Source: Saprospiraceae bacterium (lineage in GTDB: Bacteria > Bacteroidota > Bacteroidia > Chitinophagales > Saprospiraceae). From it: a DNA stretch of 53,076 nt. Below the pieces are notes generated by a model. That model did no database searches. It was not told the origin of the DNA and worked only from the letters and a program-made list of their open reading frames with translations. The translations under genes were made by a program, and so were the position numbers. This document shows, in pieces, positions 1 to 53,076 of this stretch; the stretch's first letter is position 1; the number at the start of each line of letters is the position of its first letter. The DNA is taken from the NCBI GenBank assembly GCA_016787345.1, contig JAEUUU010000122.1:1-53076 (forward strand), given 5' to 3'.

Positions 1-749
1 TCGATCTCGATGGTATCGCGGGTCAGGGGGTATTCCGTGTAGCCCCAGTAGCCTTCGAGGTACGAAAATTCGAGGTTGTTGAACACCACGCCCACGCCCG
101 GCGCGCCGGGTGCGATTTCGGGCACTTTGATACGATTGCCGAATTTGTCGTAGGCTTCGTAGCGGAATTCGAGGGTGTTGTTATCCGAGCGCAGGATATG
201 TCCCGCCACGCTGATCGTCGGAGAGATCCAGGGCAGGGGTGTGGCATTGGGCGGCAAATGGAACGGGTAGGCAAACACCACGTTGTTTTTGGTCATTTGC
301 GGAATGTAGAACGTCCCGTAAATGGAGTCTGGCAGCGAGTTTTTGATCACGATATTGATCGTGCCGCTTTTCAGATCGGCGCGCCGGATTGTCACGGAGT
401 CCGGCGCTTCAAAGGGCGCGACCGTGAACGTATCGGCGATTGGGACCAGGCCGGTTTCAAAAAACGTAAAAATATCCGTGGCGGGCTTTTTGGCCACGTC
501 TCCGGAGTAAAAGAGGGTCATGGAACCGTCGGCGTTTACCTGAATGGTATCGCCGGCCAGGGTATCGTTGAGCACCTGATCCATCAGGTCTTTGATGTTC
601 AGGGTGGTGTTGAACAGCGGGAAAGCGTATTCGGCGCTATGGTCGGCCAGTTCCGTATCATCGAATACAGATTTCCGGCAGGCTGCCAACAGGGCGAGGA
701 GGAGCAGGGCGCCGGTCAAAAGGCGCAGTCCGGGCAGTTTTATTTTCAT
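1..749 (-). CDS. Lipoprotein of unknown function, 3' end beyond window
   Basis: The reading frame is open from an ATG at 749 to the window edge, so about 249 residues are visible and the C-terminus is missing. The N-terminus is a lipoprotein signal peptide: a short basic start (MKIKLPG), a Leu/Ala-rich core and a LLAAC lipobox, followed by RKSVFDD. The mature part is rich in Thr, Asp and hydrophobic beta-strand patterns, as in Bacteroidota surface or periplasmic lipoproteins, but I recognise no domain. The next gene (842-1717) is on the same strand 92 bp upstream and encodes an outer-membrane barrel, so the pair may be co-transcribed. The call rests on the signal peptide and a long clean frame. 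No function is proposed. Confidence 0.75.
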   Translation of the reverse strand, partial: MKIKLPGLRLLTGALLLLALLAACRKSVFDDTELADHSAEYAFPLFNTTLNIKDLMDQVLNDTLAGDTIQVNADGSMTLFYSGDVAKKPATDIFTFFETGLVPIADTFTVAPFEAPDSVTIRRADLKSGTINIVIKNSLPDSIYGTFYIPQMTKNNVVFAYPFHLPPNATPLPWISPTISVAGHILRSDNNTLEFRYEAYDKFGNRIKVPEIAPGAPGVGVVFNNLEFSYLEGYWGYTEYPLTRDTIEI

Positions 750-841
750 GAATAACAATCGGTTGGGTTTGCGACAAGGTAAAAGTTGGTTGTGGTGAAA
801 ACCGCCAGGCGGCAGGGTCGGGGCCCTGCGAAAATATGGAT

Positions 842-1717
842 TTAAAAACTAAAGCCGACGGATACCTGTACGTTGAAATTTCGGTCGTTGTCGTCGCGGT
901 AGATCAGCGATTTGTCGGCATTGGTTGCGCCGCGGGCCAGGTCGGCGTCATTATTGGTCAGGTCGGCCAGGCCGTATTGCAGTCGGGCGCTGAGGTAAAG
1001 CGAGCGGCTGAAATAGTAGGAAGCGCCGCCGATCAGGCCGTAGTCGAGGGTATTGAAAAGCGAGCCCTTGTCTTCGGGGTAGTCGAAATACGCGCCGAGT
1101 TGCTTGGGCAATTCGAGGTTGCGGTTGTCTACTTTAACGACAAAAGTCGAACCGTCGTCTCCCTTACCCGGATCATCTTTGCGATAGTTGTAATCGAGGT
1201 TGAACTGGATTCGGTCGATGGAGTTGCCCAATTCGGTTTTTCCGTTTTCGTACGTGAGCGAACCCGTGCCGTAGGAACCGATCAGAATCCCCAGATAACC
1301 GCCGGCCGACAATTCGAAATCGCCCCAGCGGGCATACCCGTAAATGGGGAGGTCGAAGTAGGAGTTGTTGATATTAACCAGATAGTTGGTAGTGCCGGTG
1401 CTGTACGTGCTGCCGCCGTCGTAGTTGAAAATACGATACGAGGGGCCTTTGAATTCGTATTTGGCGCCTTTTTTCGAGTACAAAAATTCGCCACGCACGC
1501 CGTAGTTATCGGTAAAATTATAACCCAGCGACATGCCAATGTGGAAGCCCGTCACGTTTTTCCACGATTCGAGGCTTTCCCCCGAGGACGCGAGTTCGGA
1601 AGGCCCGTCGATGCGGGCGAAATTGAGGCCGGTTTTAAAACCGTAGCGCAACTGGGCAGAAAGGGGAAGGCTGAGCGCGAGCGCGAAAATTGCGGCAAGT
1701 GTAAGTTTGAGTTTCAT
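842..1717 (-). CDS. Outer-membrane beta-barrel protein (PorT-like family)
   Basis: The protein has 291 residues. It starts with a classical signal peptide (MKLKLTLAAIFALALSLPLSA, cleavage near SAQ) and then RYGFKTGLNFARIDG, the usual first strand of the Bacteroidota outer membrane beta-barrel domain (PF13568, PorT-like). Alternating aromatic and polar strands run to the end (SRSLYLSARLQYGL), and it finishes with a Phe-terminal strand (NVQVSVGFSF), the usual signal for outer-membrane insertion. Such barrels have varied or unknown roles, and the substrate cannot be read from the sequence. It lies 92 bp upstream of the lipoprotein at 1-749 on the same strand and is divergent from paaB. Confidence 0.8.
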   Translation of the reverse strand: MKLKLTLAAIFALALSLPLSAQLRYGFKTGLNFARIDGPSELASSGESLESWKNVTGFHIGMSLGYNFTDNYGVRGEFLYSKKGAKYEFKGPSYRIFNYDGGSTYSTGTTNYLVNINNSYFDLPIYGYARWGDFELSAGGYLGILIGSYGTGSLTYENGKTELGNSIDRIQFNLDYNYRKDDPGKGDDGSTFVVKVDNRNLELPKQLGAYFDYPEDKGSLFNTLDYGLIGGASYYFSRSLYLSARLQYGLADLTNNDADLARGATNADKSLIYRDDNDRNFNVQVSVGFSF

Positions 1718-1812
1718 TGCGATGTGTTGTTAAAAGATTCGGGTCGGCAAAAGTACGTGTTTAGGCAAATTGCACTTCAGAAGCAAATGAACGAATTGGC
1801 ACACCGAATCGC

Positions 1813-1820
1813 TACCTTTG
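1813..1820 (+). promoter_or_regulatory. Candidate Bacteroidota -7 element upstream of paaB
   Basis: TACCTTTG matches the TAnnTTTG consensus of the Bacteroidota housekeeping sigma factor and lies 73 bp upstream of the paaB ATG. I see no convincing -33 TTTG at the usual spacing, so this is a weak call. Confidence 0.35.
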
Positions 1821-1893
1821 CCCGCCAAATAACCCCGAGCATTGGTGAACTTTTTGCCGGTTCGGCTCATTTTGATCAAAAAATTGCCCTGAC

Positions 1894-2172
1894 ATGAAAG
1901 ATTGGCCACTTTGGGAAGTCTTTATCCGCTCCAAACAAGGTCTGAGCCACAAACACGTCGGCAGCCTACATGCCGCCGACGAACAAATGGCGCTCGAAAA
2001 CGCCCGCGACGTCTACACCCGCCGCAACGAAGGCGTCAGTATCTGGGTCGTCGAATCGAAACACATCCACGCTTCTACGGAAGACACCGATGCGTTCTTC
2101 GACCCGGCCAACGACAAAGTGTATCGCCACCCGACATTTTACAACCTGCCCGACGAGGTAAAACACATGTAA
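1894..2172 (+). CDS. paaB: 1,2-phenylacetyl-CoA epoxidase subunit PaaB
   Basis: The 92-residue protein matches PaaB in length and in hallmark segments: WPLWEVFIRSKQGLSHKHVGSLHA near the N-terminus, ALENARDVYTRR in the middle and YRHPTFYNLPDEVKHM at the end. PaaB is the small subunit of the multicomponent oxygenase that epoxidises the ring of phenylacetyl-CoA in the aerobic hybrid pathway. In the known complex it bridges PaaA-PaaC units. paaC follows 17 bp downstream. The usual upstream partner paaA, the catalytic di-iron subunit, is absent: the preceding gene is a divergent outer-membrane protein. A promoter-like element lies upstream, so transcription probably begins here. Confidence 0.92.
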   Translation: MKDWPLWEVFIRSKQGLSHKHVGSLHAADEQMALENARDVYTRRNEGVSIWVVESKHIHASTEDTDAFFDPANDKVYRHPTFYNLPDEVKHM

Positions 2173-2189
2173 GCCGCCGCCGCCCTCTC

Positions 2190-2942
2190 ATGTACCCACC
2201 ACATCTCGACTATCTCCTCCGGCTGGCCGACAACGCCCTCATCCTTGCCCAACGCCTGGGCGAATGGTGCGGACACGGCCCGGTGCTCGAACAAGACATC
2301 GCCCTGACCAATATCTCCCTCGACCTGCTGGGGCAGGCCCGGATGTTGTACACCTACGCCGGTGAACTGGAAGGCCAGGGGCACGATGAAGACGCAATGG
2401 CTTACCTGCGCGACGTGCACCAGTTTCGCAACGTCCTGCTGGTTGAACAACCCAATCAGGATTGGGCTTTCACTATCGCCCGGCAGTTTTTCTACGACGC
2501 CTATAATTTTTACAATTATAAAGCGCTCATGCAAAGCGCCGACGAGCGCCTGGCCGCCATTGCCGAAAAGTCGCTCAAAGAGGTCACCTACCACCTGCGC
2601 TTTTCCTCCGAATGGATGCTCCGGCTGGGCGACGGTACCGAACTGAGCCATCAAAAAATACAAACGGCTGTCGACGAACTCTGGCCGTTCACCGGCGAGC
2701 TGACCGCCCCAAATGCCACCGACGAAGCCCTGTCGGCAGCCGGAATTGCACCCGATATGCATGACATTCAACCATTGTGGCAAGAGAAAGTAGCCGCTAT
2801 TCTCTCGGAAGCGACGCTTAAGCAACCTGCCTCCGCCTGGATGCAATCCGGCGGCAAAGACGGCCGGCATACAGAATACCTTGGGTTTATTCTCGCAGAA
2901 ATGCAATATCTGCAGCGCACCTACCCGGGGCAGCAATGGTGA
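2190..2942 (+). CDS. paaC: 1,2-phenylacetyl-CoA epoxidase subunit PaaC
   Basis: The protein has 250 residues from the ATG at 2190. The frame is open further upstream, but that part overlaps paaB, and MYPPHLDYLLRLADNALILAQRLGEWCGHGP is the normal PaaC N-terminus. The all-helical ferritin-like fold is recognisable from DIALTNISLDLLGQARMLY, DWAFTIARQFFYDAYNFYNY and EVTYHLRFSSEWMLRLGDG. The C-terminus (GRHTEYLGFILAEMQYLQRTYPG) is also typical. PaaC is the structural, non-catalytic partner of PaaA in the epoxidase. The gene ends 1 bp before the stop of a convergent LD-carboxypeptidase gene, so neither paaD nor paaE follows. The cluster therefore supplies only two of the five usual subunits. Confidence 0.92.
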   Translation: MYPPHLDYLLRLADNALILAQRLGEWCGHGPVLEQDIALTNISLDLLGQARMLYTYAGELEGQGHDEDAMAYLRDVHQFRNVLLVEQPNQDWAFTIARQFFYDAYNFYNYKALMQSADERLAAIAEKSLKEVTYHLRFSSEWMLRLGDGTELSHQKIQTAVDELWPFTGELTAPNATDEALSAAGIAPDMHDIQPLWQEKVAAILSEATLKQPASAWMQSGGKDGRHTEYLGFILAEMQYLQRTYPGQQW

Positions 2943-2943
2943 A

Positions 2944-4002
2944 TCAGGCTTCTACTGCGTTTTCCAATAGCGTCAAAGAGCGGGATTCCGTATCCATTTC
3001 AGCCATTATTCCATAGGGCAGAACGGCCTGATAAGGCACGTGACCAAAAGGAATGCCATACATCGCCGGCAAGCCCAGAGGCGCCAGCAGATCGCGCAGG
3101 GTATCTTCCAGCGACAGGGAGAAACTGCCCTCTTTCGGCTGGCATTCGGCAAAAACACCCAAAACTATCCCGGCCGCCCGTTTCAAATTTGTCGCCTGAA
3201 TAAGCTGGGTAAGCATACGGTCGATTCGGTATGGTTGCTCGCCGACATCTTCGATAAATACGATTTTGTCGCGAAAATCCGGCTCGAAAGCCGTTCCGGC
3301 CAGTGCCGAAAGCAAGGCCAGGTTGCCGCCGGTCAGCCGCCCGCGCGCCTTCCCGGGAGCAATCACAAAGGGTCGATATTCCGGTCCGGTCAATACATCG
3401 GTGGCTGCCGGCGCCACAATAGTATGTTCGGATTTTCCCTCCGTCAGCACCGCGCGAAAATGCTGCAAGGTGTTATCCGGAAAATCGCCGGCCGCAACCG
3501 TACCGTGAAAAGTCACCAGGCCCGTTTTTTGACCGATGGCCACGTGCAGCGCCGTGACGTCGCTATAACCGATAAACGGCTTCGGGTTGCGCCGGATCAG
3601 GTCAAAATCAAGATCGGGCAAAAGCCTGCTGCAGCCGTATCCGCCGCGAATACACCATACCACATCGACCTCTGGGTCGGCAAAAGCCCGGTGCAAATCG
3701 GCAAGACGGTCAGCATCCCGACCGGCCAAATGCCCGTATTGGTCGCGCAAATGATCGCCCGCTTTCACCTGGTAGCCGAGCGCCGAGAGGTTTGCGAACG
3801 CCTTGTCAAATTTTTCCGGCGCAGGCGGACTGGCAGGTGCGATCAGGCCTACTACGGCGCCGGGACGGATCATCCTGGGTTTTAATATTTTCTGCTTCAT
3901 AAATTGGTCGCTCAACATTTGACTTGCCTGCCCTTGTAAAGGCAGCAACAATCCACCCAGCGCCGCTGCGCCGGTGCGAAGAAAAAAGTCTCGGCGTTTC
4001 AT
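2944..4002 (-). CDS. ldcA: Peptidase S66 family LD-carboxypeptidase (LdcA-like)
   Basis: This is a 352-residue serine peptidase of family S66, which removes the terminal D-Ala from peptidoglycan tetrapeptides (L,D bond) during murein recycling. The N-terminus has a twin-arginine-like leader (KRRDFFLRTGAAALGGLLLP), so it is probably exported to the periplasm rather than kept in the cytoplasm as in Escherichia coli. The catalytic triad is visible: Ser147 in GYSDVTALH, Glu251 in VFIEDVGEQPYRIDR and His321 in GIPFGHVP. The substrate loop CIRGGYGCSRLLP is also conserved. It is convergent with paaC and on the same strand as the acyltransferase at 4038-5162, 35 bp upstream, with which it may be co-transcribed. 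Confidence 0.9.
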   Translation of the reverse strand: MKRRDFFLRTGAAALGGLLLPLQGQASQMLSDQFMKQKILKPRMIRPGAVVGLIAPASPPAPEKFDKAFANLSALGYQVKAGDHLRDQYGHLAGRDADRLADLHRAFADPEVDVVWCIRGGYGCSRLLPDLDFDLIRRNPKPFIGYSDVTALHVAIGQKTGLVTFHGTVAAGDFPDNTLQHFRAVLTEGKSEHTIVAPAATDVLTGPEYRPFVIAPGKARGRLTGGNLALLSALAGTAFEPDFRDKIVFIEDVGEQPYRIDRMLTQLIQATNLKRAAGIVLGVFAECQPKEGSFSLSLEDTLRDLLAPLGLPAMYGIPFGHVPYQAVLPYGIMAEMDTESRSLTLLENAVEA

Positions 4003-4037
4003 TGTGAAGGCTGCCGCTTCCGGCTATCCATTGTCGG

Positions 4038-5162
4038 TCAGAGTTTGATAAATATTTTCCGGCGATACAAGTACCAGCAACATACCCAGCACAGCAGCAT
4101 GTATACCACGGCAAAAACAGCCGAACTAAACGCTCCGCCGCCATCCATCGGATGAAAAAGCGCATTGTAGAGCCACTCCCGGACGTTTGTTTCGGCGCCG
4201 TCAGCCCCGGTCCAGGTGATAGCCGACCAAAGCATAACCAATGCCTCCGACAACACGTATGCAAACAAGGCATTCATACCCATAATGATAAAAAACTGCG
4301 GGGCCCTTTTCCAACCTTTTACATCAAGTATCCACACGCTGATGGCCAGCAAAACCATGGAATACCCTCCGGCGTACAGGACAAACGAGCTTGTCCACAG
4401 TTTTTTATTAATGGGAAAAAACAAATCCCAGCCCAGCCCCAAAAAGACACAAATCAGCCCGAAGGCGAGCAAATCACGCACCAGCCGGTCTTTTTGAGCC
4501 ATGTGGCGGTGCAACAAATTCCCGCTCAACCAGCCCAGCAACACCGTCACGATGGCCGGCAAGGTACTGAGCACGCCTTCCGGATCGAAAGGAATACGAA
4601 CGCCGGGCGCCACGGTTTCGTGGTACAGGTGTTCGACGCCAAACAACCATTGGTCGAGCCGCAAAACAGCGCTTCCCTCGGCCCCGTAAGGGTCGGCGCC
4701 AGGCATTACAAACCAGTTCAGCAAGCCCCAGTACAGCAACAACAACCCGATCGACGTGCCGATCAGCGCCCTTCTGCCAAGGTTTAATACCAATACCGAG
4801 GCTATTCCGTATCCCAGGGCAAGGCGCTGTGGCACTCCCATGATGCGCCAGGTATCCCAATTTTTCCAGAGGAACGGGAAATTATTGAGAATGAGGCCCA
4901 CGGCGAAAAGGAGTATCGTTCGGCGCAATATTTTTCGCCCGGCCTCCGGCGACCAGCGGCGGTCGAATTTGGCAAATGCAAACCACATCGATACCCCGAT
5001 GATGTACATAAACGAGGGAAAAACGAGATCGGTCGGCGTAAACCCGTGCCAGACCGCATGGCGGAGCGGCGGGTACACATGGGTCCAATTGCCCGGGGTA
5101 TTGACGATAATCATGAAGGCGATGGTCAGACCCCGAAAAAAATCAACGGCTGAATAACGCAT
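4038..5162 (-). CDS. COG4299/DUF5009-type membrane acyltransferase (HGSNAT-like)
   Basis: This is a 374-residue polytopic membrane protein with about ten hydrophobic segments. It begins with the diagnostic SAVDFFRGLTIAFMIIVNTPGNW, followed by WHGFTPTDLVFPSFMYIIGVSMWFA. This pattern defines the family that contains human heparan-alpha-glucosaminide N-acetyltransferase and bacterial DUF5009 proteins. The motif GVPQRLALGYGIASVLVL and the loop Asp/His residues agree with transfer of an acyl group across the membrane to an amino sugar. The true acceptor in Bacteroidota is not established. The neighbouring LD-carboxypeptidase makes cell-wall sugar recycling a reasonable guess, but only a guess. Confidence 0.82.
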   Translation of the reverse strand: MRYSAVDFFRGLTIAFMIIVNTPGNWTHVYPPLRHAVWHGFTPTDLVFPSFMYIIGVSMWFAFAKFDRRWSPEAGRKILRRTILLFAVGLILNNFPFLWKNWDTWRIMGVPQRLALGYGIASVLVLNLGRRALIGTSIGLLLLYWGLLNWFVMPGADPYGAEGSAVLRLDQWLFGVEHLYHETVAPGVRIPFDPEGVLSTLPAIVTVLLGWLSGNLLHRHMAQKDRLVRDLLAFGLICVFLGLGWDLFFPINKKLWTSSFVLYAGGYSMVLLAISVWILDVKGWKRAPQFFIIMGMNALFAYVLSEALVMLWSAITWTGADGAETNVREWLYNALFHPMDGGGAFSSAVFAVVYMLLCWVCCWYLYRRKIFIKL

Positions 5163-5295
5163 AAGTGGCCAAAAGCGATGGTGGAAGAATGGCCAAAAGT
5201 AGTTTTTCTTATACGTTGTGCAACCGCAAAGCAGGAAAACCTGTTAAGGCGCTTAGTCCGGCTTATTTTTGCCGCCTCACACTCAACTTCAAATT

Positions 5296-6348
5296 ATGTT
5301 GTTCTCTATCGGCACCCGCGTCCGTTTCCGGTACACCGGCGAAACCGGCACCATCACCGCTCAGCTGGATGCTGATATGCTTCAGGTAAGACTCGACAGC
5401 GACCCCAGCCTGGAAATTCCGGCGTTTGAAGAAGATCTCGAACGCGATTCGGCTTCCGAACGGGTAGCACCCGGGGCCAAGTTCATTCCAGGCAAACAAG
5501 AGAAAAAGCCCGAGCCGCCGCCGCGCCGCGAATTAAAAGCCCAGTACCTTATTCTGAAGCCCAAAGGTTTGCAAATTGGATTCGAGCCGATGTACAACCG
5601 CGACGGTACCGTCACCCGTTATAAAACCTGGCTCATCAATGATACCCAGGAGGAGTTTTTGGTGGAATTTGACCTATATGCCGGCGAACGCCGCGTACTG
5701 GGCAGCGACGAAAAAATCGGCGCCACCACGGTTATCGAACTGGGCGACATGCTGTACGACGACCTGAATGAAAATCCGGAAGCGGAAATTTCCATTCGCC
5801 GGATTACCACGGCAGGGCCCGACGAGCCTTTGTTCAAACTGATCAAAATAAAGCCAAAGCAGTTTTTCAACAGCCTTCAAACGGCCCCTGTGCTCAACCT
5901 ACTCGTCTATCTGTATGTCGCTTTCGACTCCTTCGAACAACCTGAAAAGAAAACGGATGAAGATTTAAAGTCATACACGCAAAAAAAAGCACGTCCGGCG
6001 CGCACACACGCGCCAGGCCACTCCCGCCCCTTCTTCGAACACAACATCGAGGAATTCGCCCACTTCGAGCCCGAAATCGACCTGCATATCGAGAACCTGA
6101 CGAACGGATTTGCCCGGATTGACAAAAGTGAAATCCTGCGCATTCAACTCATGCACTTCGAGCGGTTTATGGACAAGGCCGTCCGGCTGGGCGTGCCCAA
6201 GGTATTTATCATACACGGCATGGGCGAGGGCAAACTACGGGACATTATCGCCGCCCGGCTGAAAGAGTTCCCGGAAGTGCACAAGTTCAAAAATGAATAC
6301 CACCACAAATACGGATACGGCGCGACCGAGGTGATTTTTCACCATTAA
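5296..6348 (+). CDS. DUF2027 plus Smr domain protein
   Basis: The protein has 350 residues from the ATG at 5296; a TTG nine codons upstream is open but less likely. The first ~45 residues (SIGTRVRFRYTGETGTI) form a small SH3-like barrel of the kind found in MutS2 and DUF2027 proteins. A central beta-sandwich (DUF2027) follows from about residue 80 to 215. The C-terminal ~85 residues are an Smr domain, with DLHIENLTNGF and the nuclease signature IHGMGEGKLR. Smr domains bind or nick nucleic acids, and recent work links the MutS2 versions to ribosome rescue. The MutS ATPase core is absent here. The gene ends at a strong bidirectional terminator shared with gldN. Confidence 0.85.
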   Translation: MLFSIGTRVRFRYTGETGTITAQLDADMLQVRLDSDPSLEIPAFEEDLERDSASERVAPGAKFIPGKQEKKPEPPPRRELKAQYLILKPKGLQIGFEPMYNRDGTVTRYKTWLINDTQEEFLVEFDLYAGERRVLGSDEKIGATTVIELGDMLYDDLNENPEAEISIRRITTAGPDEPLFKLIKIKPKQFFNSLQTAPVLNLLVYLYVAFDSFEQPEKKTDEDLKSYTQKKARPARTHAPGHSRPFFEHNIEEFAHFEPEIDLHIENLTNGFARIDKSEILRIQLMHFERFMDKAVRLGVPKVFIIHGMGEGKLRDIIAARLKEFPEVHKFKNEYHHKYGYGATEVIFHH

Positions 6349-6365
6349 GAGAATGTTGAATAAAT

Positions 6366-6408
6366 AAAAAAAGCGCGCAAAGGAATGTTCCTTTTGCGCG
6401 CTTTTTTT
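6366..6408. terminator. Bidirectional rho-independent terminator
   Basis: A GC-rich stem (GCGCGCAAAGGAA against TTCCTTTTGCGCGC, one bulge) is bracketed by an A7 run on the left and a T7 run on the right. It can end transcription of the Smr gene rightward and of gldN leftward. Confidence 0.9.
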
Positions 6409-6429
6409 GTGATACAACCGGATTGGCAA

Positions 6430-7323
6430 TCAATATTGCCACAGATCGTGTTCGAAATTGAAGATTTCGTTCTTGATCTTTTCCGATTCCATCAAAAGGT
6501 CCACACCCGTGGCATATTCCTGAATACGGCGATCGTACACGTTCGACTCTTTGTAAATATAGGAGGCGAAGTGGCGCATTTCGAACATATCTTCCCAGGA
6601 GATGGTGGCATTGGTGTTGCCGCCCAGGGTGAATACGCGGTGACGGGCGAAGAGTTCGCGAGCCTGCGGGTAGTAAACCCAGAACAGCGGCGACTCATAA
6701 CGGAAGTTACCGTCGTTGTCGATCACGTCGATCATGGGTGCAATACCGAGGATACGGACCTGCATCGTCGAAGTTTCTTTGTCGAAGAACCAGACTTCTT
6801 TCACGCGGAAGCGCTTCACGTCGGCAAAGTTGATGTCGTTGCGCACCACTTTGACGTTCTCCTCGTAGGTTTCCGGGTCGAAGGTCATCACGGTGTCGGT
6901 TTTCGACAGCTTGGACAACACGTCGTCGGTGCTCATACGGTGGGTGAACTTGTCGTCGTCGGTGGTGTACACCGGCAGTTCGCCGTTGCTGGCTGCGTCG
7001 GCCAGAATTTTGAAGAAGGGCTCTTCCGGGTAGGCGAACGGGAGGTTCATCTTTTCACGCACGTCAATGACGCGCCAGATGCGTTTTTCCCAGAAAATGT
7101 CGCTTTCGCGGATGGGCTGATAGGGCAGCACGCGGCGCTCCATCATAATTTCTTTTTTCACCACATCGTCGAGCGGAGCATCACCGTCTTCGGGCTCGCT
7201 GACTTCGGTTTTGATGCCGGTATCTTCAACTGGATCGGCTTCTTCGGGAGTCTGTGCCCAGAGTGCACCGGGAAGGGCAGCCAGGAAAAAACACAGGCAA
7301 GTCCATTTAAAAAATGTTTGCAT
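6430..7323 (-). CDS. gldN: Type IX secretion / gliding protein GldN (PorN)
   Basis: The protein has 297 residues with a signal peptide (MQTFFKWTCLCFFLAALPGALWA). It carries the GldN/PorN core: RRVLPYQPIRESDIFWEKRIWRVIDVREKMNLPF, followed by FAYPEEPFFKILADAA and the ring-associated segment DVKRFRVKEVWFFDKETSTMQVRILGIAP. GldN is periplasmic and, with the lipoprotein GldK, forms the large ring under the outer membrane in the type IX secretion system. It is the last gene of the leftward cluster, separated from gldM by 105 bp that hold a long hairpin. The residues after the signal peptide (EEADPVEDTG through EDGDAPLDD) are strongly acidic and probably disordered. Confidence 0.95.
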   Translation of the reverse strand: MQTFFKWTCLCFFLAALPGALWAQTPEEADPVEDTGIKTEVSEPEDGDAPLDDVVKKEIMMERRVLPYQPIRESDIFWEKRIWRVIDVREKMNLPFAYPEEPFFKILADAASNGELPVYTTDDDKFTHRMSTDDVLSKLSKTDTVMTFDPETYEENVKVVRNDINFADVKRFRVKEVWFFDKETSTMQVRILGIAPMIDVIDNDGNFRYESPLFWVYYPQARELFARHRVFTLGGNTNATISWEDMFEMRHFASYIYKESNVYDRRIQEYATGVDLLMESEKIKNEIFNFEHDLWQY

Positions 7324-7385
7324 GACTCGCGTTAGGATTGATTAATGATGAGAAGTAGTGTTGAGTAATTTCTTCGAATGGGAGA

Positions 7386-7419
7386 AACAGTTCAACCGGT
7401 TTAGGCCGGTTGAACTGTT
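7386..7419 (-). promoter_or_regulatory. Intercistronic hairpin between gldM and gldN
   Basis: A perfect 14-bp stem (AACAGTTCAACCGG / CCGGTTGAACTGTT, loop of 6) lies between the gldM stop and the gldN start. No uridine tract longer than three follows on the minus strand. It therefore looks more like an attenuator, RNA-stability or processing element than a full terminator, and could set gldN dosage relative to gldM. Confidence 0.65.
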
Positions 7420-7428
7420 ATGAGGATA

Positions 7429-8970
7429 TTACTTGATTTTGAAAACCATGCCGGGGATCTCGCGTGCGGCCTGGTCGCCGGGGCATTTCACTTTGATTTC
7501 GTCAAAGTAGAAAATATCGCCCGGTTTGGCGCGGTTGACGAGTTCGGTAGTACCCGGGTTGTAGCGACCACCCTGGTTTTGCTTTTCAACCGGGTCCTGG
7601 CGCTTGGCTACGTAGGCGATCTGGAAACCCACCACATCGCACTTGGCTTCGAAGTCGAAGTTTTCGAGCACGGGGATAATACCAGACTGCGCTTTAAATT
7701 CACCGTTGCCCATTTGGCCGCCTTTGTAACGCATACTCAGGGTAGCGACGGGGTCGGGAATACGTTTTACGCGGAACTGGAAGGTTTGCGATACTTCGCC
7801 GCCGGCCACAGTAATCTTGGCCGGGTTGTCGGCCGTAGCCTGCGAGGTAGCTTTCACCGTGTAGTGGCCGCCGCTGCCGCCACCGATCGTAAGACCGCCG
7901 GCGCCGCTGGCCGATACGCGAACATCGTTGGACGACACACCGGCCACCGAAACGGTGATCGGGTTGTCTACACCGATATAGAATACGTTCATTTTGTCGA
8001 GCTGGATAGCGGCGGAGCGCTGGCCGACTTCGTATTCGAATTCTTTGGTGTAGGTTTTGGTCGTGTTGTCGAGCGGGTTACGCACGTTGATGTTCACCGT
8101 GTACTTCTTCACGCCGAGGCCGCTGGCAGTAGCTACATAGTGGGCCTTGCCGCCTTCAACCGGAAGGCTGGAGCCTGCCACGTTGATGCTGATGTTGTCG
8201 GCCGTAGAGCTGCGAGCACTCAGGAAGACGTCGGCTTCGTATTTGTCGCCGGAAATCACGTACGATTTCTTGGCGGAAACGACCGGTTCGAATTCGTCAA
8301 ACTTGATGTCGACACCGCCAACTTTCTCGGCGCACTTGTTGAGTACGGCGGTAGCGGAGTTTTTGGCATCGCTTTGCATTTTACCGAGGATCGGGAAAAT
8401 AGCGGCCACCGGCATCTGTTTGAACTTGTATTCCGGCCAGTTTTTGGATTGTACACCTGCGGGAATGGCTTCTACGTCGAGCGGCAGCGATTTGGCTACG
8501 TCCGCGTCGTTTTCGACCAATTCGAGGAATTTCTGGCGGGTTTCGCGAATCTTGTTTTCGATCTCGGCGCCCAGTCCGTCATTGATAAACATCTTGGTGG
8601 TGATGTCTTTGTTACGGATGTCTTTGGGCTGGCCCGGGATTTTCGGATTCTCGCCGCCGGCTTTTGCGAACAACTGGTCGCGGATACCGTCGATATACTT
8701 TGCAAAATCGTCTGCTACCTGCAGCGCTTGTTTGGCATTGTTGCGCCATTTCTCATTCTCCGGTTTCGGATAGGCATCAGCTTGTTTGTTGATGCCGCCC
8801 ATGATAGCGTTGTTGCTCGTCTCGACGATTTCGCGGGTGCTTTTCATACCCTTGTCGAGTGAGAAGAACGCATTCATGACTTCTGCCGAAACGTTGAGGG
8901 CCAGCAGCGCGGTCAGCACCAGGTACATCAGGTTGATCATCAGCTGCCGCGGCTCCTTTGGTATTGACAT
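7429..8970 (-). CDS. gldM: Type IX secretion motor stator GldM (PorM)
   Basis: The protein has 513 residues. It starts with MSIPKEPRQLMINLMYLVLTALLALNVSAEVMNAFFSLDKG, the highly conserved GldM N-terminus with a single inner-membrane helix (about residues 11-31). The helix carries the glutamate of SAEVMNAF that is thought to sense the proton current. The rest is periplasmic: helical D1 (ETSNNAIMGGINKQADAYP) and then beta-rich D2-D4 domains ending at GMVFKIK. GldM spans the periplasm as a dimer and transmits GldL-driven rotation to the GldKN ring. It lies between gldL and gldN in the conserved order, and its length fits the family. Confidence 0.96.
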   Translation of the reverse strand: MSIPKEPRQLMINLMYLVLTALLALNVSAEVMNAFFSLDKGMKSTREIVETSNNAIMGGINKQADAYPKPENEKWRNNAKQALQVADDFAKYIDGIRDQLFAKAGGENPKIPGQPKDIRNKDITTKMFINDGLGAEIENKIRETRQKFLELVENDADVAKSLPLDVEAIPAGVQSKNWPEYKFKQMPVAAIFPILGKMQSDAKNSATAVLNKCAEKVGGVDIKFDEFEPVVSAKKSYVISGDKYEADVFLSARSSTADNISINVAGSSLPVEGGKAHYVATASGLGVKKYTVNINVRNPLDNTTKTYTKEFEYEVGQRSAAIQLDKMNVFYIGVDNPITVSVAGVSSNDVRVSASGAGGLTIGGGSGGHYTVKATSQATADNPAKITVAGGEVSQTFQFRVKRIPDPVATLSMRYKGGQMGNGEFKAQSGIIPVLENFDFEAKCDVVGFQIAYVAKRQDPVEKQNQGGRYNPGTTELVNRAKPGDIFYFDEIKVKCPGDQAAREIPGMVFKIK

Positions 8971-9030
8971 AAGGATCTAATTTTTGAATGTGATGGTTGA
9001 AGGAATAACCACGATCAAAATCGCAGCAAA

Positions 9031-9627
9031 TTACTGACGACCGATGTTGGCCATAGCAGCCAGCATGTTGCCGTATACGGTGTTGAGCGAGCCGAGATTC
9101 TTGTTGAGCGAAGTGAGCTGGTCTTTGTAGTTGCGTACGTCTTCGGCAGATTTGGCCATATCAGACATAGCCTCGTTCATCTTCGTGTAGAAGTTGCTCA
9201 TGGATTTGATCTGGTCTTGCGTACCGGAGAAGTCGACTTCCTGCAGGGCTTTCAGTGCGCCCATGCTTTTCGACATCGACTGCAGTTCGGTCAGCATACC
9301 GCCCAACTGGCGTTCTACCACGTCGCCGTGCAGCGGCTTGAATTCTTCCAGATTGGCGTTGGTGGCGCCGGCGGTCAGCGGTTGCATACGGGAGTTGTAG
9401 TCGTCAAGACCCGGATACAGTTTGTGCCAGTAGTAATCGGGCTCCGGACCGATAAGACCGAGAAAGAGGAAGATGATGGCTTCGGTAGTCAGACCCACGA
9501 TAAGCAATTCGGAAGCAAACTCCCAACTTTCCAGTTTGAAGAGCGCGCCCATAAGTACGATGGCAGCACCTACACCGATCAGGAGGTTTTTAACATACTT
9601 GAAAGACTTGGTTTTGACGAAACTCAT
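9031..9627 (-). CDS. gldL: Type IX secretion motor protein GldL (PorL)
   Basis: The protein has 198 residues with two transmembrane helices near the N-terminus: KNLLIGVGAAIVLMGALFKLESW (about 13-35) and ELLIVGLTTEAIIFLFLGLIGP (about 40-61). The second contains the membrane-embedded glutamate (TTEAIIF) implicated in proton use. The remaining ~130 residues are cytoplasmic and coiled-coil-rich (SMSKSMGALKALQEV, YKDQLTSLNKNLGSLNTVY). GldL forms the pentamer around a GldM dimer that powers type IX secretion and gliding. It is 60 bp upstream of gldM and separated from gldK by 335 bp, the largest gap in the cluster. Confidence 0.96.
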   Translation of the reverse strand: MSFVKTKSFKYVKNLLIGVGAAIVLMGALFKLESWEFASELLIVGLTTEAIIFLFLGLIGPEPDYYWHKLYPGLDDYNSRMQPLTAGATNANLEEFKPLHGDVVERQLGGMLTELQSMSKSMGALKALQEVDFSGTQDQIKSMSNFYTKMNEAMSDMAKSAEDVRNYKDQLTSLNKNLGSLNTVYGNMLAAMANIGRQ

Positions 9628-9868
9628 TGTTTTTAATCTTTTTAGCAGTTTGAAGAAAATAGTTAAGCGAAGAATTAGATGGTTTGGCTAAAACGTCGCA
9701 AAAGTAGCAGCGGGTTGTAATTTATCCGACGAAATTTTCGGATAAAATACTGGTCGTCAGGCTGATTTGTCCGCAAATGACGAACTCAGACAGAACACCA
9801 GGAAGTTTTTTGTTTTAAAACGGATCGGGAGGGAGAGGGCACGTGGCGTGTCGGAATGACGATTAGAA

Positions 9869-9940
9869 AAACCGAAGGGCAAAACGCTGTACACATGAAA
9901 AAATTATGTGACGTCTGATTTTTGCTTTGCCCTTCGGTTT
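9869..9940 (-). terminator. Long-loop inverted repeat downstream of gldK
   Basis: A perfect 15-bp inverted repeat (AAACCGAAGGGCAAA at 9869-9883, TTTGCCCTTCGGTTT at 9926-9940) encloses 42 bp. On the minus strand it lies 22 bp after the gldK stop and is followed by TTTTTC, so it may act as a partial terminator or attenuator that lowers gldLMN relative to gldK. The rest of the 335-bp gldK-gldL gap shows no gene. A separate start point for gldL is possible. Confidence 0.5.
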
Positions 9941-9962
9941 GATGCCCAATTATTTGGAGAAT

Positions 9963-11210
9963 TTAGAAGTCGTTGATCGAACGACCGAGGAAAGTCAACA
10001 CACAGCGGAAGCCGATATAGCACTTGGTCGTGTCCTGATATTCCCAGGAGCGGGTGCCGGTCTGGAGGAAGAAGGCAACATCTTTCCAGGAACCGCCGCG
10101 GATTACTTTGCGCTTGTAGGTCTGCGGGTCTTCGTCCTTGGCGTCGTAGCGGATGTCCGGGTTGAGGTCGTGCATAAACGAGTAGGCATTTTCGAAGTAT
10201 GCCGTTTCCGTCCATTCAGCCACGTTGCCGGCCATGCAATAGAGACCGTAGTCGTTCGGGTAGTAGCCGTCGGCTTTTACCGTGTACAGACCGCCGTCTT
10301 CCGGATAGTTGCCGCGACCAGGCTTGAAGTTGGCGAGGAGGCAACCTTTGGCGTTACGGGTGTAGTAAGCGCCCCAGGGATAGGGGGCTTCTTCACGGCC
10401 GCCGCGGGCGGCGTATTCCCACTCATGTTCGGTGGGCAGGCGGAAGTCTTCCGAAGTCACGCCGTCGCCGTACATGTTCCATACTTTGGTGCGCCAGTAG
10501 CAGAACGCTTTGGCCATTTTCCAGTTGACGCCTACCACGGGATAGTCGTCGAATGCCGGGTGCCAGAAGTAGTTACGCGTCATGGGCTCGTTGTACGAGT
10601 AAGCATAATCGCGAATCCAACTCAGGGTATCCGGATATACCTTGATTTTTTCTTTGTGAATGTGGCTGGTGCGGTTGCTGTTGCGATCGTGCGCAGCGCG
10701 CTGCCAGTCGTACCACTGGTATTCGAATACCAGTTTGGTCACGTCGATTTCCTTGCGGCCGGCGAAACGCTCGTTGCCCTGATAGTACAGGTCCTGGAGT
10801 TCTTCGGCGTTGTCTTCCCAGTCGACATCCTGATCCCAGTCGATGAGTTGCTTGTCGCCATCGCCTTCTTCGTCTTCAACATAGTGCTGAAGCGTTTCAT
10901 GAGCAAGGGAGTCAGACACCCATTGAACGAACTGACGGTATTCGTTGTTGGTGATTTCGGTGTCGTCCATAAAGAAGCCCTGGATAGAGATGGACTTCGG
11001 ACGGGCCACCAGTGTACGGCTGAGGTCTTCATCACCCGTACCGACATGCAGGGTACCCGAGGGTACGTACACCATGCCGTAAGGATTAATGCCTTTCCAT
11101 TTCGGACGGTCGGTCACACCAACCAGTTGGCCGCTTTCTTTTCTGCCGCACGAAACGGCTACTACTGCGAGTAAGGGCAGGAGCAGGAGTAATTTCTGTA
11201 GTTTTTTCAT
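9963..11210 (-). CDS. gldK: Gliding / type IX secretion lipoprotein GldK
   Basis: The protein has 415 residues from the ATG at 11210 (the frame is open further upstream, but MKKLQKLLLLLPLLAVVAVSC is a clear lipoprotein signal with the lipobox Cys at 21). The mature part is a formylglycine-generating-enzyme-like (FGE-sulfatase, C-type-lectin-like) domain: YVPSGTLHVG, MDDTEITNNEYRQFV, RLPTEHEWEYAARGG, GNVAEWTE and the end VIRGGSWKDVAFFLQTGTRSW. In GldK the domain is structural, and with GldN it builds the periplasmic ring beneath the outer membrane. porP lies 248 bp upstream. This is the same fold diversified by the DGR elsewhere in the window, but GldK has no variable repeat. Confidence 0.95.
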   Translation of the reverse strand: MKKLQKLLLLLPLLAVVAVSCGRKESGQLVGVTDRPKWKGINPYGMVYVPSGTLHVGTGDEDLSRTLVARPKSISIQGFFMDDTEITNNEYRQFVQWVSDSLAHETLQHYVEDEEGDGDKQLIDWDQDVDWEDNAEELQDLYYQGNERFAGRKEIDVTKLVFEYQWYDWQRAAHDRNSNRTSHIHKEKIKVYPDTLSWIRDYAYSYNEPMTRNYFWHPAFDDYPVVGVNWKMAKAFCYWRTKVWNMYGDGVTSEDFRLPTEHEWEYAARGGREEAPYPWGAYYTRNAKGCLLANFKPGRGNYPEDGGLYTVKADGYYPNDYGLYCMAGNVAEWTETAYFENAYSFMHDLNPDIRYDAKDEDPQTYKRKVIRGGSWKDVAFFLQTGTRSWEYQDTTKCYIGFRCVLTFLGRSINDF

Positions 11211-11262
11211 GTTAAACACCCGTGTTTTCCTACTTAAATGTTCGGTTTGGAAAAAGTGGTCG

Positions 11263-11270
11263 TAAAGATA
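11263..11270 (-). promoter_or_regulatory. Candidate -7 element for gldK
   Basis: On the minus strand TATCTTTA resembles TAnnTTTG and lies about 52 bp upstream of the gldK ATG in the 248-bp porP-gldK gap. It suggests that gldK has its own promoter. One mismatch and no clear -33 box make this tentative. Confidence 0.35.
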
Positions 11271-11458
11271 GAGGATTAATTTCGTAGCGAAAAAGTTTTC
11301 AAAATAAAATTGGCCGTTTCGGGTTGGGTCGGCTGTGCAAAGCACGAGACTAACGCCTTTTTCGGATTCGATTGTATCAAAGGGGCTTTTTTTTAACAAG
11401 CATCCGTTATTTCTTCAAAGTTGCCGCTGCTTTCAAAAACAATGCCGAATCCGGCTGC

Positions 11459-12442
11459 TCAGAAAAAACGGGGATTGTAAATCACCGGCGGCAGTTTGCC
11501 CGCTCCGATAGGTTTGCCCAGGTTGTAACGCAGCAGCAATTCATGGCTGCCGCGATTGGCGGCTTTCAGCGGTGACAAAGGGAGGTCGAATGCATACCCC
11601 AGGGTTGTTTTTTCATTGATCTTGAGGCCTGCCATCAGTACCGCGGCGTCGCGGGAGGCCGCCCCAAAACCCCGGTAGGAAGCGCCGGCGAAAATATTTT
11701 CTCGCCACCGGAAATAAGTCGATAATTCGACCTGCGTCTCTCTGCTGTCTGTTTTCGCCAGCACAGAGGGGTACATTTCCAGGTTTTCGCCCCACCCCAC
11801 GCGGTAAGCGGCGGTGAAGATATAATGTCGTTCTGGTTTTAAAGAAAAATTTCCATCAGCGCCGGATTTTAACACTGGTGCAAATACGGGCTGTACTGCT
11901 GCACCGGCTTCCAAACGCCCGCTTTGCAAATACACCCCGGCCTCTCCAACAGCAGTTCCAGCCTGTACGTTGCCCTCCGGCAGAAACTGGTCGTTGTGGG
12001 AAAATGCCCCGCCGGGTTCAGCATAAGTACCTTCCGGGGCGCGCAACTTGGCCCCGTCGAGTACGTACAGCAGGTAACCTCCGCTCACGCCGAACGACAA
12101 CAGGGTATTACTGCCCAATTCCATCTGATAATTATAACTGCCCACCACCTGCGTCACCCGGTGCGCCCCGATCACGTCGTTTTCCACCCGCATCCCGATG
12201 CCGCTACGGATGACGTAGAGCGGTAAATGCACGTTGAAATGCTGGGTTTCGGGCGCGCCCTGCAGGTCGCTCCACTGCTTGCGGTACACGCCGGTGGCCA
12301 CCAGCGAATTGTCGGTGCCGGCGCGGGCCGGGTTGAACGCGTAGGGGTTCAGCACGTACATACTGTACTGCGGCGCCTGCTGCGCCAGCAGCCCCGTGAC
12401 CGCCGCCACTATTATTAATATAGGTGTAAACAGTTTTTTCAT
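11459..12442 (-). CDS. porP: PorP/SprF family type IX secretion outer-membrane protein
   Basis: The protein has 327 residues: a signal peptide (MKKLFTPILIIVAAVTGLLAQ), then the family signature QAPQYSMYVLNPYAFNPARAGTDNSLVATGVYRKQW. The rest is a predicted beta-barrel with FNVHLPLYVIRSGIGMRVENDVIGAHR and GLKINEKTTLGYAFDLPLSPL, ending NRGSHELLLRYNLGK. PorP/SprF proteins sit in the outer membrane, work with the type IX secretion ring, and some are dedicated to one adhesin or anchor. It is the first gene of the leftward porP-gldKLMN set. In many Bacteroidota the copy next to gldK is the core PorP. Confidence 0.93.
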   Translation of the reverse strand: MKKLFTPILIIVAAVTGLLAQQAPQYSMYVLNPYAFNPARAGTDNSLVATGVYRKQWSDLQGAPETQHFNVHLPLYVIRSGIGMRVENDVIGAHRVTQVVGSYNYQMELGSNTLLSFGVSGGYLLYVLDGAKLRAPEGTYAEPGGAFSHNDQFLPEGNVQAGTAVGEAGVYLQSGRLEAGAAVQPVFAPVLKSGADGNFSLKPERHYIFTAAYRVGWGENLEMYPSVLAKTDSRETQVELSTYFRWRENIFAGASYRGFGAASRDAAVLMAGLKINEKTTLGYAFDLPLSPLKAANRGSHELLLRYNLGKPIGAGKLPPVIYNPRFF

Positions 12443-12476
12443 GCGCTCAGCGCTAAAAGTGTGGGTGAAAATAGGT

Positions 12477-14525
12477 CTATTCCGGACGCGTAGCAGCTAA
12501 ATATTCTTCAAAAGTGCGAATCGGTCGTTGACAGGCAAAATCGCGGCAAATGTAAATCAGCGCGTCATCCTCCCCGGTTTTGCCACTCAGCAGGGGTATC
12601 AATACGTCTTCGCGCGCCGAGGCTGCCACGACCTTGTTGGGCACAAAAGCCGCCTGCAACTGCGCCGCTTTTTCGAAGGCATTGCCGCCCACCACGGCTA
12701 CTTCGTGGTACGGATGCATTTCGTTGAGCATCGCCCCCGCCCAGCGTTCGAACGAAAGCGGGTAGCGGGCCAGTGTATCGCGGACGGCCAGCAGCATTTG
12801 CCGGGCCTTTTCGCGCCATTCGCGGCGGTCGAGCAGAATACCGAGGCGTTGCAGGTTGTGCGCCATGGTGCTGTTGCCCGAGGGCGTGGCACTGTCGTAC
12901 AAATCTTTTTTGCGCAACACGATGTCGGTCTGCTGCTCGGCCGTAAAAAACAGCATCGGCGAAGCCGGATCGCTGAAATAACTCAAAACATAGCTTGCAT
13001 ATTTTCCGGCCTGTTGCAAATAGCGCGTATCGAAGCTGATTTGGTAGCCGTCGAGGAAGGCGGCAATGAAAAAGGCGTAGTCGTCGAGAAAGGCATCGTA
13101 CTGAGCCTGGCCGTTTTTCCAGGTGTGAAACAGGCCTTCGCCGCCGGGTTGGGCGAATTTTTCGAGGCAAAAATCGAGGTTGCGCAGGGCCGCCTGCCGG
13201 TATTCCTCGCGCCCCAAAGCAGTAAAAGCCGCCGCGTAAGCCGAGGCCATGAGCGCATTCCAGCCGAGCAGAATCTTGTCGTCGAGGCCGGGACGTACCC
13301 GTTGGGCGCGGTGGGCAAAGAGCCGTTCGCGGCCGGCGCGCAGGCGCTGTTTCAAATCCGCGAGGTCCAGGTCGTTGGTGCGGGCGTATTCCTCGTAAGA
13401 GCGCAAGCGGCGCAGGATATTGACGTGCTCCCAGTTGCCGCCCTCGCTGACGTCGTAAAAATCACAAAACAAAGCCGCCTCTTCGCCCAGCAATTGATCG
13501 ATCTCCGCCTTGTCCCACACATAAAACTTGCCCTCCTCCCCTTCCGAGTCGGCGTCTTCGGCCGAATAAAAACCGCCTTCGGGGTGGGTCATGTCGCGGC
13601 GGATGTATTCGAGCGTTTCTTCGATGGTTTCGCGGTACAGGTCTTTTTTCGTCAGTTTGTACGCCTCGGCGAGCACCCCGACGAGCAGGGCGTTGTCGTA
13701 CAGCATTTTTTCAAAATGCGGCGCCAGCCACTCCCGGTCGGTCGAATACCGCGCAAAACCGCCCCCGATCTGGTCGTAAATACCGCCCTGAATCATTTTG
13801 TCGAGCGAGAGCAGGGCGTGCTCCAGCGCCTCGGGCTGGCACGTAAACCAGTGGTAATTCAGCAAATACTGGATCGCCATGGTCGACGGGAATTTGGGCG
13901 CCCCGCCAAAACCGCCCTCGGCGCGGTCGAAACTGTCGCGCATGCGGGCGAAAATCGTATCGGGCAAGTCGGCCGGGAACGGCGCTTCGCCGGCGCTTTC
14001 GGGACCCATGTCCTGCACGAACACCTCGTCGTTGCCGCGGATGCGGGCGGTAAGGCGCTCGGCCTGTTCGTACACTTTCTCGCGCTCGCTCTCCCACACC
14101 CGCGACATGTGCTGCAGCACCTGCAGCCAGGAGGGTCGGTTGTGCGCCGGCCGGGGCGGGAAGTAGGTGCCCGCGTAGAAGGGCCGGCCGTCGGGCGTGA
14201 GGAAACAATTGAGCGGCCAGCCGCCACTGCCGTTGAGGATCTGACAGGCTTCCATGTAAATGGCGTCCACGTCGGGCCGCTCCTCGCGGTCGACCTTGAT
14301 GCAGACGAAGTTGTCGTTCATGAACGCCGCAATGTCTTCGTTTTCAAACGATTCGTGCTCCATCACATGGCACCAGTGACAGGTGGAATACCCGATGCTG
14401 ACCAGAATAGGTTTGTTCTCGGCGCGCGCGCGGGCCAGGGCTTCGGGCTTCCAGGCGTACCAGTCGACCGGGTTGCCGGCGTGCTGAAGGAGGTAGGGGG
14501 AGGTTTCGTGTCGGAGACGGTTCAC
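12477..14525 (-). CDS. DUF255 / YyaL-type thioredoxin-domain protein
   Basis: The 682-residue protein starts [25 protein letters not shown], the invariant opening of the COG1331 (YyaL, human SPATA20) family. The first ~165 residues are a thioredoxin-like domain with the redox motif [12 protein letters not shown] and the downstream [24 protein letters not shown]. The remaining ~500 residues form an alpha/alpha barrel like that of GlcNAc 2-epimerases and glycosidases ([45 protein letters not shown]). No signal peptide is visible, so it is cytoplasmic. Its biochemical role is not settled. It is 34 bp upstream of porP on the same strand, and the link to secretion may be only positional. Confidence 0.9.
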
Positions 14526-14814
14526 GGGAATGATAAATGATGAATGATAGATGCTAAATGGCGGGACGGGGGGAAAGGTTTAAAAATCGCGGCTTTGCGG
14601 GGGGGATTGGAGCGCGCAGGACACGGATTTGGGCGGATGGGCGTGCTGGGGCAGGATGGCAACGCGGATGACACGGATGACACGGATTGGCGCGGATTTT
14701 AAAAGGGTTATTCCTGATTTCATCCTGTTTATCCTGTCCCAAAAAATGTGCCCGCGCAGCGGGTCAAAAAAATCCGTGTTCATCCGCAAAAATCCGCGTC
14801 ATCCGCGCTCCCAA
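14526..14814. repeat. Degenerate ATCCGC-type inverted repeats, no gene
   Basis: This stretch between the YyaL gene and the VR1 flank holds many GCGGAT/ATCCGC words on both strands: GCGGATGACACGGATGACAC near 14653-14680 and the opposing ATCCGTGTTCATCCGC and ATCCGCGTCATCCGCG at 14772-14808. It also has CATCCTGTTTATCCTGTCCC in the middle and a small CCCGC-GCA-GCGGG hairpin. It resembles the ends of the GxxExxY cassette at 19670-20196 without the gene, so a decayed copy is likely. Confidence 0.6.
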
Positions 14815-14934
14815 CCCGCCTCAGGCTCGACCCATACGCCGTGCGCTGACCGGCCTTGCTCCGCCGGCCTTGTCCGCACCCGCCGGATGGGCCTCGCTTT
14901 AGCACATAAGAAAGCCGGAGCGGTCTCCTCAATA
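14815..14934 (-). promoter_or_regulatory. DGR target flank after VR1 (shared with VR2)
   Basis: These ~120 bp after VR1 (and after the stop of the giant FGE gene) are largely identical to 51110-51231 after VR2, although non-coding except for the final codons. The part nearest the gene contains a 4-bp stem with a CGGT loop (14917-14928, GGAG/CTCC) directly against the stop codon. Next is a 19-nt motif (14901-14919) whose reverse complement borders the TR at 49474-49492. By analogy with other DGRs this is the likely homing-recognition region. GGCCTTG and GGCCGGC words farther on may form further structure. Confidence 0.7.
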
Positions 14935-17900
14935 CTGAAGGACGAGGCGGAAGCCGATATCGCTGCCGAGACTCGTCGGCCCGTAGGCGAGGCGAATGGC
15001 GGCACGGCAACCCTGCGGATCGTTGTTCCAGCCGCCGCCGCGATTCACCCGGTTGTCGCCCGAATCCGGCCCCGTCGGATTCTTCGCCCCCTTGGAAATT
15101 GTTTTGTAATAATCTTTTCCGTACCAGTCGCTGCACCACTCCCATACATTCCCGCTCATGTCGTACAAACCCAGGATGTTGGGCTTTTTTTGCCCCACGG
15201 GGTGCGTTTGGCCTCCGCTATTGCCACCGTACCAGGCTACTTCATCGAGGTTGTCGCTGCCGGCGTACAGGAACATCCGTTTGGGGTCGGCTTTTTGCCC
15301 GCCCCGGGCCGCGTACTCCCACTCGGCCTCGGTGGGCAGGCGGTAGTTTTGGCCCGTGCGTTCGGAAAGCCAGCGGCAGTATTCCGTTGCACCGTACCAA
15401 CTTACGTTCACAACCGGGTGCTTCTCGTAGCCCGACTGGGGCGCGTACCTGAAAGGGCCTTTCTGGATGGGGATACGGATGCCCCAGTCATGCTCTTCGA
15501 TCATCGTCATCCCCTGGTACGGCCCGTTTTTGACGGTGGTGCTGCCGTAATCGTTGAGGAAGGCGGCATATTGTTCGTTGGTCACCTCGGTGGCGGAGAG
15601 GGCGAAGCCGGAGAGGGTGACGGGGTGCGGGGGCTTTTCGTCGCTATAACAATCTTTGCTTTGTTCGTCGGTACAACCGAGGGGGAGGGTACCGCCGGCG
15701 ACGGTGAGCATGGTGGGGAGGGGGATGAAGTCTGTATCCAACTTAAAGAGCTCGTATTTTTCGATCAGGTTGATCAATGCAGTGGCAAAGGTGTTGGAGG
15801 AAGCATAACCGGCGGATTCCAGGCCCCTGGCCCATGCCTTGTAGTCGGTTCTTTTTAGCGCAAAGAGAAATCCGTAGCGGTTGGTTTTTCTGGGATCTCT
15901 CAAAAACTCGCTTTGATCGCGGTACGATTCGGCAGCATCCTGATATTTTCGAAAACAGGTTTCAACCGGATTGCCTTCCGCATCGCGGTCATCTGATGTC
16001 ATACGATAAGTGCCCCCGGTCCAGTTGCTACCACATTTTAATCCGAAATGGTTGTTGGCCGCCGAAGCCAAATCGCTTTGACCGGATTGGCTTTCCAGAA
16101 TAGCCATACCCAACAAAATACTTGCTGGCACCCCAACCCGCTCCATCTCCTCAATAGCAATACCCATGTATTGGGCAATATATAATTGTATCAAATTGTC
16201 TGCACTGGGGCATCCTTTATACTCCTTTAAACCTTTGGTATCCGGGCATAAGTCGTCCGAGTCCTGCACACCATCTCCGTCTCTATCTACAATCGGATTA
16301 TTATTTCCCTGCTCCGATGGTGGCATCGGCCGCAACCAGATTGTATCCCTTGCGTTATCCGTTCTTGGTTTAAAGCCGCCCTCCCAGGCCAAATAACCGG
16401 GTGCTTTTACCCGAAGCGATACAAAAGCAAAGGGTTTGCCGGGGAATACGTACCCGGCATGGCCCCGGCTGTCGCTGGTCATGGGCCGGATGCTGCGCGT
16501 ACTGATTTCAGCATTGGGTACGGGGGCTTTGGTCTGGGCATCGAGCAGGAGCACCCGAAGGGCGTAAGCGACACGTGCCGGGGGCTCCTGTTCCGGCTTG
16601 TCCGGAAACAGCAGCGTTTCAAGGTTGACCGGCATGGCGGTGCGGAGGGAATCGAAGTAGGTGTTATTCGAAAAGGTTTGGATATTGTTATAGAATCGGA
16701 TAGCTAATCCGACGTGGTCGATGGTATCCTGTTTGGAATTTGACAGATAATAATGGCAGAGGCCCTCACAGTGGTCGGTAGCAAGTTGTATTTGTGTTAC
16801 GTTTCCAGCATATCGAGGAAAAGTATCCCTCTTTTGTGTCAAGGCAGCCTCTACCTCCGAAATTGCTGCACTATCCGAAAGATAGAAGTTTAATCGTTGG
16901 GCAGAGGAATTGTAGTTAAACGCCTCCTGATTTTGGAAAGCCAGATTGTAATTTCCATCAATCTGTGCTCTTAAAAGCTCCGCCTGGTAAAAAAGTGTAT
17001 TAGCCACTTGAATTGAATCTCTGTTCCCTTTCCATTGACTATACTCCTTTATACCAGCCAATCTTTTGCCAATTCCCACCGCCTCGTTGTGCAGCCGCAG
17101 CGCCTCGTCGTCGATGCGCTGTTGGGCTTGCCAGACGGGCAGGGCGGCGCTTGCTGCCGCGGGTGTTTCGGCCAGGCGGTGGTTGGCGTCGACGCCCCAG
17201 GCCAGGAGCAGGGCGCTCAGGGCCACGCAGGCCAATGCCGCGCCCATTTCCCAAGTCCACCAGCGTTTGGGTTTCGGGGTATCGAGCCAGGCGGTGAGGT
17301 TTTGGGTGGCCCCGGCGGGCAGGCCCGTGCCGTCGGCGCGTTCTTGCACGATCCAGTCGAGTTCGGCTTCCTGGCTGCCGGAGAGCAGGCCCAGGGCGCG
17401 CAGTTCGCGGATGGCCTGTTTGTGGGCCTCGTCGCGCGGGTCAAGGGCAAACTGGTGGATGGCGAGGTGGACGCGCCAGTCGGTTTCGGCAAAGGCGCCG
17501 GCGACCTGTTCGCGCACGGCTTCGAGTTCGGCGGCGGCGGCCTGGCGGGCGAGGCGCTCGTCGTCGGGCGGGCATTGGGCGAGCAGGGCCAGGCGGAGCG
17601 CCGTGGCCGGTTCGTTGGCGCTGAGCCAGGGAATGCGCGAGAGGCGCAGCAGGCGGTCGTGCGTCGGCTCGATGCCGAGGGCGTGGCCGATAGCCAGGGT
17701 GAGGGCGTAGTCGGGCTGGGCGCTGACGGCCAGGGCGCAGAGCCAGCGGAAGGCCTCGGGGTCGTGTTGTAAAAATTCGCGGTGCGCCTCGGCGCTGTCC
17801 CAGCGGCGGTAGCGGTCGCTGGCGTCGCGGCGGCTGCGGCCCTGGGCGGTTTCCCAGAGCACGAAGGGGTCGGGGGCAAATTCTTCGAGGGCTTCGAGGG

Positions 17901-19641
17901 CCTCGAAACCGGCGAGCAGTCCCTCGGTATCGGCCGGGTAGAGCAGAAAATGCTGGTGCAGCAGGGCTTCCTGGTACGACCAGGCGGCCACGGGCGAGGG
18001 CGTGAGCAGCAGGCGTTTGCGCCAGCGGAGCAGTTGAGCGACCTCGGCGAGCAGGGCCGGGCGGCGGGTGTCGTAGGGATTGATCAGGCCGTGACCGTCG
18101 CCGAGCAGCACGAGCTGGTGGTCGGCGTAGTGCTGGGCCAGGTGGTGCAACGGCAATCCGGCGGGGTGGTCGGGGTTCCAGAAGCGGCGGAAATGGCCGT
18201 CGTGGAAAAAGACGGTGACGGGCGCGTCCTGGTTTTTGAGGAAACTGGTGAGGCGTTCGAAGAGGCGACCCTGCTGGTCGCGCTCGTCGCGGCGCGTCAC
18301 GAGCACGAGGTAGTCGGGCGGAGAAGTGAGCGCGCGTTCGCGCCAGCTGGGGAAGCCGCCGCTTTCGATGGTGGCGTTGATGGAGGCGTTGGCGTCGAAA
18401 CTACAGCGTTCGTCTTCTTCCCGGCGGCTGAGCACTTCGGCCATGCGGAAAAAAGCGGCTAATCCGCCGATCAGGTGGTTGTTGGGGCGGTAGGGAATGT
18501 GGTAGGGGCCGATGTCGTGGATGGGGTATTCGGCGGCGAGTTCTTCGGGTGTTTTTTCGGCGGGTTTCTGCCGGCGTTTTTGCAGCCAGCGGCGCAGCAG
18601 CCAGGCGGCGGGCAGCAGGGGCAGGAGCAGCAGGAGCCAGACCCAGCCGGCCAGTTGGCGGAGCAGGCGGGGTTGGTCGTATTGCAGTTCGGCGAGTTGG
18701 AGGAAGGGTTTGTCGGAGCCAACTTCGAGGCGGGTGTCGACCGTTTCGTAGCAGTCGCTTTCCTGTTTGGGCCGCGCGACGATGCACTCCACGGCGACCT
18801 GGCCCTCCTGTTTGAATTCGTGCTGGATGTTACTTCCGGGTACCGTATCCCGCCCGTCGAATACCCAGCGCACGACCGCGCCGCGTTCGGCTTTGACCGT
18901 AAACGGGTATTTTTTATGTAAAATAAAGGGTCCCCGCGGCCACACAACCGTATCGATGTCGGGCGGATCAGCGCAGTGGATATGGACGGTCATGGAGTCC
19001 GCCACCCGGTTGCCGGAATACAGCCGGACCTGTTTGTCGGCGCCGTAGCCGGCAGCCTGCCAGTACCAGCGGTCGCCCGCCTGGTACACGCTGTCCAATG
19101 CCCCCGATGCGGCGTCTTTGACTTCCCAGTACAGCGAGTCTTTTGCAGGAATGATTTGGTTGACGGGTTGCCAGTTGTGCAGCGGCACGGTGTCGCGGTC
19201 GCGCACCAGTTTATCCATGGAACTGGAGCGGTCGATTCCAATAAAGAAGTTTTCCTCCTTCGGCGCTTGTACAAAAAACGCCTGGTATATCCAGTAGCCC
19301 GCCAAGCTGAGCAACAGCACGGTCAATGTGGGCCAAACGATATTTTTCCAAAGCGGGCGGGGCGGGTCGGGCTGTTTTTGCCCCGCTTCCGGGTCGACTG
19401 CCTCCTTTTTACATTCTTCCAAAAACCCGTCCCACAGTTGGTAAAACCGCTCCTGTTCAGCCGCCGTGGTGGCGATGAGCGGGGCGAGCAGGTATTTGAG
19501 TTCTTCAGTTTTGCCCACGAACCCGGCCCCCTGGGCATGCAGCGCGCGCCACAGCCGCAGCTTCCGGCGGGTATCGAGGCGAAACCCGGCGGCTTGCAGT
19601 TGCGCGAAGAGGCGCGTGAGGGGGAGAGGTGTGGGTGCCAT
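14929..19641 (-). CDS. Giant membrane protein: glucosaminidase + DGR-diversified FGE domain
   Basis: The protein has 1570 residues from the ATG at 19641; the longer frame upstream translates cassette repeat. Residues 1-85 resemble the N-terminal helical part of CoxE/vWA proteins that partner MoxR. TM helices lie near 99-121, 331-351 and 795-815. Residues 215-290 look PKD-like. The large segment 352-790 is probably cytoplasmic and includes a Rossmann-like stretch (DYLVLVTRRDERDQQGRLF). After TM3 come a CarboxypepD-regulatory-like fold (1026-1103), one TSP3 repeat (DRDGDGVQDSDDLCPD), a FlgJ-like glucosaminidase (1150-1298, probable catalytic Glu1182 in AILESQSGQSDLA) and an FGE-sulfatase domain (1306-1570) ending GFRLVLQY. 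VR1 encodes the tip. MoxR and an iSTAND-like gene lie upstream. Function is inferred: a receptor/effector with a variable sensor and wall-cutting activity. Confidence 0.88.
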   Translation of the reverse strand: MAPTPLPLTRLFAQLQAAGFRLDTRRKLRLWRALHAQGAGFVGKTEELKYLLAPLIATTAAEQERFYQLWDGFLEECKKEAVDPEAGQKQPDPPRPLWKNIVWPTLTVLLLSLAGYWIYQAFFVQAPKEENFFIGIDRSSSMDKLVRDRDTVPLHNWQPVNQIIPAKDSLYWEVKDAASGALDSVYQAGDRWYWQAAGYGADKQVRLYSGNRVADSMTVHIHCADPPDIDTVVWPRGPFILHKKYPFTVKAERGAVVRWVFDGRDTVPGSNIQHEFKQEGQVAVECIVARPKQESDCYETVDTRLEVGSDKPFLQLAELQYDQPRLLRQLAGWVWLLLLLPLLPAAWLLRRWLQKRRQKPAEKTPEELAAEYPIHDIGPYHIPYRPNNHLIGGLAAFFRMAEVLSRREEDERCSFDANASINATIESGGFPSWRERALTSPPDYLVLVTRRDERDQQGRLFERLTSFLKNQDAPVTVFFHDGHFRRFWNPDHPAGLPLHHLAQHYADHQLVLLGDGHGLINPYDTRRPALLAEVAQLLRWRKRLLLTPSPVAAWSYQEALLHQHFLLYPADTEGLLAGFEALEALEEFAPDPFVLWETAQGRSRRDASDRYRRWDSAEAHREFLQHDPEAFRWLCALAVSAQPDYALTLAIGHALGIEPTHDRLLRLSRIPWLSANEPATALRLALLAQCPPDDERLARQAAAAELEAVREQVAGAFAETDWRVHLAIHQFALDPRDEAHKQAIRELRALGLLSGSQEAELDWIVQERADGTGLPAGATQNLTAWLDTPKPKRWWTWEMGAALACVALSALLLAWGVDANHRLAETPAAASAALPVWQAQQRIDDEALRLHNEAVGIGKRLAGIKEYSQWKGNRDSIQVANTLFYQAELLRAQIDGNYNLAFQNQEAFNYNSSAQRLNFYLSDSAAISEVEAALTQKRDTFPRYAGNVTQIQLATDHCEGLCHYYLSNSKQDTIDHVGLAIRFYNNIQTFSNNTYFDSLRTAMPVNLETLLFPDKPEQEPPARVAYALRVLLLDAQTKAPVPNAEISTRSIRPMTSDSRGHAGYVFPGKPFAFVSLRVKAPGYLAWEGGFKPRTDNARDTIWLRPMPPSEQGNNNPIVDRDGDGVQDSDDLCPDTKGLKEYKGCPSADNLIQLYIAQYMGIAIEEMERVGVPASILLGMAILESQSGQSDLASAANNHFGLKCGSNWTGGTYRMTSDDRDAEGNPVETCFRKYQDAAESYRDQSEFLRDPRKTNRYGFLFALKRTDYKAWARGLESAGYASSNTFATALINLIEKYELFKLDTDFIPLPTMLTVAGGTLPLGCTDEQSKDCYSDEKPPHPVTLSGFALSATEVTNEQYAAFLNDYGSTTVKNGPYQGMTMIEEHDWGIRIPIQKGPFRYAPQSGYEKHPVVNVSWYGATEYCRWLSERTGQNYRLPTEAEWEYAARGGQKADPKRMFLYAGSDNLDEVAWYGGNSGGQTHPVGQKKPNILGLYDMSGNVWEWCSDWYGKDYYKTISKGAKNPTGPDSGDNRVNRGGGWNNDPQGCRAAIRLAYGPTSLGSDIGFRLVLQY
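14935..15061 (-). repeat. DGR variable repeat VR1
   Basis: This is a 127-bp repeat aligning without gaps to TR (49491-49617). By eye there are 19 differences read on the coding strand. Fourteen fall on TR adenines, for example three consecutive AAC codons becoming CTC, GCC and TAC. Five do not (ACG to GAT accounts for two, CGC to CTC one, and two are silent C-to-T). VR1 encodes the last ~41 residues of the giant FGE protein. The non-adenine changes suggest drift since its last copying or an older TR version. Confidence 0.9.
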
Positions 19642-19648
19642 GGAGAAC

Positions 19649-19672
19649 GTAGGAGTAGGAGTAGGAGTAGGA
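19649..19672. repeat. Hexanucleotide microsatellite (GTAGGA)4
   Basis: Four perfect GTAGGA units (TCCTAC on the coding strand) lie 7 bp upstream of the start codon of the giant FGE gene and abut the left terminus of the GxxExxY cassette. Unit-number change would alter leader length and spacing but not the reading frame. Confidence 0.85.
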
Positions 19673-20196
19673 TGGGAACGCGGATGAGGCGGATTGGGGC
19701 GGATTATCACGGATGATCAGCCCGCCCAGTCAGGGTCATTGGCTTCTTTGTCTTTTTTTATTGTTTGAAAAAATCAATCGTGCGAATTCAGGTTTTCTGC
19801 CGAAATTCAATAAAAAGCCAAGTTCGATGTCGGTTGCTTTCAAATAGTTCTGCAATTGCAAACGATGTTCGTCGAGCATACACTCACATGCTTTCAGTTC
19901 GAGAATAATTTCATTTTCAACCAACAGATCGGCAAAATAGGTACCCACCTGCCGGCCTTTATAAACTACTCCAATTTGGGGCTGGGCTACAACACCCAAG
20001 CCCATTTCCTGCAGTTCCAGATACAAAGCATTCTGGTAAACCCGTTCCAGAAAGCCGTAACCCAGCTCATTGTATACTGCATAAAAAGCGCCGAGTATTT
20101 TCTCCGTTATGTGCTTTTTTTCCAACATACCTGTAAAGGTTTTCATAAAAAATCTGTGAAAATCCGCCCCAATCCGCCTCATCCGCGTTCCCATCC
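19670..20196. mobile_element. GxxExxY cassette with 36-bp terminal inverted repeats
   Basis: A 36-bp sequence beginning GGATGGGAACGCGGATGAGG at 19670-19705 recurs as a perfect reverse complement at 20161-20196. The only gene inside is the GxxExxY nuclease-like gene. No transposase is visible. The unit lies between the MoxR stop codon (4 bp away) and the start of the giant FGE gene (29 bp away), so it splits an otherwise tight operon. Related decayed repeats occur at 14526-14814, and a gene-less 29-bp inverted repeat of similar wording at 36008-36121. Confidence 0.75.
19736..20146 (-). CDS. GxxExxY family protein (PDDEXK-like)
   Basis: The protein has 136 residues from the ATG at 20146; the open frame upstream is terminal-repeat sequence. 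It has the family-naming motif in ELGYGFLERVYQNALYLEL (G-F-L-E-R-V-Y) and then YFADLLVENEIILELKA. The D...ExK spacing of that second segment fits a PDDEXK-type nuclease fold. The biological role of GxxExxY proteins is not established. They are common in environmental Bacteroidota and Planctomycetota and often sit between inverted ATCCGC repeats, as here. It is oriented with the host operon, so it would be read through from the MoxR gene. It is probably a passenger rather than a working part of the conflict operon. Confidence 0.88.
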   Translation of the reverse strand: MKTFTGMLEKKHITEKILGAFYAVYNELGYGFLERVYQNALYLELQEMGLGVVAQPQIGVVYKGRQVGTYFADLLVENEIILELKACECMLDEHRLQLQNYLKATDIELGFLLNFGRKPEFARLIFSNNKKRQRSQ

Positions 20197-20199
20197 TGC

Positions 20200-21096
20200 T
20201 CAGCCGAACAAGCTTTTCACCGCTTCCAGGTCGTCTTTTGTTTTTACCAAAAAGGGCAAGTTCAGTTGCAGCATTTCCTTGCGCCGGGCCGCGTCGTTTT
20301 CCTGCCAGTAGCCGCCCAGGCCCAGGATGTTCAGCCAGGCGATGAGTTCGGCCGTGGCCGGTTTTTTGCGCACGGCCTTGTCGCGGGCGGCTTCGAAGAG
20401 GGCGATGAGTTCGTCGTAGCGCGCACCGGCCGGGGCCGCGCCGGCGAGGTGGGCTTCGACGATCTGCCGCAGGCGTTCGCCGCGTGGAAATTCGAGGTGA
20501 AAAAAAGCGCAGCGGCGCAGAAAGGCGTCGGGCAGATTTTTTTCGGAGTTGGAGGTGAGCACCACGACGATGTCGGCCTGCTCGCCTTTCTGGGCCTGAA
20601 AACCGGGCAATTCCTTGATGGCGAAGCGGAAGTTTTCCATCTCATCGAGCAGGTCGTTGGTGAAATCGCGCGGGGCCTTGTCGACCTCGTCGATGAGCAC
20701 CACGGCGCTCATGGGTCTTTCGGGCAGTTGCAGGCGGAATTTTTCGGTGAATTCGGGTCGCGGGTCAGAATACGCGATCGCCTTGCCGAAGGGTTGCAAT
20801 TCGATAAATTCCTCGGTGCGCACGGCCCGTTCGCCGCGCAGGTTGGCGGCCTGGAAGTGCGAGAGGGCGTCGTAGGTATAAAACAGGTCGCTCGCCTTCG
20901 AGGTCGTTTTGGTGTTGAACCGCAGCACCTGCGGCCAGTAGGCGGCCTGGTTTTGGGCGCCGAGGTATTCGAGGGCCCAGCGGGCCATTTCGGTTTTTCC
21001 GGTGCCGGGTTCGCCGGTGAGCAGCAGGGGCTGTCGCAGGCGGATGGCCGCGTTGAGGGCGTGTTCCTGGCCGGGAGCGGGGATGTAGTTGGGCAT
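20200..21096 (-). CDS. MoxR-type AAA+ ATPase
   Basis: The 298-residue AAA+ ATPase has Walker A GEPGTGKT at 28-35, Walker B AVVLIDEVDKAPRDF at about 131-145, and a sensor-1/arginine-finger region VVVLTSNSEKNLPDAFLRRCAFF. This is the MoxR type that remodels or activates a partner, usually a vWA protein. The gene starts 3 bp after the stop of the upstream EAD11-iSTAND gene, so the two are translationally coupled. Downstream, after an inserted cassette, is the giant FGE protein. Sets of iSTAND or EAD protein, MoxR ATPase and a large effector match the ternary NTP-dependent conflict systems described for multicellular and social bacteria. The ATPase probably gates activation. Confidence 0.92.
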   Translation of the reverse strand: MPNYIPAPGQEHALNAAIRLRQPLLLTGEPGTGKTEMARWALEYLGAQNQAAYWPQVLRFNTKTTSKASDLFYTYDALSHFQAANLRGERAVRTEEFIELQPFGKAIAYSDPRPEFTEKFRLQLPERPMSAVVLIDEVDKAPRDFTNDLLDEMENFRFAIKELPGFQAQKGEQADIVVVLTSNSEKNLPDAFLRRCAFFHLEFPRGERLRQIVEAHLAGAAPAGARYDELIALFEAARDKAVRKKPATAELIAWLNILGLGGYWQENDAARRKEMLQLNLPFLVKTKDDLEAVKSLFG

Positions 21097-21099
21097 GGC

Positions 21100-22233
21100 T
21101 TAGCGCAGATTTTCGGCCCGGATGACGAGGCCTTTGTTGTGCAATTCGATGATTTTGAGGAGTATGCTTTGTATTTCAATCATGTCGAGGCGTTCGGCAG
21201 AGCCGAAGAGTTCGCGGCGCATGTCGTCGGCAGTTTTGCCGGGCGGCACCACGGCGGCGCGGTAGCGGCTGAACCACTCCGTGATGTCGGGCGCGGCCAC
21301 GGGTTCGAGGGCGGGCAGCGCTTCGCCGCCGTGTTTTCGGGTACTGATCGCTTCGTGGATTTCGGTTTTTTTGTCCTGCTGGCCGGGCTCGTATTCCACG
21401 CCGAAAAAGAAGAAAAAGGTGGGTGCGGCCGGCGGCAATTCGACCTGCAGGAACTTCTGAATGAAGTTTTCCATCATCAGGGGCACGAGTTCGCGGTTCC
21501 AGTTGGCCGCGTCCATGGTGAGCAGGATAAACACCAGATCATCGGCTTCGAAGCCGTGCAGGTCGGAGCCTTCGCCGAGCAGGTCGCGCAGGGTGCGGTT
21601 CTGGAGGGGGGCTTTATCGTCGAGGCGGGGAAAAAATTTGGCAAACAGGGCTTTGACCACGTTGATCTGGTACAACATGGGGTGGCGGTGCACCTCGGGT
21701 TTGAGTTTGCACAATTTGACGCGGATGCCAGGGTTGTAGTCGCCGTTTTCCCAATTGGCCAGGTAGCCGCCCAGGTCGTAGCCGAAGCGTTCGAACAGGC
21801 TGGTTTGCTCCTGGCGCGCGTCGCCGTAGAGGAAGTAGAGGTGAAGTTTCTGGCCTTCGGCCGTGTAATAGGCGAGTTGGAACTGGTCGTTCTGATCGAA
21901 GCGGTCGCAGGTGTAGGCGTGCCAGGGCGAGAGGGCGGCGCGGGAGGCGGCGGATTTGCGCAGGCGCTCGCAGAGGTCGACCATTTCGATACGGTCGATC
22001 AGCCACAAAAGGGCATGACTGACGTTGGAAAAATTGATGCCGCGCTCTTTGTAATCGATCAGGTTGAGGTTGCCCGCCCGTTCGGCTTCGTGGTAGCGGT
22101 TTTCGATCATCACCGCGTCGTTGTAGAGATCGCAGTCGGTGCGCAGGGTATCTTCGCGCAGGCAGCGAAACGCCTCATCGTACCGGACCTGTCCGATAAG
22201 ATCTTTCAAATTGCGTTTCAGGGCGTCGAGCAT
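21100..22233 (-). CDS. EAD11 + iSTAND-like protein
   Basis: The protein has 377 residues. Residues 1-83 match an effector-associated domain of the EAD11 kind: LKDLIGQVRYDEAFRCLRED, then NDAVMIENRYHEAERAGNLNLIDYKERGINFSNVSHALLWLIDRI. From about 105 to 300 it looks like an inactive STAND (iSTAND) module: CDRFDQNDQFQLAYYT followed by LHLYFLYGDARQEQTSLFERF. I see no intact P-loop lysine, consistent with an inactive NTPase. The C-terminus (AERLDMIEIQSILLKIIELH) is helical. It is the first gene of the operon iSTAND-MoxR-FGE. EADs recruit partners by homotypic contact, so candidate partners in the window are the proteins at 31559-35278 and 48674-49345. The domain names rest on pattern memory, not a search. 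Confidence 0.75.
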   Translation of the reverse strand: MLDALKRNLKDLIGQVRYDEAFRCLREDTLRTDCDLYNDAVMIENRYHEAERAGNLNLIDYKERGINFSNVSHALLWLIDRIEMVDLCERLRKSAASRAALSPWHAYTCDRFDQNDQFQLAYYTAEGQKLHLYFLYGDARQEQTSLFERFGYDLGGYLANWENGDYNPGIRVKLCKLKPEVHRHPMLYQINVVKALFAKFFPRLDDKAPLQNRTLRDLLGEGSDLHGFEADDLVFILLTMDAANWNRELVPLMMENFIQKFLQVELPPAAPTFFFFFGVEYEPGQQDKKTEIHEAISTRKHGGEALPALEPVAAPDITEWFSRYRAAVVPPGKTADDMRRELFGSAERLDMIEIQSILLKIIELHNKGLVIRAENLR

Positions 22234-22465
22234 GAGGCGGGAAGGCGGGTTAAGCCTGGCAAAAGAAGGGATTTTTTTGCAATTTGAGGCGATTAAAGCG
22301 GGGTAGCTGATTGGTTGACAAAGGGTTGGAAAATGAATGATACGCTCCTATCGGTCGGATATTGTTGAATATTTTTCATGTTTTGAATTGCCGGCTATAC
22401 ACGCTGTATTGAGCCGATTGTTGCTATCTCCCTCACTAAAAATCTCTATTTTTCCCACAAAAACC

Positions 22466-23461
22466 ATGAAACGAAACATCCTTCTCTTCCTCGGGCTATT
22501 GGGTACTTTGTCCATAGCCGCCCAGCGCGATACGGTGTACTGGTATCCTGATGTTCCGGTCGAGTGCCTCGTACCCGAATGGGAGGAAGGGCTGATCGGG
22601 CAAATAATCCGCAACGAAAGCCCATCGGATTTGCTGGGCCGATTTTTTCCGGGCTCGCTGGACGACCTGCGCAATTTTATCGGCGAAGACGAAGATATTT
22701 CCACCCTCCGCCTGTGGTCCTGTCCGGGTTGTGCGCCGATTCGATTCAGGCCCATGTTTGCGGAAAGCGACACCGACTACGTCTTTTTTCCCTTCGCGCA
22801 ACATTTTACCCAACTGATTGAAGATGATACGTTTCGCTGCAAAACCGGCGAGACGTACCGGCTGCTCAGTTTCAGCACCAGCGAGGACTATCCGCCCAGC
22901 GGCCGTTGGGCCTACGGGCTGCTGGGGCTTGCCTTGCTCCGCGAACAAGGTGAAGGCGCATGGATCGTGCTCGATTTTGAACCGACATTCGACATGAACG
23001 GCATGTACATGACCGCGTTTGCCCCCCGCGACTTGCTTTTTGAACAAAATGGCAACCTTCTTTTCAGAGTCGATGAGCCCTACCCTTGCGGCCCGCCTGT
23101 CACCGACTACTACCCTTGTTATTCCGATCTGGCTTTTTACGCCTTTTATCAAAACGAACTGCAAAAAGTGTTGCAGGTACCTGATGTCTCTTGTTCCAAC
23201 TTCGGAGACCCCAAGGCAAAAGGCTCAGCCTGGACGACGGAAATCAGTCTTGTTTCGGGGAAAACGGCATTTCCCGACATTGTCGTCCGAAAACAGGGCC
23301 ACATTTTTCGCACCGATGCGGCGGACGATTACCTGTTGAAATCGTTCCCGCAATCGTTCATAAGCGATCTAAAAAAAGGCAGCAATCGGCCTTTCGAATA
23401 CACGATACGTTACTCGTTTCGAGATACGGGGTACAAAATCGCGGAAGAATCCATCAAATAG
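22466..23461 (+). CDS. Secreted protein of unknown function
   Basis: The protein has 331 residues from the ATG at 22466. The open frame extends upstream, but MKRNILLFLGLLGTLSIAAQ is an obvious signal peptide and fixes the start. The mature protein is acidic and aromatic-rich (RDTVYWYPDVPVECLVPEWEEG), with several cysteine-containing segments (LWSCPGCAPIRFRP, YPCGPPVTDYYPCYSDLAF, DVSCSNFGD) that could form disulfides in the periplasm or outside. I do not recognise a family. It is divergent from the iSTAND operon across 232 bp and convergent with the MscS gene, ending 8 bp before it, so it is a monocistronic gene with its own promoter. Expression conditions cannot be read. Confidence 0.75.
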   Translation: MKRNILLFLGLLGTLSIAAQRDTVYWYPDVPVECLVPEWEEGLIGQIIRNESPSDLLGRFFPGSLDDLRNFIGEDEDISTLRLWSCPGCAPIRFRPMFAESDTDYVFFPFAQHFTQLIEDDTFRCKTGETYRLLSFSTSEDYPPSGRWAYGLLGLALLREQGEGAWIVLDFEPTFDMNGMYMTAFAPRDLLFEQNGNLLFRVDEPYPCGPPVTDYYPCYSDLAFYAFYQNELQKVLQVPDVSCSNFGDPKAKGSAWTTEISLVSGKTAFPDIVVRKQGHIFRTDAADDYLLKSFPQSFISDLKKGSNRPFEYTIRYSFRDTGYKIAEESIK

Positions 23462-23469
23462 ACCGCCGG

Positions 23470-24387
23470 TCACGCGTGCCCCGTCATTTCCTCCAGTTCC
23501 GGCAGATCGGGGATATTGTCCACAATTTTTTCCCGCCCGCTGATGATCTGTACGAGTCGGCGGATGGCGCGGCGGCGGATGGCGCGTTCGAGTTCCTTGT
23601 TGGGCTCTTTGAGGATGTACTGGAATTTGAGCGCCACATTGTCTTTGCGCACCTCGGCCACGCGGAGGTAGTAGCTGTCTTCCTTGATGAGGTCGTGGAA
23701 GGGCTTGAGGGTTTCGATGATACTGGTTTCCAGTTCTTCCACGGTATGGAGGTACTTGAGATTGATCTCGAAATCGATGCTCGTGCGTTTGATGGCGCGT
23801 TTGGTGAAGTTGACCACTTCCACGTTGAGTACCACGTTGTTGGGGATGTAGATGACGTCGTCGTCGTCGTTGAGGAGGTGGATGTTTTGCAGGGTAATGT
23901 CGATGATCTTGCCGCGGTGTTGCCCGATGCTCACGTTGTCGCCGATGCTCAACTGACCTGAAAACGTGATGATCATGCCGTTGATCATGTTGGAAATGTA
24001 GTCTTTGGTCAGGATGGCCAAACCGGCAAAAATGATGGAGAGCGAGGTGAATACCTCTTTTGCTTCGAGACGGAACAGCGACATGACGCCGATAATCATA
24101 CCTACGACCAGTACCAGCGAGTAGATATGGCTGACGCCGATGACAAAATTGTCTTCGCCGCGCACCTTGTGTCGCTTGCGGTAGAACCACACGGCGAAAA
24201 ACTGCACAAAATCGAGTACGATCAGGAATATGGCGATGCTGGCGAGCGCACTGAGGTAGTAGTCCAGCGATTCGCGGTAACGCGAGCGTGCGTAGTATTT
24301 CGACAGGTCCCATTCGCCCAGGCGGATCATAACCAAGGCGCCGAGCAGGCCAGCTTTGAACAGTAGGACGAGTATTTTTTTAAACAT
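23470..24387 (-). CDS. Mechanosensitive ion channel (MscS family)
   Basis: The protein has 305 residues. Several hydrophobic helices precede the pore-lining region, where the MscS core is clear: SIIFAGLAILTKDYISNMINGMIITF, then the beta domain GDNVSIGQHRGKIIDITLQNIHLLNDDDDVIYIPNNVV. The soluble C-terminal cage follows to residue 305. Such channels open under membrane tension and release solutes on osmotic downshift. The Asp-rich stretch NDDDDVIYIPN in the beta domain is typical of this Bacteroidota subgroup. It is single-gene, convergent with the secreted protein at 22466, and separated from the upstream ald gene by a terminator. Confidence 0.9.
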   Translation of the reverse strand: MFKKILVLLFKAGLLGALVMIRLGEWDLSKYYARSRYRESLDYYLSALASIAIFLIVLDFVQFFAVWFYRKRHKVRGEDNFVIGVSHIYSLVLVVGMIIGVMSLFRLEAKEVFTSLSIIFAGLAILTKDYISNMINGMIITFSGQLSIGDNVSIGQHRGKIIDITLQNIHLLNDDDDVIYIPNNVVLNVEVVNFTKRAIKRTSIDFEINLKYLHTVEELETSIIETLKPFHDLIKEDSYYLRVAEVRKDNVALKFQYILKEPNKELERAIRRRAIRRLVQIISGREKIVDNIPDLPELEEMTGHA

Positions 24388-24487
24388 GCGACGACAGGAA
24401 TATTCCGGCTTAACGAAAAAACAAGGGGCGATAGTTTCTTCAAAAGGTTCAAAACCGCCGGCGGGATATTATTTCACGTAAAAATGT

Positions 24488-24523
24488 AAAGCGCGCCAGG
24501 GATTTTGTTTCCCGGCGCGCTTT
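24488..24523 (-). terminator. Rho-independent terminator after ald
   Basis: The 10-bp stem AAAGCGCGCC/GGCGCGCTTT is extended by an inner GGG/CCC. On the minus strand it is followed by ACATTTTTACG. It lies 86 bp after the ald stop. Confidence 0.8.
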
Positions 24524-24608
24524 GTCGAGTCTTGTAAAATATTGTTCGGCTGATTTTCCCAAATGATCAAAGGCTGCATTCGGCTCCGTCAAACCGGCGA
24601 TTGTGTTC

Positions 24609-25721
24609 TTACATCACCTCTTCCACCTTGTGCAGCGGGAGATTGAAGGCTTCGGCTACCCCGGCATACACCACTTTTCCGCCCACGACGTTGAGGCCGA
24701 GCAGGAGTTCGTGGTTATCGCGGCAGGCTTTTTGCCAGCCCTTGTTGGCCAGTTGGATGGCGTAGGGCAGGGTCGCGTTGGTGAGCGCCACGGTGGAGGT
24801 AAAGGGCACGGCGCCCGGCATATTGGCCACGCAGTAGTGCACCACGTCGTCGATGATGTAGGTCGGGTCGGCGTGTGTGGTGGCTTTTGTGGTTTCGAAG
24901 CACCCGCCCTGATCGACAGCCACGTCGACCAGTACCGCGCCTGCGTGCATGGTTTTGAGCATATCGCGGGTGATGAGTTTGGGCGCTTTGGCGCCGGGAA
25001 TGAGCACGGCGCCCACGATCAGGTCGTGGTCTCTGATGAGTTTGCGGATGTTGTATTCGTTGGAGAACATCGTCGTCACGTTGGCCGGCATGATGTCGCT
25101 GAGGTGCCGCAGACGGTTCAAACTCGTGTCGAGAATGGTGACCTGTGCGCCGAGGCCGGCGGCCATTTTGGCGGCCTGGGTACCTACGATACCGCCGCCG
25201 ATGACGAGCACTTTGCCGGGCGGTACGCCGGGCACGCCGCCGAGCAATACGCCGCGGCCTTTGACGGGCTTCTCGAGGTATTTGGCGCCTTCCTGGATGG
25301 CCATACGGCCGGCAACTTCCGACATCGGAATAAGCAGGGGCAACTGGCGGTCTTTGGTTTCCACGGTTTCGTAAGCGAGACATACCGCGCCGCTTTTGAC
25401 CATGGCGTGGGTCAGTTCTTCACTGGAAGCGAAGTGGAAGTAAGTGAAGATCAACTGGTCTTTGCGGCAGCGGCCGTATTCTTCGGCGATGGGCTCTTTT
25501 ACCTTCATGATCATTTCAGCGATCGCCCACACTTCGTCGGCAGTAGCCAGGATTTTGGCGCCGGCCGATTCGTATTCTTCGTCTTCAAAACCGCTGCCGA
25601 CGCCGGCCGTGCTTTGGATATAAACGGTATGGCCGCGGCGGGTCAGTTCCAACGCGCCGGCAGGCGTCAGCGCCACGCGATTTTCGTTGCTTTTGATTTC
25701 TTTTGGTACACCAATGATCAT
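24609..25721 (-). CDS. ald: Alanine dehydrogenase
   Basis: The 370-residue enzyme catalyses reversible NAD-dependent deamination of L-alanine to pyruvate and ammonia. Family hallmarks are MIIGVPKEIKSNENRVALTPAG at the start and the catalytic Lys in MIMKVKEPI. The catalytic His is in LIFTYFHFASSEELT, the Rossmann loop is VLVIGGGIVGTQAAKMAAGLGA, and VDVAVDQGGCFETTKATTHADPTY lies near the end. Length and order agree with hexameric Ald enzymes. It is flanked by terminators on both sides, so it is a single-gene unit. It links amino-acid use to central carbon flow and needs no local partner. Confidence 0.95.
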   Translation of the reverse strand: MIIGVPKEIKSNENRVALTPAGALELTRRGHTVYIQSTAGVGSGFEDEEYESAGAKILATADEVWAIAEMIMKVKEPIAEEYGRCRKDQLIFTYFHFASSEELTHAMVKSGAVCLAYETVETKDRQLPLLIPMSEVAGRMAIQEGAKYLEKPVKGRGVLLGGVPGVPPGKVLVIGGGIVGTQAAKMAAGLGAQVTILDTSLNRLRHLSDIMPANVTTMFSNEYNIRKLIRDHDLIVGAVLIPGAKAPKLITRDMLKTMHAGAVLVDVAVDQGGCFETTKATTHADPTYIIDDVVHYCVANMPGAVPFTSTVALTNATLPYAIQLANKGWQKACRDNHELLLGLNVVGGKVVYAGVAEAFNLPLHKVEEVM

Positions 25722-25850
25722 GGTCGGACAATTTGATTTTAGTGAACAATAGCCTGCAACGCGCTGTCAGGGCCATGCGCTCGGGCAAGCCGCGCAAAGG
25801 TAGGTAAACTGTGCCGAGTTGGCAGCAAGGCTGTTTTTTCAAAAGGGCAT

Positions 25851-25877
25851 AAAAAAAGCGCGTGACTTTTCACGCGC
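25851..25877 (-). terminator. Rho-independent terminator after mqnD
   Basis: An 8-bp stem GCGCGTGA/TCACGCGC with a 4-nt loop is followed on the minus strand by seven uridines. It lies 82 bp after the mqnD stop. Confidence 0.9.
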
Positions 25878-25958
25878 CAAGAATTTTTCAATTCTAAAAC
25901 AAAAACTTACACACTTGCCCGATGGCTTCCGAAAATCGTGCCAAAGCGGCATGCCGGA

Positions 25959-26792
25959 TCAATTGATGAAAAAATTTTCATTGTAATCCGGCATAATACC
26001 TTTTTCGCTGGCCATTTGGAACATCCGGCGCACGGCATGGCGGCCCTGCGGGCCGAGGTCTTCGGTAAAAGCCGTCACGTAAAGGTCAATATGCGCTTTC
26101 ATTACAGCCGGCTCCATGGCCTGGGCGTGGGCGCGCACATAGTCGGCGGTTTCTTCCGGATGGGCAAACGCATAGGCTACGCTGCGGCGCATCACGCGGT
26201 TCATTTTTTCCTGCACGTCGTGTGGCAAATCGCGGCGCACAACGATGCCGCCCAGGGGAATGGGCAGCCCGGTGGTCGATTCCCAGTACTCGCCGAGGTC
26301 GCGGAGTTTGACCAGCCCTTTCTCCTGGTAAGTAAATCTGTTTTCATGAATAATAAGTCCGGCGTCGGCGCGGCCGTCGAGCACGGCGTCTTCGATATCG
26401 GAGAAGAGGCATTCAAATTTGTTGGTTGCCTCCGGGTAAACCAGTCCGAGCAGGAAATTGGCGGTCGTCATATTGCCCGGAATCGCAATTCGGGCGGCAT
26501 TGATTTCATCGGGCGTCATCGGCTGGCGCGCGACGAGCAGGGGGCCGCAGTTGTTGCCCAGGGCGCTGCCGGCATCGAGCAGGGCATAGCGGTGGGTAAG
26601 GTGTGCGAAGGCATGGTAACTGAGTTTTGTTACATCGATATCGCCTGCAAAAGCATGGCGGTTGAGCGCTTCGACATCTTCCATAACGACCTCGAAATGA
26701 AGTCCTTCGGTATCGATGCGATGGTGCAGCATGGCAAAGAAGATAAAGGTGTCGTTGGGGCAGGGCGAAAATCCGAGTGATAGTTTTGTCAT
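25959..26792 (-). CDS. mqnD: 1,4-dihydroxy-6-naphthoate synthase MqnD
   Basis: The protein has 277 residues from the ATG at 26792; a longer frame adds 16 residues of no family likeness. The fold is that of a periplasmic-binding-protein-like enzyme: MTKLSLGFSPCPNDTFIFFAMLHHRID, DVTKLSYHAFAHLTHRYALLDAGSALG and ADAGLIIHENRFTYQEKGL, the last containing the catalytic His. MqnD converts cyclic dehypoxanthine futalosine to dihydroxynaphthoate in the futalosine route to menaquinone. This gene indicates that the organism uses that route rather than the classical MenFDHCEB pathway. No other mqn gene lies nearby. It is divergent from the pseudouridine synthase, with only 42 bp between starts. Confidence 0.94.
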   Translation of the reverse strand: MTKLSLGFSPCPNDTFIFFAMLHHRIDTEGLHFEVVMEDVEALNRHAFAGDIDVTKLSYHAFAHLTHRYALLDAGSALGNNCGPLLVARQPMTPDEINAARIAIPGNMTTANFLLGLVYPEATNKFECLFSDIEDAVLDGRADAGLIIHENRFTYQEKGLVKLRDLGEYWESTTGLPIPLGGIVVRRDLPHDVQEKMNRVMRRSVAYAFAHPEETADYVRAHAQAMEPAVMKAHIDLYVTAFTEDLGPQGRHAVRRMFQMASEKGIMPDYNENFFIN

Positions 26793-26834
26793 GGCGATGC
26801 GCAGTGTCTGGCTGCGAATGTCGACCTTTGGCGG

Positions 26835-27479
26835 GTGCAACCGGAAATTTTATTCGAAGACAATCATTTGCTGGCCATAAACAAGCCGGCTGGCTGGCTG
26901 GTTCAGGGCGACCGCACCGGCGATCCTACGCTCACCGACTGGGGGAAAGCATATCTCAAGGAGAAATACGCCAAACCGGGCGCCGTGTTTTTACATCCGG
27001 TGCACCGCATCGACCGGCCGGTGAGCGGGGTGGTTTTGTTTGCCCGAACCGACAAGGCGCTGGGGCGCCTGACGACGCTGTTTCGGGAGCGCAAGGTGGA
27101 AAAATCTTATCTGGCCCGGGTGCTCCGCCGGCCCGCGGCCGAGCAGGGCGAGTTGCGCCATTGGTTGTGGAAAGACGAGCAGCGCAACGTGGTCAAAGCA
27201 TTTTCCCAAAAACCCGCCCGGCACCCGGATGCCAAGGAAGCGCTGCTGCGGTATGAACTGCTGGAAAAAAGCGGCGAGGAGTACTTGTTGCGGGTGGTTC
27301 CGGTCACGGGCCGTTCGCACCAGATCAGGGCCCAACTGGCGGCTATGGGATGCCCGATTGTCGGCGACGTCAAGTACGGTGCGCCGACGCCTTTGCCGGA
27401 TGCAAGTATTGCGCTGGTTTGTAACAGCATGGTTTTTGAACATCCGGTTCGGAAGGAAGTAATCCGGATTGCGCTGTAG
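26835..27479 (+). CDS. RluA-family pseudouridine synthase (short, no S4 domain)
   Basis: The protein has 214 residues from a GTG at 26835. It has the RluA catalytic motif HPVHRIDRPVSGVVLFARTDKA, with the nucleophile Asp in HRID, plus ILFEDNHLLAINKPAGWLVQGD and VTGRSHQIRAQLAAMGCPIVGDVKYG. There is no N-terminal S4 RNA-binding domain, as in the RluC/TruC-like short forms found in Bacteroidota. The target uridine in rRNA or tRNA cannot be assigned. The last codons and the TAG stop lie inside the left 31-bp terminal repeat of the element at 27473-27857. The element therefore supplies the stop, and the original C-terminus may have been slightly different. Confidence 0.9.
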   Translation: MQPEILFEDNHLLAINKPAGWLVQGDRTGDPTLTDWGKAYLKEKYAKPGAVFLHPVHRIDRPVSGVVLFARTDKALGRLTTLFRERKVEKSYLARVLRRPAAEQGELRHWLWKDEQRNVVKAFSQKPARHPDAKEALLRYELLEKSGEEYLLRVVPVTGRSHQIRAQLAAMGCPIVGDVKYGAPTPLPDASIALVCNSMVFEHPVRKEVIRIAL

Positions 27480-27857
27480 CGCCGACCTCCAGGTCGGCGA
27501 CGCTGAGAGCAAAAACTACCCGCGATAATGTTGAACAACCCGAAACAAGGGCAACTTCATACCCTTAACTTTTTCCCCGAAGAGCTTTGCTGTGAAAAAT
27601 TCCGATCAGGGCATTCGTTGATATCGCGGGGTATTGCCGCCCTCAACGTCGCCGCTGTAGCGCCGACCTCCAGGTCGGCGACGTTGAGAGCAGAAACCAC
27701 CCGCGATAATGTTGAACAACCCGAAACAAGGGCAACTTCATACCCTTAACTTTTTCCGCAAAGAGCATTGTTGTGAAAAATTCCGATCAGGGCATTCGTT
27801 GAAATCGCGGGGTATTGCCGCCCTCTGCGTCGCCGACCTGGAGGTCGGCGCTACAGC
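27473..27857. mobile_element. Tandemly duplicated 181-bp repeat with 31-bp inverted termini
   Basis: Two 181-bp near-identical units (27473-27653 and 27654-27834) follow one another. The left end GCTGTAGCGCCGACCTCCAG through 27503 is matched exactly in reverse complement at 27827-27857, and a further copy opens unit 2. Each 31-mer contains the 20-bp palindrome CGCCGACCTCCAGGTCGGCG. Inside each unit ACCCGCGATA faces TATCGCGGGG, so each can fold on itself. Small open frames in the units are duplicated copies of one another and lack coding features. No transposase is seen. It looks like a MITE- or REP-like element that was inserted and then duplicated. Confidence 0.85.
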
Positions 27858-27873
27858 GGCGCTACAGAAAAAT

Positions 27874-27903
27874 GCCTCGCTGACATCTTGCATGTCGCGA
27901 GGC
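27874..27903 (-). terminator. Rho-independent terminator after the S24 repressor gene
   Basis: The stem GCCTCGC(T)GACAT / ATGTCGCGAGGC has one bulge and a short loop. It is followed on the minus strand by ATTTTTCTG and lies about 76 bp after the S24 stop codon. Confidence 0.75.
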
Positions 27904-27979
27904 CCGAAAACAATAAACAGCAGGATATTTTACGGTTGCCGGTATTCGGTTGCAAACACCGGCAGAAACATGAAATGGT

Positions 27980-28717
27980 TCAGACGTTGCTGATCTTGCG
28001 GATCACTTTGTACAAGCGGGTTGTTTCGTTGACTTCTTCCTCGAAAGGATCGTGATCAAAGTAGTTGGCCGAAATCAGTTTGAATTTGACGATGCGGCCG
28101 CGATTGTTGAACACTTTCTGGACATATTTGACCCACACGTTGCCACTGCTGCGCACAGCGTAGATCTCATTGTCGCGGATATCGTTGAGGTTTTCTACGG
28201 ATTTACAGATCACGATGTCGCCATGGCGGATAACCGGCTCCATGGAAGAGCCTTCAATCTGAAAGGCGACCAAACCGGTGCCGCTGACACCCGGTATGGA
28301 GAAATAATTGTTGTCTTCCCGGCTTTCGGCGCCGAGCGTGCTGCCGGCAAATGCGCGGATGGTCGTGAAAAGGATATTGCCTTCTGTGGCGCCGGAAGCA
28401 AATTTTTCTCCGCCAAAGGCATTGGCCGGCGCTTCGAAACCAAATGGATTACCGATGCCATGCAACATCCACGCTTCATTGATATCATAGGCACGACAAA
28501 AAGATTGTGCCTGACCATAGTCGATAACACGTTTGCTGTCGGAGTTCAGGAAAGCGCGGATGATGTGCCCATAGGCTTTGTTGCCCAAAACTTTTTCCGC
28601 AACATCGCCTACCCCGCGGCCCCCGCGGTCGTTTTTGACGATGGCGCCGCGTTCTTCCAATAACTTGAAAGCTTGTATAAAGCGACCATTTAAATTGATC
28701 CGATCTTCCTTAATCAT
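27980..28717 (-). CDS. LexA-like S24 repressor/peptidase
   Basis: The protein has 245 residues from the ATG at 28717 (MIKEDRINLNGRF). The N-terminal ~90 residues are helical and look like a diverged helix-turn-helix (RFIQAFKLLEERGAIV, VAEKVLGNKAYGHIIRAFLN). The C-terminal half is an S24 serine peptidase with Ser158 in QIEGSSMEPVIRHGDIV and the general-base Lys197 in NVWVKYVQKV. An Ala124-Gly125 pair lies 33-34 residues before the serine, close to the LexA/UmuD cleavage-site spacing. Self-cleavage on damage is therefore plausible. It is divergent from parA across a 410-bp region that it may control. The target regulon is unknown. Confidence 0.85.
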   Translation of the reverse strand: MIKEDRINLNGRFIQAFKLLEERGAIVKNDRGGRGVGDVAEKVLGNKAYGHIIRAFLNSDSKRVIDYGQAQSFCRAYDINEAWMLHGIGNPFGFEAPANAFGGEKFASGATEGNILFTTIRAFAGSTLGAESREDNNYFSIPGVSGTGLVAFQIEGSSMEPVIRHGDIVICKSVENLNDIRDNEIYAVRSSGNVWVKYVQKVFNNRGRIVKFKLISANYFDHDPFEEEVNETTRLYKVIRKISNV

Positions 28718-29127
28718 AATGCAGCAGTGTTTTAGTGAAAAACAGCGGAGTGAAAGACTGGCAGAAGCGCTCAGAGTATAATCACTGACTTCACCGGATA
28801 TCGCTTTCTGTTCCCCGTTTTGACACTGCAAACTTAAAACAAATGGTTTTTAAAAACAAAAAATGTCAAAGATTTTTTTTCGGACTTTGCCTCACTTTTT
28901 TGCAAGCCTTTTCGACAATACTGAGAGTCAGGTTGTTAGAAAAATAAAAAATCATCGCACAACAAGTCGTGTTTGAAACGTTTTACCGGCAGGGCTTGTT
29001 TCCGGGGTGTTCCGAATGCCAAGTTTTCGTACTTTTGTAGCGGAGTAATCAGCATTCCGGATCGGACTGTCCTGTGTTTTGATCCTTGTTCCTCAAACCA
29101 TCAAATTGATTGCTCCTCAACTGCGAC
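28718..29127. promoter_or_regulatory. 410-bp divergent control region, S24 gene / parA
   Basis: This is an AT-rich gap with no gene. A 12-bp palindrome GTTTTTAAAAAC lies at 28846-28857, and a good Bacteroidota -7 element TACTTTTG lies at 29030-29037, about 90 bp upstream of the parA ATG. No repeated operator pair or LexA box could be recognised with confidence. Confidence 0.45.
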
Positions 29128-29919
29128 ATGAGCATCACTATCTCTCTGCTGAATCACAAAGGCGGTGTGGGTAAAACCACAAGCGCTATCAATATTGGCG
29201 CGGGCCTGGTCGAACTGGGCAAACGCGTCCTGCTGATCGACCTCGATCCGCAAGCCAACCTGACCATCTCGCTCGGTATTCCGCGACAGAAAATCACGAT
29301 TTACGAGTCGCTGCGCGGCGAAGCCGAACTGACACCCTACACACACAAACAGGGGCTCGATATCATTACCTCTTCGCTCGACCTCTCGGGCGCCGAACTC
29401 GAACTCATCAACGAAGCCGGCCGCGAATTCATCCTGCGCGAACTGATCGGGCAAGTCGCCGACGACTACGACTATATTATAATCGACTGCCCGCCATCCC
29501 TGGGCCTGCTGACCCTGAATGCGCTCACCAGCAGCCGCTTCGTCATGATTCCGCTGCAAACGGAATTCCTGGCTGTACAAGGCCTGGCCAAAATCAAACA
29601 GGTGATCGATAAAGTCCGCTTCCGGCTCAACAAACAACTCGACATCGGCGGCGTGGTGGCTACCATGTACGACAGCCGGCGGGTACTCAACCGCGACGTA
29701 GTGGAAACCATTCACAAACACTTCGGCGACAAGGTATTCCGTACCTACATCCGCGACAATGTCGCCCTGGCAGAAGCACCCGCCGCCCGCAAAGACATCT
29801 TCGAATACAACCCCAAATCAACCGGCGCTCAAGACTACCTCAACCTCTGCCACGAAATTATCGAACGCGCGGAAGGCGTACCGGCCAACATCACTCCCCG
29901 ACACGAACAAGAGGCCTGA
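29128..29919 (+). CDS. parA: ParA/Soj family ATPase
   Basis: The protein has 263 residues from the ATG at 29128. It has the deviant Walker A LNHKGGVGKTTSAINIGAGL (Lys pair of ParA), the A-prime region VLLIDLDPQANLTISLG and Walker B YDYIIIDCPPSLGLLTLNAL. The segment DSRRVLNRDVVETIHKHFGDKVFRTYIRDNVALAEAP is typical of chromosomal Soj-like proteins. ParA ATPases position DNA or protein cargo by dynamic DNA binding. The next gene starts 2 bp downstream and encodes a small protein with a ribbon-helix-helix-like C-terminus, not a classical ParB. The cargo may therefore be a plasmid-like locus, an integrated element or a protein complex. Confidence 0.93.
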   Translation: MSITISLLNHKGGVGKTTSAINIGAGLVELGKRVLLIDLDPQANLTISLGIPRQKITIYESLRGEAELTPYTHKQGLDIITSSLDLSGAELELINEAGREFILRELIGQVADDYDYIIIDCPPSLGLLTLNALTSSRFVMIPLQTEFLAVQGLAKIKQVIDKVRFRLNKQLDIGGVVATMYDSRRVLNRDVVETIHKHFGDKVFRTYIRDNVALAEAPAARKDIFEYNPKSTGAQDYLNLCHEIIERAEGVPANITPRHEQEA

Positions 29920-29921
29920 CC

Positions 29922-30395
29922 ATGAGTAAAAAACGATTCTCCGAAGGGCTCGACGACCTGTTCAAAGACCAACAGCCAGCCGAAGCTACCGCTTTCACTT
30001 CCGACAATACCCGCTCGGGAGAACGCCGGCACCATGGCAAAAACTTCATGACCGACCTCGACGCGCTCCTGCAGGAAGCCCTGGATGAAAGCCTTGAAAA
30101 ATTCGAGTCGTCACAGCCCGCCACACCCAGCAACAAGTCCAAATCGGCCGCCGGCAGCGCGCGCTCCGAATTGACTGGACTGGATGCCCTGATCCGGCAA
30201 ACCATCGACCTGCAAGAACTTACCACTGACGAGAATACCGGCAAACGCCGCCTGACCGTGGTCGTCGACCGGACCAAACTGGACAAACTCAAAACCATAG
30301 CCAGGCTGGAGAATTCCTATCTCAAAGACTTGCTCGTGGGGCTGATCGACGAATACATCACCGCCTACAAAAAGGATAAAGGCCTGGACCTGTAA
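29922..30395 (+). CDS. ParA partner with RHH-like C-terminal domain
   Basis: The protein has 157 residues and starts 2 bp after parA. The N-terminus (MSKKRFSEGLDDLFKD) is short and basic, followed by a low-complexity, probably disordered linker rich in Ser, Ala, Glu and Asp (about 20-100). The last ~50 residues, GKRRLTVVVDRTKLDKLKTIARLENSYLKDLLVGLIDEYI, have a strand followed by two helices, as in ribbon-helix-helix DNA-binding dimers. A positively charged N-terminus that could trigger ParA ATP hydrolysis plus a DNA-binding tail is the layout of many non-ParB partners. Function is inferred from position and this layout. No family name is assigned. Confidence 0.7.
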   Translation: MSKKRFSEGLDDLFKDQQPAEATAFTSDNTRSGERRHHGKNFMTDLDALLQEALDESLEKFESSQPATPSNKSKSAAGSARSELTGLDALIRQTIDLQELTTDENTGKRRLTVVVDRTKLDKLKTIARLENSYLKDLLVGLIDEYITAYKKDKGLDL

Positions 30396-30463
30396 ACAGA
30401 CCAGCGGCAACCTGCGAATACGCCCCGACATCCGGCATTGTTAACCGAACAGCACTTCGAGAT

Positions 30464-31483
30464 TTGCTTTCCTACTACGATTTCAGGCCTTGTTACCAAA
30501 CTAACGACCAACCGCCGCGCGAACTGAATGCGGAGGAGCGCAGGGCTTGTCTGGAAAGACTCTTCCGCCTGTTTTACAACCAGGCCATCCACCCCGAACT
30601 ACTCAACCTCGAACACCGCCGGCAACGCCTCGTTCGCCTGATTTCCCTCTCGCTGCTGCTGTTGGCAGCCGTTGTCGCCCTGCAAATCTTCATCGGCATT
30701 TTTGTCGTCACCCTGGTCCTGTTCATTCCGGTGGCCCTCTGGATCGCCTATCTCGTGTTCAGGGTGCAGGTCTATTTTCAGGAGTTCAAACCCCGTATCG
30801 TGGGGCTGATCCTGGATTTTATCGACAACGACCTGAACTACAAAGACCTGCAGTACAAGGCCAAGGGTTTTATTCCCAAATCAAAATTCCTGTCGAGTAA
30901 AATTTTCACCACGGCCGACGACTACGCCGGCGAAGACCTCATCACCGGACAAGTGCGGGAAATGCCTTTTGAACTCTGCGAATTGCGGGTCCGCGAGTTT
31001 TCTCCCGCCCGCAACCGGCTCGACCGGGTGTTTGTGGGCCTGTTTCTGGCCGGCGATTTTCACCGGATCGACATGCACGGCGAATTGCTGCTGCTCCCCG
31101 ACGAGTACCGCAAATACCTGACCCGCAGCGAACGCGCGTTCCACCTGGGCGGCGGCCGGCGGGTAAGCGGCCACCTGCTGCCCGAGTTTGAAGTCTGGTT
31201 CGACACCTATGCCACGCCCGACCTGCGGGTGCGCGACGTGATCTCGCACGAACTGCAACACGCCATACTCGAATTCCGCAATCGGTACCAGCAACTGAAC
31301 CGGCAAAAAGAAATCTACCTCTCCATCATCGGCGACAACATCTTCATCGCGTTGTCGCAAGACAAAAATCTGCTCGAACCCTCGCTCTGGAGCAGCACGG
31401 TCAGTTTCGAAACCGTCCGTGAAATGTATCAGGATATTACCATGGTGCTCGACCTGGTGAAGGCGGTGGATGTGATGAATTGA
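30464..31483 (+). CDS. DUF3137 membrane protein
   Basis: The protein has about 339 residues. The start is uncertain: the first usable codon is a TTG at 30464, and the frame is open further upstream without ATG. Two adjacent hydrophobic helices (LVRLISLSLLLLAAVVALQIFIG and FVVTLVLFIPVALWIAYLVF, about residues 57-98) anchor it. The soluble part carries DUF3137 features: IVGLILDFIDNDLNYKDLQYKAKGFIP, FVGLFLAGDFHR and a late segment IYLSIIGDNIFIALSQDKNLLEP. The role of DUF3137 is unknown. It lies 68 bp after the RHH gene and 75 bp before the TIR-STAND gene, all on the same strand. Confidence 0.8.
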   Translation: MLSYYDFRPCYQTNDQPPRELNAEERRACLERLFRLFYNQAIHPELLNLEHRRQRLVRLISLSLLLLAAVVALQIFIGIFVVTLVLFIPVALWIAYLVFRVQVYFQEFKPRIVGLILDFIDNDLNYKDLQYKAKGFIPKSKFLSSKIFTTADDYAGEDLITGQVREMPFELCELRVREFSPARNRLDRVFVGLFLAGDFHRIDMHGELLLLPDEYRKYLTRSERAFHLGGGRRVSGHLLPEFEVWFDTYATPDLRVRDVISHELQHAILEFRNRYQQLNRQKEIYLSIIGDNIFIALSQDKNLLEPSLWSSTVSFETVREMYQDITMVLDLVKAVDVMN

Positions 31484-31558
31484 GGCGTAAAATTCAACCG
31501 AAAACAGATCGTCAATTGTTTCATATCCTTTACATTGGCAGGAAATACGGCCCCACCC

Positions 31559-34500
31559 ATGCGAATCGTTATTGCCTATCACCCCAATGACGCCCTTGCC
31601 AAGGACAAATTAAAGACCCTTCTCAAGCCCCTGGAACTCGACATCTGGGATGAAAGCCAGCTCAAAGCAGGCGATTACACCGATGAGGAAATTGAAAAAA
31701 AGTTCAGCCGGGCCGACGGTGTACTTTTCCTGATGTCTGCCGATTCCCTGGCCGACGAACCCTTGCTCCGACTCGTCAGCGCCCTTCATTTCAAAAAAAC
31801 AGCCCGGATCGTACCGATTATTTTGCGGGAATGCCTGTGGGAAGACAGCGCGTTTGCCACCCTCCAGCCCTTGCCAGCCGACAAACGCCCCCTGATCGCC
31901 GACAACGTTGACAATGCCGGACCGCGGCTGGGTTCGGCGGCCAGAGAGATCAAACAACTGCTGACCGGCGCCCGGCAATTGGCCGACGATTTGCCGCCCC
32001 TGTCCCGATCCGTTTCAAAAAAACTGCCCGAGCATCCCTATATCGGCCTGACCTGGTTTACCCGCACCGACGCGCCCGTATTTTTTGGCCGCAACAAAGA
32101 AATCAAAGATATTCTCGACCTGATTGGCAAACGGGAAGTACCCATTTTAGCGCTGTACGGCGCCTCGGGCGTTGGCAAATCGTCGCTGCTGGAAGCCGGT
32201 ATAAGACCCCGGCTGGAAGAGCAGTATTTTATCACGTACCAGCGGCGCGAAAAATCCGTCGGTTACGCCCAAATACTTCAGCGCGAACTGGACACACCCT
32301 CTCCCGACCACCGCACCCGACTGGTGATTCTGGATCAGGCAGAAGAGATGTTTACCGATGAAAACCCGGCTATCCCGGATGAAAAAGAGCGCTTTTTCCA
32401 GTTGCTCAACAAAAGTATCGATACCCGCCCCGACTGGTTTTTTATCCTCGGATTTAGAAAAGAGTATTTCACCGACTTGAAAAAATGGGTGTACGACAAC
32501 GATATGGAATGGCACACTTTTTCCGTCGAACCGCTGGATCGCGACGGTATACTGGAGGCCATATCCGGCGTAACGCTCCTGCCCCGGTTGCGGGAAAAAT
32601 ATGCCCTGACAATCGACGATAACCTGCCCTACGCCATTGCAGCCGACATTCTGAAAGACAAGGCCGCCCACATGGCCCCCCTGCTCCAGATCTTATTGCG
32701 CAAAATGTGGGACGCCATGGCCGCGGATGAATTGAACCGGCGATTCACACCGGAACTGTACGATCAATTCCGGGTGAGCAGCCTCGATGCCCTGCTCAGC
32801 ACGCAACTGGAAACTTTAAAAACGGATTTTCCGGAAGCCCTGCGAAGCGGCCTGGCCCTCGATCTGTTGCATTTTTTCACCACCGAATCGCTGACGGCCG
32901 CTCAATGGACGGAAGCGGATGTGCTGAACGCCTACGCTCATATCCCCGACATCCTGCGATTAAAGGGGGCACTGAAAAAGGTCTACCTGCTGGCAGAGGC
33001 CGAAGACCAACGCTATACCCGGCTGTCGCACGATGCGATGGCGAGGCTGGTGGTGCAGCATTACGACCGATCGGAGCTCGAAGGACCGAAAGCGACACGT
33101 CTGCTCAGGTATGCATCAGGAATGAAAAGTACGCTTACCCGCGAAGCAATGTTTCAGGTTTTCGACAGTAGAAAGTGGCGAAGGAAATTTGACGAAGATG
33201 AAGAAAAGGTCTATCGAAGCAGCCTGCTCGAACATTATCAATCGATGGCCAGACTGTTGATCGCTGAAAATCTGATCGAGCACGCATTGCACATTCTGCG
33301 GACAGTCATCGCGCTGGATATTGCCGACACTGAAAAACTCGATACGCTGAACGAAAAAGAAAACCTGCTACTGGCTGTCCGTTCGGAACTAAACAGCGGC
33401 ACGATCTCCTATCTCGACTACCAACAAAAAATCACCGCTGCTAAAATGGAACTACTCCGCTGGATCGACAGTAATGAACAAGAGAAGCAAATCACCGAAT
33501 TCAATGAACTGCTTCGCTCCTTTTTGAACGACAACCTCGAAATCAGTTGTGTCAAGATGCTTGCATTTGCGGAAAAACTGGGGAACAAAAAGATCCTCGA
33601 TGAAGCGAATGCACTTTATACCCAACAAGTCGAAATCAGCCGCGACGAGCGCAATTCCATTATTTCCTGGAACGAATTGTGGCTGCTAAAAAGCCGAACC
33701 ATCGCCCAGGCTTCGATCATATTAAGCCAACTGGCAGCAGAGTTGCAGGGCGATACGCAACCCGGTCTGCTGGCAGTCTTTTTGTCAGAATATCTTCCAC
33801 AATGGATGTTCGAGGGCGCTCCGGATAATTTATCCGAAAAATTGACAACGGCACTGCTTCAAAACCCGGATCAGCGATACGTTCAATATCTGTTCAGATG
33901 GACGACGCTTGCGCATCAGGTACGGCAAATGCATGACAAAGCAATGCTCTCCAGCAGCGAAGCCATGATCATCGGCCAACGACTAAAAACAGCGCTGTTC
34001 TGTTTGCTGGAACAAATGCAGGTGTTGACCTGGGAAGAACTGGAAACGGACAACGTACCGCCCTTCACTTTCGATGGCTGGCGACGGCAGTGGGAAGCCC
34101 TGGAACAAACTCCGGAAATAAATTCCGGCGCCTTCCTTCAAAGCATCAGCGCGAATGAACTCTGGAAGGCCGCCGTCGGTCTGGAAATACATTTTCAGTC
34201 CAGTCGGCAGGCCGACAACCTGGATATAATACACAAGACAACCGACCGGCACCTTTCCAACGGTCTGGAATGGTATTTACTGGCCGTATCACAGGAGGAC
34301 TTTGTACGCCAATCCACCCGATACATTCAAACACTCATCGAACTGACATTGGACAGCCTCCCGATCGGGCCGGCACAGAACAGGCGTCCGCTTGGCCCGG
34401 ATGACTACAAGAGCATATTTATTCATGCCATGAACGACCGGACAAACGATTTGATGGCGGCCATTCAGACGGTATTTACCCAGTGCACCCTCGATCGGGA

Positions 34501-35278
34501 AATCTGGCAGTTTTTGGCCATGGTGTCAAACCGCATGTCGTACAACAAAATGCTGTATGAAAATGAACTGATTAGCCCGGATGATTACATCAGAGGGTAC
34601 AACAGGAGCCTTCTCCAACTGTTGGAACTATGCCAGCAACGTGGCGCCCTCCGTCTTGCTCCCGGCGATTTCACAAACTCCCGGGCCTACCTCCTTCCGG
34701 ATCAGCCCGCCGTTGAATGGTCTGCGGCGCTGCAAAATGCCGTCCAGTTAGCCGACGACGACAAACTGGATGAAGCGCTCGCTTTAATGACAGAAGGGAT
34801 GTGCCGCCCGGAACAAAGTAAATACCTGTTCGATTTTGCCCTCATTTACGCCCGGCATCAACATACCTCGGGGTTGTATTCGAAGGGTATGGTTCTGTCC
34901 TCCGATTTGCAGATTTTAAATCGCCAGAACAGTACGGCGCTTATGAATTTCTGTGAAAGACTTTCTCCCCGTGTGATACCTCCTCAACCCGATATTCCGA
35001 ACGAAGAAATGCCTTTATACGACCATGCGCTGTCGGGCCAATCCGTGGAAAAGTTGATTGCCGAAGGGAACCTGGAATTTGCGCTCATCGCATTGCAAAA
35101 CATGGCAGCAGAACGAGGAGGGCAACTCAGCAACGAAATTCTATCGCTGCAGCAACGTTTTTATTCGTTGCAACTAGCCTCGGAAAGAAGAATTCTAAGT
35201 CATCCGGAATTGATGGTCGCCAGACAAAGAATCACCATGGCAGCCCTGGAGTATTACGCCCAATTGAAACAGCAATAA
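31559..35278 (+). CDS. TIR-nSTAND NTPase with EAD11-like modules
   Basis: The protein has 1239 residues from the ATG at 31559 (a TTG eight codons upstream is less likely). Residues 1-136 look like a TIR domain (MRIVIAYHPNDALAKDKLKTLLKPLELDIWDES, DGVLFLMSADSL). From about 160 is an nSTAND NTPase: YIGLTWFTRTDAPVFFGRNKEI, Walker A GASGVGKSS at 201-209 and Walker B RLVILDQAEEMF at 254-265. Residues 563-637 and 645-728 resemble two EAD11 repeats, and the last ~85 residues (VEKLIAEGNLEFALIALQNM) are a third. The region between is helical and unrecognised. Such proteins sense an intruder, oligomerise and signal or deplete NAD. I did not confirm the TIR catalytic glutamate. EAD11 suggests docking to the iSTAND (21100) or TM (48674) proteins. 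Confidence 0.82.
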   Translation: MRIVIAYHPNDALAKDKLKTLLKPLELDIWDESQLKAGDYTDEEIEKKFSRADGVLFLMSADSLADEPLLRLVSALHFKKTARIVPIILRECLWEDSAFATLQPLPADKRPLIADNVDNAGPRLGSAAREIKQLLTGARQLADDLPPLSRSVSKKLPEHPYIGLTWFTRTDAPVFFGRNKEIKDILDLIGKREVPILALYGASGVGKSSLLEAGIRPRLEEQYFITYQRREKSVGYAQILQRELDTPSPDHRTRLVILDQAEEMFTDENPAIPDEKERFFQLLNKSIDTRPDWFFILGFRKEYFTDLKKWVYDNDMEWHTFSVEPLDRDGILEAISGVTLLPRLREKYALTIDDNLPYAIAADILKDKAAHMAPLLQILLRKMWDAMAADELNRRFTPELYDQFRVSSLDALLSTQLETLKTDFPEALRSGLALDLLHFFTTESLTAAQWTEADVLNAYAHIPDILRLKGALKKVYLLAEAEDQRYTRLSHDAMARLVVQHYDRSELEGPKATRLLRYASGMKSTLTREAMFQVFDSRKWRRKFDEDEEKVYRSSLLEHYQSMARLLIAENLIEHALHILRTVIALDIADTEKLDTLNEKENLLLAVRSELNSGTISYLDYQQKITAAKMELLRWIDSNEQEKQITEFNELLRSFLNDNLEISCVKMLAFAEKLGNKKILDEANALYTQQVEISRDERNSIISWNELWLLKSRTIAQASIILSQLAAELQGDTQPGLLAVFLSEYLPQWMFEGAPDNLSEKLTTALLQNPDQRYVQYLFRWTTLAHQVRQMHDKAMLSSSEAMIIGQRLKTALFCLLEQMQVLTWEELETDNVPPFTFDGWRRQWEALEQTPEINSGAFLQSISANELWKAAVGLEIHFQSSRQADNLDIIHKTTDRHLSNGLEWYLLAVSQEDFVRQSTRYIQTLIELTLDSLPIGPAQNRRPLGPDDYKSIFIHAMNDRTNDLMAAIQTVFTQCTLDREIWQFLAMVSNRMSYNKMLYENELISPDDYIRGYNRSLLQLLELCQQRGALRLAPGDFTNSRAYLLPDQPAVEWSAALQNAVQLADDDKLDEALALMTEGMCRPEQSKYLFDFALIYARHQHTSGLYSKGMVLSSDLQILNRQNSTALMNFCERLSPRVIPPQPDIPNEEMPLYDHALSGQSVEKLIAEGNLEFALIALQNMAAERGGQLSNEILSLQQRFYSLQLASERRILSHPELMVARQRITMAALEYYAQLKQQ

Positions 35279-35380
35279 ACCATTGCCATTCGGGCAACTC
35301 CCACCTCCAATACCCAAAATCAGCTCCTTTCATGCTCGTAGTCATCGCCTGCCAGCGCGGGTTGGGCTTGTTTTGTCCTG

Positions 35381-35456
35381 AGAGCATGTTTTGGATTTAC
35401 TCACCGGGTCAAAAACGGTTCTTTTGGCCGCCGGCAGAAAATCCAAAACACGCTCT
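35381..35456. repeat. Small MITE-like inverted-repeat element
   Basis: AGAGCATGTTTTGGATTT (35381-35398) faces AAATCCAAAACACGCTCT (35439-35456), 17 of 18 bases paired. They enclose about 40 bp in the gap before the macro-domain gene. The ends resemble transposon termini, but no coding remnant or clear target duplication is visible. Confidence 0.65.
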
Positions 35457-35498
35457 AACAGAACACTCAACCAGAAATTTATTAAACGACACCAACTC

Positions 35499-35993
35499 AT
35501 GATCAAAGAAGTAAGCGGAGATATCCTGTTGTCAAAAGCGGATGCTATCGTACACGGCGTTGCGCCGTTCGACCATTTTGATAGCGGCCTGGCGCTCAGC
35601 CTGCGCGAACAATGGCCCTCTCTTTTCAAAGATTTCAAACACTATTGCCACCAGTTCAACCCCAAACCGGGCAGCGCCTGGATATGGAGTGGCGCCGAAG
35701 GCCCCAGAGTCGTCAACCTGCTCACCCAGGACCCCTCCGAAAACAAGGGCCATAGCGGGCACCCCGGCCGCGCCACCATCTCCAACGTGACCCACGCCTT
35801 GCACGAACTGAAAAAAATGATCGCCAAGGAACATCTTCGCAGCGTAGCCATCACCCGCCTGGCAACCGGCGTCGGAGGCCTCGACTGGGAAGAAGTCAAG
35901 TCCGTACTGTACAAACAACTGGCTGACGTAGAGGCTGATGTGTACGTATATGTCTCGTACGTGAAAAATCAGGTGGCCAAGGAATCAGCATGA
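35499..35993 (+). CDS. Macro-domain protein (ADP-ribose binding)
   Basis: The protein has 164 residues from the ATG at 35499. The N-terminus MIKEVSGDILLSKADAIVHGVAPFDHFDSGLA matches a macro (Appr-1-p processing) domain, in which the strand-loop after GDI holds the adenine-binding Asp. RVVNLLTQDP and AITRLATGVGGLDWEEVKSVL supply the phosphate-binding loop and the usual C-terminal helix. Such domains bind or remove ADP-ribose from proteins or nucleic acids, or act on free O-acetyl-ADP-ribose. Its location just after a TIR-STAND gene, separated by a MITE-like element, raises the possibility that it handles NAD-derived products of that system. This is inference only. Confidence 0.85.
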   Translation: MIKEVSGDILLSKADAIVHGVAPFDHFDSGLALSLREQWPSLFKDFKHYCHQFNPKPGSAWIWSGAEGPRVVNLLTQDPSENKGHSGHPGRATISNVTHALHELKKMIAKEHLRSVAITRLATGVGGLDWEEVKSVLYKQLADVEADVYVYVSYVKNQVAKESA

Positions 35994-36007
35994 TGCTTGG
36001 CATGTTT

Positions 36008-36121
36008 GTTTCCCGCGGATGAACGCTGATTTTTTCACAGATGCCGGCGGTTTCGTGTCAATTGAATTGAGTTGAAAACAGCGTATATCTGCGAAAAAAT
36101 CAGCGTTCATCCGCGGGAAAC
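36008..36121. repeat. Perfect 29-bp inverted repeat (CCGCGGATGA type)
   Basis: A 29-bp arm starting GTTTCCCGCGGATGAACGCT (36008-36036) is repeated exactly in reverse complement at 36093-36121, with a 56-bp centre. It lies between convergent genes (macro domain and TonB receptor). The arm shares the CGCGGATGA wording of the GxxExxY cassette ends but contains no gene, so it may be an empty relative or a large terminator-like hairpin. Confidence 0.85.
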
Positions 36122-36155
36122 AACCCCCATCACACACCATCAAATCCTCGCATCC

Positions 36156-38390
36156 TCACCAGCTCCACCGCGCCCCCAAAAAACCTCTCCGCCCCTGCAT
36201 GGGCGCGTAGCTGTACGCCGTGTCGAAGGTGTACCCATTGGGGTTGCCGACCGGATCGTCGACTGTTTTATCAAATGGATCGAAGGGCCGCATCAAGGGG
36301 TCGCGCGGCAAAAAATCGAGCAGATTTTTGACGCCGGCGTATAGTTCCAGCCGCCCGAATCGCCGCGATAACTGCACGTTTTGCAAACTAAACCAGGGCG
36401 AACGATCGGGCCGAAAATCGTTGGGCAATACGGGCAAAGCCATCGGCGAGGTCAGCGCGCCGGTGTAATCCACGGCCAGTTTGAGGCCCGGAATGGTGTA
36501 CGAAACCGACCAGGTAGCCGAAAAGGGCGGCGCATGTACCTGCGGATTGCGTTGTCCATTCTCTTCCGTGAACACTTCCATCCAGGTAAAACCAGCCATG
36601 ATTTTCAGTCCGCTGGTGAAATTCCAGTCGGTATTGAGCGTTAGCCCGCGCGACACGGCAAAACCGTCGAGATTGTCGAAAATCACCCAATCGGGGTTGG
36701 TGTGGTAGTCGGCCAGTATCCGGTTGAAAAAGTGGGTATAAAACAAGGTGGCATCCAGTCCGACAAAACCGAAATCGGGAAAAAACTGGGTGACGTAGTT
36801 CAGATTGGCGTTCCAGCTGCGCTCGGGCCGCAGGTTTTCGGCCAGCACCACCCGGCGCGAGCCGGTCAGGGCGGCGTGGTCTTCGCTAAATACATTGGCA
36901 ACCCGGTACCCATTGCCCACCGATAAGCGGAAAGTATGGGTCGTACTGGGCGTCCATTTCCAGTTGGCGCGGGGCGAAAAGACCGACCCGTGCGCCGAAT
37001 TCCAGTCGTATCGCAAGCCCAGCAGCAAACGCTGCCGGTCGGAAAACCGGATATCATCCTGTACAAACAACCCTGGCAGCCAACTGACGGCAGGGGCGTT
37101 GGCGCCGGTTTCGGGCGAACGGGTCACCGGCGTATCGTCGTCGAGCCAGGTGTAACGGGTGGCCAGCCCCAGCAGGGCATTGTGGCGTTTGCCGAACGAT
37201 TTATCCCAGTTCAATTGTGCAAATGCGACCTGCTGGCGGCCATTGTACGGAGTGATGCCATAGACGGAACGCTGGTCGTGCAGGTTCCAGGAATAAGACA
37301 GGGTCATCCGTTCGCGCAACGGCAAGGGCCAGGCGCCGATCAGCTCGGCCCGGTTGGTGCGAATGGCTTCGCCATAGATGCTGTCAGAGCCGTACCACCG
37401 GGGCGTCCACTGCATTTCTCCGCCGAAACGGTCTTCCCAAACGTAGCGCAAAGCCAGCGTCGCGATCCGGTTGCCAGGCTGCTCAAAAGCCATTTTCCCA
37501 AACAAGGAAGCCCTTTTTTGCAAAGTCAGATCGGTAAAATTATCGCCGTTCACGTCGCGCCGTTGCTGAAAATAAAAGCCGTTGGCTGCCAGCAAGGCAC
37601 TCATCCGGCCGCGGCGAACACTCCCGGCCAGATCGGCCGACGTTTCGCCGTGGCCGCTCACCAGCACGTCGGCGCTCAGGCGAGGCGCCGTGCGCGGGTC
37701 TTTGGTGATGACGTTGACCAGGCCAGCCACCGCCTCCGAACCATAAAGCGTCGACGCCGGGCCTTTGACCACTTCGAGGCGTTCGACCAGACTGTTCGGT
37801 ATGCCTTGCAGGCCATACACAGTAGAAAGCGACGACACAATGGGCATACCGTCGATCAGTACCATGGTGTAAGGCCCTTCCAGGCCGTTGATGTGAATGT
37901 CGCCGGTTGCGCATACGTTGCAATTGACCTGCGGCTGCACGCCATTGACGATGTTCAAGCCATCGAACAAACTGGGCGTCGGGTTGGCGCGAAAAAAACG
38001 CGGCGTAAACACTTCTACCGGTACCGGACTCTCCGAGCGACTCACCGGCTTGAGGGTGCCGCTCACCACCACTTCCCGCAAACCGCCGGTCAGAGATTCG
38101 AGCCGCACCTGCACCGCGGTTGTACCATCCGGCACAAGCAACTCCTGCGCGGCATAACCGACCAGACTCACCCGAAGCCGCACGGCGCCACGCCCAGGAA
38201 GGGGCAAAACAAAGCGCCCGAAGGTGTCCGTCAATGCGCCGGCGCCGCCAGGCTCCATTTTTACCGTGGCAAAAGCCAGGGGTTCGGCCGACTGGGCATC
38301 TGTGATTGTTCCGCGCAATTCGGCATTTTGAGCCCACAAAACGGACTGAAACGCGGTGATTATCAGAAAAACGACAAGAATTTGTTTCAT
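36156..38390 (-). CDS. TonB-dependent receptor, probable metal/siderophore uptake
   Basis: The protein has 744 residues. A signal peptide (MKQILVVFLIITAFQSVLWAQ) is followed by a CarboxypepD-regulatory-like domain (LRGTITDAQSAEPLAFATVKM, about 22-105). The plug follows, with VNCNVCATGDIHINGLEGPYTMVLIDGMPIVSS and VERLEVVKGPASTLYGSEAVAGLVNVIT, and then the 22-strand barrel ending GRRGFLGARWSW. The paired cysteines in the plug are unusual and recur in receptors next to metal ATPases. A 16-bp DtxR-like palindrome lies 12 bp before the start codon, and the divergent gene is a P1B ATPase, so metal-dependent regulation and a metal-related substrate are likely. The substrate itself cannot be named from the sequence. 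Confidence 0.9.
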   Translation of the reverse strand: MKQILVVFLIITAFQSVLWAQNAELRGTITDAQSAEPLAFATVKMEPGGAGALTDTFGRFVLPLPGRGAVRLRVSLVGYAAQELLVPDGTTAVQVRLESLTGGLREVVVSGTLKPVSRSESPVPVEVFTPRFFRANPTPSLFDGLNIVNGVQPQVNCNVCATGDIHINGLEGPYTMVLIDGMPIVSSLSTVYGLQGIPNSLVERLEVVKGPASTLYGSEAVAGLVNVITKDPRTAPRLSADVLVSGHGETSADLAGSVRRGRMSALLAANGFYFQQRRDVNGDNFTDLTLQKRASLFGKMAFEQPGNRIATLALRYVWEDRFGGEMQWTPRWYGSDSIYGEAIRTNRAELIGAWPLPLRERMTLSYSWNLHDQRSVYGITPYNGRQQVAFAQLNWDKSFGKRHNALLGLATRYTWLDDDTPVTRSPETGANAPAVSWLPGLFVQDDIRFSDRQRLLLGLRYDWNSAHGSVFSPRANWKWTPSTTHTFRLSVGNGYRVANVFSEDHAALTGSRRVVLAENLRPERSWNANLNYVTQFFPDFGFVGLDATLFYTHFFNRILADYHTNPDWVIFDNLDGFAVSRGLTLNTDWNFTSGLKIMAGFTWMEVFTEENGQRNPQVHAPPFSATWSVSYTIPGLKLAVDYTGALTSPMALPVLPNDFRPDRSPWFSLQNVQLSRRFGRLELYAGVKNLLDFLPRDPLMRPFDPFDKTVDDPVGNPNGYTFDTAYSYAPMQGRRGFLGARWSW

Positions 38391-38402
38391 TTGTAAACAT
38401 TT

Positions 38403-38418
38403 TTTAGGTTAACCTAAA
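38403..38418. promoter_or_regulatory. Perfect 16-bp palindrome, DtxR/IdeR-like operator
   Basis: TTTAGGTTAACCTAAA is a perfect palindrome in the divergent gap between the TonB receptor (12 bp away) and the P1B ATPase (107 bp away). It shares the TTAGGTTA half-site of IdeR/DtxR iron boxes. A DtxR-family metal repressor (iron or manganese) is the natural candidate. No such regulator gene is in the window. Confidence 0.7.
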
Positions 38419-38525
38419 TTTATTTACAAATGTTTATAAAAAATACTTGCCAGACAAGCCTCAATTTTAATTTTAAATCTTTTTCTTTGTAGGAGATTAT
38501 TCTTGCAACACAAACAGGATACGAT

Positions 38526-40469
38526 ATGTCTCATGAGTGTTGTCCTGAAACGCGCAACTACGGTCGCGGCCCCGTTGCGCTATCCGAGCCGACCTGGCTG
38601 ACCTGGCTGCCGGCGCTGGTATCCGGCACAATGTTGCTGTTGGCTATTTCGTACGACAAGGCGCCGTCGGGCTGGTGGGACCATTGGTTGCCGCGTTTTT
38701 TGTGGTACTCGGCAGCTTACTGGGTGGTGGCCCGGAATGTGTTGGCGAAAGCCTGGGGTCTCATGCGCCTGGGGAATTATTTCAATGAATTCATGTTGAT
38801 GGCGCTTGCCACCGGCGGGGCTTTTTACCTGAAACTTTATCCCGAGGCAATTGCCGTGATGTTGTTTTATGCGCTTGGCGAGTCGATTCAACATACGGCC
38901 GTCATGCGCGCCAAACGCAATATTTCGGCGCTATTGGACGTGCGCCCCAACCGGGTGAAAGTGATAGCGCCCGGACGCTATCGATTGAGCCTGCCTCAAC
39001 TGGTGCCCGTCGGCACCACCATACGCCTTCTTCCCGGCGAACGCACGGCCCTCGACGGTGTTTTATTGGGCGACAGTGCCGCCGATTTCGACATGACGGC
39101 CCTGACCGGCGAAAGCAGGCCCCAAACCGTGGCGCCGGGCGAAACGGTACTGGCCGGCAGCATTGCACTCAACAAAATGGTCGAGTTGCGCACCACCAAA
39201 ACCTACAAGGAAAGCGCCCTGGCCCGTATCCTTTACATGGTACAGGACGCGACGCGACGCAAAGCGCCGACAGAACAGTTTATCAGTCGTTTTGCAAAGG
39301 TGTACACACCCATCGTATGTGCCCTGGCGCTGTTGATCCTCCTGGCGCCCTCGCTTTTTGTCGAGCCGTATGTATGGAAAGACTGGCTGTACAGGGCCCT
39401 TGTTTTTCTCGTCATTGCCTGCCCCTGCGCCCTGATGATTTCCATTCCGCTGGGGTATTTCGGCGGCATCGGCGCCGCTTCACGGCATGGTATTTTGTTT
39501 AAAGGCGCCAATTTTCTGGATAAAATGAGCCGGATAAACACGCTGGCCATCGACAAAACAGGCACTTTGACGCAGGGCAAATTTTCGGTCGGGCAACTGG
39601 AAGTTGCCATGCCCGATATTTCTCCCGAACTGCTGCTGCAATGGGTGGCCACACTGGAAAGCGCTTCCAATCACCCCATTGCCAGGGCCGTAGTGGCGTT
39701 TGCCCGCGAGAAAAACATCCCTTTATCGACGCCGACACACGTGGAGGAACTCGCCGGACTTGGCATACATGGCCTGGTGGACGGCAAAAGGATACTGGCA
39801 GGCAATATGGCAGCGCTGCACAAATTTTGGATAACCGGCCAACTGCCGCCCCTGTCGCCCGGCGATGGCGTACGTGTGTACATTGCCATCGACGGCCACT
39901 ACGCCGGTTTCTTCACCGTGGCCGACACCCTGAAACCCGATGCAGCGGAGGCCGTCCGACGACTTCGCAAGGCAGGCATCGGGCGTATTATTCTGCTGTC
40001 GGGCGACCGGCCCGAAATCGCTGCACAAGCAGGTCAGGCGCTCTCTCTCGATGAAGCCCTCGGAGCGCTCCTGCCCGAAGACAAGGTGCGCAGGATCGAG
40101 GAACTGAAAAAAGACCCGAGCCTGGTCGTTGCCTTTGCCGGCGATGGCATCAACGATGCACCGTCGATTGCCCGTGCCGATATCGGCATCGCCATGGGCG
40201 GACTCGGCGCCGATGCTGCCATCGAAATCGCCGACGTCGTTATTCAAACCGACCAGCCCTCCCGGATCGCCACCGCCATGCGCATCAGCCGGGCCACCCG
40301 TGTGGTAGTCTGGCAGAATATTTCACTGGCATTCGGGGTGAAAGTACTCGTACTGGCGCTCGGCGCCGGCGGCCTGGCATCGATGTGGGAAGCCATCATT
40401 GCCGACGTCGGCGTGGCATTGTTGGCTATTTTGAATGCCGTGCGGGTGCTGTACATGCGGTTTGGGTAA
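38526..40469 (+). CDS. P1B-type heavy-metal ATPase (Zn/Cd-like class)
   Basis: The protein has 647 residues with all the P-type landmarks: TGES (194-197) in the actuator domain, the metal-binding CPC in IACPCALMISIPLG (299-301) and DKTGT with the phosphorylated Asp343. The P1B-specific SNHPIARAV and the hinge AFAGDGINDAPS are also present. In the last helix, ADVGVALLAILNAVRVL has the Asp-x-Gly pattern of ZntA-type exporters (class P1B-2: Zn, Cd, Pb). The usual N-terminal HMA domain with CxxC is missing, and only MSHECCPE remains as a possible ligand cluster. The gene is divergent from a TonB receptor and shares a DtxR-like operator region. The actual metal (Zn, Mn or Fe) is open. A terminator follows at 40622. 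Confidence 0.88.
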   Translation: MSHECCPETRNYGRGPVALSEPTWLTWLPALVSGTMLLLAISYDKAPSGWWDHWLPRFLWYSAAYWVVARNVLAKAWGLMRLGNYFNEFMLMALATGGAFYLKLYPEAIAVMLFYALGESIQHTAVMRAKRNISALLDVRPNRVKVIAPGRYRLSLPQLVPVGTTIRLLPGERTALDGVLLGDSAADFDMTALTGESRPQTVAPGETVLAGSIALNKMVELRTTKTYKESALARILYMVQDATRRKAPTEQFISRFAKVYTPIVCALALLILLAPSLFVEPYVWKDWLYRALVFLVIACPCALMISIPLGYFGGIGAASRHGILFKGANFLDKMSRINTLAIDKTGTLTQGKFSVGQLEVAMPDISPELLLQWVATLESASNHPIARAVVAFAREKNIPLSTPTHVEELAGLGIHGLVDGKRILAGNMAALHKFWITGQLPPLSPGDGVRVYIAIDGHYAGFFTVADTLKPDAAEAVRRLRKAGIGRIILLSGDRPEIAAQAGQALSLDEALGALLPEDKVRRIEELKKDPSLVVAFAGDGINDAPSIARADIGIAMGGLGADAAIEIADVVIQTDQPSRIATAMRISRATRVVVWQNISLAFGVKVLVLALGAGGLASMWEAIIADVGVALLAILNAVRVLYMRFG

Positions 40470-40473
40470 AAAA

Positions 40474-40504
40474 ATCCGCGAACGTTGTTTCAACATTCAC
40501 GGAT
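40474..40504 (-). terminator. Hairpin with U-tract downstream of the lipoprotein gene
   Basis: ATCCGCGAACGTTG/CAACATTCACGGAT forms a 14-bp stem, with two G-U pairs on the minus strand, and a 3-nt loop. It is followed on the minus strand by seven uridines. It lies 144 bp after the lipoprotein stop and 4 bp past the ATPase stop. Confidence 0.6.
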
Positions 40505-40621
40505 ATTTATCAAAATTTCGCTTTACAACTGTTCTTGAACGAATTGACGGTCGTTCAAAAAGCGTCCGGGGATATTTTTACAACATCTCCGGAACATTCA
40601 TTAATAAACCAAATCGTATCG

Positions 40622-40649
40622 AAGGGGCGCTTTTGCCCCTTTGTTTTTT
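40622..40649 (+). terminator. Rho-independent terminator of the ATPase gene
   Basis: AAGGGGC/GCCCCTT has a 6-nt loop and is followed by TGTTTTTTA. It lies about 150 bp after the ATPase stop and overlaps the stop of the opposing lipoprotein gene. The 178-bp gap between the two genes holds only these two hairpins. Confidence 0.75.
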
Positions 40650-41190
40650 ACTGAATTGTCACCGGGAACGTTACGTCGAAATCCGTCTCGCCCGTTGCAT
40701 TCGGGTCGGCGGCGGATTTGTCGGGCTCGTGTTTCAGCACGACGTTGACGGTACCCGATGAGGCGGCGCCGGTCGTCCAGACGGTTTCCAGGCGGAAAGG
40801 TTTACCGTTGCTATCCACGTCGGCGTCGGCGATCTGGATATTGGCGCCCGTTACGGCAAAGACAAACAGGTGTTCCGTGTTCTCCTCCTCGATCTCCTCG
40901 GTGATGTCTTCGGCCGGCGACTGACTGCGGTCGTAGACGTGAATATGGCAGTTGTAGGTTTTTCCGGCAGCCAACGTGATCGGTTGAATATCCGGCGCAT
41001 TGCCCCCGGGGCCATCGGCATCGTTCCACTCGAACTCCTGATCCAAAGAGCCGTCGGTGGCCGTCAGGTGCACTACGACAGTGGTGATATTTTCCTGCTC
41101 GGTTTCTTTCTTGTCGTCTTTACAAGCGGTAATACCCAAAGCGAGGAAGATCAGGGTTAAAAAGGTAAGTTTCAGCATCATCTTTTTCAT
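40648..41190 (-). CDS. Lipoprotein commonly paired with metal TonB receptors
   Basis: The 180-residue protein has a lipobox (LIFLALGITAC, Cys near residue 23) and an acidic, Lys/Glu-rich spacer. The mature core matches Bacteroidota proteins often annotated only as type 1 periplasmic binding fold: EFEWNDADGPGGNAPDIQPI, SPAEDITEEIEEENTEHLFVF and SSGTVNVVLKHEPDKSAADP, ending DFDVTFPVTIQ. The function is unproven, but relatives recur directly downstream of TonB-dependent receptors, as here (54 bp after the receptor at 41245). The many Asp, Glu and His residues would suit a metal-handling surface lipoprotein delivering to the receptor. I am confident in the lipoprotein call, less so in the role. 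Confidence 0.8.
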   Translation of the reverse strand: MKKMMLKLTFLTLIFLALGITACKDDKKETEQENITTVVVHLTATDGSLDQEFEWNDADGPGGNAPDIQPITLAAGKTYNCHIHVYDRSQSPAEDITEEIEEENTEHLFVFAVTGANIQIADADVDSNGKPFRLETVWTTGAASSGTVNVVLKHEPDKSAADPNATGETDFDVTFPVTIQ

Positions 41191-41244
41191 AATCAGGCAA
41201 TTGAATTTAATAGTTAATGAAGTAAATGTGGAATGAATGGTGAT

Positions 41245-43587
41245 TTAGCTAAATGTCCATTTGGCGCGCAGCCCGACATTGATCCCGGGTTCGTCGGCAT
41301 AAAAGCGGAAGAAATTGAGGTATTCGCGGTAGCGCAGATTGGTCATGTTTTGAATACTCAAACCAACTTCCAGGGGCTGGTTTTTCCACTGAAAAGTGTG
41401 TGCAGCGTCGAGGCTGAATGTGGTGAAAGCCCCGGGAGCCGCTTTGAGCAGACCCGCTTCGGGCAGGCGGCTTTGTTGCAGCGCGGTAGAGGCAAGGAGC
41501 CGCACGTAGGTTTCACTGGTTTTACTGCTACGCGGATTCGGCAGGCTCCATTTTACGCCGTATTGAAAACGATCGACCGGCATGAGCGGCAGCCAGTCGT
41601 GGTGGCTCGTTTGCTCTCCCGAGTCGCGGGCCATGCGATAGCCGCGCAGCAGCGAAACCCGTCCTTCCAGGCTAAGCCGTTTCGAAACAGGCCAACTCAG
41701 GCTGCCGTCGATGCCCTGCACCACGGCGTCGGCCTGTGCGTAAAAGAACGCGGGGAATGCCCCCCTGACCGTCAGCACGAAGGTGTTTTGCGGATCGAGG
41801 TAAATGAAATCCCGGATTTGGTTGCGGTAGAGTGTCAGCGTGAGTTCGGAGCGTCCGCGTTGCCACGACAGGGTCAGGTTGCTGTTCCAGGCTTTCTCCG
41901 GCGCCAGGTCGGCCCGACCTTGTTCGTAAGTGCCGGAGCCGTGGTGAATCCCTCTCGCAAACAACTCATTGACCGTGGGTGGTCGCCAGGCGAGACCCGA
42001 ATGCAGGGTGACCGACAACTGCCTTGAAAAGCGATACATCACCCCGGCAGCGGCCGAGGCGTTGCCAAATCGAACGGTCGTATCCAGATCGATGAGGTTG
42101 CCCTCGGTTTGCGTATGGCTCATGCGGTAGTCGTAGCGGCCGCCGAATTCGAATTCCCAGGGATTGGGAAATTTCCGCCAGCGCTCCGTGAGCCAAACCG
42201 AGCCGCCCCAGGCCTGAAAATCGGGGATAAAACCGCCCCGGCCCACGACATTGGTTTGCTGAATGGCCTGTACCCCTACCCCGCCTTCCCAGTGATCGAT
42301 CGGGAAGTGTTCGAGCGCGGCGTCGAGGGTATTGGTCCACAACTGAAAACCTACCTGGGGCCGGTCGGCAGCGGAGGAGTTGTTGCGAACCACGTCGTAT
42401 TCTTCGCGGTCGTTCGACTGGAACGCGTAGCGGAGGTTCAGTTTCCAGGTTTCCGAGAACCGATATGAACTTTTGATATTGACCGTATGATGGGCAATTT
42501 TTTGATATGGGCGGTCGATTTCGTAACTAAATACATCCGGATTATTAAGTGGTCGGTCGCTGGCGATGGCCTTTTGCAAATCGGTCAGGTTGCCCACATG
42601 GGCCGCGCGGAGGATGGCCAGGCGCTGGGCAAATCGCGACACACTCCATTCGTGTATCCAGCGGCCCGATTTCCAGCCGGCCCGGGCGGAAAAATTCAGT
42701 TCGGAGGCGCCGGTATTGCCCAGCCAATAGTCGGGCGCTCGCAGGTTGCCGCTGCGTTTGGCGGTGCCTTGAAGCCGCAGGGTCAGCGAACGACCGGGCA
42801 AACGCCAGTCGACCGCCCCGGAGGCGACGCCGCCCCAGCCATTGGAAAAACCGCCCAGGCTCAACCATCCGCCCAGCCCTGTTTCGGTGCGCAGCGGCGC
42901 CGGTTCGAGCACCACGGCGCCGGCCAGCGCCCCCACGCCGTAGCGAAGTCCGGCCGCGCCTTTTACCACGGTGATCTTTTCAGCCGTGAAGGGGTCGATT
43001 TCCGGGGCGTGTTCGCTACCCCACTGCTGGCCTTCGAGCGCCACACCGTCGGTCACGATGGCGATGCGATTGGAATGCAGCCCCTGGATAACGGGTTTGG
43101 CAATGGTAGCGCCGGTGTTGAGGGTGGTGACGCCGGGAAGTTTTTTGAGCGTTTCGCCGAGATTAACGCCCTGCGTTGCCGCCAGATCGCTGGAAGCGAC
43201 CGTGCTCTCGGCTTGAACCGGGCTGGGCGGAAGCGCTTTTTCGGCCACCAGAACTTCGCCCAGCACGGCATTGTGCAACAAGTGAAAATCAGTGGCGACG
43301 TTTTCGGTGAGCCGCACGACCTGGGTCATGTGCGCACATTCGACGTGCCGCACTTCCACGGTGTAGTCGCGGCCGGCGCACAGGTTGTTGACGGCGAAAA
43401 AGCCGTTTTCATCGGTCACGGCGCCGCGTTCTACCTCGTGCACATAGACGGTGGCATAGGCCAGAGGCTCGCCGGTTTCGGCTTCGGTAACATGGCCCTG
43501 CAATACAACATGGCAGTCCTGAGCGCTTAAACGCCCGAACAGCCCCAGCAGGGCGAATGCCACCTGGCAGGAGAAAATCCTACGCAT
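41245..43587 (-). CDS. TonB-dependent receptor, probable zinc/metal type
   Basis: The protein has 780 residues. A signal peptide (MRRIFSCQVAFALLGLFGRLSA) is followed by a CarboxypepD-regulatory-like fold (VLQGHVTEAETGEPLAYATVYVHEVERG). A Cys/His segment YTVEVRHVECAHMTQVV comes next. The plug has PVIQGLHSNRIAIVTDGVALEGQQWGSEHAPEIDPFTAEKITVVKGAAGLRYG, and a beta-barrel runs to the end (GLRAKWTFS). The SEHAPEIDPF loop is characteristic of a receptor group that includes the zinc receptor ZnuD and relatives. Neighbours on the same strand are a His-rich secreted protein upstream and a receptor-associated lipoprotein downstream, which together look like a metal-acquisition operon. The substrate assignment is inference. 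Confidence 0.88.
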   Translation of the reverse strand: MRRIFSCQVAFALLGLFGRLSAQDCHVVLQGHVTEAETGEPLAYATVYVHEVERGAVTDENGFFAVNNLCAGRDYTVEVRHVECAHMTQVVRLTENVATDFHLLHNAVLGEVLVAEKALPPSPVQAESTVASSDLAATQGVNLGETLKKLPGVTTLNTGATIAKPVIQGLHSNRIAIVTDGVALEGQQWGSEHAPEIDPFTAEKITVVKGAAGLRYGVGALAGAVVLEPAPLRTETGLGGWLSLGGFSNGWGGVASGAVDWRLPGRSLTLRLQGTAKRSGNLRAPDYWLGNTGASELNFSARAGWKSGRWIHEWSVSRFAQRLAILRAAHVGNLTDLQKAIASDRPLNNPDVFSYEIDRPYQKIAHHTVNIKSSYRFSETWKLNLRYAFQSNDREEYDVVRNNSSAADRPQVGFQLWTNTLDAALEHFPIDHWEGGVGVQAIQQTNVVGRGGFIPDFQAWGGSVWLTERWRKFPNPWEFEFGGRYDYRMSHTQTEGNLIDLDTTVRFGNASAAAGVMYRFSRQLSVTLHSGLAWRPPTVNELFARGIHHGSGTYEQGRADLAPEKAWNSNLTLSWQRGRSELTLTLYRNQIRDFIYLDPQNTFVLTVRGAFPAFFYAQADAVVQGIDGSLSWPVSKRLSLEGRVSLLRGYRMARDSGEQTSHHDWLPLMPVDRFQYGVKWSLPNPRSSKTSETYVRLLASTALQQSRLPEAGLLKAAPGAFTTFSLDAAHTFQWKNQPLEVGLSIQNMTNLRYREYLNFFRFYADEPGINVGLRAKWTFS

Positions 43588-43665
43588 GGTTGAGCATTTT
43601 TACAAACTTGTGAAAAGAGAAACAGCGCCGCAAACGGAAGACTCCGGGGGCGCAAAAGAGGCGAA

Positions 43666-44028
43666 TTACCCCTGCGGGGGGCCTCTCAGATGATAAGCGC
43701 CGGCCAATTTGCCGACCCAAACGGCTACATAGTGGGGAGCGCAGCTTTCCGCCAAAACAAGCTCATCGAGCAGAAATGACGAGGAAGGTAGCACATCTGC
43801 AACCGCGAAACAAAACTCGCACACCGGGCAATCCTCGATGGAATAGCGCTGGTCGTGCAGGTGAGTATTGCCGGAATGTTTGCCCTGAAATGCCGAGCAG
43901 GCGTGCCGTTCGTGCGCGTGGTCGTGATGGAGAAAAACGCCATGCACCGTCCGCGTCAGCAGGGAGCCGACGACAATCGCGGTCAGCACCAAAGCTGACC
44001 AAAAACGCAGAACGGAGTTTGAATGCAT
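43666..44028 (-). CDS. Small His/Cys-rich exported or membrane protein
   Basis: The protein has 120 residues from the ATG at 44028; the longer frame upstream has no family likeness. A hydrophobic N-terminus (VLRFWSALVLTAIVVGSLL) acts as signal or anchor. It is followed by a striking metal-ligand-rich stretch: VFLHHDHAHERHACSAFQG, NTHLHDQRYSIEDCPVCEFCF. The CPVC pair and the histidines could bind Zn, Cu or similar ions. It is the first gene of the set with the TonB receptor (78 bp downstream) and the lipoprotein, consistent with periplasmic metal handling. No Pfam family is recognised with confidence. Similar short His-rich proteins precede metal receptors in other Bacteroidota. Confidence 0.75.
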   Translation of the reverse strand: MHSNSVLRFWSALVLTAIVVGSLLTRTVHGVFLHHDHAHERHACSAFQGKHSGNTHLHDQRYSIEDCPVCEFCFAVADVLPSSSFLLDELVLAESCAPHYVAVWVGKLAGAYHLRGPPQG

Positions 44029-44110
44029 GGAAAAATATCCGATACGGCAGCAAAAGTAACGCAATGCAGCGGGAATATGTTTACGCCGCTTAAAAATTGG
44101 GCCTAAACGA

Positions 44111-44140
44111 CGATGCCCTGCCGGCAAGAGCAGGGCATCG
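44111..44140 (-). terminator. Hairpin after the hpf gene
   Basis: The 11-bp perfect stem CGATGCCCTGC/GCAGGGCATCG has an 8-nt loop and lies 46 bp after the hpf stop. On the minus strand it is followed by TCGTTTAGG, so the U-tract is weak. It is nevertheless the only candidate end for that transcript. Confidence 0.65.
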
Positions 44141-44186
44141 ATTTATTCGGACATGGCAGATTGAATACTCAAATCCACAATCTGAT

Positions 44187-44534
44187 TCATTCTTCGGCGG
44201 GTGCGGCCGTTTTTGGCTGGCGCGTCGGGCGACTGTTGGCTATTTTTTCTTTGTGGCGCACCAACTGACGGCGCAAGGTATCGAGCGAGGCATCGATGGC
44301 GGATTCGAACGTGCGGCTGGATTTGCGGTCGACCAGAAAACCGCCCGGCACGTGCAGCCGGATTTCCGTGATTTTCTCCTGTACTTTCCCGCCGGTGTCC
44401 TGAAGTTTCAGGTGTACTTCCGCGTCTTTGATCCAGCTGGACATTTTATCGAGGCGACTCAATTTTTTCTCAATATAAGAGATCAGTTTAGCATCTACAT
44501 GAAAATGAACGGATTGCACACTAAGGTTCATCAT
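44187..44534 (-). CDS. hpf: Ribosome hibernation factor HPF/RaiA (short form)
   Basis: The protein has 115 residues from the ATG at 44534; a second ATG at 44531 and a GTG at 44540 are equally possible starts. The S30AE fold is clear: MNLSVQSVHFHVDAKLISYIEKKLSRLD, EVHLKLQDTGGKVQEKITEIRLHVPGG and SSRTFESAIDASLDTLRRQLVRHKEK. Short HPF lacks the C-terminal dimerisation domain of the long form. It binds the 30S subunit near the decoding centre and inactivates ribosomes in stationary phase. The tail (RPTRQPKTAAPAEE) is basic and probably disordered. It is monocistronic between two non-coding stretches. Confidence 0.92.
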   Translation of the reverse strand: MMNLSVQSVHFHVDAKLISYIEKKLSRLDKMSSWIKDAEVHLKLQDTGGKVQEKITEIRLHVPGGFLVDRKSSRTFESAIDASLDTLRRQLVRHKEKIANSRPTRQPKTAAPAEE

Positions 44535-44886
44535 AAGCACACAAATTTTGTAAGGTGAACAATTTGGTCTCAGTCAGTTAATCGAAAGGGCAGGTGTTTT
44601 TATTATTCTAACACCCAATTTTACTGCGAGCGTATATTTCAGGCAAATTTTTTAACAATTTTTTCAGTGCTATATTTTCATCAAAACAACTTTAAAAAAA
44701 TATGCACCGGCCATTTGTGTCATTTTCAGGTAATAATTTTTAAAAGTGCCGAATAGACAAACTCGCCCTTTGCTAAAAACAAGTGCCTTTGCCGCTTTGT
44801 TTAAGGCTGGAAATCAGGAGTGACCGGATGGATATAAATCCGCCGGATGATCGACCTTTGCCCAGGATATTTTTTCCGCAGATACC
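44535..44886. other. 352-bp AT-rich divergent gap
   Basis: The gap lies between the hpf and aldehyde dehydrogenase starts. It is very AT-rich (runs such as AATTTTTTAACAATTTTTTC) and therefore a likely double promoter region. No inverted repeat or clear pair of -33/-7 boxes stands out, and no small gene is supported. Confidence 0.5.
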
Positions 44887-46326
44887 ATGACACAGCCTTC
44901 GTCCGAGAATTATCAACACGCTTTTGCCGAAGCCCTTTTTCGCCGCCAGCAGGAATACGCGCCACAGGTCGCCCGCGGCACCGTGCGAGAACGCAAAGCC
45001 AAACTCCGCCGCCTCCACGACTGCCTTCTGCGCCGCCGGCATGAGATGTACGCCGCCATGCAGGCCGATTTTGGCAAAGGCGAAACCGAAGTGAATATTT
45101 CCGAGATCGGGGTGATTAACACCGAAATCCGGCACACTATCCGGCATCTGAACTCCTGGCTGACGCCCAAGCGGGTAGGCACCCCGATGATGCTGATCGG
45201 GACGCGATCGGAAATCCGATACGAAGCCAAAGGCGTCTGTCTGATTCTTTCGCCCTGGAATTTTCCTTTCAACCTGGCCCTGGCGCCGCTGGTTTCGGCT
45301 GTCGCCGCCGGTAATTGCGTCATTTTGAAGCCCTCGGAGTACACGCCGCACAGCGCGGCACTGATCAAAAGCATCGTAGAAGAGTGCTTCCCGCCCGAAG
45401 AGGTATCCGTGCTGGAAGGCGGCCCCGATTTGGCCCAACACCTGACGGAACTGCCGTTCAATCATATCTTTTTTACAGGCAGCCCGGCCGTGGGCAAACT
45501 GGTGATGGCCGCCGCTGCCCGCAACCTGGCCTCCGTGACGCTCGAACTGGGGGGCAAAAGCCCCGTGCTCGTCGATGAAAGCGCCGACCTGGATGTTGCG
45601 GCTAAAAAGATCGCCTGGCTCAAAGCCCTCAACGCCGGCCAATGCTGCATCGCCTGCGACTACGTGCTGGTGCACGAAAGCGTTCACGACGCCCTGGTGG
45701 AAAAACTGGGCGAAAAATTCCGCCGCTTCTACGGCGACAGTCCGGAAGCCCGCAAAGCCTCGCCCGACTATTGCCGGATGGTCAACGACCGGCATTTTGC
45801 CCGCGTCCAGTCGCTGCTCGACGACGCCGTGCAGCGCGGCGCAAAAATTGCTTTCGGCGGCCATCTGGACGCCGGCGAACGCTATTTCGACCCCACCGTA
45901 CTCACCGACGTACCCGACGACGCCGTGATCTGGCAGGAGGAAATCTTTGGTCCGCCCATGCTGATCCGGCCCTACAAAACCCTCGATGAAGCCCTCGCTT
46001 TTATCAATGCCGGCCCGCGCCCGCTGTCAATGTCCATCTTCAGTGCGCGCCACAGCGCCATCGAAACAGCCTTGAACCAAACCCGCGTGGGCACCACAAC
46101 CGTCAACGACGCCGGTATCAGTTTTTACCACAGCGACCTGCCCTTCGGCGGCGTGAACAACAGCGGTTTCGGCAAATGCCACGGCCACCACGGATTCCTC
46201 GAATTCGTCAACCAGCGCGGGGTCTCTTACCAAAACCGGATCTTCCCGCATACCAACCTGTTCCACCCGCCCTACAAATCCAAAATTGCCGATTTGATGC
46301 TGCGGGGGGTGATGAGGTGGTTTTAG
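44887..46326 (+). CDS. Class 3-like aldehyde dehydrogenase
   Basis: The 479-residue NAD(P)-dependent aldehyde dehydrogenase has the dinucleotide-binding segments LSPWNFPFNLALAPLVSAVAAGNCVILKPSE and FFTGSPAVGKLVMAAAA. The general base Glu220 is in TLELGGKSP, and the catalytic Cys254 is in NAGQCCIACDYVLVH. The C-terminal FGGVNNSGFGKCHGHHGFLEFVN is typical of the ALDH3-like group, which oxidises medium and long-chain or aromatic aldehydes to acids. It begins after a 352-bp gap and is alone on its strand. Its stop is directly followed by a G-rich repeat array. Confidence 0.93.
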   Translation: MTQPSSENYQHAFAEALFRRQQEYAPQVARGTVRERKAKLRRLHDCLLRRRHEMYAAMQADFGKGETEVNISEIGVINTEIRHTIRHLNSWLTPKRVGTPMMLIGTRSEIRYEAKGVCLILSPWNFPFNLALAPLVSAVAAGNCVILKPSEYTPHSAALIKSIVEECFPPEEVSVLEGGPDLAQHLTELPFNHIFFTGSPAVGKLVMAAAARNLASVTLELGGKSPVLVDESADLDVAAKKIAWLKALNAGQCCIACDYVLVHESVHDALVEKLGEKFRRFYGDSPEARKASPDYCRMVNDRHFARVQSLLDDAVQRGAKIAFGGHLDAGERYFDPTVLTDVPDDAVIWQEEIFGPPMLIRPYKTLDEALAFINAGPRPLSMSIFSARHSAIETALNQTRVGTTTVNDAGISFYHSDLPFGGVNNSGFGKCHGHHGFLEFVNQRGVSYQNRIFPHTNLFHPPYKSKIADLMLRGVMRWF

Positions 46327-46747
46327 CAGGGTCTTGGGTTTTGGGGGTTGGCAAAAGGGTTACTGGTTTTGGGTTTTAGGTGTTGGGTTTTGGCAAAAGG
46401 GTTGTTTCTGCTCCCGAATCGGGTTTTGGGTTTTGGGGGTTGGGTTTTGGCAAAAGGGTTGTTTCTGCTCCCGAATCGGGTTTTGGGTTTTAGGTGTTGG
46501 GTTTTGGCAAAAGGGTTACTTCTGCTCCCGAATCGGGTTTTGGGTTTTAGGGGTTGGTTTTTGGCAAAAGGGTTACTTCTGCTCCCGGATAGCGCTTCGG
46601 ATTCGGGTAGAAATTAACCACCGCTCGCGCGAGGCTGTGCCTCGTGACAGTATTAGAGAGCAGAAACAACCCTTTTGCCAAAACCCAACCCCTAAAACCC
46701 AAAACCAGTAACCCTTTTGCCAAAACCCAACCCCCAAAACCCAAAAC
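46327..46747. repeat. 57-bp tandem repeats, telomere-like G-rich, with inverted copy
   Basis: Units of 57 bp recur at least four times, seen as CTCCCGAATC at 46411, 46468 and 46525 and CTCCCGGATA at 46582. Each carries GGGTTTTGGGTTTT followed by further G-runs (GGGGGTTGGG at 46436-46445) and GGCAAAAGGGTT. An inverted block follows at about 46653-46747 (CCCTTTTGCCAAAACCCAAC and similar), so the region forms a large imperfect hairpin around about 60 bp. The four spaced G-runs can form G-quadruplexes on the plus strand left of centre and on the minus strand right of it. One plus frame translates the array as a 19-residue repeat, but nothing suggests it is expressed. The array touches the stop codons of both flanking genes. 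Confidence 0.88.
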
Positions 46748-47614
46748 CTAAAAAACCTGCAAACATTTTTCCAGACTTTCCCGCCAGTGTGGAATGGTCA
46801 GTCCGAACGCGGCCTTGATTTTGCCTTTGTTGAGCACGCTGAACGGCGGGCGTTGGGCCGGGGTGGGGAAATCGCGGGTTTCGATGGGCAGTACGCGGGT
46901 GGGCAGTTTTTTCAGGTCAAAAATCGCCTGTGCAAAGTCGTACCAGCTGGCCACCCCTTCGTTGGAATAATGCCAGATGCCGGATAGATCGGCGGGAGCA
47001 ACTTCCTTGTTTTCCACTTTTTGGATAATGGTCAGTACCGCTTCGGCCAGGTCGGGGGCGTAGGTCGGCGTGCCGATCTGGTCGAACACGACGCGCAGTT
47101 CGGGGCGGTCGGCGGCGAGGCGGAGCATGGTGCGCACGAAATTGTGGCCCTGCGGGGCGTACACCCAGGAGGTGCGGATCACCATCGTATGCGGGTGCAC
47201 GGCCAGGGCGGCGCGTTCGCCGGCGAGTTTGGTGCGGGCGTACACGCCTTTGGGGCTGACCGGGTCGGTTTCGCGCAGCGGCGCGTTTTTCGTGCCGTGG
47301 TACACGTAGTCGGTGGAAAAATGGATCAGCGGGATACCGGCTTGCGCGCAGGCCTGGGCCAGGTTTCTGACGCCCTGCACATTGACGCGGCGGGCCTGGG
47401 CCGGCTCGCTTTCCGCCTTGTCGACAGCCGTATACGCCGCGCAATTGATGCACCAGTCGGGGCGGTTTTGTTGAAAAAAACGCTGCACGGCGCGGCGGTC
47501 GGCGATGTCGAGATCGGCCGAGCCGGCAAAATGAAAGGCAAATTGCGGGAAGCGGGCCGCCAGTTGGCGGAAGCACTGGCCAAGTTGGCCGTTGGCGCCG
47601 GTGAGGAGGATCAT
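46748..47614 (-). CDS. rfbD: dTDP-4-dehydrorhamnose reductase
   Basis: The protein has 288 residues from the ATG at 47614 (MILLTGANGQLGQ); an upstream extension is out of family. It is an extended short-chain dehydrogenase with the nucleotide loop TGANGQLG, CINCAAYTAVDKAESEPAQARRVNVQG and the catalytic Tyr-Lys in GVYARTKLAGE. The motif HFSTDYVYHGTKNAPLRETDPVSP is diagnostic of RfbD/RmlD. It reduces dTDP-4-keto-L-rhamnose to dTDP-L-rhamnose, a building block of surface polysaccharide. No rfbA, rfbB or rfbC is adjacent. Its stop lies at the edge of the G-rich inverted repeat. Confidence 0.93.
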   Translation of the reverse strand: MILLTGANGQLGQCFRQLAARFPQFAFHFAGSADLDIADRRAVQRFFQQNRPDWCINCAAYTAVDKAESEPAQARRVNVQGVRNLAQACAQAGIPLIHFSTDYVYHGTKNAPLRETDPVSPKGVYARTKLAGERAALAVHPHTMVIRTSWVYAPQGHNFVRTMLRLAADRPELRVVFDQIGTPTYAPDLAEAVLTIIQKVENKEVAPADLSGIWHYSNEGVASWYDFAQAIFDLKKLPTRVLPIETRDFPTPAQRPPFSVLNKGKIKAAFGLTIPHWRESLEKCLQVF

Positions 47615-47686
47615 GGGGGCAAAAATAAAGGCTTTCCGGCCAGCCTGAAAAATTGCATTTTTGCTGCCCTCACCCACATTTGCCGT

Positions 47687-48652
47687 ATGAAAAAAACAGC
47701 TTGTTTACTTTTTGCACTGTTGCTCGCCGCCGCGCTGGGCGCCCAGCAGCATTTCGAGGCTGATCGCGACTGGTTTTGGGCGCAAAAAAACGAGTATCAA
47801 CGCTGGCTCGACTTCGAGGGCATTTCGCCCACCCTGTATGTGGAAGACCTGCAAGTGGACACGATGGTCGTCGTACTGCTGCGTTTTCCGTTCGAGCACC
47901 GCGACTCCGCCTCGGCGGCCTGGAACGCTCTTCGCAGGCAGTACCTGGCCCGCACCGGAACGCCGCTCGAAAAACGCCTGTTTTATCGCGCGGCCGGGGT
48001 ATTCGACCTCGACGTGGATCATGTCGCCGTACAGGTGTTCAATACCTATCGCCCCGACTCGGTTCCCTGCTTCTATCGGGGCATTTTCGCGGTGCAGGGC
48101 GAAGTGCAACTCGATTCGTTCGACTGCCGCGTCTGGCAGGGTTATATCGCCATTCAGCCGCCCGACCTGCGCAAGGCCCCTAAAACGCAGCAGGCCGGCA
48201 GCGCCCGGCGGGTAAGCCGCGCCGCGGTGTTTGGTCACGTCAAAAACTTCGTCGGGCAGCGCTATGGCGGCAAACAATGCCAATACCGAAGCCCTACCCT
48301 GCGCTGGCTGGAAGACGCCCCCAACAGCGACGTGCTCGAATGTGAAATCCTCAACCTCTGCGACGAGATCATCCGGGAAGACCAGCCCAAACTGGCCCAG
48401 GTGCTCAATTTTTTCGGACTGGAGCAAAACTGGAAAAAGAACGAAAAAATCACCCTCCGTTTTCAGTACAAACCCTCCGGCACGGGCTTCACCCTCGATA
48501 TTTCCGTCGATGGCCGCTACGGCTCCGGGTTCTACGAAGACGTGGGCCGCAAGGGCTACAAGGACATGGAAGTTGATTTCGCCGAAGAACTCGCCGCCTA
48601 TGCCCGTCAATTGAAAAACGACCTGAACGCCTATCTGCTCGAAAAACTCTAA
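47687..48652 (+). CDS. Secreted protein of unknown function
   Basis: The protein has 321 residues from the ATG at 47687; the much longer open frame upstream overlaps rfbD on the other strand and is rejected. The signal peptide MKKTACLLFALLLAAALGAQ is clear. The mature protein has a charged, aromatic body (QHFEADRDWFWAQKNEYQRWLDFEG, VFDLDVDHVAVQVFNTYRPDS), then two cysteine-containing segments (GGKQCQYRSPTLRWLED, ECEILNLCDEIIRED) and a helical end. No family is recognised. Its stop is 21 bp before the EAD11 membrane-protein gene on the same strand, so co-expression is possible, but it shares no domain with the conflict genes. Confidence 0.75.
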   Translation: MKKTACLLFALLLAAALGAQQHFEADRDWFWAQKNEYQRWLDFEGISPTLYVEDLQVDTMVVVLLRFPFEHRDSASAAWNALRRQYLARTGTPLEKRLFYRAAGVFDLDVDHVAVQVFNTYRPDSVPCFYRGIFAVQGEVQLDSFDCRVWQGYIAIQPPDLRKAPKTQQAGSARRVSRAAVFGHVKNFVGQRYGGKQCQYRSPTLRWLEDAPNSDVLECEILNLCDEIIREDQPKLAQVLNFFGLEQNWKKNEKITLRFQYKPSGTGFTLDISVDGRYGSGFYEDVGRKGYKDMEVDFAEELAAYARQLKNDLNAYLLEKL

Positions 48653-48673
48653 GCGCACGAACCCACCCACGCC

Positions 48674-49345
48674 ATGACGCCCGATACCCTTCTCGCCGTA
48701 CGCCAACTCATCGCCGCCGACCAGTTACGCCAGGCCATCGACCTGCTGCTCGCCCAGGCCGACGCCCCGGCCGCCGGCGATCTGCTGCAACTCTCGGGCC
48801 GCCTCAGCGACCTCGAACGCGACCACAGCCTGCGTACCGAAAGCGCCGAACAACTTGACACCCGCCGCAACCAGCTGCGCGCCGACCTGCTGGACTGGGT
48901 TCAGCGCCCGGCCGCTGCCGCCGACCCGGTTGCACAAGCCGGCCTACGACTCAAAAAAGCAGCCTTCCGGCTGGTGCTCGTCTTCCAGATCGCCCTGATC
49001 CTGCTGGTGTTGTTTCACTTAGACACCGGCGGCTACGCCAATGGCGAAGCCCTCACCCTCATCGGGCTGCTCTCGCCCGTGCTGGCCGGCTACCTGCTCA
49101 CCGCCCTCAAAGGATACGGCCGCCCCGGCCTGAGCGCCGCCGCCCGACGCAGCCTGCCCGTGCTGCGCGCGGTGGTGTGGGCGCTGTTTCCGCTCTATTT
49201 CCTGCTGCTGTGCTGGGTGCTCAACCGCAACCCCGCCGGAGACTGGCCCTTCGAGACCGCCCGCAACTGGGTCATCGGCATCGAAGCCGCCTTCGGCGGC
49301 GTGCTGGCGTATGTGGTGAGGGTGTTGTTTGGGGAGGAAGGGTAA
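48674..49345 (+). CDS. EAD11 domain fused to a four-helix membrane anchor
   Basis: The protein has 223 residues. Residues 1-78 match EAD11: [23 protein letters not shown], then [42 protein letters not shown]. Four hydrophobic helices follow: [61 protein letters not shown] and [21 protein letters not shown] small EAD-plus-membrane protein is a plausible effector or docking platform, because EADs couple sensors to effectors by homotypic contact. It ends about 145 bp from the DGR template repeat and points toward it (convergent with the RT gene). Pairing with the iSTAND or TIR-STAND proteins is inference. Confidence 0.75.
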
Positions 49346-49473
49346 AAAAGCAGTGGCAGAACCTTCGCGATCCCTGCGCTACCAATACTGCCGCCGCACA
49401 ACGGCTGCCCGAGCCGCTCTTTGTCCCGTCCGAAACGGACAGAATCAGGACAGATACCTGTACATCAGAGCCG

Positions 49474-49492
49474 TCCGGCTTTCTTATGTGCT
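49474..49492. repeat. 19-nt motif bordering TR, inverted relative to both VR flanks
   Basis: TCCGGCTTTCTTATGTGCT on the plus strand here is the exact reverse complement of 14901-14919 after VR1 and matches 51199-51217 after VR2 at 18 of 19 positions. It overlaps the TR edge by two bases. Just outside it a small AGCC-GTCC-GGCT hairpin (49468-49479) is possible in the TR transcript. Confidence 0.85.
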
Positions 49493-49617
49493 GGAGGACG
49501 AGGCGGAAGCCGATATTGTTGTTGCGATTCGTCGGCCCGTTGTTGTTGCGGATGGCGGCACGGCAATTCTGCGGCGTGTTGTTCCAGCTGCCGCCGCGAT
49601 TCACCCGGTTGTCGCCC
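49491..49617 (-). repeat. DGR template repeat (TR)
   Basis: This 127-bp template lies 13 bp after the RT stop and is read on the same strand. On the RT sense strand it would encode [13 protein letters not shown] and [16 protein letters not shown]. Asn codons (AAC/AAT) are packed where the VRs vary, the classic adenine-rich template design. It contains 32 adenines; 18 are replaced in VR2 and 14 in VR1. It starts no supported gene: an open frame of 110 codons runs through it without a plausible protein. It is probably co-transcribed with HRDC and RT. A 5-bp hairpin at 49428-49440 lies farther downstream. Confidence 0.95.
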
Positions 49618-49630
49618 TATGGCATCTGAC

Positions 49631-50620
49631 CTATTCCTTCAAAAGTACCGATCTCCGAAAATTATTCGAAGATGCATGACGAGCAAATGCAACAAGCGGC
49701 AATGCGTGATGCTGACAGGTTTTCTCGTCCCATTCCCCGCTTTGATGCCGGGCTTCAATCAACTTTAGTTTTCGCGCAAACCGCGTTTTGCTTTTAGGCA
49801 AAAGCCGTACTTCTCCGGGGAAAATCTTGTATCCCAAAAACGGAACGCCGTGCCCCACGCCATGCATTAAAACAGGCTTAAAGGAACATTGAAGATTGTC
49901 TGCCAAAAAGCGACTTATTTGCGCATACCAGGTCCAGAGTTGTTCCTTGCTATGATGCCATAACACCAAATCATCCATGTAACGCACATAAGCGCTTACC
50001 CCCAACTTTTCCTTTACATAATGGTCAAGCCCGGACAGATAATGATTGGCAAAATATTGGCTGGTCAGATTACCAATCGGCAAGCCGCGTTCGGGCGATG
50101 CGGCATAACTGTCGATGATCTGATAAAAAATCGCGAGCAAGGTCTTTTCCTTGAACAGGCCCGCAAGTTGTCTTTTAAGCACGGCATGGTGAATGCTGTC
50201 AAAAAACTTTGTGACGTCGAGTTTCAAATAACAGCCGTGCCTGTCCGTGAATTTTCGGGCTCTTTCAAGCGCCGCGTATACTCCTTTGCCTTTCCGGCTC
50301 GCATAACTGTCGAAGATCAACGAACGCTCGAACCGGTCATGGCAGATGTTCATCAAGGCATGGTGCAGGACCTGCTCGCCAAAAGCGCTTGCGCATATCT
50401 GCCTTTCTTTCGGTTCGTACACTTTGAAATACCGATACCTTCCCACCTCTACCCTGCCCGATAAAATCTGTGCGCGCAAATTGAACAGATTATGCTCCAA
50501 TTCCCGCTGGTAAGCCAGTACCGACGCGGCATATCGCTTCCCTTTTGCCGCTTTCCAACTGGCTAATCGTAGATTGTCCGGGTCGGCAATCCGTTCTAAA
50601 AGATGATTATCCCTGATCAT
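49631..50620 (-). CDS. DGR reverse transcriptase
   Basis: The protein has 329 residues from the ATG at 50620, which overlaps the end of the HRDC gene by 14 bp (translational coupling). RT motifs are present in order: motif A CYLKLDVTKFFDSIHH (Asp135), motif B GLPIGNLTSQYFANHYLSGLD (179-199) with the SQ typical of DGR and related RTs instead of group II intron QG..SP, and motif C YVRYMDDLVLW with Asp216-Asp217. There is no maturase or endonuclease domain. The next element downstream is the template repeat. The enzyme copies TR RNA with errors at adenines and delivers the product to VR1 and VR2. It is the only RT in the window, so VR1 would be served in trans over distance. Confidence 0.95.
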   Translation of the reverse strand: MIRDNHLLERIADPDNLRLASWKAAKGKRYAASVLAYQRELEHNLFNLRAQILSGRVEVGRYRYFKVYEPKERQICASAFGEQVLHHALMNICHDRFERSLIFDSYASRKGKGVYAALERARKFTDRHGCYLKLDVTKFFDSIHHAVLKRQLAGLFKEKTLLAIFYQIIDSYAASPERGLPIGNLTSQYFANHYLSGLDHYVKEKLGVSAYVRYMDDLVLWHHSKEQLWTWYAQISRFLADNLQCSFKPVLMHGVGHGVPFLGYKIFPGEVRLLPKSKTRFARKLKLIEARHQSGEWDEKTCQHHALPLVAFARHASSNNFRRSVLLKE

Positions 50621-51050
50621 GGTGGGAAGAAGGAATAAAATAGACGCCGTATTTCTCGGTTTTTTTCTCTCCAATACCCTTTACGCTTTTCATGGCCGAT
50701 TGAGTGAGCACGTCAAACTTGGCAAGCTCGGATAATTCCTCGTCCGTAAAAACCGCGTAGGGCGGCACCTGTTCCCGCGATGCGACTTCCTTTCGAATCT
50801 CCCTGAATCGTGAAAATCGTTCAAACGCCGATTCATCCAATATTGCTTTGTAATCTACCCGTTCCTTCATTTTTACCGGCGAATAATCCTCCGTGTAGTG
50901 AATACAAAAACTCCAGTAAGCCCCGCCATCGGCTGGACTAACCAGACGCCGCTCCACTTGCAGTATTTTTTTACTGCGTAAAAAAACATTGAGCTGCTCG
51001 TTCATCACTTCGCCGCCCATGGCGGGCACGGCAATTATTTTTACCTGCAT
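50607..51050 (-). CDS. DGR accessory protein with HRDC domain
   Basis: The protein has 147 residues. The N-terminus MQVKIIAVPAMGGEVMNEQLNVFLRSKKILQVERRLV, followed by GAYWSFCIHY, is a conserved segment of HRDC-type DGR accessory proteins. Residues ~75-140 form the HRDC domain (YKAILDESAFERFSRFREIRKEVA, PPYAVFTDEELSELAKFDVLTQSAMKSVKGIGEKKTEKYG). HRDC domains bind nucleic acid. In DGRs of this type the protein replaces the more common Avd and may help position template and target. It overlaps the RT by 14 bp. A terminator 24 bp upstream of its start separates it from the VR2 target gene. Confidence 0.9.
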   Translation of the reverse strand: MQVKIIAVPAMGGEVMNEQLNVFLRSKKILQVERRLVSPADGGAYWSFCIHYTEDYSPVKMKERVDYKAILDESAFERFSRFREIRKEVASREQVPPYAVFTDEELSELAKFDVLTQSAMKSVKGIGEKKTEKYGVYFIPSSHHDQG

Positions 51051-51073
51051 AGCGCTATTTTTTTTTTAAAAAT

Positions 51074-51092
51074 TTTGGGGCTGCGCCCCAAA
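51074..51092 (-). terminator. Terminator between the caspase-FGE gene and HRDC
   Basis: An 8-bp stem (TTTGGGGC/GCCCCAAA, 3-nt loop) is followed on the minus strand by ATTTTTAAAAAA. It ends the target-gene transcript after its conserved flank and 24 bp before the HRDC start, so HRDC-RT-TR has its own promoter or depends on read-through. Confidence 0.65.
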
Positions 51093-51109
51093 CCCCCTCT
51101 GTTTTCCCC

Positions 51110-51231
51110 ACCCAGCTCAGGCTCGACCCATACGCCGGCGGCTGCCTCGGCCTTGCTCCGCCGGCCTTGTCTGCCCCCGCCGAATGGGCCTCGCTTCAGC
51201 ACATAAGAAAGCCAGAGCGGTCTCTTCAATA
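51110..51231 (-). promoter_or_regulatory. DGR target flank after VR2 (shared with VR1)
   Basis: This is the counterpart of 14815-14934. The 4-bp stem against the stop codon (51214-51225) is AGAG/CTCT with the same CGGT loop, so the outer base pair has changed from G-C to A-T while pairing is kept. The 19-nt motif (51199-51217) follows. Homology to the VR1 flank ends near the terminator at 51074-51092. Confidence 0.7.
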
Positions 51232-53076
51232 CTGGAGGACGAGGCGGAAGCCGATACCGCCGTAGCGAATCGTCGGCCCGTTGTTGAGGCGGACGGCGGC
51301 ACGGCAATACTGCGGCGTGCAGATCCAGCCGCCGCCGCGAAACACCCGGTAGCCGCCCCTGTTCGGGCTGTCTATCCAAGCGCTGCCGTTGGTCGGGGCG
51401 CCCTGATAATTGTCATGCCAGTCGTCGGCGCACCACTCCCACACGTTGCCGCTGAAGTCGAAAAGATCCAGTTCGTTGGCTTTTTTGGTCCCCACGGCGT
51501 GGGTTTGGTTGCCGCTGTTCCCGCTGTGCCAGGCTACCTCGTCGAGGGTATTGCTGCCGGCGTAAAGATAATGGCGGGTTTTGTTTCCGCCGCGCGCCGC
51601 GTATTCCCATTCCGCCTCCGTGGGCAGACGGTAGGTCTGGCCGGTTTTTTGCGACAACCAGGCGCAGTAGGCAACGGCCCCGTACCAGGTGACGCAGACG
51701 ACCGGATGGTTTTCGTAGCCGCTTTTCACCGTGAATCGGCTGCCCGACTGTTCGATCCGGCAGCAGGACAAATCGACCCAGGTTTCGCCACCTTCTTTCT
51801 GATTGCCTTTTTCATTCAAAAACTGGCAATACTCGGCATTGGTCACCTCGTAGCGCCCGATGTAAAAATCGCGTAACGTGACGCTGTGGGCGGGTTTTTC
51901 GTCGTCGTAGCAATCCGTATCGCGGCCGTCTTTACAGCCCATGGTGAAGGTACCGCCGCTCACCAGTACCATATTGGAGGGGCGGGTCACATCGGGGCAG
52001 CCGTCTTTGAGGGCGCTGCCTTTTTCCCGGGGGCATTTGTCGTCGGGGTCGGGTATGCCGTCGGCGTCGGTATCGGGGCAGCCCTGGAAGTTGGCGCGGC
52101 CGGCGGCGTCGGGGCAGCGGTCGGCGCGGTCGGGCACGCCGTCGCCATCGCGGTCGGGGGCCGGGCAGCCCTTGTCGGCGGCGGCGCCTTTTTGGTCGGG
52201 GCATTCGTCCTGGTGATCGGGCAAGCCGTCGCCGTCGGTATCGGGGCAGCCTTCCCAGCGGGTTTCGCCGGCGAGGTAGCGGCATTTGTCGCTTTGGTCG
52301 GGTACGCCGTCGTCGTCGGCATCGGGGCAGCCGCGGGCTTTGGCCGTGCCGAACTGGTCGGGGCAGGCGTCGGTGGCGTTGGGTATGCCGTCGCCGTCGA
52401 GGTCGGCCGCGCTGGTGGGCAGTTTGTCGGGGCAGCCGTTGTTGGCGGCCGTGCCGTAGGTATCGGGGCAGGCGTCGGTGGCATTGGGTACGCCATCGCC
52501 GTCGCGGTCAGTGGCGGCGGGCGGCGGGGCGGGCGTCAGGTTGCGCACAAACAAAAACGCGTCGGCGTCGCGGTTGCCCAAAAATTCGCCGAACACCGGC
52601 CGGGGCTGGGCGTACTGGAGCTGGTCTTTCAGGTCGTCCATGGTCAGGATGCCCTTGCTGTCGTAGTGGTTTTGCAGGGCGTCGAGGAATTGCGCGGCGA
52701 ATTCGGAGCGGTCGGTTGTCGGTTTGTTGCCCGCCGCCGCGTAGTAGATGCGCGATTGTTCGGCCAGCGTCTGGCGGATGAACAGGTCGCGGGCGTCGGG
52801 CTGGTTGGGGCGCACGGGTTTGACGTAGCCCCGGAACAGGTCGGGGCAGGCCGTCGCCAGATCGGCCGTACCCGCGTAGCAGGCATCCATCATCAGCAGG
52901 ATGTGTTTGCAGGGGATGCTGGCGATACGCTGCTGCAGGTCGGCAAAACTCAGGTAAGAGGTGCCGTCGGGGTCGTTGGGCAGGCCGTCGCGCGGCACGA
53001 AATAGCCCGTACACTGTCCGTCGTAGTAGCCGTGTCCGCCGAAAAACACCAGCAACTGGGCGTCGGCCTCATAGGT
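51226..53076 (-). CDS. Caspase-like peptidase + TSP3 repeats + DGR-diversified FGE domain (5' truncated)
   Basis: The frame is open to the window edge, so the N-terminus is missing; 616 residues are visible. The visible start carries the caspase/C14 His motif LLVFFGGHGYYDG and then the catalytic Cys motif HILLMMDACYAGTADLA. About seven calcium-binding TSP3-type repeats follow (DRDGDGVPNATDACPD and variants). The C-terminal ~250 residues are an FGE-sulfatase domain: MVLVSGGTFTMGC, YEVTNAEYCQFLN, YRLPTEAEWEYAARGG, FSGNVWEWCADD, ending RVFRGGGW and GFRLVLQY. The last 41 residues are encoded by VR2. It precedes HRDC-RT-TR and is the local DGR target. Caspase plus a variable lectin-like domain suggests recognition-triggered proteolysis or cell suicide. 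Topology is unclear without the missing end. Confidence 0.92.
   Translation of the reverse strand, partial: TYEADAQLLVFFGGHGYYDGQCTGYFVPRDGLPNDPDGTSYLSFADLQQRIASIPCKHILLMMDACYAGTADLATACPDLFRGYVKPVRPNQPDARDLFIRQTLAEQSRIYYAAAGNKPTTDRSEFAAQFLDALQNHYDSKGILTMDDLKDQLQYAQPRPVFGEFLGNRDADAFLFVRNLTPAPPPAATDRDGDGVPNATDACPDTYGTAANNGCPDKLPTSAADLDGDGIPNATDACPDQFGTAKARGCPDADDDGVPDQSDKCRYLAGETRWEGCPDTDGDGLPDHQDECPDQKGAAADKGCPAPDRDGDGVPDRADRCPDAAGRANFQGCPDTDADGIPDPDDKCPREKGSALKDGCPDVTRPSNMVLVSGGTFTMGCKDGRDTDCYDDEKPAHSVTLRDFYIGRYEVTNAEYCQFLNEKGNQKEGGETWVDLSCCRIEQSGSRFTVKSGYENHPVVCVTWYGAVAYCAWLSQKTGQTYRLPTEAEWEYAARGGNKTRHYLYAGSNTLDEVAWHSGNSGNQTHAVGTKKANELDLFDFSGNVWEWCADDWHDNYQGAPTNGSAWIDSPNRGGYRVFRGGGWICTPQYCRAAVRLNNGPTIRYGGIGFRLVLQY
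51232..51358 (-). repeat. DGR variable repeat VR2
   Basis: This is a 127-bp repeat aligning without gaps to TR (49491-49617), about 1.6 kb away. By eye there are 18 differences, all at adenines of the template (changes to G, T or C), and none at other bases. Examples on the coding strand are AAT to TTT, AAC to TGC and AAT to GGT. It lies at the 3' end of the caspase-FGE gene. The clean adenine signature indicates recent or ongoing diversification. Confidence 0.95.

Follow-up and report, generated by a model that had tools for sequence, protein, structure and literature searches.

Comparison of genomes suggests that, in diversity-generating retroelements (DGRs) that carry an HRDC accessory gene, template RNA and target DNA follow a rule of base pairing, and it predicts which adenine acts as the primer. 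Across an HRDC DGR clade, the RNA segment directly after the template repeat (TR), termed the F linker, is complementary to a tag directly downstream of the variable repeats (VRs), termed the V-box, and the two covary. The route by which DGR cDNA reaches and enters a target is described as incompletely understood in the covered part of a 2026 paper (PMC12875486), and the F/V-box match suggests how such DGRs may locate targets. The new element here is the complementarity in this clade, from which we infer the mechanism proposed below. The surveyed DGR texts contain no mention of it in the parts covered (PMC3240598, PMC12875486, PMC4372165, PMC6199706, PMC4891356, PMC3521204, PMC6642488, PMC8144416, and PMC8867640); given this partial coverage, a prior mention is possible.

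The starting point is a window of 53,076 nucleotides, the whole stretch of DNA analyzed, from a Saprospiraceae bacterium (contig JAEUUU010000122.1). Its relevant features are as follows (coordinates, strand, description):

14901..14934, +, V-box 1, the tag behind VR1, which the sister strain conserves
14929..19710, -, target 1, 1593 aa, glucosaminidase (PF01832, E 5.2e-30) with a C-terminal FGE domain (PF03781, E 2.4e-59) holding VR1
14935..15061, -, VR1, the other, distant variable repeat, of older date in this strain; 14 of its 19 differences from TR on A
20200..21096, -, AAA ATPase (MoxR-like) adjoining target 1; PF00004, E 7.3e-10, and PF07728, E 5.5e-9
21100..22233, -, EAD11-iSTAND protein adjoining target 1; PF19964, E 1.6e-13, and PF19995, E 1.2e-11
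48674..49345, +, EAD11 protein, convergent with the TR-RNA; PF19964, E 4.2e-15, hydrophobic segments by eye
49350..49490, -, TR-RNA 3' domain, conserved structured RNA; covariance model R1
49461..49490, -, F linker, the 30-nt TR-RNA segment that immediately follows TR; for the most part complementary, at the V-boxes, to the VR sense strand
49461, -, A30, last base of F and predicted cDNA-priming adenine; this column is A in all 31 aligned rows
49477..49492, -, address block, 16 nt, the last 2 bases of TR plus the first 14 of F; exact-match search of the genome
49491..49617, -, TR, 127 bp, 32 A, last base G
49631..50674 from TTG, likely start ATG 50620, -, DGR-type reverse transcriptase (RT); PF00078, best structure match 8ub7, relatives
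50607..51050, -, HRDC accessory protein; PF00570, E 3.9e-14
51198..51231, +, V-box 2, the tag behind VR2; F-linker-like sequence on the + strand
51226..53076, -, target 2, caspase-like, TSP3 repeats, FGE/C-lectin domain, by domain matches; N-terminus beyond the contig end
51232..51358, -, VR2, recently diversified; adenine test and sister-strain comparison

The element, its targets and its recent activity

Judged by its sequence, the element is a complete HRDC-type DGR with the gene order VR-HRDC-RT-TR and a second target repeat, VR1, far off. The first-pass annotation had proposed a complete DGR of TR, RT, HRDC, and VR2, and all DGR tests run were passed apart from that for a BPP-1-type hairpin. 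TR and VR2 align without gaps over 127 bp, and realignment confirms the earlier observation that their 18 differences all fall on TR adenines (18/18; A to T 9, A to G 8, A to C 1; hypergeometric p = 1.4e-13 for 32 A in 127 positions). The RT contains both motifs ascribed to it, YMDD and GLPIGNLTSQ, and matches the phrog_1423 RT (E 5.9e-94). Among solved structures, the best relative is 8ub7, a 328-aa 'Reverse transcriptase' (E 1.2e-36) of the same length as Brt of BPP-1, followed by a group II intron RT (7.5e-12). The RT is DGR-type by sequence, with a predicted adenine-mutagenic activity. The 14-bp overlap between the HRDC and RT genes, also annotated previously, holds if the RT starts at ATG 50620, near which many relatives' RT matches start, but not from the TTG codon, where the overlap is 68 bp.

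Comparison with the sister MAG SJ871, whose DNA is about 95% identical, dates the activity of the element. The TRs of the two strains differ at five sites, at all of which each strain's VR2 has the base of its own TR; the two VR2s also differ at 14 of the 31 shared TR-adenine sites, and nothing else differs. The distant VR1 of SJ871 likewise tracks the TR of that strain (all 18 differences on A). The private bases and the adenine sites place TR-to-VR2 transfer after the split from SJ871, which agrees with the suggestion that the DGR was active until recently.

Target 2 is composed of a caspase-like domain, TSP3 repeats, and an FGE-sulfatase domain of the C-type-lectin type, in this order. It has a full-length orthologue in locus L049, and the complete SJ871 protein matches Pfam Peptidase_C14 (E 3.6e-15). 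VR2 sits at the end of the FGE/C-type-lectin domain, in line with the first-pass proposal that the C-type-lectin-like tip of a caspase protein is diversified. The TvpA structure 2y3c is a strong match for the target FGE domain (E 2.8e-24), and an FGE domain was found by sequence in all 53 of 53 relatives' targets scanned. VR1 belongs to a MoxR-like/EAD11-iSTAND operon resembling the iSTAND ternary conflict systems, a context absent from the first-pass annotation; the label 'MoxR' for the ATPase was given by analogy with the covered part of PMC7159879. A domain search gave no vWA match in the 1593-aa target 1, and AAA and EAD11-iSTAND domains were matched in the same operon. Both targets are probable sensor proteins with rewritten tips; since they look like conflict-system sensors, the results may bear on anticipatory immunity in bacteria.

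Complementarity between the TR-RNA and the V-boxes in the HRDC clade

At this locus, the stretch of about 30 nt that follows TR in the TR-RNA is complementary to the DNA immediately downstream of each of the two VRs; the first-pass annotation was silent on the RNA 3' of TR and on the matching tags. Exact matches to the address block in this genome (94% complete) are confined to TR and the sites downstream of VR1 and VR2; a further VR-like match, in C183, has 19 of 32 differences on A and lacks the block. The middle of F forms an RNA hairpin that is often not mirrored in V, and the V middle departs from F identically in V1, V2, and SJ871 (GAGCGGTCTC vs GACGGCTCTG).

A TR-VR pair was obtained in 91 of 114 RT loci, 74 of them distinct by TR. 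The own-locus F/V complementarity is far above shuffles and cross-locus controls: 55 loci exceed all 200 shuffles, including two out of register with mis-set TR ends (L033 and L078), in a test where 3 of the 74 loci had short flanks. The counts for 61 clade loci omit 13 of the 74, namely five from other lineages and eight in which the TR ends were mis-set, the flanks short, or the TR/VR uncertain. They are not counts of independent events, as some genomes contribute more than one locus and many loci are closely related; part of the phylum labels derive from MAG bins and may be incorrect. The F/V 13-mer is identical in 34/61 loci and matches at no fewer than 11 of 13 positions in 53/61, vs 2/3578 and 208/3578 in the control; among distinct F 13-mers, 38/43 match their own V-box at >=11/13. 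The eight loci below 11/13 include short or shifted V-boxes (L034, L124, L052, and L126). In locus pairs whose F differs at one to three sites, 403 site differences are concordant and 62 discordant (the pairs overlap), and V differs 176 times where F is unchanged.

The match also has a defined register. The V-box antisense strand ends in A beside the VR in 59/61 loci (23/23 where the VR ends in TAG), and F/V identity extends exactly 1 nt into TR in 33/45. The far V-box edge lies at 30-35 nt in 38/45 loci, matching the linker length, and of the 56 loci that have the motif (five have none), 44 show a candidate primer A at F+30 to +32. Among 18 further VRs of multi-VR loci, nine carry the exact first 9 nt of F, five are off by one base or a one-base insertion (by eye), and the address block is missing from four. 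The F/V match in 78 DGRs of other lineages is at background, apart from two marginal exceptions. When the TR and VR flanks are compared directly, their similarity (median 7.5) is near the shuffled value (7.1), and a palindrome as the source of the match was ruled out because the match runs past the hairpin.

The F linker opens a conserved RNA with covariation and without an Rfam counterpart. This domain contains the F linker hairpin, two further stems, and a terminal helix followed by a T run. Covariance model R1 matches 49350..49490 with E 6.9e-28, and the second-best match in the genome has 0.078. In the structure, 18 of 22 pairs have double-sided changes (0/500 shuffles; slide controls were also run), counts that lean towards this structure because it was drawn by hand on 18 chosen loci; it replaced an RNAalifold prediction from a loose alignment, which gave only six pairs. 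A search of 49200-51400 against Rfam gave nothing above gathering score, with one chance-level match elsewhere in the region. R1 has no convincing match in the BPP-1 DGR region (best E 0.57), and in two DGRs of other lineages (L014 and L038) its 3' part is matched and F weakly so, by eye.

Proposed docking of the RNA-cDNA hybrid and alternative explanations

We consider it probable that this DGR uses the RNA linker F to dock an RNA-cDNA hybrid on a V-box address. The TR-RNA would end in the structured domain of about 140 nt, and cDNA synthesis would be primed by a TR-RNA adenine shortly past TR (A30), as in BPP-1, so that template and cDNA would be joined by the linker of about 30 nt. F would anneal to the sense DNA strand at the V-box (mostly 30-35 bp) directly downstream of each VR. 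Because F is complementary to the sense strand beside the VR, the hybrid 5'-F-cDNA-3' would be colinear with the target antisense strand, and, in the manner of an RNA-primed Okazaki fragment, it could anneal over the VR boundary. A gene would be admitted as a target by its V-box, which would act as the address in cis (VR2) and at a distance (VR1), and the mutated tips would be FGE/C-lectin sensors of conflict-type proteins (the caspase and the iSTAND-type operon). A pairing that brings A30 to the TR end was sought by eye and not found. For the whole clade, we lean towards a model in which a ~14-nt block after TR pairs with the tag behind each target, the cDNA with its RNA primer arrives as a preformed RNA-DNA fragment, any gene that acquires both the tag and VR homology could be turned into a target, and the RNA and the tag drift in concert. 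V-box searches may provide a route to remote DGR targets.

The V-box could instead be a scar, a part of the RNA linker copied at hybrid integration, with F and V alike by conversion and their pairing functionless. Its colinearity with the expected hybrid, its terminal A at the VR boundary, and the halt of F/V identity mostly 1 nt inside TR (33/45) favor this explanation; however, V1, V2, and SJ871 share one and the same departure from F in the V middle, and V is sometimes shorter than F (L061, L030, and L120). Thus, V does not appear to be rewritten whole and chiefly the address block is kept matched, and we regard the scar as unlikely. We find it very unlikely that F acts as an antisense RNA pairing with the 3' end of the target mRNA, where the V-box would be included, and regulating the target: the same complementarity would allow such pairing, but the TR-end register, the A at the VR boundary, and the matching linker and V-box lengths would be left unexplained.

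Even less credence is given to F and V being inverted sites for one protein, HRDC or RT, that co-evolve with this protein rather than pair. The HRDC protein match lies directly upstream of RT in 61/61 clade loci, as this would favor, yet V changes along with F (the 403 concordant vs 62 discordant differences), and one protein would have to track each change. Least probable of all is a BPP-1-type hairpin downstream of the VR as the sole target determinant, with incidental complementarity. The sequences after VR1 and VR2 can be folded on paper into short hairpins (GGAG-ACCG-CTCC and AGAG-ACCG-CTCT), but their stem of 4 bp and loop ACCG differ from the 7-10 bp GC-rich hairpin with a GRNA loop of BPP-1, which was not found after the VRs; the 61 V flanks give little hairpin signal (mean z -0.34 over 38 nt and -0.49 over 24 nt; control stretch -0.13), and the F/V complementarity far exceeds its controls.

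Comparison with known systems

The BPP-1 DGR (brt/avd/mtd), whose mtd product has a C-lectin-type fold, shares with the present element a related RT, adenine mutagenesis, an IMH region, and a C-lectin-type target; however, it has Avd in place of HRDC and its TR precedes RT. Its priming adenine, which we take to be A56, lies 8 nt before UGUCCUG, a spacing identical to that of A30, and the 9-nt AGGTGGTCA ending at A56 is also present in the VR antisense strand. The F/V score of BPP-1 is 11.0 vs a cross-locus maximum of 9.5. Only 2 of 42 loci in the BPP-1 family, BPP-1 and L188 (9.0 vs 8.5), beat every cross-locus control, with L132 and L187 tied; the match is marginal in BPP-1 and at background level in its family, and thus we do not claim the F/V match as general. 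In the covered parts of the respective papers, an internal adenine of the 3' spacer primes cDNA in the BPP-1 TR-RNA (PMC12875486), and a long hairpin lies downstream of the BPP-1 VR (PMC3240598), the stem of which remains functional when its sequence is swapped (Guo 2011, PMC3240598); in BPP-1, RNA therefore need not pair with this stem.

The sections covered of three further papers describe further systems close to the present element. In the TvpA DGR of Treponema denticola, an HRDC accessory gene also overlaps RT, but lies between TR and RT (PMC4891356). The clade-5 DGRs of multicellular bacteria, studied in Thiohalocapsa PB-PSB1 and named by a clade label of those authors, are similar in having several DGRs per genome, FGE/CLec sensors, and MoxR, NACHT, TIR, and caspase-like partners (Dore 2024, PMC10907252), whereas the word HRDC is absent from the main text of that paper. 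The iSTAND ternary systems combine a MoxR-like ATPase, an EAD-iSTAND protein, and a long effector with FGS/FGE, and the DGR section of the same paper ties DGRs to VMAP systems (Kaur 2020, PMC7159879). The present iSTAND-type operon differs in that its FGE domain is the DGR target and is fused to a glucosaminidase.

Organization of the element and its targets

The template repeat (TR), reverse transcriptase (RT) gene, HRDC accessory gene and variable repeats (VR1, VR2) of the diversity-generating retroelement (DGR) are located as follows, with the minus-strand genes in the order target 2, HRDC, RT, TR:

53076-51226, minus strand: target 2 (caspase-like, TSP3, FGE), truncated by the contig end
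51050-50607, minus strand: HRDC (PF00570)
50674-49631, minus strand: RT (PF00078)
49617-49491, minus strand: TR, forming an adenine-biased pair with VR2
14935-15061: VR1, ~36 kb from VR2, an adenine-biased match to TR

The first-pass annotation had described adenine-only substitution between TR and VR2, which is confirmed here (18 of 127 sites differ, 18/18 at TR adenines; p 1.4e-13), and the HRDC gene that it named is borne out by the PF00570 match. VR1 differs from TR at 19 sites, 14 of them at A (p 1.6e-6). The TR as query finds seven places in its own genome, namely TR, VR2, VR1 and four weaker ones, of which one (contig C146) is a repeat of a different DGR and the others resemble FGE gene ends. 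The PF00078 profile marks three RTs in this genome, on the window's contig (C117) and on contigs C118 and C146; the latter two likewise adjoin adenine-biased repeat pairs.

The closest solved structure to the RT is 8ub7 (1.2e-36), the runner-up being a group II intron RT (7.5e-12). Sampling of 298 genomes from the order gave 20, own genome counted, with an RT match at E 1e-40 or better. RT relatives were the best 80 of 160 from a genome-contig scan, and a scan for adenine-biased repeat pairs found one in 91 of 114 RT loci (74 distinct by TR). The window's HRDC protein matches directly upstream of the RT in all 61 related HRDC-DGR loci with sound ends (clade loci). The target domain is FGE, whose solved relatives include TvpA (2y3c; 2.8e-24); it is present in 53 of 53 clade target proteins scanned, accompanied by NACHT in nine, PEGA in three and TIR in two, and the sole caspase-domain target among them is the orthologue from the sister strain. 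The caspase protein seems to be secreted, since this orthologue starts, by eye, with a signal-peptide-like stretch. The operon of VR1's protein also encodes an AAA (MoxR-like) ATPase and an EAD11-iSTAND protein, a make-up similar to that of the iSTAND ternary systems described in PMC7159879; no vWA domain match was found in VR1's protein. The DGR association that this paper states in its DGR section concerns VMAP systems, and thus an iSTAND-type case bearing a glucosaminidase would extend that account. The target proteins probably act as sensors.

The sister MAG SJ871 aligns with the window in three blocks with identities of 91.6-95.2%, the top value belonging to the longest block (6.4 kb). 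Five sites separate the two TRs. Of the 31 adenine sites common to both TRs, 14 are different between the VR2s, which elsewhere diverge only at the same five sites, where each carries the base of its own TR; the earlier claim that the element is active or recently active is thereby supported. The SJ871 homologue of VR1, on a separate contig, shows 18 differences from its own TR, 18/18 at A. The window VR1 looks older, because it has five non-adenine differences from TR, one of which (site 66) matches the SJ871 TR. These sequence comparisons point to TR-to-VR transfer after the strain split, both in cis and at a distance.

Complementarity between the TR-RNA linker and VR flanks

A repeat search revealed that 49467-49496 and 51194-51223 match in inverted orientation; these segments directly follow TR and VR2, and the same was found after VR1. 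The linker of the TR-RNA, F (~30 nt, directly after TR), is largely complementary to a tag downstream of each VR (V-box). The 16-nt block AGCACATAAGAAAGCC has three mismatch-free sites in the genome: one follows TR, and the other two, in inverted orientation, follow VR1 and VR2. One additional site has two mismatches; a reversed control pattern has two sites with up to two mismatches. Across 71 loci, the inverted match between the TR flank and its own VR flank scores higher than every one of 200 shuffles in 55 loci, two of which are out of register; the median score is 15.5, versus 7.5 for direct and 7.1 for shuffled matches. Exact runs of at least 9 nt beginning at TR+0 to +2 occur in 47 of 72 loci versus 1.7% of 5014 cross-locus pairs in which the flanks differed. 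When the 61 clade loci with sound ends were searched with the opening 13 nt of F, an identical 13-mer was present in the 60-nt flank of the locus's own VR in 34 (control 2/3578), and one matching at 11 or more positions in 53 (control 208/3578); counted by distinct F, these figures are 23/43 and 38/43. For nine of these 13 positions, V tracks F through all four bases. Among locus pairs with F differing at one to three sites, V tracks F in 403 site comparisons and fails in 62, and 176 V differences lie where F is unchanged. Multi-VR loci supply 18 further VRs: nine carry the exact first 9 nt, five deviate by a single base or a single-base insertion, and four lack this block.

The match begins at the last TR base (G in 57/61 clade loci) and enters TR by exactly 1 nt in 33 of 45 loci. 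On the antisense strand, the V-box base beside the VR is A in 59/61 loci (background ~25% T in the VR flank), including 23/23 loci with a VR ending in TAG (13 distinct flanks). The far edge of the matching block lies 30-35 nt from the VR in 38 of the 45 loci with an exact 9-mer. Where an ACAG-like motif was found (56 loci; none in five), its candidate primer A falls at F+30 to +32 in 44. Therefore, the antisense strand of the target resembles F linked to cDNA. In BPP-1, the adenine A56, which we take to be the priming one, stands 8 nt before UGUCCUG, a spacing equal to that of A30 (49461), the predicted priming adenine of the window's F. A BPP-1 spacer adenine primes cDNA, giving a covalent RNA-cDNA hybrid (PMC12875486).

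The comparisons establish the complementarity, and we infer its use in landing the cDNA: F would anneal to the sense strand downstream of the VR and so land the RNA-primed cDNA. Such annealing agrees with the replication-strand preference and with an Okazaki-like idea, which PMC12875486 attributes to Naorem et al. The main rival holds that the RNA linker is copied into the target on integration, F and V-box being alike by conversion; a mid-V mismatch common to V1 and V2 argues against such copying.

Conserved TR-RNA structure and reach across DGR lineages

The TR flank forms a conserved RNA of ~140 nt. In a structure drawn by hand for 18 selected loci, 90.1% of cells pair versus 79.7 when shuffled, and double-sided changes are seen in 18 of 22 pairs versus 8.7 (0/500 shuffles reach that). 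R1, a covariance model of the 3' domain, has one convincing match in this genome (E 6.9e-28; the second-best hit has 0.078). At E 2.3e-6 or better it recovers the window and, out of 80 genome-contig loci, 76, 18 of which had built the model; the best E among 61 viral loci of other DGR lineages, scanned out of 107, was 0.016. An Rfam search of the TR-RNA returned no match. Weak minus-strand R1 matches begin at the V-boxes of L058, L059, L064 and L066 (E 5e-4 to 0.013), as expected from the linker-plus-cDNA picture. Two DGRs of another lineage (C118 from this genome, and L038) also have the R1 3' part, with F hardly recognizable.

On the RT tree, RTs scored as having the complementarity are confined to one clade (84 rows, support 99/96), which comprises Bacteroidota, Chlorobiota and a small number of MAGs from other phyla. 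Scores switch frequently inside this clade; part of the reason is that many rows are unscorable (39/101 unknown). Just outside this clade, L120 has an exact match of 11 nt. Two of 42 distinct BPP-1-family DGRs score above every cross-locus control (best 11.0), both as marginal cases, as do 0/36 DGRs of other lineages. The V flanks have little intrinsic hairpin signal (mean z -0.34; control -0.13).

Other DGRs and repeats

The second DGR of this genome (C118, L017 3623-8309) has a bAvd-type accessory gene on the strand opposite the RT, and its target is an FGE protein with a VR, adjoining a TIR protein; its TR-RNA contains the R1 3' part (E 4.9e-6) and hardly the address part. In the third (C146, L013 3144-9394), the RT and, by eye, an Avd-like ORF lie on the other strand from TR and VR, an arrangement similar to the 'inverted' type of PMC3521204; its target resembles, by eye, the long protein of the iSTAND-type operon. 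An FGE gene end on another contig (G000:C183:34598-34718) is 75% like TR, with 19 of 32 differences at TR adenines and no G altered; it is trailed by AGAGACCGCTCCGGCT, much as VR1 is, lacks the address block, and may be an orphan target belonging to a related DGR. The VR flanks of L017, L037, L038 and L048, from other lineages, share a AAAAGGGTAAAAG-like run just downstream of the VR (antisense), with no counterpart seen within 42 nt after TR. Intergenic stretches of the window (46308-46592 and 46652-46748) contain 57-bp tandem repeats and an inverted copy of a GGGTTTTGG-rich unit. In BPP-1 (NC_005357 2831-2839), the spacer AGGTGGTCA, presumably ending at A56, is identical to the VR antisense strand at IMH; IMH* of the TR pairs less well with it by eye, and this pairing may account for the IMH/IMH* difference.
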